From Linanthus parryae (Eukaryota; Streptophyta; Magnoliopsida; Ericales; Polemoniaceae), in the NCBI GenBank assembly GCA_023055425.1, contig JALGPY010000014.1:64501-128500 (forward strand): a stretch of DNA of 64,000 bases, in the 5' to 3' direction. This document shows, piece after piece, positions 1 through 64,000 of the stretch. The first letter of the stretch is position 1. Each line of letters opens with the position of its first letter. Below the pieces are notes generated by a model. That model did not search any database and was not told where the DNA came from. It saw only the letters and a program-made list of their open reading frames with translations. A program made the position numbers and the translations under genes.

Positions 1-3000
1 AATAAAATCACTAAAAACAAGATTTCGAAACATTTTGAGCACCTTTTTCTAATATCTAAATGTTACAAAAACGAGTGAATCTTTACCTAATATTGTAGAC
101 TGACAATCAAACTATAGGATCACGAAAAAAGTTACAACTAAAAACCTTATTTGACTGCCTAAAACCTCCTCATTATACCCATAAATTGTCCCGAAACAAG
201 GATTTATCATTAAAAATCATACCCTGATCATCACCCCCAAACTCAAAAAACACCAAATCCTCTAATCCCATATCATCATTTAAACCCTATACAGAAATCT
301 TAAACACTGAATTTGACCCCCAAACCTCAAACCCTTCACCCTTTTGAGAATTCAAATAACTCAAAACAAGATTTCGAAGCATTTTGAGCACCTATTTCTA
401 GTATCTGAATGTTACAAAAACGAGTAAATCTTTACCTAATATTGTAGACTGACAATCAAACTATAGGATCACGAAAAAATTTACAACTAAAAACCTTCTT
501 TGGCTTGCCAAAAACCTCCTCAAAATACCCATAAAATGTCCCGAAATCAAGATTTATCATTAAAAATCATACCCTGAATATCCCCTAAACTCAAAAAACA
601 CCAAATCCTCTAATCTTAGAACCTCAATTAAACCCCAAAAAGAAAAGTAAAATACTAAGTTGGACCCCCGCCCCTCAAACCCATCACCCTTTTGAGAAAT
701 AAAATCACTCAAAACAAGATTTAGAAGCATTTTGAGCACCTTTTTCTAATATCTAAATGTTACAAAAACGAGTGAATCTTTGCCTAATATTGTAGACTCA
801 CAATCAAACTATATGATCAGAAAAAAAGTTACAACTAAAATCCTCCTTTGGCCTGCCAAAAACCTCCTCAAAATACCCATAAAATGTCCCGAAATCATGA
901 TTTATAATTAAAAATCATACACTGATCATCACCCCAAACTGAAAAAACACCAAATCCTCTAATCATAGAACCTCAATTCAACCCTAAATAGAAATCTAAA
1001 ACACTGAGTTGGAACCCCCGACCCTCAAACCCCTCACCCTTTTGAGAAATAAAATCACTCAAAACAAGATTTCGAAGCGTTTTTAGCACCTTTTTCTAAT
1101 TTCTAAATGTTTCAAAACGAGTGAATTTTAACCTAATAGCGTAGACGGGCAACAAAACTATAGGATTACGAATAAAATTACAACTAAAAACCTTATTTGG
1201 CCTGCCAAAAACCTCCTCAAAATACCCATAATATGTCTGGAAACCATTATTTATCATTAAAAATCAGACCCTGATCATCACCCCAAACTCAAAAATCACC
1301 AAATACTCTAATCCCATATCATCATTTAAACCCTATATAGAAATCTAAAACACTGAATTGGACCCCCAACCCTCAAACCCTTCACCCTTTTGAGAATTCA
1401 AATCACTCAAAACAAGATTTCGAAGCATTTTGAGCACCTTCTTCTAATATCTAAATTTTACAAAAACGAGTGAATCTTTACCTAATATTTTAGACTGACA
1501 ATCAAACTATAGGATCACGAAAAAAGTTTCAACTAAAAACCTTCCTTGACTGCCAAAAACCTCCTCAAAATACCCATAAATTGTCCCGAAACCAGTATTT
1601 ATCATTAAAAATCATACCCTAATCATCACCCCAAACTCAAAAAACACCAAATCCTCTAATCTCATATCATCATTTAAACCCTATATAGAAATCTAAAACA
1701 CTGAATTGGACCCCCAACCCTCAAACCCTTCACCCTTTTGAGAATTCAAATCACTCAAAACAAGATTTCGAAGCATTTTGAGCACCTTTTTCTAATATCT
1801 AAATGTTACAAAAAACGAGTGAATCTTTACCTAATATTGTAGACTGACAATCAAACTATAGGATCACGAAAAAAGTTTCAACTAAAAACCTTCTTTGGCC
1901 TGCGTAAAACCTCCTCAAAATACCCATAAAATGTCCCGAAATCATGATTTATGATTAAAAATTAGGCCCTGATCATCCCCCAAACTCAAAAGCCACCAAA
2001 TCCTCTAATCTTAGAACCTCAATTAAACCCCAAATAGAAATCTAACACACTAAGTTGGACCCCGACCCTCAAACCCCTCACCCTTTTGAGAAAAAAATCA
2101 CTAAAAACAAGATTTCGAAAAATTTTGAGCACCTTTTTCTAATATCTAAATGTTACAAAAACGAGTGAATCTTTACCTAATATTGTAGACTGACAATCAA
2201 ACTATAGGATCACGAAAAAAGTTACAACAAAAAACCTTCTTTGAATGCCAAAAAACCTCCTCAAAATACCCATAAATTGTCCCGAAACCAGGATTTATCA
2301 TTAAAAATCATACCCTGATCATCAACCCAAACTCAAAAAACACCAAATCTTCTAATCCCATATCATCATTTATACCCTATATAGAAATCTAAAACACTGA
2401 ATTGGACCCCCAACCCTCAAACCCTTCACCCTTTTGAGAATTCAAATCACTCAAAACAAGATTTCGAAGCATTTTGAGGACCATTTTCTTATATCTAAAT
2501 GTTACAAAAACGAGTGAATCTTTACCTAATATTGTAGACTCACAATCACACTATAGGATTACGAAAAAAGTTTCAACTAAAAACCTTCTTTGGCCTGCCA
2601 AAAACCTCCTCAAAATACCCATAAAATGTCCCGAAATCACGATTTATCATTAACAATCATACCCTGATCATCCCCCAAAATCAAAAAACACCAAAACATC
2701 TAATCCCAGACCCTCAATTAAACCCTAAATAGAAATCTAAAACACTAAGTTGGACCCCGACCCTCAAATCCCTCACCCTTTTAAGAAACCAAATCACTCA
2801 AAACAAGATTTATAAGCATTTTGAGCACCTTTTACTAATATCTAAATGTTTAAAAAACGAGTGAATTTTTACCTAATATTGTGGACTGGCAATAAAACTA
2901 TTGTATCAAGAAAATATATACAACCAAAATCTTCTGTAGCATGCTAAAAACCACCCCAAAGTACCCATAAAATATCCCGAAACCATGATTTATCATTAAA

Positions 3001-3886
3001 AATCGTACCTTGATCATCACCCCAAACTCAGTAAACACCAAATCCCCTAATCCCATATCCTCCATTAAACCCCAAATAGAAATCTAAAACACTAAGTTGG
3101 ACTCCCGACCCTCAAACCCCTCACCCTTTTGAGAAATAAAATCACTAGAAAACAGATTTCGAAGCATTTTGAGCACCTTTTTCTAATATCTAAATGTTAC
3201 AAAAACGAGTGAATCTTTACTTAATATTGTAGACTGACAATAAAACTATAGGATCACGAAAAAAGTTACAACTAAAAACCTTCTTTGACTGCCAAAAACC
3301 TCCTCAAAATACTCGTAAATTGTCCCGAAACCAGGATTTATCATTAAAAATCATACCTGATTATAAACCCAAACTCAAAAAACACCAAATCCTCTAATCC
3401 CATATCATCATTTATACCCTATATAGAAATCTAAAACACTGAATTGGACCCCCAACCCTCGAACCCTTCACCCTTTTGAGAATTCAAATCACTCAAAACA
3501 AGATTTCGAAGCATTTTGTGCACCTTTTTCTAATATCTTAATGTTACAAAAACGAGTGAATCTTTACCTAATATTGTAGAATCACAATCACACTATAGGA
3601 TTACGAAAAAAGTTTCAACTAAAAACCTTCTTTGGCCTGCCAAAAACTCCTCAAAATACCCATAAAATGTCCCGAAATCACGATTTATCATTAACAATCA
3701 TACCCTGATAATCCCCCAAAATCAAAAAACACCAAATCCTCTAATCCTAGAACCTCAATTAAACCCTAAATAGAAATATAAAACACTAAGTTGGACCCCC
3801 GACCCTCAAACCCCTCACCCTTTTAAGAAATGAAATCACTCAAAACAAGATTTCTAAGCATTTTGAGCACCTTTTTCTAATATCTA
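1..3886. repeat. 348-bp tandem satellite array, left part
   Basis: Uninterrupted head-to-tail monomers. The landmark cacccttttgag recurs at 337, 685, 1035, 1383, 1731 and 2079, giving spacings of 348-350 bp. At least two monomer families alternate irregularly. Family A has ccatatcatcatttaaaccc, ctgaattggaccc and gagaattcaaatc (an EcoRI site). Family B has agaacctcaattaaacccc, ctaagttggac and gagaaataaaatc. A divergent family D first appears near 2850-3070, with tattgtatcaag, tgctaaaaaccacccc and cagtaaacacc. I see no plausible protein-coding sequence. The stretch ends at the TA target of a MITE. Confidence 0.97.
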
Positions 3887-4143
3887 CTTCCTCTGTTTCT
3901 TCTCTTTCTTCCACTTTTGAGTTTTACCACTATTCATCAGGTCGCTTTGACCTCATGAATTGATTAGTAATACGATGTAATTTTTTAGTAAATTTTCATG
4001 GTGTTGTACAGTAAAGTTTACTCTACAACACTATGAAAAATTATCGAAAAATTGCAACGTTTTGCTATCCAAATCACCGGGTCAAAGTGACATGCCTACG
4101 GATAAAAAAGTCAAAACTGGAAGAAAGAGAAAAACAGACCAAG
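3887..4143. mobile_element. Stowaway-like (Tc1/mariner) MITE, 257 bp
   Basis: Non-satellite insert flanked by a TA duplication (3885-3886 and 4144-4145). The left end begins cttcctctgtttcttctc; the right end read on the minus strand begins cttggtctgtttttctc. The two termini form imperfect inverted repeats of about 39 bp. The centre is also self-complementary (gtgttgta near 4011 against tacaacac near 4025), so the whole element folds back. It has no coding capacity. TA target, small size, foldback form and a Stowaway-like terminus place it with the Tc1/mariner MITEs. Removing it restores the monomer: the neighbouring family-D landmarks at 2942 and 4243 are 1301 bp apart, which is three monomers plus 257 bp. 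An uninterrupted related copy lies near 22591. Confidence 0.88.
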
Positions 4144-6870
4144 TAAATGTTTAAAAAACGAGTGAATTTTTACCTAATATTGTAGACTGGCAATAAAACT
4201 ATTGTATCAACAAAATATATACAACCAAAATATTCTTTAGCTTGCTAAAAACCACCCCAAAGTACACATAAAATATCCGGAAACCATGATTTATCATTAA
4301 AAATCGTACCCTGATCATCACCCCAAACTCAGTAAACACCAAATCCCCTAATCTCATATCCTCCATTAAACCCTAAATACAAATCTAAAACACTTAATTG
4401 GACCCCCAACCCTCAAACACGTCACCCTTTTGAGAAATCAAATCACTCAAAACAAGATTTCGAAGCATTTTCAGCACCTGTTTCTAATATCTAAATGTTA
4501 CAAAAACGAGGGAATCTTTACCTAATATTGTAGACTGACAATCAAACTATAGGATCACGAAAAAAGTTACAACAAAAAACCTTCCTTGAACTGCCAAAAA
4601 CATCCTCAAAATACCCATAAAATGTCCCGAAACCATGATTTATCATAAAAAATCATACCCTGATCATCACCCTAAACTCAAAAAACACCGAATTCTCTAA
4701 CCCATATCCTCATTTAAACCCTATATAGAAATCTAAAACACTGAATTGGACCCCCAACCCTCAAACCCTTCACCCTTTTGAGAATTCAAATCCCTCAAAA
4801 CAAGATTTCGAAGCATTTTGAGAACTTTTTTCTAATATCTAAATATTACAAAAACGAGTGAATCTTTACCTAATATTGTGGACTGACAATCGAACTATAG
4901 GATCACGAAAAAAGTTACAATTAGAAACCGTCTTTGGCCTGCCAAAAACCTCCTCAAAATACCCATAAAACATCCCGAAATCATGAATTATCATTAAAAA
5001 TCATACCCTGATCATCCCCCAAACTAAAAAAACACCAAATCCTCTAACCTTAGAACCTCAATTAAACCCCAAATAGAAATCTAAAACACTAAGTTGGACT
5101 CCCGACCCTCAAACCCCTCACCCTTTTGAGAAATAAAATCACTAAAAAAAAGATTTCGAAGCATTTTGAGCACCTTTTTCTAATATCTAAATGTTACAAA
5201 AACGAGTGAATCTTTACCTAATATTGTAGACTGACAATCAAACTATAGGATCACGAAAAAAGTTACAACTAAAAACCTTCTTTGAATGCCAAAAACCTCC
5301 TCAAAATACCCATAAATTGTCCCGAAACCAGGATTTATCATTAAAAATCATACCCTGATCATCAACCCAAACTCAAAAAACACCAAATCCTCTAATCCCA
5401 TATTATCATTTATACCCTATATAGAAATCTAAAACACTGAATTGGACCCCAAACCCTCAAACCCTTTACCCTTTTGAGAATTCAAATCACTCAAAACAAG
5501 ATTTCGAAGCATTTTGAGCACCATTTTCTTATATCTAAATGTTACAAAAACGAGTGAATCTTTACCTAATATTGTAGACTCACAATCACACTATAGGATT
5601 ACGAAAAAAGTTTCAACTAAAAACCTTCTTTGGCCTGCCAAAAACCTCCTCAAAATACCCATAAAATGTCCCGAAATCACGATTTATCATTAACAATCAT
5701 ACCCTGATAATCCCCCAAAATCAAAAAACACCAAAACCTCTAATCCTAGACCCTTAATTAAACCCTAAATAGAAATCTAAAACACTAAGTTGGACCCCGA
5801 CCCTCAAACCCCTCACCCTTTTAAGAAATAAAATCACTCAAAAAAGGGATTTATAAGCATTTAAGCACCTTTTTCTAATATCTAAATGTTTAAAAAACGA
5901 GTGAATTTTTACCTAATATTGTAGACTGGCAATAAAACTATTGTATCAAGAAAATATATACAACCAAAATCTTCTTTAGCATGCTAAAGACCACCCCAAA
6001 TTACCCATAAAATATCCCTAAACCATGATTTATCATTAAAAATCGTACCCTGATCATCACCCCAAACTCAGTAAACACCAAATCCCCTAATCCCATATCC
6101 TCCATTAAACCCTAAATACAAATCTAAAACACTTAATTGGACCCCCAACCCTCAAACCCGTCACCATTTTGAGAAATCAAATCACTCAAAACAAGATTTC
6201 GCAGCGTTTTCAGCACTTTTTTCTAATATCTAAATGTTACAAAAACGAGTGAATCTTTACCTAATATTGTAGACTGACAATCAAAATATAGGATCACGAA
6301 AAAAGTTACAACAAAAAACCTTCTTTGAACTGCCAAAAACCTCCTCAAAATACCCATAAAATGTCCCGAAACCATGATTTATCATTAAAAATCATACCCT
6401 GATCATCACCCTAAACTCAAAAAACACCAAATTCTCTAACCCATTTCTTCAATTAAACCCTATATAGAAATCTAAAACACTGAATTGGACCCCCAACCCT
6501 CAAACCCTTTACCCTTTTGAGAATTCAAATCACTCAAAACAGGATTTCGAAGCATTTTGAGCACCTTTTTCTAATATCTAAATGTTACAAAAACAAGTGA
6601 ATATTTACCTAATATTGTAGACTGACAATCGAACTATAGGATCACGAAAAAAAGTTACAATTAGAAACCTTCTTTGGCCTGCCAAAAACCTCCTCAAAAT
6701 ACCCATAAAATATCACGAAATCATGAATTATCATTAAAAATCATACCCTGATCATCCCCCAAACTAAAAAAACACCAAATCCTCTAACCTTGAACCTCAA
6801 TTAAACCCCAAATAGAAATCTAAAACACTAAGATGGACCCCTGACCCTCGAACCCCTCACCCTTTTGAGA

Positions 6871-8630
6871 AATAAAATCACTAAAAACAAGATTTCGAAA
6901 CATTTTGAGCACCTTTTTCTAATATCTAAATGTTACAAAAACGAGTGAATCTTTACCTAATATTGTAGACTGACAATCAAACTATAGGATCACGAAAAAA
7001 GTTACAACTAAAAACCTTATTTGACTGCCTAAAACCTCCTCATAATACCCATAAATTGTCCCGAAACAAGGATTTATCATTAAAAATCATACCCTGATCA
7101 TCACCCCCAAACTCAAAAAACACTAAATCCTCTAATCCCATATCATCATTTAAACCCTATACAGAAATCTTAAACACTGAATTTGACCCCCAAACCTCAA
7201 ACCCTTCACCCTTTTGAGAATTCAAATAACTCAAAACAAGATTTCGAAGCATTTTGAGCACCTATTTCTAGTATCTGAATGTTACAAAAACGAGTAAATC
7301 TTTACCTAATATTGTAGACTGACAATCAAACTATAGGATCACGAAAAAAGTTACAACTAAAAACCTTCTTTGGCTTGCCAAAAACCTCCTCAAAATACCC
7401 ATAAAATGTCCCGAAATCAAGATTTATCATTAAAAATCATACCCTGAATATCCCCTAAACTCAAAAAACACCAAATCCTCTAATCTTAGAACCTCAATTA
7501 AACCCCAAAAAGAAATGTAAAATACTAAGTTGGACCCCCGCCCCTCAAACCCATCACCCTTTTGAGAAATAAAATCACTCAAAACAAGATTTAGAAGCAT
7601 TTTGAGCACCTTTTTCTAATATCTAAATGTTACAAAAACGAGTGAATCTTTGCCTAATATTGTAGACTCACAATCAAACTATATGATCAGAAAAAAAGTT
7701 ACAACTAAAATCCTCCTTTGGCCTGCCAAAAACCTCCTCAAAATACCCATAAAATGTCCCGAAATCATGATTTATAATTAAAAATCATACACTGATCATC
7801 ACCCCAAACTGAAAAAACACCAAATCCTCTAATCATAGAACCTCAATTCAACCCTAAATAGAAATCTAAAACACTGAGTTGGAACCCCCGACCCTCAAAC
7901 CCCTCACCCTTTTGAGAAATAAAATCACTCAAAACAAGATTTCGAAGCGTTTTTAGCCCCTTTTTCTAATTTCTAAATGTTTCAAAACGAGTGAATTTTA
8001 ACCTAATAGCGTAGACGGGCAACAAAACTATAGGATTACGAATAAAATTACAACTAAAAACCTTATTTGGCCTGCCAAAAACCTCCTCAAAATACCCATA
8101 ATATGTCTGGAAACCATTATTTATCATTAAAAATCATACCCTGATCATCACCCCAAACTCAAAAATCACCAAATACTCTAATCCCATATCATCATTTAAA
8201 CCCTATATAGAAATCTAAAACACTGAATTGGACCCCCAACCCTCAAACCCTTCACCCTTTTGAGAATTCAAATCACTCAAAACAAGATTTCGAAGCATTT
8301 TGAGCACCTTCTTCTAATATCTAAATTTTACAAAAACGAGTGAATCTTTACCTAATATTTTAGACTGACAATCAAACTATAGGATCACGAAAAAAGTTTC
8401 AACTAAAAACCTTCCTTGACTGCCAAAAACCTCCTCAAAATACCCATAAATTGTCCCGAAACCAGTATTTATCATTAAAAATCATACCCTAATCATCACC
8501 CCAAACTCAAAAAACACCAAATCCTCTAATCTCATATCATCATTTAAACCCTATATAGAAATCTAAAACACTGAATTGGACCCCCAACCCTCAAACCCTT
8601 CACCCTTTTGAGAATTCAAATCACTCAAAA
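6871..8630. repeat. Satellite block duplicated from 1-1760 (offset 6870)
   Basis: Positions 1-1760 and 6871-8630 are nearly identical and share private variants, such as cctatttctagtatctgaat (371 and 7261 regions), ggaacccccg near 1010/7880 and agcgtagacgggc near 1139/7999. After about 8630 the match jumps to offset 6174 (2467 with 8641), a shift of 696 bp or two monomers. The second copy therefore lacks one two-monomer segment, as expected from unequal exchange. Confidence 0.88.
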
Positions 8631-8739
8631 CAAGATTTCGAAGCATTTTGAGGACCATTTTCTTATATCTAAATGTTACAAAAACGAGTGAATCTTTACC
8701 TAATATTGTAGACTCACAATCACACTATAGGATTACGAA

Positions 8740-11700
8740 AAAAGTTTCAACTAAAAACCTTCTTTGGCCTGCCAAAAACCTCCTCAAAATACCCATAAAA
8801 TGTCCCGAAATCACGATTTATCATTAACAATCATACCCTGATCATCCCCCAAAATCAAAAAACACCAAAACATCTAATCCCAGACCCTCAATTAAACCCT
8901 AAATAGAAATCTAAAACACTAAGTTGGACCCCGACCCTCAAATCCCTCACCCTTTTAAGAAACCAAATCACTCAAAACAAGATTTATAAGCATTTTGAGC
9001 ACCTTTTTCTAATATCTAAATGTTTAAAAAACGTGTGAATTTTTACCTAATATTGTGGACTGGCAATAAAACTATTGTATCAAGAAAATATATACAACCA
9101 AAATCTTCTGTAGCATGCTAAAAACCACCCCAAAGTACCCATAAAATATCCCGAAACCATGATTTATCATTAAAAATCGTACCCTGATCATCACCCCAAA
9201 CTCAGTAAACACCAAATCCCCTAATCCCATATCCTCCATTAAACCCTAAATACAAATCTAAAAAACTTAGTTGGACCCACAACCCTCAAACCCGTCACCA
9301 TTTTGAGAAATCAAATCACTCAAAACAAGATTTCGCAGCGTTTTCAACACCTTTTTCTAATATCTAAATGTTACAAAAACGAGTGAATCTTTACCTAATA
9401 TTGTAGACTGACAATCAAACTATAGGATCAGGAAAAAAGTTACAACAAAAAACCTTCTTTGAACTGCCAAAAACATCCTCAAAATACCCATAAAATGTCC
9501 CGAAACCATGATTTATCATTAAAAATCATACCCTGATCATCACCCTAAACTGAAAAAACACCATATTCTCTAACCCATATCTTCAATTAAACCCTATATA
9601 GAAATCTAAAACACTGAATTGGACCCCCAACCCTCAAACCCTTTACCCTTTTGAGAATTCAAATCACTCAAAACAAGATTTCGAAGCATTTTGAGCACCT
9701 TTTTCTAATATCTAAATGTTACAAAAACAAGTGAATCTTTACCTAATATTGTAGACTGACAGTCGAACTATAGGATCACGAAAAAAGTTACAATTAGAAA
9801 CCTTCTTTGGCCTGCCAACAACCTCCTCAAAATACCCATAAAATATCACGAAATCATGAATTATCATTAAAAATCATACCCTGATCATCCCCCAAACTAA
9901 AAAAACACCAAATCCTCTAACCTTAGAACCTCAATTAAACCCCAAATAGAAATCTAAAACACTAAGTTGGACCCCCGACCCTCGAACCCCTCACCCTTTT
10001 GAGAAATAAAATCACTAAACACAAGATTTCGAAACATTTTGAGCACCTTTTTCTATTATCTAAATGTTACAAAAACGAGTGAATCTTTACCTAATATTGT
10101 AGACTGACAATCAAACTATAGGATCACGAAAAAAGTTACAACTAAAAACCTTATTTGACTGCCTAAAACCTCCTCAAAATACCCATAAATTGTCCCGAAA
10201 CAAGGATTTATCATTAAAAATCATACCCTGATCATCACCCCAATCTCAAAAAACACCAAATCCTCTAATCCCATATCATCATTTAAACCCTATACAGAAA
10301 TTTAAAACACTGAATTTGACCCCCAACCCTCAAACCCTTCACCCTTTTGAGAATTCAAATCACTCAAAACAAGATTTCGAAGCATTTTGAGAACCTTTTT
10401 CTAGTATCTGAATATTACAAAAACGAGTAAATCTTTACCTAATATTGTAGACTGACAATCAAACTATAGGATCACGAAAACAGTTACAACTAAAAACCTT
10501 CTTCGGCCTGCCAAACACCTCCTCAAAATACCCATAAAATGTCCCGAAATCACGATTTATCATTAACAATCATACCCTGATCATCCACCCAAACTCAAAA
10601 ATACCAAATTCTCTAACCCATATCCTCATTCATACCCTATACAGAAATCTAAAACACTGAATTGGACCCCCAACCCTCAAACCCTTCACCCTTTTGAGAA
10701 TTCAAATCACTCAAAATAAGATTTCGAAGCATTTTGAGCACCTTTTTCTAATATCTAAATGTTACAAAAACGAGTAAATCTTTACCTAATATTGTAGACT
10801 GACAATCAAACTATAGGATCACGAAAAAAGATACAACTAAAAACCTTCTTTGGCTTGCCAAAAACCTTCTAAAAATACCCATAAAATGTCCCGAAATCAA
10901 GATTTATCATTAAAAATCATACCCTGATCATCCCCTAAACTCAAAAAACACCAAATCCTCTAATCTTAGAACCTCAATTAAACCCCAAAAAGAAATGTAA
11001 AATACTAAGTTGGACCCCCGACCCTCAAACCCCTCACCCTTTTGAGAAATAAAATCACTCAAAACAAGATTTCGAAGCGTTTTTAGCACCTTTTTCGAAT
11101 TTCTAAATGTTTCAAAACGAGTGAATTTTAACCTAATAGCGTAGACTGGCAACAAAACTATAGGATCACGAATAAAATTACAACTAAAAACCTTCTTTGG
11201 CCTGCCAAAAACCTCCTCAAAATACCCATAAAATGTCTGGAAACCATGATTTATCATTAAAAATCATACCCTGATCATCACCCCAAACTCAAAAAACACC
11301 AAATCCTCTAATCCCATATCATCATTTAAAACCTATATAGAAATCTAAAACATTGAATTGGACCCCCAACCCTCAAACCCTTCACCCTTTTGAGAATTCA
11401 AATCACTCAAAACAAGATTTCGAAGCATTTTGAGCACCTTCTTCTAATATCTAAATGTTACAAAAATGAGTGAATCTTTACCTAATATTGTAGACTGACA
11501 ATCAAACTATAGGATCAAGAAAAAAGTTTCAACTAAAAACCTTCTTTGGCCTGCCAAAAACCTCCTCAAAATACCCATAAAATGTCCCGAAATCATGATT
11601 TATCATTAACAATCATACCCTGATCATCCCCCAAAATCAAAAAACACAAAATCCTCTAATCCTAGAACCTCAATTAAACCCTAATAGAAATCTAAAACAC

Positions 11701-14185
11701 TAAGTTGGACCCCCGACCCTCAAACCCCTCACCCTTTTAAGAAATGAAATCACTTAAAACAAGATTTCTAAGCATTTTGAGCACCTTTTTCTAATATCTA
11801 AATGTTACAAAAACGAGTGAATCTTTACCTAATATTGTAGACTGACAATCAAACTATAGGATCACAAAAAAAGTTACAACTAAAAACCTTCTTTGACTGC
11901 CAAAAACCTCCTCAAAATACCCATAAATTGTCCCGAAACCAGGATTTATCATTAAAAATCATACCCTGATCATCACCCCAAACTCAAAAAACACCAAATC
12001 CTCTAATCCCATATCATCATTTAAACCCTATACAGAAATCTAAAACACTGAATTTGACCCCCAACCTTCAAACCCTTCACCCTTTTGAGAATTCAAATCA
12101 CTCAAAACAAGATTTCGAAGCATTTTGAGCACCTTTTTCTAGAATCTGAATGTTACAAAAACGAGTAAATCTTTACCTAATATTGTAGACTAACAATCAA
12201 ACTATAGGATCACGAAAACAGTTACAACTCAAAACCTTCTTTGGCCTGCCAAACACCTCCTCAAAATACCCATAAAATGTCCCGAAATCATGATTTATGA
12301 TTAAAAATTAGGCCCTGATCATCCCCCAAACTCAAAAACCACCAAATCCTCTAATCTTAGAACCTCAATTAAACCCCAAATAGAAATCTAACACACTAAG
12401 TTGGACCCCCGACCCTCAAACCCCTCACCCTTTTGAGAAAAAAATCACTAAAAACAAGATTTCGAAGCATTTTGAGCACCTTTTTCTAATATCTAAATGT
12501 TACAAAAACGAGTGAATCTTTACCTAATATTGTAGTCTGACAATCAAACTATAGGATCACGAAAAAAGTTACAACTAAAAACCTTCTTTGAATGCCAAAA
12601 ACCTCCTCAAAATACCCATAAATTGTCCCGAAACAATGATTTATCATTAAAAATCATACCCTGATCATCAACCCAAACTCAAAAAACACCAAATCCTCTA
12701 ATCCCATATCATCATTTATACCCTATATAGAAATCTAAAACACTGAATTGGACCCCAAACCCTCAAACCCTTCACCCTTTTGAGAATTCAAATCACTCAA
12801 AACAAGATTTCGAAGCATTTTGAGCACCATTTTCTTATATCTAAATGTTACAAAAACGAGTGAATCTTTACCTAATATTGTAGACTCACAATCACACTAT
12901 AGGATTACGACAAAAGTTTCAACAAAAAACCTTCTTTGGCCTGCCAAAAACCTCCTCAAAATACCCATAAAATGTCCCGAAATCACGATTTATCATTAAC
13001 AATCATACCCTGATCATCCCCCAAAATAAAAAAACACCAAAACCTCTAATCCTAGACCTTCAATTAAACCCTAAATAGAAATCTAAAACACTAAGTTGGA
13101 CCCCGACCCTCAAACCCCTCACCCTTTTAAGAAATAAAATCACTCAAAAAGGATTTATAAGCATTTTGAGCACCTTTTTCTAATATCTAAATGTTTAAAA
13201 AACGAGTGAATTTTTACCTAATATTGTAGACTGGCAATAAAACTATTGTATCAAGAAAATATATACAACCAAAATCTTCTTTAGCATGCTAAAAACCACC
13301 CCAAAGTACCCATAAAATATCCCTAAACCATGATTTATCATTAAAAATCGTACCCTGATCATCACCCCAAACTCAGTAAACACCAAATCCCCTAATCCCA
13401 TATCCTCCATTAAACCCTAAATACAAATCTAAAACACTTAATTGGACCCCCAACCCTCAAACCCGTCACCATTTTGAGAAATCAAATCACTCAAAACAAG
13501 ATTTCGCAGCGTTTTCAGCACCTTTTTCTAATATGTAAATATTACAAAAACGAGTGAATCTTTACCTAATATTGTAGACTGACAATCAAAATATAGGATC
13601 ACGAAAAAAGTTACAACAAAAAAACTTCGTTGAACTGCCAAAAACATCCTCAAAATACCCATAAAATGTCCCGAAACCATGATTTATCATTAAAAATCAT
13701 ACCCTGATCATCACCCTAAACTCAAAAAACACCAAATTCTCTAACCCATTTCTTCAATTAAACCCTATATAGAAATCTAAAACACTGAATTGGACCCCCA
13801 ACCATCAAACCCATTACCCTTTTGAGAATTCAAATCACTCAAAACAGGATTTCAAAGCATTTTGAGCACCTTTTTCTAATATCTAAATGTTACAAAAATA
13901 AGTGAATCTTTACCTAATATTGTAGACTGACAATCAAACTATAGGATCACGAAAAAAATTTACAATTAGAAACCTTCTTTGGCGTGCCAAAAACCTCCTC
14001 AAAATACTCATAAAATATCACGAAATAATGAATTATCATTAAAAATCATACCCTGATCATCCCCCAAACTAAAAAAACACCAAAAACTCTAACCTTGAAC
14101 CTCAATTAAACCCCAAATAGAAATCTAAAACACTAAGATGGACCCCCGACCCTCGAACCCCTCACCCTTTTGAGAAATAAAATCA
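8740..14185. repeat. Long satellite segmental duplication, copy 1 (partner 24050-30190)
   Basis: This block matches 24050-30190 at offset 15310 (about 8740-11040), then 15661 (11041-11500), then 16008 (from about 11510). Each jump is about one monomer (351 and 347 bp). Shared private variants include cactaaacacaag, aaattctctaacccatat and ctagaatctgaatg. The copies are therefore collinear apart from single-monomer gains or losses. Confidence 0.82.
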
Positions 14186-14189
14186 TTAA

Positions 14190-17100
14190 AAACAAGATTT
14201 CGAAACATTTTGAGCACCTTTTTCTAATATCTAAATGTTACAAAAACGAGTGAATCTTTACCTAATATTGTAGACTGACAATCAAACTATAGGATCACGA
14301 AAAAAGTTTCAACTAAAAACCTTCTTTGGCCTGCGTAAAACCTCCTCAAAATACCCATAAATTGTCCCGAAACAAGGATTTATCATTAAAAATCATACCC
14401 TGATCATCACCCCAAACTCAAAAAACACCAAATCCTCTAATCCCATATCATCATTTAAACCCTATACAGAAATCTAAAACACTGAATTTGACCCCCAAAC
14501 CTCAAACCCTTCACCCTTTTGAGAATTCAAATCACTCAAAACAAGATTTCGAAGCATTTTGAGCACCTATTTCTAGTATCTGAATGTTACAAAAACGAGT
14601 AAATCTTTACCTAATATTGTAGACTGACACTCAAACTATAGGATCACGAAAACAGTTACAACTGAAAACCTTCTTTGGCCTGCCAAACACCTCCTCAAAA
14701 TACCCATAAAATGTCCCGAAATCACGATTTATCATTAACAATCATACCCTGATCATCCCCCCAAACTCAAAAAATACCAAATTCTCTAACCCATATCCTC
14801 ATTCACACCCTATACAGAAATCTAAAACACTTAATTGTACTCCCAACCCTCAAACCCTTCACCCTTTTGAGAATTCAAATCACTCAAAACAAGATTTCGA
14901 AGCATTTTGAGCACCTTTTTCTAGTATTTGAATGTTACAAAAACGAGTAAATCTTTACCTAATATTGTAGACTGACAATCAAACTATAGGATCACGAAAA
15001 AAGTTACAACTAAAAACCTTCTTTGGCTTGCCAAAAACCTCCTCAAAATACCCATAAAATGTCCCGAAATCAAGATTTATCATTAAAAATCATACACTGA
15101 GCAACACCCCAAACTGAAAAAACACCAAATCCTCTAATCATAGAACCTCAATTCAACCCTAAATAGAAATCTAAAACACAAAGTTGGACCCCCCGACCCT
15201 CAAACCCCTCACCCTTTTGAGAAATAAAATCATTCAAAACAAGATTTTGAAGCGTTTTTAGCACCTTTTTCTAATTTCTAAATGTTTCAAAACGAGTGAA
15301 TTTTAACCTAATAGCGTAGACTGGCAACAAAACTATAGGATCACGAATAAAATTACAACTAAAAACCTTATTTGGCCTGCCAAAAACCTCCTCAAAATGC
15401 CCATAATATGTCTGGAAACCATTATTTATCATTAAAAATCATACCCTGATCATCACCCCAAACTCAAAAATCACCAAATACTCTAATCCCATATCATCAT
15501 TTAAACCCTATATAGAAATCTAAAACACTGAATTGGACCCCCAACCCTCAAACCCTTCACCCTTTTGAGAATTCAAATCACTCAAAACAAGATTTCGAAG
15601 CATTTTGAGCACCTTCTTCTAATATCTAAATTTTACAAAAACGAGTGAATCTTTACCTAATATTTTAGACTGACAATCAAACTATAGGATCACGAAAAAA
15701 GTTTCAACTAAAAACCTTCCTTGACTGCCAAAAACCTCCTCAAAATACTCATAAATTGTCCCGAAACCAGGATTTATCATTAAAAATCATACCCTAATCA
15801 TCACCCCAAACTCAAAAAACACCAAATCCTCTAATCCCATATCATCATTTAAACCCTATATATAAATCTAAAACACTGAATTGGACCCCCAACCCTCAAA
15901 CCCTTCACCCTTTTGAGAATTCAAATCACTCAAAACAAGATTTAGAAGCATTTTGAGCACCTTTTTCTAATATCTAAATGTTACAAAAAACGAGTGAATC
16001 TTTACCTAATATTGTAGACTGACAATCAAACTATAGGATCACGAAAAAAGTTTCAACTAAAAACCTTCTTTGGCCTGCGTAAAACCTCCTCAAAATACCC
16101 ATAAAATGTCCCGAAATCATGATTTATCTTTAACAATCATACCCTGATCATCCCCCAAAATCAAAAAACACCAAATTCTCTAATCCTAGAACCTCAATTA
16201 AACCCTAAATAGAAATATAAAACACAAAGTTGGACCCCCGACCCTCAAACCCCTAACCCTTTTAAGAAATGAAATCACTCAAAACAAGATTATTAAGCAT
16301 TTTGAGCACCTTTTTCTAATATCTAAATGTTACAAAATCGAGTGAATTTTTACCTAATATTGTAGACTGACAATCAAACTATAGGATCACGAAAAAAGTT
16401 ACAACTAAAAACCTTCTTAGACTGCCAAAAACCTCCTCAAAATACCCATAAATTGTCCCGAAACCAGGATTTATCATTAAAAATCATACCCTGATCATCA
16501 GCCCAAACTCAAAAAACACCAAATCCTCTAATCCCATATCATCATTTAAACCCTATATAGAAATCTAAAACACTGAATTGGACCCCCAACCCTGAAACCC
16601 TTCACCCTTTTGAAAATTCAAATCACTCAAAACAAGATTTCGAAGCATTTTGAGCACCTTTTTCTAGTATCTAAATGTTACAAAAACGAGTAAATCTTTA
16701 CCTAATATTGTAGACTGACAATCAAACTATAGGATCACGAAAACAGTTACAACTGAAAACCTTCTTTGGCCTGCCAAAAACCTCCTCAAAATACCCATGA
16801 AATGTCCCGAAATCATGATTTATGATTAAAAATTAGGCCCAGATCATCCCCCACACTCAAAAAACACCAAATCCTCTAATCTTAGAACCTCAATTAAACC
16901 CCAAATAGAAATCAAAAACACTACGTTGGACCCCCGACCCTCAAACCCTTCACCCTTTTGAGAAATAAAATCACTCAAAACAAGATTTCGAAGCATTTTG
17001 AGCACCTTTTTCTAATATCTAAATGTTACAAAAACGAGTGAATCTTTGCCTAATATTGTAACTCACAATCAAACTATAAGATCACCAAAAAAGTTACAAC

Positions 17101-20100
17101 TAAAAACCTTCTTTGGCCTGCCAAAAACCTCCTCAAAATACCCAAAAAATGTCCCGAAATAACGTTTTATCATTAAAAATCATACACTGATCATCACCCC
17201 AAACTGAAAAAACACCAAATTCTATAATCATAGAACCTCAATTCAACCCTAAATAGAAATCTAAAACACTAAGTTGGACCCCCGACCCTCGAACCCCTCA
17301 CCCTTTTGAGAAATAAAATCACTAAAAACAAGATTTCGAAACATTTTGAGCACCTTTTTCTAATATCTAAATGTTACAAAAACGAGTGAATCTTTACCTA
17401 ATATTGTAGACTGACAATCAAACTATAGGATCACGAAAAAAGTTACTACTAAAAACCTTATTTGACTGCCTAAAACCTCCTCAAAATACCCATAAATTGT
17501 CCCGAAACAAGGATTTATCATTAAAAATCATACCCTGATCATCACCCCAAACTCAAAAAACACCAAATCCTCTAATCCCATATCATCATTTAAACCCTAT
17601 ACAGAAATCTAAAACACTGAATTTGACCCCCAAACCTCAAACCCTTCACCCTTTTGAGAATTCAAATCACTCAAAACAAGATTTCGAAGCATTTTGAGCA
17701 CCTATTTCTAGTATCTGAATGTTACAAAAACGAGTAAATCTTTACCTAATATTGTAGACTGACAATCAAACTATAGGATCACGAAAACAGTTACAACTGA
17801 AAACCTTCTTTGGCCTGCCAAACACCTCCTCAAAATACCCATAAAATGTCCCGAAATCACGATTTATCATTAACAATCATACCCTGATCATCCCCCCAAA
17901 CTCAAAAAATACCAAATTCTCTAACCCATATCCTCATTCACACCCTATACAGAAATCTAAAACACTTAATTGTACCCCCAACCCTCAAACCCTTCACCCT
18001 TTTGAGAATTCAAATCACTCAAAACAAGATTTCGAAGCATTTTGAGCACCTTTTTCTAGTATTTGAATGTTACAAAAACGAGTAAATCTTTACCTAATAT
18101 TGTAGACTGACAATCAAACTATAGGATCACGAAAAAAGTTACAACTAAAAACCTTCTTTGGCTTGCCAAAAACCTCCTCAAAATACCCATAAAATGTCCC
18201 GAAATCAAGATTTATCATTAAAAATCATACCCTGATCATCCCCTAAACTCAAAAAACACCAAATCCTCTAATCTTAGAACCTCAATTAAACACCAAAAAG
18301 AAATGTAAAATACTAAGTTGGACCCCCGACCCTCAAACCCCTCACCCTTTTGAGAAATAAAATCACTCAAAACAAGATTTAGAAGCATTTTGAGCACCTT
18401 TTTATAATATCTAAATGTTACAAAAACGAGTGAATCTTTGCCTAATATTGTAGACTCACAACCAAACTATAGGATCAGAAAAAAAGTTACAACTAAAATC
18501 CTCCTTTGGCCTGCCAAAAACCTCCTCAAAATACCCATAAAATGTCCCGAAATCATGATTTATAATTAAAAATCATACACTGAGCAACACCCCAAACTGA
18601 AAAAACACCAAATCCTCTAATCATAGAACCTCAATTCAACCCTAAATAGAAATCTAAAACAAAAAGTTGGACCCCCCGACCCTCAAACCCCTCACCCTTT
18701 TGAGAAATAAAATCATTCAAAACAAGATTTTGAAGCGTTTTTAGCACCTTTTTCTAATTTCTAAATGTTTCAAAACGAGTGAATTTTAACCTAATAGCGT
18801 AGACTGGCAACAAAACTATAGGATCACGAATGAAATTACAACTAAAAACCTTATTTGGCCTGCCAAAAACCTCCTCAAAATACCCATAATATGTCTGGAA
18901 ACCATTATTTATCATTAAAAATCATACCCTGATCATCACCCCAAACTCAAAAATCACCAAATACTCTAATCCCATATCATCATTTAAACCCTATATAGAA
19001 ATCTAAAACACTGAATTGGACCCCCAACCCTCAAACCCTTCACCCTTTTGAGAATTCAAATCACTCAAAACAAGATTTCGAAGCATTTTGAGCACCTTCT
19101 TCTAATATCTAAATTTTACAAAAACGAGTGAATCTTTACCTAATATTTTAGAGTGACAATCAAACTATAGGATCACGAAAAAAGTTTCAACTAAAAACCT
19201 TCCTTGACTGCCAAAAACCTCCTCAAAATACTCATAAATTGTCCCGAAACCAGGATTTATCATTAAAAATCATACCCTAATCATCACCCCAAACTCAAAA
19301 AACACCAAATCCTCTAATCCCATATCATCATTTAAACCCTATATAGAAATCTAAAACACTGAATTGGACCCCCAACCCTCAAACCCTTCACCCTTTTGAG
19401 AATTCAAATCACTCAAAACAAGATTTAGAAGCATTTTGAGCACCTTTTTCTAATATCTAAATGTTACAAAAAACGAGTGAATCTTTACCTAATATTGTAG
19501 ACTGACAATCAAACTATAGGATCACGAAAAAAGTTTCAACTAAAAACCTTCTTTGGCCTGCGTAAAACCTCCTCAAAATACCCATAAAATGTCCCGAAAT
19601 CATGATTTATCTTTAACAATCATACCCTGATCATCCCCCAAAATCAAAAAACACCAAATTCTCTAATCCTAAAACCTCAATTAAACCCTAAATAGAAATC
19701 TAAAACACAAAGTTGGACCCCCGACCCTCAAACCCCTAACCCTTTTAAGAAATGAAATCACTCAAAACAAGATTATTAAGCATTTTGAGCACCTTTTTCG
19801 AATATCTAAATGTTACAAAATCGAGTGAATTTTTACCTAATATTGTAGACTGACAATCAAACTATAGGATCACGAAAAAAGTTACAACTAAAAACCTTCT
19901 TAGACTGCCAAAAACCTCCTCAAAATACCCATAAATTGTCCCGAAACCAGGATTTATCATTAAAAATCATACCCTGATCATCAGCCCAAACTCAAAAAAC
20001 ACCAAATCCTCTAATCCCATATCATCATTTAAACCCTATATAGAAATCTAAAACACTGAATTGGACCCCCAACCCTGAAACCCTTCACCCTTTTGAAAAT

Positions 20101-20765
20101 TCAAATCACTCAAAACAAGATTTCGAAGCATTTTGAGCACCTTTTTCTAGTATCTAAATGTTACAAAAACGAGTAAATCTTTACCTAATATTGTAGACTG
20201 ACAATCAAACTATAGGATCACGAAAACAGTTACAACTGAAAACCTTCTTTGGCCTGCCAAAAACCTCCTCAAAATACCCATAAAATGTCCCGAAATCATG
20301 ATTTATGATTAAAAATTAGGCCCAGATCATCCCCCACACTCAAAAAACACCAAATCCTCTAATCTTAGAACCTCAATTAAACCCCAAATAGAAATCAAAA
20401 ACACTACGTTGGACCCCCGACCCTCAAACCCTTCACCCTTTTGAGAAATAAAATCACTCAAAACAAGATTTCGAAGCATTTTGAGCACCTTTTTCTAATA
20501 TCTAAATGTTACAAAAACGAGTGAATCTTTGCCTAATATTGTAACTCACAATCAAACTATAAGATCACCAAAAAAGTTACAACTAAAAACCTTCTTTGGC
20601 CTGCCAAAAACCTCCTCAAAATACCCAAAAAATGTCCCGAAATAACGTTTTATCATTAAAAATCATACACTGATCATCACCCCAAACTGAAAAAACACCA
20701 AATTCTATAATCATAGAACCTCAATTCAACCCTAAATAGAAATCTAAAACACTAAGTTGGACCCC
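14190..20765. repeat. Tandemly duplicated 9-10-monomer satellite block
   Basis: About 14190-15090 matches 17325-18225 at offset 3135 (nine monomers). About 15091-17280 matches 18574-20764 at offset about 3483 (ten monomers). Shared private features include attcacaccctatac, catacactgagcaac, aagattttgaagcg and the short form attgtaactcac. A nine-to-ten-monomer unit was duplicated in tandem and then differed by one monomer. Confidence 0.82.
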
Positions 20766-23700
20766 CCGACCCTCAAACCCCTCACCCTTTTGAGAAATAA
20801 AATCACTCAAAACAAGATTTTGAAGCGTTTTTAGCTCCTTTTTCTAATTTATAAATGTTTCAAAACGAGTGAATTTTAACCTAATATTGTAGACTTGCAA
20901 TAAAACTGTTGTACCACGAAAATATAATCAACCAAAACCTTCTTTGGCCTGCTAAAAACCACCCCAAAGTACCCATAAAATATCCCGAGACCATGATTGA
21001 TCATTAAAAATCGTACCCTGATCATCACCCCAAACTCAGTAAACACCAAATCCCCTAATCCCATATCCTCCATTAAACCCTAAATACAAATCTAAAACAC
21101 TTAATTGGACCCCCAACCCTCAAACCCTTCACCCTTTTTGAGAAATCAAATCACTCAAAACAAGATTTCGAAGCGTTTTAAGCACCTTTTTATAATATCT
21201 AAATGTTACAAAAACGAGTGAATCTTTACCTAATATTGTAGACTGAATATCAAACTATAGGATCACGAAAAAAGTTACAACATAAAACCTTCTTTGGACT
21301 GCCAAAAACCTCCTCAAAATACCCATAAAATGTCCCGAAACCATGATGTATCATTAAAAATCATACCCTGATCAACACCCCAAATTCAAAAAATACCAAA
21401 TTCTCTAACCCATATCCTCATTCAAACCCTATACAGAAATCTAAAACACTGAATTGGAACCCCAACCCTCAAACCCTTCACCCTTTTGAGAATTCAAATA
21501 ACTCAAAACAAGATTTCGAAGCATTTTGAGCACCTTTTTCTAATATCTAAATGTTACAAAAACGAGTGAATCTTTACCTAATATTGTAGACTGACAATGA
21601 AACTATAGGATCACGAAAAAATTTATAACTAAAAACCTTCTTTGGCCTGCCAAAAACCTCCTCAAAATACCCATAAAATGTCCCGAAATCATGAATTATC
21701 ATTAAAAATCATACCCTGGTCATCCCCCAAACTCAAAAAACACCAAATCCTCTAATCTTAGAACCTCAATTAAACCCCAAATAGAAATCTTAAACACTAA
21801 GTTGGACCCCCGACCCTCAAACCCCTCATCCTTTTGAGAAATAAAAACACTAAAAACAAGATTTCGAAGCATTTTGAGCACGTTTTTCTAATATCTAAAT
21901 GTTACAAAAACGAGTGAATCTTTACTTAATATTGTAGACTGACAATCAAACTATAGGATCACGAAAAAAGTTACAACTAAAAACCTTCTTTGACTGCCAA
22001 AAACCTCCTCAAAATACTCGTAAATTGTCCCGAAACCATGATTTATCATTAAAAATCATACCTGATTATCAACCCAAACTCAAAAAACACCAAATCCTCT
22101 AATCCCATATCATCATTTATACCCTATATAGAAATCTAAAGCACTGAATTGGACCCCCAACCCTCAAACCCTTCACCCTTTTGAGAATTCAAATCACTCA
22201 AAACAAGATTTCGAAGCATTTTGAGCACCTTTTTCTAATATCTTAATGTTACAAAAACGAGTGAATCTTTACCTAATATTGTAGAATCACAATCACACTA
22301 TAGGATTACGAAAAAAGTTTCAACTAAAAACCTTCTTTGGCCTGCCAAAAACCTCCTCAAAATACCCATAAAATGTCCCGAAATCACGATTTATCATTAA
22401 CAGTCATACCCTGATAATCCCCCAAAATCAAAAAACACCAAATCCTCTAATCCTAGAACCTCAATTAAACCCTAAATAGAAATCTAAAACACTAAGTTGG
22501 ACCCCCGACCCTCAAACCCCTCACCCTTTTAAGAAATGAAATCACTCAAAACAAGATTTCTAAGCATTTTTAGCACCTTTTTCTAATATCTAAATGTTTA
22601 AAAAGCGTTGAATTTTTACCTAATATTGTAGACTCGCAATAAAACTATTGTATCAACAAAATATATACAACCAAAATCTTCTTTAGCCTGCTAAAAACCA
22701 CCCCAAAGTACCCATAAAATATCCGGAAACCATGATTTATCATTAAAAATCGTACACTGATCATCACCCCAAACTCAGTAAACACCAAATCCCCTAATCC
22801 CATATCCTCCATTAAACCCTAAATACAAATCTAAAACACTTAATTGGACCCCCAACCCTCAAACACGTCACCCTTTTGAGAAATCAAATCAATCAAAACA
22901 AGATGTCGAAGCGTTTTCAGCACCTGTTTCTAATATCTAAATGTTACAAAAACGAGGAAATCTTTACCTAATTTTGTAGACTGACAATCAAACTATAGGA
23001 TCACGAAAAAAGTTACAACAAAAAACATTCTTTGAACTGCCAAAAACATCCTCAAAATACCCATAAAATGTCCCGAAACCATGATTTATCATTAAAAATT
23101 ATACCCTGATCATCACCCTAAACTCAAAAAACACCAAATTCTCTAACCCATATCCTCATTTAAACCCTATATAGAAATCTAAAACACTGAATTGGACCCC
23201 CAACCCTCAAACCCTTCACTCTTTTGAGAATTCAAATCACTCAAAACAGGATTTCGAAGCATTTTGAGAACTTTTTTCTAATATCTAAATATTACAAAAA
23301 CGAGTGAATCTTTACCTAATATTGTAGACTAACAATCGAACTATAGGATCACGAAAAAAGTTACAATTAGAAACCGTCTTTGGCCTGCCAAAAACCTCCT
23401 CAAAATACCCATAAAACGTCCCAAAATCATGAATTATCATTAAAAATCATACCCTGATCATCCCCCAAACTAAAAAAACACCAAATCCTCTAACCTTAGA
23501 ACCTCAATTAAACCTCAAATAGAAATCTAAAACACTAAGTTGGACTCCTGACCCTCAAACCCCTCACCCTTTTGAGAAATAAAATCACTAAAAAAAGATT
23601 TCGAAGCATTTTGAGCACCTTTTTCTAATATCTAAATGTTACAAAAACGAGTGAATCTTTACTTAATATTGTAGACTGACAATCAAACTATAGGATCACG

Positions 23701-26700
23701 AAAAAAGTTACAACTAAAAACCTTCTTTGACTGCCAAAAACCTCCTCAAAATACTCGTAAATTGTCCCGAAACCAGGATTTATCATTAAAAATCATACCC
23801 TGATTATCAACCCAAACTCAAAAAACACCAAATCCTCTAATCTCATATCATCATTTATACCCTATATAGAAATCTAAAACACTGAATTGGACCCCAACCC
23901 TCAAACCCTTCACCCTTTTGAGAATTCAAATCACTCAAAACAAGATTTCGAAGCATTTTGAGCACCTTTTTCTAATATCTTAATGTTACAAAAACGAGTA
24001 AATCTTTACCTAATATTGTAGACTGACAATCAAACTATAGGATCACGAAAAAAGTTTCAACTAAAAACCTTCTTTGGCCTGCCAAAAACCTCCTCAAAAT
24101 ACCCATAAAATGTCCCGAAATCACGATTTATCATTAACAATCATACCCTGATCATCCCCCAAAATCAAAAAACACCAAAACATCTAATCCTAGACCCTCA
24201 ATTAAACCCTAAATAGAAATCTAAAACACTAAGTTGGACCCCGACCCTCAAATCCCTCACCCTTTTAAGAAACAAAATCACTCAAAACAAGATTTATAAG
24301 CATTTTGAGCACCTTTTTCTAATATCTAAATGTTTAAAAAACGAGTGAATTTTTACCTAATATTGTGGACTGGCAATAAAATTATTGTATCAAGAAAATA
24401 TATACAACCAAAATCTTCTGTAGCCTGCTAAAAACCACCCCAAAGTACCCATAAAATATCCCGAAACCATGATTTATCATTAAAAATCGTACCCTGATCA
24501 TCACCCCAAACTCAGTAAACACCAAATCCCCTAATTCCATATCCTCCATTAAACCCTAAATACAAATCTAAAAAACTTAATTGGACCCCCAACCCTCAAA
24601 CCCGTCACCATTTTGAGAAATCAAATCACTCAAAACAAGATTTCGCAGCGTTTTCAACACCTTTTTCTAATATCTAAATGTTACAAAAACGAGTGAATCT
24701 TTACCTAATATTGTAGACTGACAATCAAACTATAGGATCACGAAAAAAGTTACAACAAAAAGCCTTCTTTGAACTGCCAAAAACATCCTCAAAATACCCA
24801 TAAAATGTCCCGAAACCATGATTTATCATTAAAAATCATACCCTGATCATCACCCTAAACTCAAAAAACACCAAATTCTCTAACCCATATCTTCAATTAA
24901 ACCCTATATAGAAATCTAAAACACTGAATTGGACCCCCAACCCTCAAACCCTTTACCCTTTTGAGAATTCAAATCACTCAAAACAAGATTTCGAAGCATT
25001 TTGAGCACCTTTTTCTAATATCTAAATGTTACAAAAACAAGTGAATCTTTACCTAATATTGTAGACTGACAATCGAACTATAGGATCACGAAAAAAGTTA
25101 CAATTAGAAACCTTCTTTGGCCTGCCAAAAACCTCCTCAAAATACCCATAAAATATCACGAAATCATGAATTATCATTAAAAATCATACCCTGATCATCC
25201 CCCAAACTAAAAAAACACCAAATCCTCTAACCTTAGAACCTCAATTAAACCCCAAATAGAAATCTAAAACACTAAGTTGGACCCCCGACCCTCGAACCCC
25301 TCACCCTTTTGAGAAATAAAATCACTAAACACAAGATTTCGAAACATTTTGAGCACCTTTTTCTAATATCTAAATGTTACAAAAACGAGTGAATCTTTAC
25401 CTAATATTGTAGACTGACAATCAAACTATAGGATCACGAAAAAAGTTACAACTAAAAACCTTATTTGACAGCCTAAAACCTCCTCAAAATACCCATAAAT
25501 TGTCCCGAAACAAGGATTTATCATTAAAAATCATACCCTGATCATCACCCCAAACTCAAAAAACACCAAATCCTCTAATCCCATATCATCATTTAAACCC
25601 TATACAGAAATTTAAAACAATGAATTTGACCCCCAACCCTCAAACCCTTCACCCTTTTGAGAATTCAAATCACTCAAAACAAGATTTCGAAGCATTTTGA
25701 GAACCTTTTTCTAGTATCTGAATGTTACAAAAACGAGTAAATCTTTACCTAATATTGTAGACTGACAATCAAACTATAGGATCACGAAAACAGTTACAAC
25801 TAAAAACCTTCTTCGGCCTGCCAAACACCTCCTCAAAATACCCATAAAATGTCCCGAAATCACGATTTATCATTAACAATCATACCCTGATCATCCCCCC
25901 AAACTCAAAAATACCAAATTCTCTAACCCATATCCTCATTCATACCCTATACAGAAATCTAAAACACTGAATTGGACCCCCAACCCTCAAACCCTTCACC
26001 CTTTTGAGAATTCAAATCACTCAAAACAAAATTTCGAAGCATTTTGAGCACCTTTTTCTAATATCTAAATGTTACAAAAACGAGTAAATCTTTACCTAAT
26101 ATTGTAGACTGACAATCAAACTATAGGATCACGAAAAAAGTTACAACTAAAAACCTTCTTTGGCTTGCCAAAAACCTCCTCAAAATACCCATAAAATGTC
26201 CCGAAATCAAGATTTATCATTAAAAATCATACCCTGATCATCCCCTAAACTCAAAAAACACCAAATCCTCTAATCTTAGAACCTCAATTAAACCCCAAAA
26301 AGAAATGTAAAATACTAAGTTGGACCCCCGACCCTCAAACCCCTCACCCTTTTGAGAAATAAAATCACTCAACACAAGATTTAGAAGCATTTTGAGCACC
26401 TTTTTCTAATATCTAAATGTTACAAAAACGAGTGAATCTTTGCCTAATATTGTAGACTCACAATCAAACTATAGGATCAGAAAAAAAGTTACAACTAAAA
26501 TCCTTCTTTGGCCTGCCAAAAACCTCCTCAAAATACCCATAAAATGTCCCGAAATCATGATTTATCATTAAAAATCATACACTGATCATCACCCCAAACT
26601 GAAAAAACACCAAATCCCCTAATCATAGAACCTCAATTCAACCCTAAAATAGAAATCTAAAACACTAAGTTGGACCCCCCGACCCTCAAACCCCTCACCC

Positions 26701-29700
26701 TTTTGAGAAATAAAATCACTCAAAACAAGATTTCGAAGCGTTTTTAGCACCTTTTTCTGATTTCTAAATGTTTCAAAACGAGTGAATTTTAACCTAATAG
26801 CGTAGACTGGCAACAAAACTATAGGATCACGAATAAAATTACAACTAAAAACCTTCTTTGGCCTGCCAAAAACCTCCTCAAAATACCCATAAAATGTCTG
26901 GAAACCATGATTTATCATTAAAAATCATTCCCTGATCATCACCCCAAACTCAAAAAACACCAAATCCTCTAATCCCATATCATCATTTAAACCCTATATA
27001 GAAATCTAAAACATTGAATTGGACCCCCAACCCTCAAACCCTTCACCCTTTTGAGAATTCAAATCACTCAAAACAAGATTTCGAAGCATTTTGAGCACCT
27101 TCTTCTAATATCTAAATGTTACAAAAATGAGTGAATCTTTACCTAATATTTAGACTGACAATCAAACTCTAGGATCACGAAAAAAGTTTCAACTAAAAAC
27201 CTTCCTTGACTGCCAAAAACCTCCTCAAAATACCCATAAATTCTCCCGAAACCAGGATTTATCAGTAAAAATCATACCCTAATCATCACCCCAAACTCAA
27301 AAAACACCAAATCCTCTAATCCCATATCATCATTTAAACCCTGTATAGAAATCTAAAACACTGAATTGGACCCCCAACCCTCAAACCCTTCACCTTTTTG
27401 AGAATTCAAATCACTCAAAACAAGATTTCGAAGCATTTTGAGCACCTTTTTCTAATATCTAAATGTTACAAAAACGAGTGAATCTTTACCTAATATTGTA
27501 GACTGACAATTAAACTATAGGATCAAGAAAAAAGTTTCAACTAAAAACCTTCTTTGGCCTGCCAAAAACCTCCTCAAAATACCCATAAAATGTCCCGAAA
27601 TCATGATTTATCATTAACAATCATACCCTGATCATCCCCCAAAATAAAAAAACACAAAATCCTCTAATCCTAGAACCTCAATTAAACCCTAATAGAAATC
27701 TAAAACACTAAGTTGGACCCCCGACCCTCAAACCCCTCACCCTTTTAAGAAATGAAATCACTTAAAACAAGATTTCTAAGCATTTTGAGCACCTTTTTCT
27801 AACATCTAAATGTTACAAAAACGAGTGAATCTTTACCTAATATTGTAGACTGACAATCAAACTATAGGATCACAAAGAAAGTTACAACTAAAAACCTTCT
27901 TTGACTGCCAAAAACCTCCTCAAAATACCCATAAATTGTCCCGAAACCAGGATTTATCATTAAAAATCATACCCTGATCATCACCCTAAACTCAAAAAAC
28001 ACCAAATCCTCTAATCCCATATCATCATTTAAACCCTATACAGAAATCTAAAACACTGAATTTGACCCCCAACCTTCAAACCCTTCACCCTTTTGAGAAT
28101 TCAAATCACTCAAAACAAGATTTCGAAGCATTTTGAGCACCTTTTTCTAGAATCTGAATGTTACAAAAACGAGTAAATCTTTACCTAATATTGTAGACTG
28201 ACAATCAAACTATAGGATCACGAAAACAGTTACAACTGAAAACCTTCTTTGGCCTGCCAAACACCTCCTCAAAATACCCATAAAATGTCCCGAAATCATG
28301 ATTTATGATTAAAAATTAGGCCCTGATCATCCCCCAAACTCAAAAACCACCAAATCCTCTAATCTTAGAACCTCAATTAAACCCCAAATAGAAATCTAAC
28401 ACACTAAGTTGGACCCCCGACCCTCAAACCCCTCACCCTTTTGAGAAAAAAATCACTAAAAACAAGATTTCGAAGCATTTTGAGCACCTTTTTCTAATAT
28501 CTAAATGTTACAAAACGAGTGAATCTTTACCTAATATTGTAGACTGACAATCAAACTATAGGATCACGAAAAAAGTTACAACTAAAAACCTTATTTGACT
28601 GCCTAAAACCTCCTCAAAATACCCATAAATTGTCCCGAAACAAGGATTTATCATTAAAAATCATACCCTGATCATCAACCCAAACTCAAAAAACACCAAA
28701 TCCACTAATCCCATATCATCATTTATACCCTATATAGAAATCTAAAACACTGAATTGGACCCCAAACCCTCAAACCCTTCACCCTTTTGAGAATTCAAAT
28801 CACTCAAAACAAGATTTCGAAGCATTTTGAGCACCATTTTCTTATATCTAAATGTTACAAAAACGAGTGAATCTTTACCTAATATTGTAGACTCACAATC
28901 ACACTATAGGATTACGACAAAAGTTTCAACTAAAAACCTTCTTTGGCCTGCCAAAAACCTCCTCAAAATACCCATAAAATGTCCCGAAATCACGATTTAT
29001 CATTAACAATCATACCCTGATCATCCCCCAAAATCAAAAAACACCAAAACCTCTAATCCTAGACCTTCAATTAAACCCTAAATAGAAATCTAAAACACTA
29101 AGTTGGACCCCGACCCTCAAACCCCACACCCTTTTAAGAAATAAAATCACTCAAAAAAGGATTTATAAGCATTTTGAGCACCTTTTTCTAATATCTAAAT
29201 GTTTAAAAAACGAGTGAATTTTTACCTAATATTGTAGACTGGCAATAAAACTATTGTATCAAGAAAATATATACAACCAAAATCTTATTTAGCATGCTAA
29301 AAACCACCCCAAAGTACCCATTAAATATCCCTAAACCATGATTTATCATTAAAAATCGTACCCTGATCATCACCCCAAACTCAGTAAACACCAAATCCCC
29401 TAATCCCATATCCTCCATTAAACCCTAAATACAAATCTAAAACACTTAATTGGACCCCCAACCCTCAAACCCGTCACCATTTTGAGAAATCAAATCACTC
29501 AAAACAAGATTTCGCAGCGTTTTCAGCACCTTTTTCTAATATCTAAATATTACAAAAACGAGTGAATCTTTACCTAATATTGTAGACTGACAATCAAAAT
29601 ATAGGATCACGAAAAAAGTTACAACAAAAAAACTTCGTTGAACTGCCAAAAACATCCTCAAAATACCCATAAAATGTCCCAAAACCATGATTTATCATTA

Positions 29701-32700
29701 AAAATCATACCCTGATCATCACCCTAAACTCAAAAAACACCAAATTCTCTAACCCATTTCTTCAATTAAACCCTATATAGAAATCTAAAACACTGAATTG
29801 GACCCCCAACCATCAAACCCATTACCCTTTTGAGAATTCAAATCACTCAAAACAGGATTTCGAAGCATTTTGAGCACCTTTTTCTAATATCTAAATGTTA
29901 CAAAAACAAGTGAATCTTTACCTAATATTGTAGACTGACAATCAAACTATAGGATCACGAAAAAAATTTACAATTAGAAACCTTCTTTGGCCTGCCAAAA
30001 ACCTCCTCAAAATACCCATAAAATATCACGAAATCATGAATTATCATTAAAAATCATACCCTGATCATCCCCCAAACTAAAAAAACACCAAATCCTCTAA
30101 CCTTGAACCTCAATTAAACCCCAAATAGAAATCTAAAACACTAAGATGGACCCTCGACCCTCGAACCCCTCACCCTTTTGAGAAATAAAATCACTAAAAA
30201 CAAGATTTCGAAACATTTTGAGCACCTTTTTCTAATATCTAAATTTTACAAAAACGAGTGAATATTTACCTAATATTGTAGACTGACAATCAAACTATAG
30301 GATCACGAAAAAAGTTACAACTAAAAACCTTATTTGACTGCCTAAAACCTCCTCAAAATACCCATAAATTGTCCCGAAACAAGGATTTATCATTAAAAAT
30401 CATACCCTGATCATCACCCCAAACTCAAAAAACACCAAATCCTCTAATCCCATATCATCATTTAAACCCTATACAGAAATCTAAAACACTGAATTTGACC
30501 CCCAAACCTCAAACCCTTCACCCTTTTGAGAATTCAAATCACTCAAAACAAGATTTCGAAGCATTTTGAGCACCTATTTCTAGTATCTGAATGTTACAAA
30601 AACGAGTAAATCTTTACCTAATATTGTAGACTGACAATCAAACTATAGGATCACGAAAACAGTTACAACTGAAAACCTTCTTTGGCCTACCAAACACCTC
30701 GTCAAAATACCCATAAAATGTCCCGAAATCACGATTTATCATTAACAATCATACCCTGATCATCCCCCCAAACTCAAAAAATACCAAATTCTCTAACCCA
30801 TATCCTCATTCATACCCTATACAGAAATCTAAAACACTTAATTGGACCCCCAACCCTCAAACCCCTCACCCTTTTGAGAATTCAAATCACTCAAAACAAG
30901 ATTTCGAAGCATTTTGAGCACCTTTTTCTAGTATTTGAATGTTACAAAAACGAGTAAATCTTTACCTAATATTGTAGACTGACAATCAAACTATAGGATC
31001 ACGAAAAAAGTTACAACTAAAAACCTTCTTTGGCTTGCCAAAAACCTCCTCAAAATACCCATAAAATGTCCCGAAATCAAGATTTATCATTAAAAATCAT
31101 ACCCTGATCATCCCCTAAACTCAAAAAACACCAAATCCTCTAATCTTAGAACCTCAATTAAACCCCAAAAAGAAATGTAAAATACTAAGTTGGACCCCCG
31201 ACCCTCAAACCCCTCACCCTTTTGAGAAATAAAATCACTCAAAACAAGATTTAGAAGCATTTTGAGCACCTCTTTCTAATATCTAAATGTTACAAAAACG
31301 AGTGTATCTTTGCCTAATATTGTAGACTCACAATCAAACTATAGGATCAGAAAAAAAGTTACAACTAAAATCCTCCTTTGGCCTGCCAAAAACCTCCTCA
31401 AAATACCCATAAAATGTCCCGAAATCATGATTTATAATTAAAAATCATACACTGATCAACACCCCAAACTGAAAAAACACCAAATCCTCTAATCATAGAA
31501 CCTCAATTCAACCCTAAATAGAAATCTAAAACACAAAGTTGGACCCCCCGACCCTCAAACCCCTCACCCTTTTGAGAAATAAAATCATTCAAAACAAGAT
31601 TTCGAAGCGTTTTTAGCACCTTTTTCTAATTTCTAAATGTTTCAAAACGAGTGAATTTTAACCTAATAGCGTAGACTGGCAACAAAACTATAGGATCACG
31701 AATAAAATTACAACTAAAAACCTTATTTGGCCTGCCAAAAACCTCCTCAAAATACCCATAATATGTCTGGAAACCATTATTTATCATTAAAAATCATACC
31801 CTGATCATCACCCCAAACTAAAAAATCACCAAATACTCTAATCCCATATCATCATTTAAACCCTATATAGAAATCTAAAACACTGAATTGGACCCCCAAC
31901 CCTCAAACCCTTCACCCTTTTGAGAATTCAAATCACTCAAAACAAGATTTCGAAGCATTTTTAGCACCTTCTTCTAATATCTAAATTTTACAAAAACGAG
32001 TGAATCTTTACCTAATATTTTAGACTGACAATCAAACTATAGGATCACGAAAAAAGTTTCAACTAAAAACCTTCCTTGACTGCCAAAAACCTCCTCAAAA
32101 TACTCATAAATTGTCCCGAAACCAGGATTTATCATTAAAAATCATACCCTAATCATCACCCCAAACTCAAAAAACACCAAATCCTCTAATCCCATATCAT
32201 CATTTAAACCCTATATAGAAATCTAAAACACTGAATTGGACCCCCAACCCTCAAACCCTTCACCCTTTTGAGAATTCAAATCACTCAAAACAAGATTTCG
32301 AAGCATTTTAAGCACCTTTTTCTAATATCTAAATGTTACAAAAAACGAGTGAATCTTTACCTAATATTGTAGACTGACAATCAAACTATAGGATCACGAA
32401 AAAAGTTTCAACTAAAAACCTTCTTTGGCCTGCGTAAAACCTCCTCAAAATACCCATAAAATGTCCCGAAATCATGATTTATCTTTAACAATCATACCCT
32501 GATCATCCCCCAAAATCAAAAAACACCAAATCCTCTAATCCTAGAACCTCAATTAAACCCTAAATAGAAATCTAAAACACAAAGTTGGACCCCCGACCCT
32601 CAAACCCCTAACCCTTTTAAGAAATGAAATCACGCAAAACAAGATTTCTAAGCATTTTGAGCACCTTTTTCTAATATCTAAATGTTACAAAATCGAGTGA

Positions 32701-34189
32701 ATTTTTACCTAATATTGTAGACTGACAATCAAACTATAGGATCACGAAAAAAGTTACAACTAAAAACCTTCTTTGACTGCCAAAAACCTCCTCAAAATAC
32801 ACATAAATTGTCCCGAAACCAGGATTTATCATTAAAAATCATACCCTGATCATCAGCCCAAACTCAAAAAACACCAAATCCTCTAATCCCATATCATCAT
32901 TTAAACCCTATATAGAAATCTAAAACACTGAATTGGACCCCCAACCCTCAAACCCTTCACCCTTTTGAAAATTCAAATCACTCAAAACAAGATTTCGAAG
33001 CATTTTGAGCACCTTTTTCTAGTATCTAAATGTTACAAAAACGAGTAAATCTTTACCTAATATTGTAGACTGACAATCAAACTATAGGATCACGAAAACA
33101 GTTACAACTGAAAACCTTCTTTGGCCTGCCAAAAACCTCCTCAAAATACCCATAAAATGTCCCGAAATCATGATTTATGATTAAAAATTAGGCCCTGATC
33201 ATCCCCCACACTCAAAAAACACCAAATCCTCTAATCTTAGAACCTCAATTAAACCCCAAATAGAAATCAAAAACACTACGTTGGACCCCCGACCCTCAAA
33301 CCCTTCACCCTTTTGAGAAATAAAATCACTCAAAACAAGATTTCGAAGCATTTTGAGCACCTTTTTCTAATATCTAAATGTTACAAAAACGAGTGAATCT
33401 TTGCCTAATATTGTAACTCACAATCAAACTATAAGATCACCAAAAAAGTTAAAACTAAAAACCTTCTTTGGCCTGCCAAAAACCTCCTCAAATTACCCAA
33501 AAAATGTCCCGAAATAACGTTTTATCATTAAAAATCATACACTGATCATCACCCCAAACTGAAAAAACACCAAATTCTATAATCATAGAACCTCAATTCA
33601 ACCCTAAATAGAAATCTAAAACACTAAGTTGGACCCCCCGACCCTCAAACCCCTCACCCTTTTGAGAAATAAAATCACTCAAAACAAGATTTTGAAGCGT
33701 TTTTAGCACCTTTTTCTAATTTATAAATGTTTCAAAACGAGTGAATTTTAACCTAATATTGTAGACTGACAATCAAACTATAGGATCAAGAAAAAAGTTT
33801 CAACTAAAAACCTTCTTTGGCCTGCCAAAAACCTCCTCAAAATACCCATAAAATGTCCCGAAATCATGATTTATCATTAACAATCATACCCTGATCATCC
33901 CCCAAAATCAAAAAACACAAAATCCTCTAATCCTAGAACCTCAATTAAACCCTAATAGAAATCTAAAACACTAAGTTGGACCCCCGACCCTCAAACCCCT
34001 CACCCTTTTAAGAAATGAAATCACTTAAAACAAGATTTCTAAGCATTTTGAGCACCTTTTTCTAACATCTAAATGTTACAAAAACGAGTGAATCTTTACC
34101 TAATATTGTAGACTGACAATCAAACTATAGGATCACAAAAAAAGTTACAACTAAAAACCTTCTTTGACTGCCAAAAACCTCCTCAAAAT

Positions 34190-37100
34190 ACCCATAAATT
34201 GTCCCGAAACCAGGATTTATCATTAAAAATCATACCCTGATCATCACCCTAAACTCAAAAAACACCAAATCCTCTAATCCCATATCATCATTTAAACCCT
34301 ATACAGAAATCTAAAACACTGAATTTGACCCCCAACCTTCAAACCCTTCACCCTTTTGAGAATTCAAATCACTCAAAACAAGATTTCGAAGCATTTTGAG
34401 CACCTTTTTCTAGAATCTGAATGTTACAAAAACGAGTAAATCTTTACCTAATATTGTAGACTGACAATCAAACTATAGGATCACGAAAACAGTTACAACT
34501 GAAAACCTTCTTTGGCCTGCCAAACACCTCCTCAAAATACCCATAAAATGTCCCGAAATCATGATTTATGATTAAAAATTAGGCCCTGATCATCCCCCAA
34601 ACTCAAAAACCACCAAATCCTCTAATCTTAGAACCTCAATTAAACCCCAAATAGAAATCTAACACACTAAGTTGGACCCCCGACCCTCAAACCCCTCACC
34701 CTTTTGAGAAAAAAAATCACTAAAAACAAGATTTCGAAGCATTTTGAGCACCTTTTTCTAATATCTAAATGTTACAAAAACGAGTGAATCTTTACCTAAT
34801 ATTGTAGACTGACAATCAAACTATAGGATCACGAAAAAAGTTACAACTAAAAACCTTCTTTGAATGCCAAAAACCTCCTCAAAATACCCATAAATTGTCT
34901 CGAAACAATGATTTATCATTAAAAATCATACCCTGATCATCAACCCAAACTCAAAAAACACCAAATCCTCTAATCCCATATCATCATTTATACCCTATAT
35001 AGAAATCTAAAACACTGAATTGGACCCCAAACCCTCAAACCCTTCACCCTTTTGAGAATTCAAATCACTCAAAACAAGATTTCGAAGCATTTTGAGCACC
35101 ATTTTCTTATATCTAAATGTTACAAAAACGAGTGAATCTTTACCTAATATTGTAGACTCACAATCACACTATAGGATTACGACAAAAGTTTCAACTAAAA
35201 ACCTTCTTTGGCCTGCCAAAAACCTCCTCAAAATACCCATAAAATGTCCCGAAATCACGATTTATCATTAACAATCATACCCTGATCATCCCCCAAAATC
35301 AAAAAACACCAAAACCTCTAATCCTAGACCTTCAATTAAACCCTAAATAGAAATCTAAAACACTAAGTTGGACCCCGACCCTCAAACCCCTCACCCTTTT
35401 AAGAAATAAAATCACTCAAAAAAGGATTTATAAGCATTTTGAGCACCTTTTTCTAATATCTAAATGTTTAAAAAAAGAGTGAATTTTTACCTAATATTGT
35501 AGACTGGCAATAAAACTATTGTATCAAGAAAATATATACAACCAAAATCTTCTTTGGCCTGCTAAAAACCACCCCAAAGTACCCATAAAATATCCCGAAA
35601 CCATGATTGATCATTAAAAATCGTACCCTGATCATCACCCCAAACTCAGTAAACACCAAATCCCCTAATCCCATATCCTCCATTAAACCCTAAATACAAA
35701 TCTAAAACACTTAATTGGACCCCCAACCCTCAAACCCTTCACCCTTTTTGAGAAATCAAATCACTCAAAACAAGATTTCGAAGCGTTTTAAGCACCTTTT
35801 TATAATATCTAAATGTTACAAAAACGAGTGAATCTTTACCTTATATTGTAGACTGAATATCAAACTATAGGATCACGAAAAAAGTTACAACATAAAACCT
35901 TCTTTGGACTGCCAAAAACCTCCTCAAAATACCCATAAATTGTCCCGAAACCAGGATTTATCATTAAAAATCATACCCTGATCATCACCCCAAACTCAAA
36001 AAACACCTAATCCTCTAATCCCATATCATCATTTAAACCCTATACAGAAATCTAAAACACTGAATTTGACCCCCAACCTTCAAACCCTTCACCCTTTTGA
36101 GAATTCAAATCACTCAAAACAAGATTTCGAAGCATTTTGAGCACCTTTTTCTAGAATCTGAATGTTACAAAAACGAGTGAATCTTTACCTAATATTGTAG
36201 ACTGACAATCAAACTATAGGATCACGAAAACAGTTACAACTGAAAACCTTCTTTGGCCTGCCAAACACCTCCTCAAAATACCCATAAAATGTCCCGAAAT
36301 CATGATTTATGATTAAAAATTAGGCCCTGATCATCCCCCAAACTCAAAAACCACCAAATCCTCTAATCTTAGAACCTCAATTAAACCCCAAATAGAAATC
36401 TAACACACTAAGTTGGACCCCCGACCCTCAAACCCCTCACCCTTTTGAGAAAAAAATCACTAAAAACAAGATTTCGAAGCATTTTGAGCACCTTTTTCTA
36501 ATATCTAAATGTTACAAAAACGAGTGAATCTTTACCTAATATTGTAGACTGACAATCAAACTATAGGATCACGAAAAAAGTTACAACTAAAAACCTTCTT
36601 TGAATGCCAAAAACCTCCTCAAAATACCCATAAATTGTCTCGAAACAATGATTTATCATTAAAAATCATACCCTGATCATCAACCCAAACTCAAAAAACA
36701 CCAAATCCTCTAATCCCATATCATCATTTATACCCTATATAGAAATCTAAAACACTGAATTGGACCCCAAACCCTCAAACCCTTCACCCTTTTGAGAATT
36801 CAAATCACTCAAAACAAGATTTCGAAGCATTTTGAGCACCATTTTCTTATATCTAAATGTTACAAAAACGAGTGAATCTTTACCTAATATTGTAGACTCA
36901 CAATCACACTATAGGATTACGACAAAAGTTTCAACTAAAAACCTTCTTTGGCCTGCCAAAAACCTCCTCAAAATACCCATAAAATGTCCCGAAATCACGA
37001 TTTATCATTAACAATCATACCCTGATCATCCCCCAAAATCAAAAAACACCAAAACCTCTAATCCTAGACCTTCAATTAAACCCTAAATAGAAATCTAAAA

Positions 37101-37285
37101 CACTAAGTTGGACCACGACCCTCAAACCCCTCACCCTTTTAAGAAATAAAATCACTCAAAAAAGGATTTATAAGCATTTTGAGCACCTTTTTCTAATATC
37201 TAAATGTTTAAAAAAAGAGTGAATTTTTACCTAATATTGTAGACTGGCAATAAAACTATTGTATCAAGAAAATATATACAACCAA
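34190..37285. repeat. Recent tandem duplication of five monomers
   Basis: Positions about 34190-35545 match about 35930-37285 at offset 1740-1741, five monomers. Very rare variants are shared, such as tgtctcgaaacaatg and the ttaaaaaaagagtg variant. Few differences were seen, so the event is young. The two copies diverge at the family-D landmark: ttggcctgctaaa at 35555 against ttagcatgctaaa near 37295. Confidence 0.82.
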
Positions 37286-38204
37286 AATCTTCTTTAGCAT
37301 GCTAAAAACCACCCCAAAGTACCCATAAAATATCCCTAAACCATGATTTATCATTAAAAATCGTACCCTGATCATCACCCCAAACTCAGTAAACACCAAA
37401 TCGCCTAATCCCATATCCTCCATTAAACCCTAAATACAAATCTAAAACACTTAATTGGACCCCCAACCCTCAAACCCGTCACCATTTTGAGAAATCAAAT
37501 CACTCAAAACAAGATTTCGCAGCGTTTTCAGCACCTTTTTCTAATATCTAAATATTACAAAAACGAGTGAATCTTTACCTAATATTGTAGAATGACAATC
37601 AAAATATAGGATCATGAAAAAAGTTACAACAAAAAAACTTCGTTGAACTGCCAAAAACATCCTCAAAATACCCATAAAATGTCCCAAAACCATGATTTAT
37701 CATTAAAAATCATACCCTGATCATCACCCTAAACTCAAAAAACACCAAATTCTCTAACCCATTTCTTCAATTAAACCCTATATAGAAATCTAAAACACTG
37801 AATTGGACCCCCAACCATCAAACCCATTACCCTTTTGAGAATTCAAATCACTCAAAACAGGATTCGAAGCATTTTGAGCACCTTTTTCTAATATCTAAAT
37901 GTTACAAAAACAAGTGAATCTTTACTTAATATTGTAGACTGACAATCAAACTATAGGATCACGAAAAAAATTTACAATTAGAAACCTTCTTTGGCCTGCC
38001 AAAAACCTCCTCAAAATACCCATAAAATATCACGAAATCATGAATTATCATTAAAAATCATACCCTGATCATCCCCCAAACTAAAAAAACACCAAATCCT
38101 CTAACCTTGAACCTCAATTAAACCCCAAATAGAAATCTAAAACACTAAGATGGACCCCCGACCCTCGAACCCCTCACCCTTTTGAGAAATAAAATCACTA
38201 AAAA

Positions 38205-39811
38205 CAAGATTTCGTAACATTTTGAGCACCTTTTTCTAATATCTAAATGTTACAAAAACGAGTGAATATTTACCTAATATTGTAGACTGACAATCAAACT
38301 ATAGGATCACGAAAAAAGTTACAACTAAAAACCTTATTTGACTGCCTAAAACCTCCTCAAAATACCTATAAATTGTCCCGAAACAAGGATTTATCATTAA
38401 AAATCATACCCTGATCATCACCCCCAAACTCAAAAAACACCAAATCCTCTAATCCCATATCATCATTTAAACCCTATACAGAAATCTAAAACACTGAATT
38501 TGACCCCCAAACCTCAAACCCTTCACCCTTTTGAGAATTCAAATCACTCAAAACAAGATTTCGAAGCATTTTGAGCACCTATTTCTAGTATCTGAATGTT
38601 ACAAAAACGAGTAAATCTTTACCTAATATTGTAGACTGACAATCAAACTATAGGATCACGAAAACAGTTACAACTGAAAACCTTCTTTGGCTTGCCAAAC
38701 ACCTCCTCAAAATACCCATAAAATGTCCCGAAATCACGATTTATCATTAACAATCATACCCTGATCATCCCCCCAAACTCAAAAAATACCAAATTCTCTA
38801 ACCCATATCCTCATTCATACCCTATACAGAAATCTAAAACACTTAATTGGACCCCCAACCCTCAAACCCTTCACCCTTTTGAGAATTCAAATCACTCAAA
38901 ACAAGATTTCGAAGCATTTTGAGCACCTTTTTCTAGTATTTGAATGTTACAAAAACGAGTAAATCTTTACCTAATATTGTAGACTGACAATCAAACTATA
39001 GGATCACGAAAAAAGTTACAACTAAAAACCTTCTTTGGCTTGCCAAAAACCTCCTCAAAATACCCATAAAATGTCCCGAAATCAAGATTTATCATTAAAA
39101 ATCATACCCTGATCATCCCCTAAACTCAAAAAACACCAAATCCTCTAATCTTAGAACCTCAATTAAACCCCAAAAAGAAATGTAAAATACTAAGTTGGAC
39201 CCCCGACCCTCAAACCCCTCACCCTTTTGAGAAATAAAATCACTCAAAACAAGATTTAGAAGCATTTTGAGCACCTTTTTCTAATATCTAAATGTTACAA
39301 AAACGAGTGAATCTTTGCCTAATATTGTAGACTCACAATCAAACTATAGGATCAGAAAAAAAGTTACAACTAAAATCCTCCTTTGGCCTGCCAAAAACCT
39401 CCTCAAAATACCCATAAAATGTCCCGAAATCATGATTTACAATTAAAAATCATACACTGATCAACACCCCCAACTGAAAAAACACCAAATCCTCTAATCA
39501 TAGAACCTCAATTCAACCCTAAATAGAAATCTAAAACACAAAGTTGGACCCCCCGACCCTCAAACCCCTCACCCTTTTGAGAAATAATATCATTCAAAAC
39601 AAGATTTCGAAGCGTTTTTAGCACCTTTTTCTAATTTCTAAATGTTTCAAAACGAGTGAATTTTAACCTAATAACGTAGACTGGCAACAAAACTATAGGA
39701 TCACGAATAAAATTACAACTAAAAACCTTATTTGGCCTGCCAAAAACCTCCTCAAAATACCCATAATATGTCTGGAAACCATTATTTATCATTAAAAATC
39801 ATACCCTGATC
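38205..39811. repeat. Satellite block copied from 30200-31806 (offset 8005), continuing after the retroelements
   Basis: This stretch matches 30200-31806 at offset 8005 (23 monomers). The match resumes at 59795 at offset 27988. That equals 8005 plus the two element lengths (8429 and 11544) plus two 5-bp target duplications. This arithmetic supports the element borders and shows the array is continuous across the insertions. Confidence 0.88.
39807..39811. other. Target site duplication of the copia element (left copy)
   Basis: TGATC directly before the left LTR; the second copy is 48241-48245, directly after the right LTR. The satellite reads ctgatcatcacccc at this place in other monomers. 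Confidence 0.93.
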
Positions 39812-41247
39812 TGTTGGGTTTTGACGTAGGTAACGCAGCGGAATAACAAAAATTAATCCTACTCAAAGCCCACCAAGGATCACAGGAAGAGACATCATAA
39901 CATGATTAAGGACATAGAAGATGTGTACCTTTTGATCTGTGAGATCACACGAAGAATGATGTCCTCGTCTCTACGGTTGATCCACGTCTAGAGGTGAGAT
40001 CTAGATTCTTCCTTCAATCAAGTGCTAGCTTGAACCTTGGAGGAAGAGGGATGAAGACCAAAGCAACGAATCACCAAAAGCACAAGAGAGGGGCGGCCTC
40101 TCTTTGCCGTCGGGTAGGGGGCGGACGGGTGGCTAGGGTTTCGGCCCTAGCTACTTGTCTTGCTCTCTCTTTTGCTCTCTCCCACTCTTTGTGTGTTATG
40201 ACTAATAACTCATGTGTGGGAAGGAAGCTAGAGCCTCCTTTATATACTCCAACAACTCCTTGTTGTTTCCATAAAAGAGTTTTCTTGTTCTAGTAGGACT
40301 AGAACTATTCCCTTCCTTGCAAATTAGTCCTACTAAGTTTGCAAGGTGTTGCACAATGATCCTTCTATTAATTAATCCATATTAATTAATCCCAAATCTA
40401 GCTCTACTCTATTTGACGTGTGACCCCATAGGTTTCTATATAGTTGGTAGTAACTATTACTAACATGGAGCGGTGTCTAGCAACACATCCATGCAACCCA
40501 ACCAATAGAAATAGTCAGTGATCCCGACAAACCTTTGTGCCCAATATGTCATATTGCATTATCCCTTTGTCTCCATATCCGGATTGGACACGAGACATAA
40601 ATAGTCACACTCGTATATCCAATCCATAGTTCCTCGATCCTGGGAATATGCTTATACTTGCAGATAACATTAATATCTCCATATTAATTTATCTGAGTCT
40701 GGCCAGACATTCAATAAGCCTCATCCCTCGAGTGGCCGTGGATATTTACCCCCATTATGTGGGAGGGACAAATCCTATCTACATCACTACGATCTCTAAG
40801 CTTGCTTCCTATCACGCCCGATAGCCACCTTTATGATTACCCAGTTACGGTGTAACGTTTGATAACATCAAAGCGCAATATTTCACAACTAGAGTATCTA
40901 GTGACTTCAAGTCCAAGGATTGCAATAATATTAGCACTACGAAAACCGATTGTGACTTTACATAATATAATGTATCCTTTTCGTCGTGGGTCAATCCAGT
41001 ATGCCATTACTCCTAATGCATACCCATGTGTTAGACTTGATATCTCCATATCAATCTACCCACATACTAGTCTATATTTGATTGTCCTATTAATCAATAT
41101 AATGGACTAGGGACATTTAAGATAAATAACACAATTTATCTAAGGACTTCATTATATTAAATATCGCCATAAATAATAAATGAATATTCTAGCCAAAACA
41201 TTGTTCATACTAAATCTACGATTGCCTCTAGGGCATCTATTCCAACA
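39812..41247 (-). repeat. Copia 3' LTR
   Basis: 1436 bp, the same length as the right copy. Differences from the partner at 39840, 39937, 40526, 40829 and 40946 (about 0.35%); four are transitions. A TATA-like ctttatata lies at 40238-40246. Small open frames inside it occur in both LTRs and show no recognisable domains, so I do not treat them as genes. Confidence 0.95.
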
Positions 41248-41260
41248 GTCTCCCACTTGC
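41248..41260 (-). promoter_or_regulatory. Copia polypurine tract
   Basis: On the element strand the sequence directly before the 3' LTR reads gcaagtgggagac, purine-rich and in the position where plus-strand DNA synthesis is primed. It sits immediately after the end of the RNase H frame. Confidence 0.85.
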
Positions 41261-41261
41261 A

Positions 41262-41762
41262 CTAGAGCCAATCTGGCGCATCTCGTATGCCTATAGATCT
41301 GGCGTGCCCTTCATGCTTTCGCTGCGCAAGAGGTTTCGTAAGCGGATCTGACACGTTGTCATCTGTCGGAATCTTGCATATCTTCACATCTCCTCGATCG
41401 ATCATATCACGAATAAGATGGAATCTCTTAAGTACATGTTTTGACTTTTGGTGCGATCTTGGTTCCTTCGCCTGTGCGATTGCCCCAGAGTTGTCACAGT
41501 ACAACTCTATGGGATCCACTATGCTAGGGACCACACCGAGCTCAGTGATAAACTTCTTTATCCATACTGCCTCTTTTGCTGCTTCCGCAGCAGCAATGTA
41601 CTCAGCTTCTGTTGTAGAATCAGCAACTGTGCCTTGCTTGGAACTCTTCCAGCTCACAGCTCCTCCATTCAGGCAAAACACGTATCCAGACTGCGATCTG
41701 TAATCATCCTTGTCGGTTTGGAAGCTTGCGTCAGTGTAACTCTTTACACTTAGCTCTTCCAT
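41262..41762 (-). pseudogene. Copia RNase H end of pol, out of frame with the rest
   Basis: This 166-codon open frame encodes the Ty1/copia RNase H. Acidic active-site candidates are D11 in YTDASFQ, TEAE at 51-54, D90 in LYCDNSGA and D139 in VSDPLTK. RNase H degrades the RNA strand of the RNA-DNA hybrid during reverse transcription. The frame lies one register away from the upstream pol frame and overlaps it by 13 bases. The alignment-like continuity of family motifs (LIFE before, EELSVKSYTDASFQ after) suggests loss of a single base near 41755-41775. The Met that opens this frame is probably not a real start. It ends next to the PPT, the normal place for the pol stop. I am sure of the domain and fairly sure of the frameshift; sequencing error is possible. 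Confidence 0.85.
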
Positions 41763-44700
41763 TCCTCAAATATCAAGAACACATCCTTAGTTCTTCTCAA
41801 GTACTTTAGGATGTTCTTGACAGCAATCCAGTGACTCTCACCCGGATTGGACTGATATCTGCTCACCATACTCAACGCGTATGATACGTCTGGTCTAGTA
41901 CATAGCATGGCGTACATGATGGATCCTATGGCCGAAGCATAGGGTATCCTACTCATGCGGTCCTTCTCCATCTCGTTGGAGGGACAGTCATTCTTGGAAA
42001 GAGTGACTCCATGTGACATGGGCAAGAATCCCTTCTCGGAATCTTGCATGTTGAACCTCTTCAACACCTTGTCAATATATGTACTCTGACTTAGGCCAAG
42101 CAACCTTTTAGATCTATCTCTATAGATCTTTATACCCAGTATATAGGCTGCGTCTCCTAAGTCTTTCATTGCAAAGCACTTTCCTAGCCAATCTTTAACA
42201 GATTGCAGAGTAGGAACATCATTGCCAATGATTAGTATGTCATCCACATACAAGACCAGAAACACTATAGAGCTCCCACTAACCTTCTTGTAAACACAAG
42301 GCTCATCTTCGTTCTTGATGAAGCCAAACTCTTTGACCGCGTCATCAAAACGTCGATTCCAGCTCCTAGAAGCTTGCTTTAATCCATAAATGGACCTTTG
42401 CAGCTTACAGACTTTATTGGCATTCTCTGGATCCTCAAAACCCTCTGGTTGTGTCATGTACACATCCTCAAGGAGGTTCCCATAAAGGAACGCTGTTTTG
42501 ACATCCATTTGCCAAATCTCATAGTCGTAGTATGCTGCAATAGCAAGTAAGATTCGAATGGATTTAGTCATGGCGACTGGTGAAAAGGTCTCATCATAGT
42601 CAATACCATGAATCTGTCTATAACCTTTGGCCACCAATCGCCCCTTATAGGCAACTACCTTGCCATCCATGTCGGTCTTCTTCTTGTAGACCCACTTGCA
42701 CCCTATAGGTCGAGCCCCTTCGGGTGGTTCCACCAAAGTCCATACTTTGTTGGTGTACATGGAATCCATTTCGGATCTCATGGCTTCCAGCCACTTCTTA
42801 GAATCTGGGCCATTCATGGCTTCTCCATAGTTTGCAGGCTCATCATCCATGAGTGGTACGTCATCGGGCTCAGTCACGAGAAGTCCATACCTCTCTGGCT
42901 CTTGACGCACTCTTCCTGATCTACGGAGTTCCTGTGTTACCTGAACAGGCTCTTCCACAACTTCTTGTGGTTCCTGTTCATGTTCCATTATTGGTTCAGT
43001 GGTTTGTGGTTCATGAATTTCTTCAAGTTCTACAACCCTCCCATTTGCTTCTTTAGAGACTAGTTCTCTTTCTAGAAACACGCCGGTCCGAGCAACAAAC
43101 ACTTTGTTCTCAGTAGGGTTATAGAAATAATATCCTTTAGTCTCTTTAGGATATCCCACAAACTTACACTTATCCGCTTTAGGCCCGAGCTTGTCTGTTT
43201 GTAAACGCTTTACATAGACGTCGCAGCCCCAAATCTTCATAAACGACACTATGGGACGCCTCCCAGTCCATATCTCATATGGCGTCTTCATGACTGATTT
43301 GGATGGAACACGGTTAATGGTAAAAGCTGCAGTCATTAGAGCATGTCCCCAAAAGGATATCGGAAGATCTGTTTGAGACATCATAGATCGCACCATATCT
43401 AATAGAGTGCGATTCCTCCTCTCAGATACACCATTCCATTGTGGTGTTCCGGGTGGAGTGAGTTGGGATACTATCCCACACTCTCTAAGATACTCATCAA
43501 ACTCTTGGCTTAAGTATTCTCCTCCACGATCCGATCGTAGGGCTTTAATACTCTTGCCAAGTTGCTTCTCTACTTCACTCTTGAATTCTTTGAACAATTC
43601 AAAGGATTCGGATTTGGCCTTCATAAGGTATACAAATCCATATCTACTGAAATCATCAGTAAATGTGATGAAGTAGGTATAACCACCTCTGGCAGGCGTG
43701 GGGAATGGTCCGCATACATCAGTATGTATGAGTGCCAATAACTCACTAGTCCGTTCGCCTTTCTTATTGAAAGGGGACTTTGTCATTTTTCCTAATAAAC
43801 AAGATTCACATGTCTCATATGATTCCAAATCAAATGAGTCTAGAAGTCCATCCTTATGGAGTCTAGATATGCGTTTCTCATTTATATGGCCTAAACGACA
43901 GTGCCATAGATATGTAGGATTTAAATCATTAGTTTTAATCCTTTTAGTATTTATGTTATAGATTGGATTATTTAGATCAAGGATATACAATCCATTAGAC
44001 AAATGCGCACTACAATAGTGCATACTATCAAAATAAATGGAGCAACACTTGTCCTTTATTGAAATAGAAAAACCTTTCTCGTCCAAACAAGAAACGGAAA
44101 TAATGTTTCTGCTCATAGCAGGCACATAAAAGCAATTGTCTAATTCTAAAATAAGTCCAGAAGGCAAAGATAGCTCATAAACGCCTACAGCTAATGCAGC
44201 AACCTTTGCTCCATTCCCGACGCGCAAGTCTATCTCCCCTTTTCGCAATCTTCTACTTCTTTTCAAATCCTGCACATTACGACAAATGTGAGAACCACAT
44301 CCGGTATCTAATACCCAGGATGATGAAATAGAAAGATTGACGTCTATAACATAAATACCTGGCGGTGGTGGAATCACTATTCCAAGCTTCTTATCCTCCA
44401 GATATTTAGGGCAATTCCTCCTCCAGTGACCCGGCTGGCTGCAGTAGTGACATTCACCTTTAGCCACGCCTCCACTAGGCTTTAGGGCATCCTTGGATTT
44501 CGCAACTTTCTTGCGTTTTCCTTTTGAAGTAGATGCAACTGACTTGCCCTTCTTCTTGTGGACCATCATTATGGCCTTGCCCTTGCCTTTATTGATGCTT
44601 TGCTCAGCTGTCTTAAGCATGTTCAATAGATCTGGCAAAGACTTGTTGATCTCATTCATATTATAGTTCATAATGAACTGATTATAACTGTCAGGCAACG

Positions 44701-45196
44701 ATTGCAAGACGAGATCAGTCGCCAAGTCCTGGCCGAGTGGGAACCCCAGTCTCTCAAGGTTCTCTATGTACCCGATCATTCGGAGTACATGAGGGCCTAC
44801 TGGATTCCCCTCTGCAAGACTACTTTTGAACAATGCTTTAGACACTTCATAGCGCTCATGCCTTGCCTGTTCCTGAAACAATTGTTTCAAGTGTCCGATC
44901 ATATCATAGGCTTCCATGTTCTCGTGTTGCTTCTGAAGCTCACCAGTCATGGTACAAAGCATGAGGCAAGTCACGTCATTAGAATCATCAATATGTTTCT
45001 GACGTGCCCTTACTTCCGCTAATAGAGACTCATCTTGTGGTGGGTCTGGAATTGGAGTGTCCAAGACGTACAGCTTCTTTTCTTGCATGAGGACAATCCT
45101 CAAGTTTCTGTACCAGTCAAGGAAATTTGTTCCAGACAATTTATCCTTCTCAAGGACAGATCGTAGGGATGAACTCGATGCGTTGTTGTTTGCCAT
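41750..45196 (-). CDS. Copia Gag-Pol polyprotein (Gag, protease, integrase, RT), truncated by frameshift
   Basis: Polyprotein of the copia element. The open frame reaches 45262, but I place the start at 45196 (MANNNASSSS), where Gag-like sequence begins. In numbering from 45262, a Gag domain spans about 35-225, and a CCHC zinc knuckle (CHYC...H...C) lies at 271-284. The aspartic protease has DTG at 319-321 (WVLDTGCGSH). The integrase zinc site is H454, H459, C485 and C488; its catalytic triad is D515, D578 and E614, with D and E 35 residues apart. RT shows QMDVKTAF (D920) and YVDD at 1005-1008. The product would package RNA, cut itself, copy RNA to DNA and integrate it. The frame ends early at 41750 with a foreign tail (EEWKS), so RNase H is lost from this product. 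Otherwise no stops or missing catalytic residues were seen, consistent with recent activity of the family. Confidence 0.92.
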   Translation of the reverse strand: MANNNASSSSLRSVLEKDKLSGTNFLDWYRNLRIVLMQEKKLYVLDTPIPDPPQDESLLAEVRARQKHIDDSNDVTCLMLCTMTGELQKQHENMEAYDMIGHLKQLFQEQARHERYEVSKALFKSSLAEGNPVGPHVLRMIGYIENLERLGFPLGQDLATDLVLQSLPDSYNQFIMNYNMNEINKSLPDLLNMLKTAEQSINKGKGKAIMMVHKKKGKSVASTSKGKRKKVAKSKDALKPSGGVAKGECHYCSQPGHWRRNCPKYLEDKKLGIVIPPPPGIYVIDVNLSISSSWVLDTGCGSHICRNVQDLKRSRRLRKGEIDLRVGNGAKVAALAVGVYELSLPSGLILELDNCFYVPAMSRNIISVSCLDEKGFSISIKDKCCSIYFDSMHYCSAHLSNGLYILDLNNPIYNINTKRIKTNDLNPTYLWHCRLGHINEKRISRLHKDGLLDSFDLESYETCESCLLGKMTKSPFNKKGERTSELLALIHTDVCGPFPTPARGGYTYFITFTDDFSRYGFVYLMKAKSESFELFKEFKSEVEKQLGKSIKALRSDRGGEYLSQEFDEYLRECGIVSQLTPPGTPQWNGVSERRNRTLLDMVRSMMSQTDLPISFWGHALMTAAFTINRVPSKSVMKTPYEIWTGRRPIVSFMKIWGCDVYVKRLQTDKLGPKADKCKFVGYPKETKGYYFYNPTENKVFVARTGVFLERELVSKEANGRVVELEEIHEPQTTEPIMEHEQEPQEVVEEPVQVTQELRRSGRVRQEPERYGLLVTEPDDVPLMDDEPANYGEAMNGPDSKKWLEAMRSEMDSMYTNKVWTLVEPPEGARPIGCKWVYKKKTDMDGKVVAYKGRLVAKGYRQIHGIDYDETFSPVAMTKSIRILLAIAAYYDYEIWQMDVKTAFLYGNLLEDVYMTQPEGFEDPENANKVCKLQRSIYGLKQASRSWNRRFDDAVKEFGFIKNEDEPCVYKKVSGSSIVFLVLYVDDILIIGNDVPTLQSVKDWLGKCFAMKDLGDAAYILGIKIYRDRSKRLLGLSQSTYIDKVLKRFNMQDSEKGFLPMSHGVTLSKNDCPSNEMEKDRMSRIPYASAIGSIMYAMLCTRPDVSYALSMVSRYQSNPGESHWIAVKNILKYLRRTKDVFLIFEEWKS

Positions 45197-46791
45197 TTGG
45201 AATTCTACAAAACGAGAAATATGCAATTTTAGTATTTTGAACAATTTGACTATATTTAACAATGGCTAGATCATCAAATATAGCTCCCACTATTTTTCTC
45301 GGATTAATAGCCCTCACCATTAAAGCGGAAAATATCTTTATACTTTCTAGTGGGTCCAAGATCCTTATTTCACTTCTCCTTGAGCTTGCTTTGGCAAGTC
45401 ACCCAAGAATTGGTTATTTAGGTAGGAATCATTCCAATTGCATCCCATGCAACTCTTGGTCCAATTAGGTGAATAAATTCCTTTTATTCTTTATCCAATT
45501 GGATAACTCCTAATTGTCATGCCTCTAAGCTCATCAATCCAATTGATTCTTGCCTAGTTGCGTCCAACCTCTTGTTTTCAACATACACGCATTACTAGCT
45601 TGCGTCGTCCGCAACACATCATGAAAAATTAAAATCGCCTTGCTTTGGCAAGCCCGAATTTTAATAGGCCATGATCATGAAGGGTGTTTTGGCAAGAGAA
45701 GGCAAAACGCAATATTTAATTGAGGGATTTCTTTTAATTTGTTTGGTTGATCTTTATCAACATGGTCTACTTATTTGGATTGGGCTATCCACAATAAAAG
45801 ACCAACCTTGTTTATTATTATCTTGTTATCGTTTTGCTTGTAGCGCCATACACACAAAATAAATAACAAGGCATGAATAATAAACATCCACAAAAATAAA
45901 AAAAACGTGGCATGGATATGGCCTCTAGACTAATGATATTATCAAGCCAATGATAATATCTAATTGCCCTAAAGTGCCGAGCTCATCTCCATGTGCTCCA
46001 CCATAGCTGCGCGCCTAGGGATGTCTTTTGGCTCCTTTGGTTCTCCGGTCTTCTTCTCCATGTTCTTGGCTATCATCTAAATATTTCTAATTCTAGCCTA
46101 ACATCTAGAATAAATAAATAACAAAAGCCTCACATGTCGAGGAGAAAAAGAACGACTCGCATGCCGTAAAACTTAATTAATTATTACATTAATTTGATCA
46201 GCTCGCAGGCCGTAAACCAAACCACAAAACAATAAACATCCACAATCCTAGGCCATATCCATCCACCATGCAATAAAGCACATAATACAGTTAAAACCAA
46301 TTTTAACGCGCTTGTTTAATTTTAATGAAATTGGGTAACTAGGGTTTCACAACGGTCCAAAGGGTCCAAGCCAACAAGTGGCCCGAACCCTAGGACCGCC
46401 GCACGCCTAAGGGGGCCGCGGCCTTGCTTGGCGCGCACGGGAGGGGCGGGCGGCTAGGGTTTCGGCCCTAGTCCCCTTCCTCCTTCCTTGTTGCCCAATC
46501 AAGGTTGTTTCCTTATGGAATTATTTCCATAATTTTGTTTCCATAATTGAAAACCCCTTTTCAATCATGTGCCCATGAACCCTAATTTTTCAAGAACCCA
46601 ATTATTCACATCCTATGTGATTAAACTCACCAATTCTAATATCCAATGTTAAATTGGGTCTTGTTTGATTGAATCAAATTCAATATTGCATCTACTATGC
46701 CAATTTTTCAGTTTTCGCGTAATAAACAATAATACGGTGTATGAACTGAAATCGTAAACACATAATATCATGTTATGCTCTACGAACTGTG
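45197..46791 (-). other. Copia untranslated leader between PBS and gag
   Basis: About 1.6 kb with no convincing coding sequence. Such a long leader is known for BARE-1-like elements. It contains an 18-base inverted repeat at 46454-46471 that also occurs in both LTRs. GC-rich sequence near 46390-46450 contrasts with its AT-rich surroundings. Small open frames on either strand show no domain. Confidence 0.7.
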
Positions 46792-46803
46792 GCTCTGATA
46801 CCG
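46792..46803 (-). promoter_or_regulatory. Copia primer binding site (tRNA-iMet)
   Basis: On the element strand the bases one nucleotide inside the 5' LTR read CGGTATCAGAGC, one mismatch from the common plant PBS TGGTATCAGAGC, which pairs with the 3' end of initiator tRNA-Met. This fixes the right LTR as the 5' LTR and the minus strand as sense. Confidence 0.88.
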
Positions 46804-46804
46804 C

Positions 46805-48240
46805 TGTTGGGTTTTGACGTAGGTAACGCAGCAGAATAACAAAAATTAATCCTACTCAAAGCCCACCAAGGATCACAGGAAGAGACATCATAACATGATT
46901 AAGGACATAGAAGATGTGTACCTTTTGATTTGTGAGATCACACGAAGAATGATGTCCTCGTCTCTACGGTTGATCCACGTCTAGAGGTGAGATCTAGATT
47001 CTTCCTTCAATCAAGTGCTAGCTTGAACCTTGGAGGAAGAGGGATGAAGACCAAAGCAACGAATCACCAAAAGCACAAGAGAGGGGCGGCCTCTCTTTGC
47101 CGTCGGGTAGGGGGCGGACGGGTGGCTAGGGTTTCGGCCCTAGCTACTTGTCTTGCTCTCTCTTTTGCTCTCTCCCACTCTTTGTGTGTTATGACTAATA
47201 ACTCATGTGTGGGAAGGAAGCTAGAGCCTCCTTTATATACTCCAACAACTCCTTGTTGTTTCCATAAAAGAGTTTTCTTGTTCTAGTAGGACTAGAACTA
47301 TTCCCTTCCTTGCAAATTAGTCCTACTAAGTTTGCAAGGTGTTGCACAATGATCCTTCTATTAATTAATCCATATTAATTAATCCCAAATCTAGCTCTAC
47401 TCTATTTGACGTGTGACCCCATAGGTTTCTATATAGTTGGTAGTAACTATTACTAACATGGAGCGGTGTCTAGCAACACATCCATGCAACCCAACCAATA
47501 GAAATAGTCAGTGATCCCAACAAACCTTTGTGCCCAATATGTCATATTGCATTATCCCTTTGTCTCCATATCCGGATTGGACACGAGACATAAATAGTCA
47601 CACTCGTATATCCAATCCATAGTTCCTCGATCCTGGGAATATGCTTATACTTGCAGATAACATTAATATCTCCATATTAATTTATCTGAGTCTGGCCAGA
47701 CATTCAATAAGCCTCATCCCTCGAGTGGCCGTGGATATTTACCCCCATTATGTGGGAGGGACAAATCCTATCTACATCACTACGATCTCTAAGCTTGCTT
47801 CCTATCACGCCCGATAGCCACTTTTATGATTACCCAGTTACGGTGTAACGTTTGATAACATCAAAGCGCAATATTTCACAACTAGAGTATCTAGTGACTT
47901 CAAGTCCAAGGATTGCAATAATATTAGCACTACGAAAAGCGATTGTGACTTTACATAATATAATGTATCCTTTTCGTCGTGGGTCAATCCAGTATGCCAT
48001 TACTCCTAATGCATACCCATGTGTTAGACTTGATATCTCCATATCAATCTACCCACATACTAGTCTATATTTGATTGTCCTATTAATCAATATAATGGAC
48101 TAGGGACATTTAAGATAAATAACACAATTTATCTAAGGACTTCATTATATTAAATATCGCCATAAATAATAAATGAATATTCTAGCCAAAACATTGTTCA
48201 TACTAAATCTACGATTGCCTCTAGGGCATCTATTCCAACA
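46805..48240 (-). repeat. Copia 5' LTR
   Basis: 1436 bp, TGTTGG...CCAACA ends, partner of 39812-41247. Should hold the promoter, and a good TATA motif is present at 47231-47239. The transcribed part downstream of TATA would be about 400 bp to the PBS side. Confidence 0.95.
47231..47239 (-). promoter_or_regulatory. TATA box of copia 5' LTR
   Basis: On the element strand the sequence is ggagTATATAAAGgagg, a strong match to the plant TATA consensus, followed by sequence that loses AT-richness. It predicts a transcript start near 47200-47210. The same motif is at 40238-40246 in the other LTR. Function is inferred from motif and position. Confidence 0.7.
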
Positions 48241-48250
48241 TGATCATCAC
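48241..48250. repeat. Ten-base satellite remnant between two retrotransposons
   Basis: TGATCATCAC. Its first five bases are the right TSD of the copia element and its last five (ATCAC) are the left TSD of the gypsy element. No other satellite sequence separates them. Confidence 0.93.
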
Positions 48251-48546
48251 TGAAATACCCCGTTTTGTGACTACGGGTATTTTGTGATATTATTATAAGT
48301 GTTGAGAAGTTAAAGTAATTATAGAGAGTTAATTATAATGCTTTGAGAGTTTGGGGGGAACTTTGTGACTTTAATCAATGGTTTTAGTGTCTTTTACTTG
48401 AGTTGGGGGAGGTGTTTGTCTCTTGGCAAAACTAAGGGGAAATAAGTGTCTTTTGACCTAAATTTCTTCCTACAATAAAAGTTTCCTAATCCAAGAGGGT
48501 TTCCTACTTATGAAGTTAATTTTAATTCTAACTCTCATAAAAACCC

Positions 48547-48835
48547 TCACTCTCCTATTTTTCCTAATCTCTCTCACTCTCCCTCATCCTCTACCCGTCC
48601 CTCTCTCACTCTCTCTCCCTTGTGACCGACGGCAGCCACCCCACCGCCGCCGCTCTCTTTCTCTCTCTCTTGCGTTGAGGTAATTCTCTCTCTCTCTCTC
48701 TCTTTTTCTCTTTTCTTTCTTTATTTTCTCTTTTCTCTCTTTCTTTCTCCCTATCCCCGTCCGCCTCTCTCTCCGTCCGCCTCCATGGGCGGCGGGTTGA
48801 GCGGGTTGGGTTGTTTTGTCTCTTTTTCTCTTTTC
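48547..48835 (+). promoter_or_regulatory. CT-rich tract in gypsy LTR, candidate core promoter/leader
   Basis: Strongly pyrimidine-rich on the plus strand, with a (CT)n run at 48686-48703, and a repeated copy at 57803-58091. Plant promoters often have pyrimidine patches around the transcript start. No convincing TATA box was found upstream, so the start site is unknown. The tract could also be just low-complexity sequence. Confidence 0.4.
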
Positions 48836-49530
48836 TTTTGTTGATCTCTTGATCTTGTGATCACTTGTTCATGATTCATGTATGTTGCATGCAATCTCTA
48901 AATTTCAGTTTGTTATGGTTAGGATCATTGTTCATGGATTCGTAAGATTGATAATCAAGTTTTAGGGTTTATCATGTTCTTGAGTGTTGGGAAGAAACCC
49001 TAGTTTGAAAGGGAAGTTTGATTGAATGATTTGGGAGTTTGAATGATCATATTAGGTGGATAACAATCTGATTTGAATGTGGGAATCATGTTATATTAGG
49101 TTTAGTATGATTATAGGATGAATTAGATGTTTGGGGGAAAAGTTTCATGAAGATTGACAATTCCCGTATGGATATTTTGAATGAAGTTGGAAACTTGAAA
49201 CTAGTGTAACTTTTGATTCAGGAATCGAAATTAAGATCCGTTTGAGGCTAAACTTATTATTTCGAATGTTTTGAATCCAATGGAACTGTTTCTAGACCAT
49301 GATCTGTTTGGGAAACTGGAGTAATAGAATTGGTGGAGTTATGATGGATTATGCATACTTTAGGATAAGGGTTTTTGAGGCAAAGCTTTAAGCTTATTTT
49401 GGAGCATGAATTGAATGGGATGTTGGGGAAGTGTTAGAACCCTAAACCATGGACTATCATATGCATGTAATTAGTATAGCAAGTATATATTGCTAGAATA
49501 TTGGTTTGATTAGCATATTGTTATGTGTAG

Positions 49531-49600
49531 GTAACGAGTTCGTCGACGACGAGTACGTAGAGTACGTTGATTGATTTCTATTGTTGGAATTTGCTTTGAG
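49531..49600 (+). other. Candidate short LTR exon with flanking splice signals
   Basis: A 70-base segment lies between an acceptor-like end (gttatgtgtag, 49530) and a strong donor (gctttgag followed by gtaagt at 49601). A matching acceptor for that donor (ttctttccgcaccacag) ends at 50247. Another donor-like site is at 48680 (gttgag then gtaatt), with an acceptor-like aatttcag ending at 48908. These signals suggest the leader could be spliced. This rests on motifs only. Confidence 0.3.
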
Positions 49601-50540
49601 GTAAGTAAATGTGCCAAGCCTAGTGTGCTTATCTCTTTCGTGTCAAACGAATATTTGATTTATTACGTCTCAAAATGTGTTTACATGATACATGACTTGG
49701 AATATGTGATTTCTACTTGTTAAATGTTTTTGACGAAAACATCACCATGATAATGAATGAACTAATACGTAAAGTGGAAGATGTTGTGCGGGACGTTATT
49801 ATTCTTTGGGCGGTGTTGGCTGCGGTCCCGTCTCTTTTTAATCCGGTTGCAAGTCCCCGGACAATAACATGTACTCACTCCTCTGACCGGCGTAGTCTTT
49901 GGGGGGTGTCGACACTTAAGGTCATGCACGCTGTAGTATTTGGTTTTCCCCGTCACAACAAAGTAATAATGGATTTGTTTGGTTTTGTTAACGGAACGAA
50001 GTTAACACTGGATTTGGATTTTCCTAATAATATGGAAATTGATTTGGAAATATATTATGGAATTGGGAACTCTTATGTTTTGAAACAAGAGTCACATTAT
50101 TACCGCTGTGTTTGCGAAAAACTCTTACTTGCAAATGAGTCTTGTTTTATAACTATCCATCATCGTTTTACATGTTTGGATGTTTGCTTACCAGTATTTC
50201 AATGCTGATTTTGTACTGTGGTGTTTCTTTTTCTTTCCGCACCACAGGTTTAGAAGAAGGTTATCGGGCATAGAAGGGGACGCGCACCACATGGATTATT
50301 AATAGTAGTATTACATTTCAATTTGAACTCTCTAGTAGTTTAAACGCTTTAGTTGTTTTTGCCGGTTTGTGGCTAGGACGAAGGTTTACGATAATACATT
50401 ATTTTAATTGGATTTAATTTATTATTGTGGATGTGTGTGCTTGCGAACCATGTTATAAAATCTCCTTGTATCCGGGCTCCTCTCGGGTACGGAGTGACAT
50501 CCCCGGGTCTCCGGCTTGGGCCATTTGGGGGTGTTACAGG

Positions 50541-50552
50541 TGGTATCAGAGC
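50541..50552 (+). promoter_or_regulatory. Gypsy primer binding site (tRNA-iMet)
   Basis: TGGTATCAGAGC, a perfect match to the common plant PBS for initiator tRNA-Met, two bases after the 5' LTR end. Confidence 0.93.
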
Positions 50553-50912
50553 CGGCATTCTAAAAAGAAATTTGAAACTTGTTAGGGCAACTAAAATGAA
50601 TATAGGAGAAAATAACTTAAAATTTGACAAGCCGTGGGAATTTGGGTAGTATGGATAGGATTGTTATGTGTAAGTGTTTAGAAAATAGGATAGAAAGCAA
50701 GTGCCCCATCCACCCATTCGAATATTTGGAGTATTCTGATTGGAAATCTAAGTTAGGCCTACTTTAAGAGACTTCATTGGGAGATTTCTTCAAGAGTCTT
50801 GGAGCCATCGATTTGGAGTCTTGGGAATAATTATTGGTCTGCGAAGAGTAGTTATTTGGATTACGGTTTATGCCTTTAAATTAGAGACTTATTAAGTTGT
50901 TTCCTCTTGTAG

Positions 50913-51542
50913 ATGGCTAGAACTAAGCATACAGCAAGGAAGCGTGTGTTGCCAGTAGAGAAGCATCCTGTTGTGACACGTTGGGTTGAAGGTGAAGATT
51001 TTCCAGATTTTCGTGACCGCGTGGTTCAATATTGTGAAGATAGATTCCGAGCCTTAGAATTCCCTCGATATAGAAATCCAGCTTTTCAGGCTTACTGCAT
51101 GGTGAAGGCATTACCTATGAAACCGATGTTTGGGGATATTATTACAAAATATAGCAACATCATGGGCAGGATGAATCGTTTGAATGATAGGGATTATCGT
51201 TGCCAAGGTGAATGGACGGTAAGTGCAGATTTTATATGCAAGTTATTGATGGAGACTTACCTTAAGTGGCAAAGTTATACAGTTATTGAGATAAAGTCCA
51301 GTGATGAAGAAGACGTGATCTACATAAGCTCTAGTGATGAAAAAGAAGTGATTATTATAGATTCTAGTGACGATGAAGAAGTTGAAGAAGATCCAATGGA
51401 AGATGTTGATGAATACCCCAAGATTGAAGAAGATCCCATGGAATATGAAGAAAGTGAAGAAGACCCTAGTGAAGATGAAGAGCACGAGTATGATTCCGAT
51501 GAAGAGGAAGAGATGGACGAAAGCGATGAGGACGACGATTAA
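50913..51542 (+). CDS. Extra retrotransposon ORF: H3-tail-like N-terminus, SIM-like repeats, acidic tail
   Basis: A 209-codon sense ORF between PBS and gag; I do not recognise the family. The N-terminus MARTKHTARK equals the start of histone H3 except H for Q at residue 6 (counting Met), and then diverges (R for S, then VLP). Residues 12-120 form a mixed, moderately basic region with many aromatic residues and no motif I know. Residues 124-156 hold three similar units spaced 11 residues apart: VIEI plus SSDEED, VIYI plus SSSDE, VIII plus DSSDDEE. These resemble SUMO-interacting motifs followed by CK2-type serine sites. Residues 157-209 are almost all acidic with EEDP repeated three times. The ATG directly follows a splice-acceptor-like ttgtttcctcttgtag, so it may be made from a spliced RNA. 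A role in chromatin contact is inference. It could also be a captured host fragment or non-functional. Confidence 0.62.
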   Translation: MARTKHTARKRVLPVEKHPVVTRWVEGEDFPDFRDRVVQYCEDRFRALEFPRYRNPAFQAYCMVKALPMKPMFGDIITKYSNIMGRMNRLNDRDYRCQGEWTVSADFICKLLMETYLKWQSYTVIEIKSSDEEDVIYISSSDEKEVIIIDSSDDEEVEEDPMEDVDEYPKIEEDPMEYEESEEDPSEDEEHEYDSDEEEEMDESDEDDD

Positions 51543-52564
51543 GCTTATTAGAGTTCTTTAGATTTCTTAGACTAGATGCTTTAAGCTTTATTTATTGGTT
51601 TGAATAAGGCTCCATAGCCAAGCAACATTTGAAGTTTTAGAACGATTCTTGAATAGTCACTTTTGGGCTAGAGTTAAATTCTTAGCGTTTTGCTTTGGGA
51701 CGAAGAATGTTTTCGTTTTGAAGACCCGATTTGGGAAGTTTTATAAACTTAGTTTTCTGAATTTTGGAGTATGATTGGATGAATTAAGGTTGTGTTATGC
51801 TTGCAATCATTAATTATGGGCTTAGAAAGTGTTCATGGAGTTAGAACGCGAAAACTTTGATTTTTGGTGCTGTTGAATCTGCGCAGCAGTGAGTTTTCGA
51901 TGTAGCAGACGTATTTAACTTTGGAGTTATTTTTCCCTGAATTTTTCCCAGAAAGTAGACATACCCAGGTATCTCCCATAAAAATTTCAACCCCATACGA
52001 GTTCTGGAGAATTAGCTACGAATTTCTAAAGTTGACGGTTCAGTAGCAGAATTGCAAAGTGACTAGCTGTAGCATCTTCGATTGTTACCTAACTTCCAGA
52101 TCTTGTTTTGACCCCAAATTTTTATGGCGACTACTAGACACGTTTGGCTAACTTCCAGAGAAAGCCTAGCTCATTTTGAGAATTTTAAAGTCAATTTAAG
52201 TCTTTTCAAAGTCGATGTTTCTGTTCTGGTGGGCTGTGACAGCAACTGTAGAGTTTCCTTTACATCTTGAGTTCTACAATTGATTTTGAGTTGATTCTTC
52301 TTGATTATGAAAGTAAACTCAGAGAGGGTGTTGCACACCAAAATTTGCAATTTTTGCTTGATCGATTGATCCTCTTTCCAATTTTGGAAGTAGATGAAAA
52401 GTTGAGACGTGATCAGTCTATGTGGAAATACATGAGTAATTGAGTTAAATGATGGTCAATGTGTGACATTACTTGCTTAATTGTGCACTACATGTCATAT
52501 ATGCGTGATTGTTTGTACTTCTTGGTACTTTATAAGTAATACAATAGGCTATAGTGTAGGGATT
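51543..52564 (+). other. Non-coding spacer between extra ORF and gag
   Basis: About 1 kb with no meaningful open frame on either strand and no recognised motif. Sequence is AT-rich with scattered short CAGCAG/TAGCAG-like words near 51885-52090. It may be leader sequence or an intron of the gag message. I see nothing else in it. Confidence 0.5.
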
Positions 52565-52672
52565 ATGACTGATAGACCACATCAATACCACACCAGTAGG
52601 AATAGTCAAGTCCCTACGGCAACCAACAACAACAACAACGACTTGGACCAATTCTTTGCCAAATTAGCGTAG
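52565..52672 (+). pseudogene. In-frame Gag N-terminal extension closed by TAG
   Basis: A 35-codon stretch opening with MTDRPHQYH and containing an Asn-rich run lies in the same frame as gag. It ends with TAG at 52670-52672, directly before the gag ATG at 52673. The lack of other stops between 52481 and 52670 and the seamless junction suggest the original Gag began here and was cut by a nonsense change. Alternatively it is a short upstream ORF that lowers or controls Gag translation. Confidence 0.5.
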
Positions 52673-55600
52673 ATGGCTCAGAATATGAACAATGGAGAAC
52701 AGAGTGCAACTAGTGGTGCCAAGAAAGTGGCCGACATGAAGCCAGGGAACTTCATTGGCAATGAGGACCCTGTTGAGCTCGAGAATTGGATCGATGAGAT
52801 GGATAAGATCCTTGAGCTAGTTGAGTGTCCCGAAGACCGCAAGGTAGTTTGCGCGGCATTTTACTTGAAGAACGAAGCTAATACATGGTGGAGGAGTACG
52901 CGCCAGAACTTTTTGGCGCAACCCAATTTCAATTGGGAGGCTCTTCAAACCGCACTTCGCACTCGCTTTTACCCGGACCATGTCCAGGATCAAAAGTACT
53001 TAGACTTCGTGAATCTGACACAAGGAAACGGTTCCGTGACCGAGTACTTCAAGAAATTCATGGAATTATCCCGATTCGCAGGTCAGCTGATGCCTGATGA
53101 AGCGACTAAAGTCAGGAAGTTCATGTCTGGTCTCGAACTTCATCTGCAGAAAGACTTGATGTGCAGGACGTACGATACTCTCCAGGAAGCTTATGATAGG
53201 GCGGCAGCCGTTTGGCGTATTCAAGAGGCACAAGACGAGAAGCGTGGGAAACGCAAGGTCGAGAACGCCGTGGGCTATGGAAACAATCAGAATAGGACTA
53301 ACCAAGGTAGTCAGGACAAAAGGTTTAAGCCTAACCACGGAGGAAGTAACCAAGGACAGTATCGTGGTAACAAGCAGAATAATGGAGATGAGCAATCTCG
53401 CCGTTATATCTGCAAGAAGTGCCAACAGAATCATCCAGGAAAGGACTGTCAAGGAAACCTTGTCACTTGCTACCACTGTGGCAAGAAGGGTCATCGTTCG
53501 TTTGAGTGTCGATCAAAACCAAATGGAAACCAACTAGGGAACCAAGGAGGCAATTACCAAGGAAACCGACAGTTCAACAACAACAATCAGGGCGGAAACC
53601 GGAACTATGGAAACTACAACAACAATAATGGAGGCAACAATTATGGTAGACAACAAGTGAATAATCAAGGCAATGGAAGGAACAATGGAGTTCAGAACGG
53701 GAATAGGAACAACAACACTCCAACTAACGCCAACAACAATGGGACTGGTACGACGGGAACTACCGCACAAAATGGGAATATTGCAAGGATCGCTGTCATG
53801 AGCAGGACCGAAGCGGAAGCAGCAAACGGAGTAGTCACTGGTACATTTCTCGTTCATGATCAACCAGCTTTTACTTTATTTGATTCCGGAGCTTCGTATT
53901 CGTTTATTTCGTCATCGTTTGTGGAAAAATTGAGTCTCAATAAGCCGTCTAGAATATCCATCCCCGTAGCTACCCCAACCGGTCATGTAACAGTATGTGA
54001 CGCCATTTTTGAAGGAGTAGAAGTTAAGATTTCGGCTAGTACCCTACCAGCGAACCTGATACAGTTTGATCTTGGAGGGATAGATGTTATATTGGGAATG
54101 GATTGGCTGGGAAAATATCGTGCAGTAATAGACTGCCACGATCAGAAGATAAGGCTTAAAGGTCCAAAAGGAGAAAAAGTTTCTTACCGTGGTATCACCA
54201 AAGAACCATGTATCCGACTAGTGTCAGCTTTGACCATAGTCAACCAAGTGAAGAAGGGAAATAGTGCTTATTTGTGCTATATTCAAGACACATCTAAGAA
54301 GGAGAATGTGCTAGAAGAAATACCAATCGTTAGAGATTTTCCCGATGTGTTTCCGGACGAAATTCCAGGAATGCCACCTAGAAGAGAGATCGAATTCACT
54401 ATGGATCTAACACCTGGAACAGCTCCAATTTCAAAGGCACCGTACAGAATGGCACCAGTAGAGTTGAAAGAACTTAAGGATCAGCTGCAAGAGTTACTCC
54501 AAAAGGGTTATATAAGACCGAGTGTTTCCCCTTGGGGCGCACCGGTACTGTTTGTGAAGAAGAAAGATGGAAGCTTGAGATTGTGCATTGACTATAGGGA
54601 GTTGAATAGCGCAACAATCAAGAACAAATACCCTTTACCCCGAATTGACGATTTGTTTGATCAATTACAAGGGGCGAGTGTTTTCTCAAAGATAGACTTG
54701 AGATCAGGGTATCACCAGCTTCGAGTAGCCGAGAAGGACATACCGAAGACAGCCTTTAGGACGAGGTATGGACACTACGAGTTTACCGTTATGCCTTTTG
54801 GTCTGACCAATGCTCCAGCAGTATTTATGGATCTAATGAATCGTGTTATGAGAACGTTTCTAGATCGTTTCGTGGTCGTCTTTATTGATGACATCCTTGT
54901 TTATTCAAAGAGCGAGGAAGAACACGAAGAACACCTCAAAGAAGTGTTAGAAACTTTGAGACATGAGAAGTTATATGCTAAACTCTCGAAGTGTGAATTT
55001 TGGCTAAAACACGTTCCATTTTTGGGTCACATAATCTCCAAGGAAGGAATATCCGTGGATCCAGGAAAGATTTCAGCAGTTAAAGATTGGCCTACTCCGA
55101 AGAATGTGTCCGAAGTAAGAAGTTTTCTCGGATTAGCAGGATATTACAGACGTTTCGTGAAAGATTTCTCGAAGATCGCTAGACCGCTTACTACACTAAC
55201 CAAGAAGACGGTAAGGTATAAGTGGAGCGAAGATTGTGAAGAAGCATTCCAGACATTGAAGGAAAAGTTAACGACCGCACCTGTCTTAGCTTTACCCAAT
55301 GATTCTGGCGAATTTGATGTTTACAGTGATGCATCGAAGAAGGGCTTAGGATGTGTGCTTATGCAAGAAAGAAGAGTTATTGCTTATGCTTCAAGACAAC
55401 TGAAAACTCATGAAGAGAACTATGCTACGCATGACTTAGAGCTTGCAGCTATAGTATTTGCATTAAAGATATGGAGACATCACTTGTATGGATCGGTGTG
55501 TAGATTGTATACGGATCATAGCAGTCTCAAATACATTTTCACACAGAAAGAGCTAAACAACAGGCAAAGACGTTGGTTAGAAGTCATAAAGGATTATGAT

Positions 55601-55759
55601 TTGCGTATCCAATACCATGAAGGGAAGGCAAACGTAGTAGCTGATGCGTTAAGCCGAAAGTCGAGCCATACTTTGGATACTATGCTAGTTTTACCAGATC
55701 GGCTATGCCGAGAGTTCCGAAAACTTGGAATTGAAGTGGTAAAACAAGGAGAAGTATAG
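52673..55759 (+). CDS. Gypsy Gag-protease-RT-RNase H polyprotein (first part of Gag-Pol)
   Basis: 1028 residues. Gag (retrotransposon gag family) spans about 25-190, with conserved-looking WW at 72-73. Two zinc knuckles follow: an irregular C247-C250-H254-C259 with one residue missing in the spacing, and a normal CCHC at 266-279. Residues 283-370 are an Asn/Gly-rich linker. The protease has FDSG at 403-406. RT runs about 580-765, with D675 in [10 protein letters not shown] and FIDD at 737-740. RNase H follows, with D886, E923, D948 and D991. The product would form particles and make cDNA. Translation stops at TAG 55757-55759, in frame with the integrase part that follows 15 bases later. Start is the first ATG after the TAG at 52670. 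All catalytic residues I looked for are present. Confidence 0.93.
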
Positions 55760-55774
55760 AATATTCTTGGGAAT

Positions 55775-57229
55775 ATGACAGTTGTGCCAGATGTCTTAGA
55801 AGAGATAACGAGTAACCAGCCAGGAGATGTGAAGCTGGAAAGGATAAAGAAGAAGATTGCAGAAGGCCAAACAAAAGATTTCAAGATCCATGAAGATGGA
55901 AGTATTCGTTACAAAGGAAGATGGTGTGTACCACATAAGTGTACGGAAACTAAGGAGAAGTTGATGCGAGAAGCGCACAACACACCCTACTCAGTACATC
56001 CAGGAGGTGACAAACTTTATAAGGACATGAAGAAGATGTTTTGGTGGCCTAACATGAAGAAAGAAGTGGCAGAATTTGTGGCAAAATGTCTAACTTGTCA
56101 AAAGGTAAAGTTTGAACATAAAAGAATGGGAGGCTTAGTACAACCATTAGATGTCCCAGTTTGGAAGTGGGATTCTATTTCGATGGATTTCGTGACTGCG
56201 TTACCGACATCAAAGAATGGACTGAATCAGATCTGGGTCGTAGTTGACAGATTGACCAAGACAGCAAGGTTTATCCCGATGAAAGACACATGGAATATGG
56301 AACAAAGAGCTGATGCGTATATGAAGAACATTGTAAGGTATCATGGAGTACCAAGCTCTATAGTTTCCGACAGAGATCCCAACTTTCTTTCTCACTTCTG
56401 GAAAGCACTTCAGGAGGCACTAGGAACTCAATTGAAGTTTAGCACGGCATTTCACCCGGCTACAGATGGACAAACCGAAAGAACAATTCAAACGTTGGAA
56501 GATATGCTAAGATCGTGTGTTATGGATTTTCAAGGTTCATGGGTTGATAGATTACCTTTGATAGAATTCTCCTACAACAACAGCTATCATGCCAGTATTG
56601 GAATGGCACCACATGAAGCGTTGTATGGAAGGAAGTGTAGAACACCGTTGTGTTGGAACGACATAAGTGAAACGATAGTAATTGGTCCACAACTTATTGA
56701 AGAGATGACAGATCAAGTGAGACTTATACAGCAGCGAATGAAGGCAGCGCAGGATAGACAGAAATCTTACGCTGATCAGAAAAGAAGACCGTTGGAATTT
56801 CAAGTTGGAGAAAAAGCATTTCTTAAAGTATCACCAACTAAAGAAGTCATGAGGTTCAATCAGAAAGGGAAGTTGAGCCCGAAATTCATAGGACCATATG
56901 ATGTTATAGAAAAGATTGGAGAAGTAGCTTATCGACTGGATTTACCATCGAATTTAGGGCGTGTTCATAACGTATTTCACGTATCGCAACTGAAGAAGTA
57001 TGTGCCTGACGCATCTCATGTATTAGATCTCGAACCAGTAGAACTGGACCCGTCTTTGAGTTATGAAGAACAACCTGTCAAGATTTTAGACACCAAGACA
57101 AGGAACACCCGTAATAAGAGTGTCAAGATTGTAAAAGTCTTATGGACTAACCACCTCACGGAAGAGGCAACTTGGGAAGCAAAAGATGATATGAGGAAGA
57201 AGTACCTCGTCAAACAGTTATTTGTCTAA
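55775..57229 (+). CDS. Gypsy integrase with GPY module and chromodomain (second part of Gag-Pol)
   Basis: 484 residues, in the same reading frame as the upstream part and separated only by one TAG plus four codons. The zinc-binding site has H68, H75, C105 and C108. The catalytic core has D138, D199 and E235, with D and E 35 residues apart. A GPY/F-type module lies at 366-377 (KLSPKFIGPYDV). Residues about 434-484 resemble the group II chromodomain of Tekay-type chromoviruses (VKILDTK, VLWTNH, ATWE). In this family the integrase inserts cDNA and the chromodomain is thought to steer it to chromatin, often heterochromatin. The Met at 55775 is probably not an authentic start; the domain would normally be released from the full polyprotein. 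Expression here needs TAG readthrough, re-initiation or help from another copy. Confidence 0.9.
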   Translation: MTVVPDVLEEITSNQPGDVKLERIKKKIAEGQTKDFKIHEDGSIRYKGRWCVPHKCTETKEKLMREAHNTPYSVHPGGDKLYKDMKKMFWWPNMKKEVAEFVAKCLTCQKVKFEHKRMGGLVQPLDVPVWKWDSISMDFVTALPTSKNGLNQIWVVVDRLTKTARFIPMKDTWNMEQRADAYMKNIVRYHGVPSSIVSDRDPNFLSHFWKALQEALGTQLKFSTAFHPATDGQTERTIQTLEDMLRSCVMDFQGSWVDRLPLIEFSYNNSYHASIGMAPHEALYGRKCRTPLCWNDISETIVIGPQLIEEMTDQVRLIQQRMKAAQDRQKSYADQKRRPLEFQVGEKAFLKVSPTKEVMRFNQKGKLSPKFIGPYDVIEKIGEVAYRLDLPSNLGRVHNVFHVSQLKKYVPDASHVLDLEPVELDPSLSYEEQPVKILDTKTRNTRNKSVKIVKVLWTNHLTEEATWEAKDDMRKKYLVKQLFV

Positions 57230-57506
57230 GGGGTACCTTGAGTTCTGAGGTACCTTGAGTTACGAGGACGTCACTCCTCTAAGGGGGAGAGGATGTAATC
57301 CTTCGTTTTTCTTTAATACAATACTACTTATAGTATACTGCATATCATTCATGACCTTAGGTTGCATTTAGTAGTCGTACTAGTGAGGGAAGGTGTATAC
57401 CTTTGTGTGGTTAAAGTTTTGCTTAAACTTCAAGGATAGTTTCTCTTTTAGGAGGGAGGTTTTTGTTTAAACTTCGAGGACGAAGTTCTCTTTAAGGAGG
57501 GAAGGA
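57230..57506 (+). promoter_or_regulatory. Gypsy 3' untranslated region with three PPT-like tracts
   Basis: Polypurine tracts occur at about 57278-57291 (aagggggagagga, then tgtaat), about 57450-57460 (ttaggagggagg) and 57494-57506 (aaggagggaagga). Only the last abuts the 3' LTR and is the working PPT candidate. The stretch around the second (ttaaacttcaaggat) and third (ttaaacttcgaggac) tracts looks like a local duplication. ggtaccttgagtt also occurs twice near 57233-57262. Confidence 0.75.
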
Positions 57507-59794
57507 TGAAATACCCCGTTTTGTGACTACGGGTATTTTGTGATATTATTATAAGTGTTGAGAAGTTAAAGTAATTATAGAGAGTTAATTATAATGCTTT
57601 GAGAGTTTGGGGGGAACTTTGTGACTTTAATCAATGGTTTTAGTGTCTTTTACTTGAGTTGGGGGAGGTGTTTGTCTCTTGGCAAAACTAAGGGGAAATA
57701 AGTGTCTTTTGACCTAAATTTCTTCCTACAATAAAAGTTTCCTAATCCAAGAGGGTTTCCTACTTATGAAGTTAATTTTAATTCTAACTCTCATAAAAAC
57801 CCTCACTCTCCTATTTTTCCTAATCTCTCTCACTCTCCCTCATCCTCTACCCGTCCCTCTCTCACTCTCTCTCCCTTGTGACCGACGGCAGCCACCCCAC
57901 CGCCGCCGCTCTCTTTCTCTCTCTCTTGCGTTGAGGTAATTCTCTCTCTCTCTCTCTCTTTTTCTCTTTTCTTTCTTTATTTTCTCTTTTCTCTCTTTCT
58001 TTCTCCCTATCCCCGTCCGCCTCTCTCTCCGTCCGCCTCCATGGGCGGCGGGTTGAGCGGGTTGGGTTGTTTTGTCTCTTTTTCTCTTTTCTTTTGTTGA
58101 TCTCTTGATCTTGTGATCACTTGTTCATGATTCATGTATGTTGCATGCAATCTCTAAATTTCAGTTTGTTATGGTTAGGATCATTGTTCATGGATTCGTA
58201 AGATTGATAATCAAGTTTTAGGGTTTATCATGTTCTTGAGTGTTGGGAAGAAACCCTAGTTTGAAAGGGAAGTTTGATTGAATGATTTGGGAGTTTGAAT
58301 GATCATATTAGGTGGATAACAATCTGATTTGAATGTGGGAATCATGTTATATTAGGTTTAGTATGATTATAGGATGAATTAGATGTTTGGGGGAAAAGTT
58401 TCATGAAGATTGACAATTCCCGTATGGATATTTTGAATGAAGTTGGAAACTTGAAACTAGTGTAACTTTTGATTCAGGAATCGAAATTAAGATCCGTTTG
58501 AGGCTAAACTTATTATTTCGAATGTTTTGAATCCAATGGAACTGTTTCTAGACCATGATCTGTTTGGGAAACTGGAGTAATAGAATTGGTGGAGTTATGA
58601 TGGATTATGCATACTTTAGGATAAGGGTTTTTGAGGCAAAGCTTTAAGCTTATTTTGGAGCATGAATTGAATGGGATGTTGGGGAAGTGTTAGAACCCTA
58701 AACCATGGACTATCATATGCATGTAATTAGTATAGCAAGTATATATTGCTAGAATATTGGTTTGATTAGCATATTGTTATGTGTAGGTAACGAGTTCGTC
58801 GACGACGAGTACGTAGAGTACGTTGATTGATTTCTATTGTTGGAATTTGCTTTGAGGTAAGTAAATGTGCCAAGCCTAGTGTGCTTATCTCTTTCGTGTC
58901 AAACGAATATTTGATTTATTACGTCTCAAAATGTGTTTACATGATACATGACTTGGAATATGTGATTTCTACTTGTTAAATGTTTTTGACGAAAACATCA
59001 CCATGATAATGAATGAACTAATACGTAAAGTGGAAGATGTTGTGCGGGACGTTATTATTCTTTGGGCGGTGTTGGCTGCGGTCCCGTCTCTTTTTAATCC
59101 GGTTGCAAGTCCCCGGACAATAACATGTACTCACTCCTCTGACCGGCGTAGTCTTTGGGGGGTGTCGACACTTAAGGTCATGCACGCTGTAGTATTTGGT
59201 TTTCCCCGTCACAACAAAGTAATAATGGATTTGTTTGGTTTTGTTAACGGAACGAAGTTAACACTGGATTTGGATTTTCCTAATAATATGGAAATTGATT
59301 TGGAAATATATTATGGAATTGGGAACTCTTATGTTTTGAAACAAGAGTCACATTATTACCGCTGTGTTTGCGAAAAACTCTTACTTGCAAATGAGTCTTG
59401 TTTTATAACTATCCATCATCGTTTTACATGTTTGGATGTTTGCTTACCAGTATTTCAATGCTGATTTTGTACTGTGGTGTTTCTTTTTCTTTCCGCACCA
59501 CAGGTTTAGAAGAAGGTTATCGGGCATAGAAGGGGACGCGCACCACATGGATTATTAATAGTAGTATTACATTTCAATTTGAACTCTCTAGTAGTTTAAA
59601 CGCTTTAGTTGTTTTTGCCGGTTTGTGGCTAGGACGAAGGTTTACGATAATACATTATTTTAATTGGATTTAATTTATTATTGTGGATGTGTGTGCTTGC
59701 GAACCATGTTATAAAATCTCCTTGTATCCGGGCTCCTCTCGGGTACGGAGTGACATCCCCGGGTCTCCGGCTTGGGCCATTTGGGGGTGTTACA
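57507..59794 (+). repeat. Gypsy 3' LTR
   Basis: 2288 bp copy of 48251-50538, starting TGAAATACC directly after the PPT and ending TGTTACA directly before the TSD ATCAC. No base difference from the 5' LTR was noticed by eye. Confidence 0.95.
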
Positions 59795-62700
59795 ATCACC
59801 CCAAACTCAAAAATCACCAAATACTCTAATCCCATATCATCATTTAAACCCTATATAGAAATCTAAAACACTGAATTGGACCCCCAACCCTCAAACCCTT
59901 CACCCTTTTGAGAATTCAAATCACTCAAAACAAGATTTCGAAGCATTTTTAGCACCTTCTTCTAATATCTAAATTTTACAAAAACGAGTGAATCTTTACC
60001 TAATATTTTAGACTGACAATCAAACTATAGGATCACGAAAAAAGTTTCAACTAAAAACCTTCCTTGATTGCCAAAAACCTCCACAAAATACTCATAAATT
60101 GTCCCGAAACCAGGATTTATCATTAAAAATCATACCCTAATCATCACCCCAAACTCAAAAAACACCAAATCCTCTAATCCCATATCATCATTTAAACCCT
60201 ATATAGAAATCTAAAACACTGAATTGGACCCCCAACCCTCAAACCCTTCACCCTTTTGAGAATTCAAATCACTCAAAACAAGATTTCGAAGCATTTTGAG
60301 CACCTTTTTCTAATATCTAAATGTTACAAAAAACGAGTGAATCTTTACCTAATATTGTAGACTGACAATCAAACTATAGGATCACGAAAAAAGTTTCAAC
60401 TAAAAACCTTCTTTGGCCTGCGTAAAACCTCCTCAAAATACCCATAAAATGTCCCGAAATCATGATTAATCTTTAACAATCATACCCTGATCATCCCCCA
60501 AAATCAAAAAACACCAAATCCTCTAATCCTAGAACCTCAATTAAACCCTAAATAGAAATCTAAAACACAAAGTTGGACCCCCGACCCTCAAACCCCTAAC
60601 CCTTTTAAGAAATGAAATCACGCAAAACAAGATTTCTAAGCATTTTGAGCACCTTTTTCTAATATCTAAATGTAACAAAATCTGAGTGAATTTTTACCTA
60701 ATATTGTAGACTGACAATCAAACTATAGGATCACGAAAAAAGTTACAACTAAAAACCTTCTTTGACTGCCAAAAACCTCCTCAAAATACCCATAAATTGT
60801 CCCGAAACCAGGATTTATCATTAAAAATCATACCCTGATCATCAGCCCAAACTCAAAAAACACCAAATCCTCTAATCCCATATCATCATTTAAACCCTAT
60901 ATAGAAATCTAAAACACTGAATTGGACCCCCAACCCTCAAACCCTTCACCCTTTTGAAAATTCAAATCACTCAAAACAAGATTTCGAAGCATTTTGAGCA
61001 CCTTTTTCTAGTATCTAAATGTTAAAAATCTTTACCTAATATTGTAGACTGACAATCAAACTATAGGATCACGAAAAAAGTTTCAACTAAAAACCTTCTT
61101 TGGCCTGCGTAAAACCTCCTCAAAATACCCATAAAATGTCCCGAAATCATGATTAATCTTTAACAATCATACCCTGATCATCCCCCAAAATCAAAAAACA
61201 CCAAATCCTCTAATCCTAGAACCTCAATTAAACCCTAAATAGAAATCTAAAACACAAAGTTGGACCCCCGACCCTCAAACCCCTAACCCTTTTAAGAAAT
61301 GAAATCACGCAAAACAAGATTTCTAAGCATTTTGAGCACCTTTTTCTAATATCTAAATGTAACAAAATCTGAGTGAATTTTTACCTAATATTGTAGACTG
61401 ACAATCAAACTATAGGATCACGAAAAAAGTTACAACTAAAAACCTTCTTTGACTGCCAAAAACCTCCTCAAAATACCCATAAATTGTCCCGAAACCAGGA
61501 TTTATCATTAAAAATCATACCCTGATCATCAGCCCAAACTCAAAAAACACCAAATCCTCTAATCCCATATCATCATTTAAACCCTATATAGAAATCTAAA
61601 ACACTGAATTGGACCCCCAACCCTCAAACCCTTCACCCTTTTGAAAATTCAAATCACTCAAAACAAGATTTCGAAGCATTTTGAGCACCTTTTTCTAGTA
61701 TCTAAATGTTAAAAATCTTTACCTAATATTGTAGACTGACAATCAAACTATAGGATCACGAAAACAGTTACAACTGAAAACCTTCTTTGGCCTGCCAAAC
61801 ACCTCCTCAAAATACCCATAAAATGTCCCGAAATCATGATTTATGATTAAAAATTAGGCCCTGATCATCCCCCACACTCAAAAAACACCAAATCCTCTAA
61901 TCTTAGAACCTCAATTAAACCCCAAATAGAAATCAAAAACACTACGTTGGACCCCCGACCCTCAAACCCTTCACCCTTTTGAGAAATAAAATCACTCAAA
62001 ACAAGATTTCGAAGCATTTTGAGCACCTTTTTCTAATATCTAAATGTTACAAAAACGAGTGAATCTTTGCCTAATATTGTAACTCACAATCAAACTATAA
62101 GATCACCAAAAAAGTTACAACTAAAAACCTTCTTTGGCCTGCCAAAAACCTCCTCAAAATACCCAAAAAATGTCCCGAAATAACGTTTTATCATTAAAAA
62201 TCATACACTGATCATCACCCCAAACTGAAAAAACACCAAATTCTATAATCATAGAACCTCAATTCAACCCTAAATAGAAATCTAAAACACTAAGTTGGAC
62301 CCCCCGACCCTCAAACCCCTCACCCTTTTGAGAAATAAAATCACTCAAAACAAGATTTTGAAGCGTTTTTAGCACCTTTTTCTAATTTATAAATGTTTCA
62401 AAACGAGTGAATTTTAACCTAATATTGTAGACTTGCAATAAAACTGTTGTACCACGAAAATATAATCAACCAAAACCTTCTTTGGCCTGCTAAAAACCAC
62501 CCCAAAGTACCCATAAAATATCCCGAAACCATGATTGATCATTAAAAATCGTACCCTGATCATCACCCCAAACTCAGTAAACACCAAATCCCCTAATCCC
62601 ATATCCTCCATTAAACCCTAAATACAAATCTAAAACACTTAATTGGACCCCCAACCCTCAAACCCTTCACCCTTTTTGAGAAATCAAATCACTCAAAACA

Positions 62701-64000
62701 AGATTTCGAAGCGTTTTAAGCACCTTTTTATAATATCTAAATGTTACAAAAACGAGTGAATCTTTACCTAATATTGTAGACTGAATATCAAACTATAGGA
62801 TCACGAAAAAAGTTACAACATAAAACCTTCTTTGGACTACCAAAAACCTCCTCAAAATACCCATAAATTGTCCCGAAACCAGGATTTATCATTAAAAATC
62901 ATACCCTGATCATCACCCCAAACTCAAAAAACACCAAATCCTCTAATCCCATATCATCATTTAAACCCTATACAGAAATCTAAAACACTGAATTTGACCC
63001 CCAACCTTCAAACCCTTCACCCTTTTGAGAATTCAAATCACTCAAAACAAGATTTCGAAGCATTTTGAGCACCTTTTTCTAGAATCTGAATGTTACAAAA
63101 ACGAGTGAATCTTTACCTAATATTGTAGACTGACAATCAAACTATAGGATCACGAAAACAGTTACAACTGAAAACCTTCTTTGGCCTGCCAAACACCTCC
63201 TCAAAATACCCATAAAATGTCCCGAAATCATGATTTATGATTAAAAATTAGGCCCTGATCATCCCCCAAACTCAAAAACCACCAAATCCTCTAATCTTAG
63301 AACCTCAATTAAACCCCAAATAGAAATCTAACACACTAAGTTGGACCCCCGACCCTCAAACCCCTCACCCTTTTGAGAAAAAAATCACTAAAAACAAGAT
63401 TTCGAAGCATTTTGAGCACCTTTTTCTAATATCTAAATGTTACAAAAACGAGTGAATCTTTACCTAATATTGTAGACTGACAATCAAACTATAGGATCAC
63501 GAAAAAAGTTACAACTAAAAACCTTCTTTGAATGCCAAAAACCTCCTCAAAATACCCATAAATTGTCCCGAAACAATGATTTATCATTAAAAATCATACC
63601 CTGATCATCAACCCAAACTCAAAAAACACCAAATCCTCTAATCCCATATCATCATTTATACCCTATATAGAAATCTAAAACGCTGAATTGGACCCCAAAC
63701 CCTCAAACCCTTCACCCTTTTGAGAATTCAAATCACTCAAAACAAGATTTCGAAGCATTTTGAGCACCATTTTCTTATATCTAAATGTTACAAAAACGAG
63801 TGAATCTTTACCTAATATTGTAGACTCACAATCACACTATAGGATTACGACAAAAGTTTCAACTAAAAACCTTCTTTGGCCTGCCAAAAACCTCCTCAAA
63901 ATACCCATAAAATGTCCCGAAATCACGATTTATCATTAACAATCATACCCTGATCATCCCCCAAAATCAAAAAACACCAAAACCTCTAATCCTAGACCTT
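59795..64000. repeat. 348-bp tandem satellite array, right part
   Basis: About twelve more monomers, resuming exactly where the array stopped at 39811. The beginning shares private variants with 31806 onward (aagcatttttagcacc at 59941). Positions about 61714-62395 match 33048-33730 at offset 28666; about 62400-62610 match 20862-21072 at offset 41538; about 62540-64000 match 35610-37075 at offset 26928. The window ends within a monomer. No gene seen. Confidence 0.97.
60340..61713. repeat. Tandem duplication of a shortened satellite dimer (687 bp)
   Basis: Two copies 687 bp apart share rare variants: gattaatctttaac, aaatgtaacaaaatctgagtg and a deletion of about 10 bp giving gttaaaaatc at 61021 and 61708. 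The unit is two monomers minus the deletion. The shared private changes show that one copy arose from the other recently. Confidence 0.85.

Follow-up and report, generated by a model that had tools for sequence, protein, structure and literature searches.

Some of the extra ORFs that lie 5′ of gag in chromoviruses are reportedly similar in part to the histone H3 gene, a likeness that Steinbauerova et al. (Genetica 139:1543) are said to have described in 2011 for Poaceae only. This earlier report lowers the novelty of an H3-like extra ORF. Extra 5′ ORFs are already known in Tekay elements, according to the passages covered of PMC11728184, and extra ORFs in general are treated in the part covered of PMC6317226. 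The functions of plant retrotransposon extra ORFs are given as mostly unknown in the excerpts covered of two sources (PMC7264820; PMC11728184). H3 similarity of such ORFs is not mentioned in the parts covered of PMC7264820, and the word "histone" is absent from the main text on the sunflower Tekay 5′aORF (PMC11728184). Our literature search, judged on titles, abstract openings and passages, returned no recognisable description of a retrotransposon ORF that is CENH3-like or bears SUMO-interacting motifs (SIMs).

The extra ORF and its host element

We analyzed a 64,000-nucleotide stretch of the Linanthus parryae genome (the window), in which a gypsy element carries a sense ORF between its 5′ LTR and gag that is common to the members of its family, as in a 5′aORF (Table 1). 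The encoded protein begins MARTKHTARKRVLPVEK.... An earlier note on this DNA had likened its first ten residues, MARTKHTARK, to the MARTKQTARK of histone H3, and had pointed to an Arg instead of Ser after Lys9. Checked against the 20 best-scoring H3 loci of the genome, which all begin MARTKQTARKS, nine of the ten residues are indeed equal, and the Arg is read in the translation. The identical ten N-terminal residues are found in the histone H3 of PDB 7d69 (E 3.2; only the exact string counts), which we take to be from Giardia. A match of at least 8 of the 9 residues after Met has a chance of about 9 x 0.05^8, or about 4e-10, per N-terminus, as obtained by hand arithmetic with equal residue frequencies and no correction for the number of eye-catching motifs.

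Table 1. Features of the gypsy element and its extra ORF; positions refer to the window.
Feature	Position	Strand	Remarks
Target-site duplicate ATCAC, 5 bp	48246-48250 and 59795-59799		Flanks the outer LTR edges
5′ LTR, TG...CA	48251..50538	+	Compared with 57507-59794
Primer binding site TGGTATCAGAGC	50541..50552	+	Adjoins the 5′ LTR; sequence read
Candidate leader intron	50670..50912	+	GTAAGT donor at 50670, TTTCCTCTTGTAG acceptor directly before the ATG
Extra ORF (5′aORF), 209 aa	50913..51542	+	ATG 50913, stop 51540-51542; between 5′ LTR/primer binding site and gag
H3/CENH3-like N-terminus MARTKHTARKR, codons 1-11	50913..50945	+	H3/CENH3 loci of the genome; copies
Three tandem 11-residue SIM-like units, residues 124-156	51282..51380	+	Shuffling test; pN/pS
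Acidic tail, residues 157-209	51381..51539	+	Charge
gag-pol frame (gag, CCHC, protease, RT, RNase H, integrase, chromodomain)	52565..57229	+	Pfam; translation
Chromodomain, Tekay-like (RNTRNK, EEATWEAK)	57077..57211	+	Integrase C-terminus; PF00385 17.6 bits, cut-off 25.1
3′ LTR	57507..59794	+	Compared with the 5′ LTR

Beyond the tail, the same note had seen no captured piece of an H3 gene, and our comparison agrees: by eye, H3 similarity is absent past residue 11, and Pfam gave no PF00125 (histone fold) match to the ORF at E up to 1. Capture of an H3 gene beyond the tail was rejected on the by-eye comparison. As a query against protein databases, the whole ORF drew 1255 candidates, not one of which reached E 0.001; residues 1-125 drew two, neither of them at E 10. 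Residues 1-125 gave 1 and 31 pattern matches in viral and prokaryote genomes, respectively, none of them confirmed, and nothing informative came from Pfam and PDB searches with the ORF. By these sequence searches, two of whose collections were viral or prokaryotic, no homologue was found outside the Linanthus parryae genome. A single-sequence AlphaFold model, of low confidence (mean pLDDT 44), places four helices between residues 30 and 118 and contains three strands.

The C-terminal part holds an exact tandem of three units (VIEIKSSDEED, VIYISSSDEKE, VIIIDSSDDEE), in each of which Ser and acidic residues come after a hydrophobic core. Neither this array nor the length of the acidic tail had been remarked on in the earlier note. 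SIMs have such a hydrophobic core with an acidic/Ser flank; they are short, and false predictions are frequent. When residues 120-209 were shuffled, 1 of 20,000 shuffles had three SIM-like motifs, by a rule formulated only after the sequence had been seen. A PDB search with the array returned no SUMO-binding protein, its only match being an antitoxin (E 0.056). The net charge of residues 124-209 is -44.

The two LTRs of the element match at 2288 of 2288 positions. Because they are identical and ATCAC stands on both sides, we regard the insertion at 48251-59794 as young. Its primer binding site presumably fits initiator tRNA-Met. The gag-pol frame of the window copy is interrupted by in-frame TAG codons at 52670-52672 and 55757-55759, and since the LTRs are nevertheless identical, either the copy was moved by proteins acting in trans or the damage is very recent. 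In gag-pol, Pfam recognised gag, CCHC, protease, RT, RNase H, parts of the integrase and a weak chromodomain, the scores of the integrase core (28.8 bits, cut-off 32.6) and of Chromo (Table 1) both lying below their cut-offs.

Each gypsy LTR contains a 153-aa ORF (49747-50208 and 59003-59464) that has no Pfam match. Tandem copies of a 348-bp satellite fill the window at about 1-39800 and 59800-64000 and show higher-order periodicity, with recurrent spacings of 3483, 6870, 8005 and 12872 bp. This satellite may be centromeric or subtelomeric, and it carries both the gypsy and a copia-type element. The latter lies on the minus strand at about 39800-48250, with pol ORFs at 41262-41762 and 41750-45196; its LTR pair has about 25 differing positions (edges approximate), and one LTR ends beside the gypsy insertion. 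From the start of the window to the contig end is a distance of 64.5 kb.

Copies, selection and the leader

Searched with the protein, the genome yielded 6663 first candidates; the 150 that were scored are 95-100% identical, and six have a stop. Since this list favours conserved proteins, copies were chosen by their leader instead, with the non-coding leader (50545-50900) as query, and 40 of 1832 candidates, window included, were scored. By a comparison of coordinates by eye, 39 of these 40 recur in the list of 150 ORF matches, and 38 of the 39 are stop-free. The sequences of the 22 best-ranked of the 39 places outside the window were extracted, one as ORF only. Their frame is full-length and stop-free in 20, open with a one-codon deletion in another, and disrupted in the last. 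We calculated pN/pS from pooled pairs for 21 sequences, that is, these 20 copies and the window, leaving out the indel copies L094 and L109; the pairs are not independent, and no significance is attached to the values.

Our results showed an overall pN/pS of 0.15 for the extra ORF in the leader-selected sequences, at a pS of 0.045 and a leader distance of 0.0278 (20 leaders). By part, the ratio was 0.05 for residues 12-30, 0.17 for residues 31-123, 0.03 for the SIM block and 0.33 for the acidic tail, which is the least constrained part. The three SIM-like units are found in 21 of the 22 leader-selected copies and in 45 of 47 selected by protein. These 47 copies and the window (48 sequences), a set biased towards low pN and used for support only, gave an overall pN/pS of 0.10. 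The extra ORF is therefore repeated and under purifying selection. Two outcomes that would have refuted the reading in the earlier note, related elements without the ORF or with an unconserved N-terminus, did not occur among the copies of one family in one genome. The four small ATGs that precede the ORF in its leader would suit a frame that is untranslated or without a role, but a pN/pS of 0.15, together with 20 of 22 full-length, stop-free frames and a 21st that stays open despite its lost codon, makes such a reading highly improbable.

The N-terminus is conserved. MARTKHTARKR is intact in 21 of the 22 leader-selected copies, and in the 21 sequences of the pN/pS set codons 1-11 have a pS of 0 and a pN of 0.0037, the latter owed to a single replacement of Ala by Thr at residue 8 in L103. 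We also combined the copies into a set of 68, comprising 67 in-frame copies and the window, with 2 of 69 left out for indels; 47 of the 67 were chosen by protein score, and two places are counted twice (L056/L105 and L052/L108). In this set MARTKHTARKRV (MARTKHTARKR) is read in 66 of 68 sequences, and codons 1-11 hold two synonymous and two non-synonymous variants, a total of 4 compared to 7-16 in the other 18 blocks and the fewest of all 19. Within this family, as far as its copies in this genome show, the N-terminus is thus the least variable block of the extra ORF. It might still be a mere basic leader or nuclear signal whose likeness to H3 is coincidental, the work of the protein being done by the helical region and the acidic SIM-like tail. 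Residues 1-11 are basic, and for another Tekay 5′aORF a nuclear signal has been predicted according to the part covered of PMC11728184. Yet exchanges between Lys and Arg should be tolerated in such a signal, while this block varies least, and by our hand arithmetic so long a match right at the start would very improbably be a coincidence; we consider this reading unlikely.

The interpretation in the earlier note is supported in part. Counting against it, the synonymous sites of codons 1-11 are almost as invariant as the protein block, with a pS of 0.011 against 0.08-0.14 elsewhere in the protein-selected set. Of the 68 copies having a leader, 57 retain the donor TGTAAGTG of the candidate leader intron and 67 the acceptor TTGTAG. 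Splicing of 50670-50912 is a candidate event that would drop the ATG at 50870 and cut the uORFs starting at 50651 and 50666. The frozen synonymous sites and the conserved TTTCCTCTTGTAG hint at constraint at the nucleotide level, for example on a splice acceptor, and part of the conservation of codons 1-11 may lie at the RNA or DNA level. Because of this hint, the argument from N-terminal conservation is weakened, not removed.

The same frozen sites and the near-constant TTGTAG would also be expected if codons 1-11 descended from the 5′ end of a captured H3 or CENH3 gene and were retained for the context of start codon and splice acceptor, not for mimicry. Each of the nearest 5 of the 20 H3 loci differs from the ORF at 5 of 30 bases, in every case a third position, and has the same two Arg codons. 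However, random synonymous codons give at most 5 mismatches with a probability of 0.08, and past residue 11 the H3 similarity seen by eye ends, so that we hold a captured remnant of this kind to be distinctly improbable. As to its origin, the N-terminus may reflect either capture of an H3 start or convergence.

Three older copies, at about 86-89% identity, begin MARTKHPTRKR (L072), MARTKHPARKH (L087) and MARTKQTARKR (L111). The search patterns that retrieved them called for an altered codon 7 or 6, so these copies are no measure of N-terminal constraint. All three are decayed by a stop or frameshift, and none has three SIM-like units by the rule. L072 differs from the window at 28 non-synonymous and 20 synonymous positions (pN/pS about 0.3), and both of its changes in codons 1-11 are non-synonymous, as found with a pattern requiring a change at codon 7. 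Older copies can be expected to decay once inserted, which tells little about selection in the active lineage. A genome search for MARTKQTARKR returned one place, an older copy carrying a stop.

H3 and CENH3 as models, and the chromodomain

The earlier note had taken H3 as the model of the N-terminus. Nine of ten residues support this, but His6 is the state of plant CENH3, so the model is better given as H3/CENH3 than as H3 alone. Over residues 1-11 without gaps, the extra ORF equals H3 at 9 and the host CENH3 at 7 of 11 positions. The CENH3 gene of the genome (C35:190434877) begins MARTKHVASAKRKR (MARTKHVASAKRKRRGRPAS), and further exons read FRPGTVALREIR..., VREISNF... and AAEEYMIQLF.... It contains LLIPAAPFIR, at whose site grass CENH3 has LIPFAPF. 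MARTKH is the CENH3 start in every species of one alignment in the part covered of PMC9842635, and maize CENH3 begins MARTKHQAVRK in the passage covered of PMC4814585. Poplar CENH3 begins MARTKHPVARKRARS (MARTKHPVARKRARSPKRSD), as given in an excerpt of PMC11288735; it has MARTKH in common with the extra ORF and, given one gap, ARKR too. Unlike in plant CENH3, no histone fold follows the tail of the extra ORF.

We searched the 1.51 Gb genome with a degenerate pattern for MARTKH followed by a codon that does not start with A. This gave 18 places, compared to 2 with the reversed pattern as control. Translated, the 18 comprise one CENH3 (L077), two older element copies (L072 and L087), four short MARTKH frames (L071, L081-L083) and 11 MASTKH frames. 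A short repeated frame starting MASTKHPSLQL occupies 9 of the 18 places, on three contigs (L073-L076, L078-L080, L085, L086). Of the 20 best-scoring H3 loci, 12 cluster within about 1 Mb of one contig (C1:187722744-188735999).

The gag-pol order, a chromodomain at the integrase C-terminus (with a weak Chromo match) and the motif RNTRNK mark the gypsy element as a Tekay-like chromovirus, as the earlier note had proposed. The Tekay chromodomain motifs are (K/R)-X-(L/T)-R-X-(k/r) and EEXTWEXE in the part covered of PMC3350952. By eye, RNTRNK fits the first, and EEATWEAK has five of the six fixed residues of the second, its last being K. According to the same part of PMC3350952, group II chromodomains, the Tekay type included, lack the first and usually also the third cage residue. 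The chromodomain of the window element retains one of three cage positions, compared by eye with HP1. Since the Tekay type has no full set of cage residues, reading of the mimic tail by the element's own chromodomain, as suggested in the earlier note, appears less likely, but the real partner of such chromodomains is called unknown in the part covered of PMC6317226. We set this reading aside as the main idea because the cage residues are missing by eye.

The missing cage residues would also fit a targeting tether, in which the H3/CENH3-like N-terminus, together with the SIM array, directs the integration complex to heterochromatin or to a centromeric satellite and so complements the cage-poor chromodomain. 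The CENH3-type His in the N-terminus points the same way, as does the position of the window copy, a single insertion site, beside the 348-bp satellite with its higher-order periodicity. However, the centromeric nature of that satellite is itself a possibility, the 150 scored copies are spread over many contigs and, by eye, do not appear to cluster, and a mimic would be a rival of nucleosomes in the binding of readers, not a ligand of nucleosomes. A tether of this kind seems improbable to us.

Proposed function and known systems

The histone-like start and the SIM-like repeats suggest a tool for handling host chromatin. Our preferred reading, put forward tentatively from the sequence features described above and somewhat short of an even chance, is that the extra ORF encodes a nuclear accessory protein, a bivalent chromatin decoy or adaptor against silencing. 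We infer that the ORF is expressed, that its product is nuclear and that Met is removed, as expected where Ala follows, which would leave a free A-R-T-K-H-T-A-R-K-R end copying the first residues of H3/CENH3. This N-terminus would occupy readers or writers of the H3 N-terminus, such as PHD-type readers and H3K9 or H3K4 methyltransferases; Arg in place of Ser10 may weaken binding by H3K9 enzymes or readers. Together with a putative helical middle region, the three SIM-like motifs and the acidic tail would serve to bind chromatin proteins that carry SUMO, and the array could hold SUMO-dependent silencing complexes. The element would thereby gain transient relief from silencing. A stronger version, in which a bivalent protein imitates H3 as well as CENH3, reads SUMO by its tail and is dedicated to blocking or redirecting the heterochromatin or centromere machinery of the host, is rather doubtful.

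The decoy or adaptor reading offers a concrete and cheaply testable hypothesis of how chromoviruses meet plant heterochromatin. It also bears on the chromatin contact of elements whose chromodomain is without a full methyl-lysine cage.

The ORFs reportedly described by Steinbauerova et al. in 2011 share with the one in Linanthus parryae the position 5′ of gag and the likeness to H3; theirs are from Poaceae, whereas the host here is a eudicot, as the LLIPAAPFIR of its CENH3 and the common AGA and AGG codons of its H3 genes also suggest. The 5′aORF of sunflower Tekay group 2 (Kazancev et al. 2024, PMC11728184) belongs to the same clade, has the same position, is predicted to be nuclear and is present in 500 of 523 elements, by the passages covered; it is proline-rich and encodes 402 aa, compared to 209 aa here. 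Short H3-tail motifs in a parasite protein, as here, are described in the part covered of PMC10208167 for influenza NS1 (ARSK) and SARS-CoV-2 ORF8 (ARKS), and we count them as a precedent in favour of the decoy reading. These viral mimics span four residues, in NS1 at the C-terminus, whereas the plant retrotransposon ORF carries ten at its true N-terminus.
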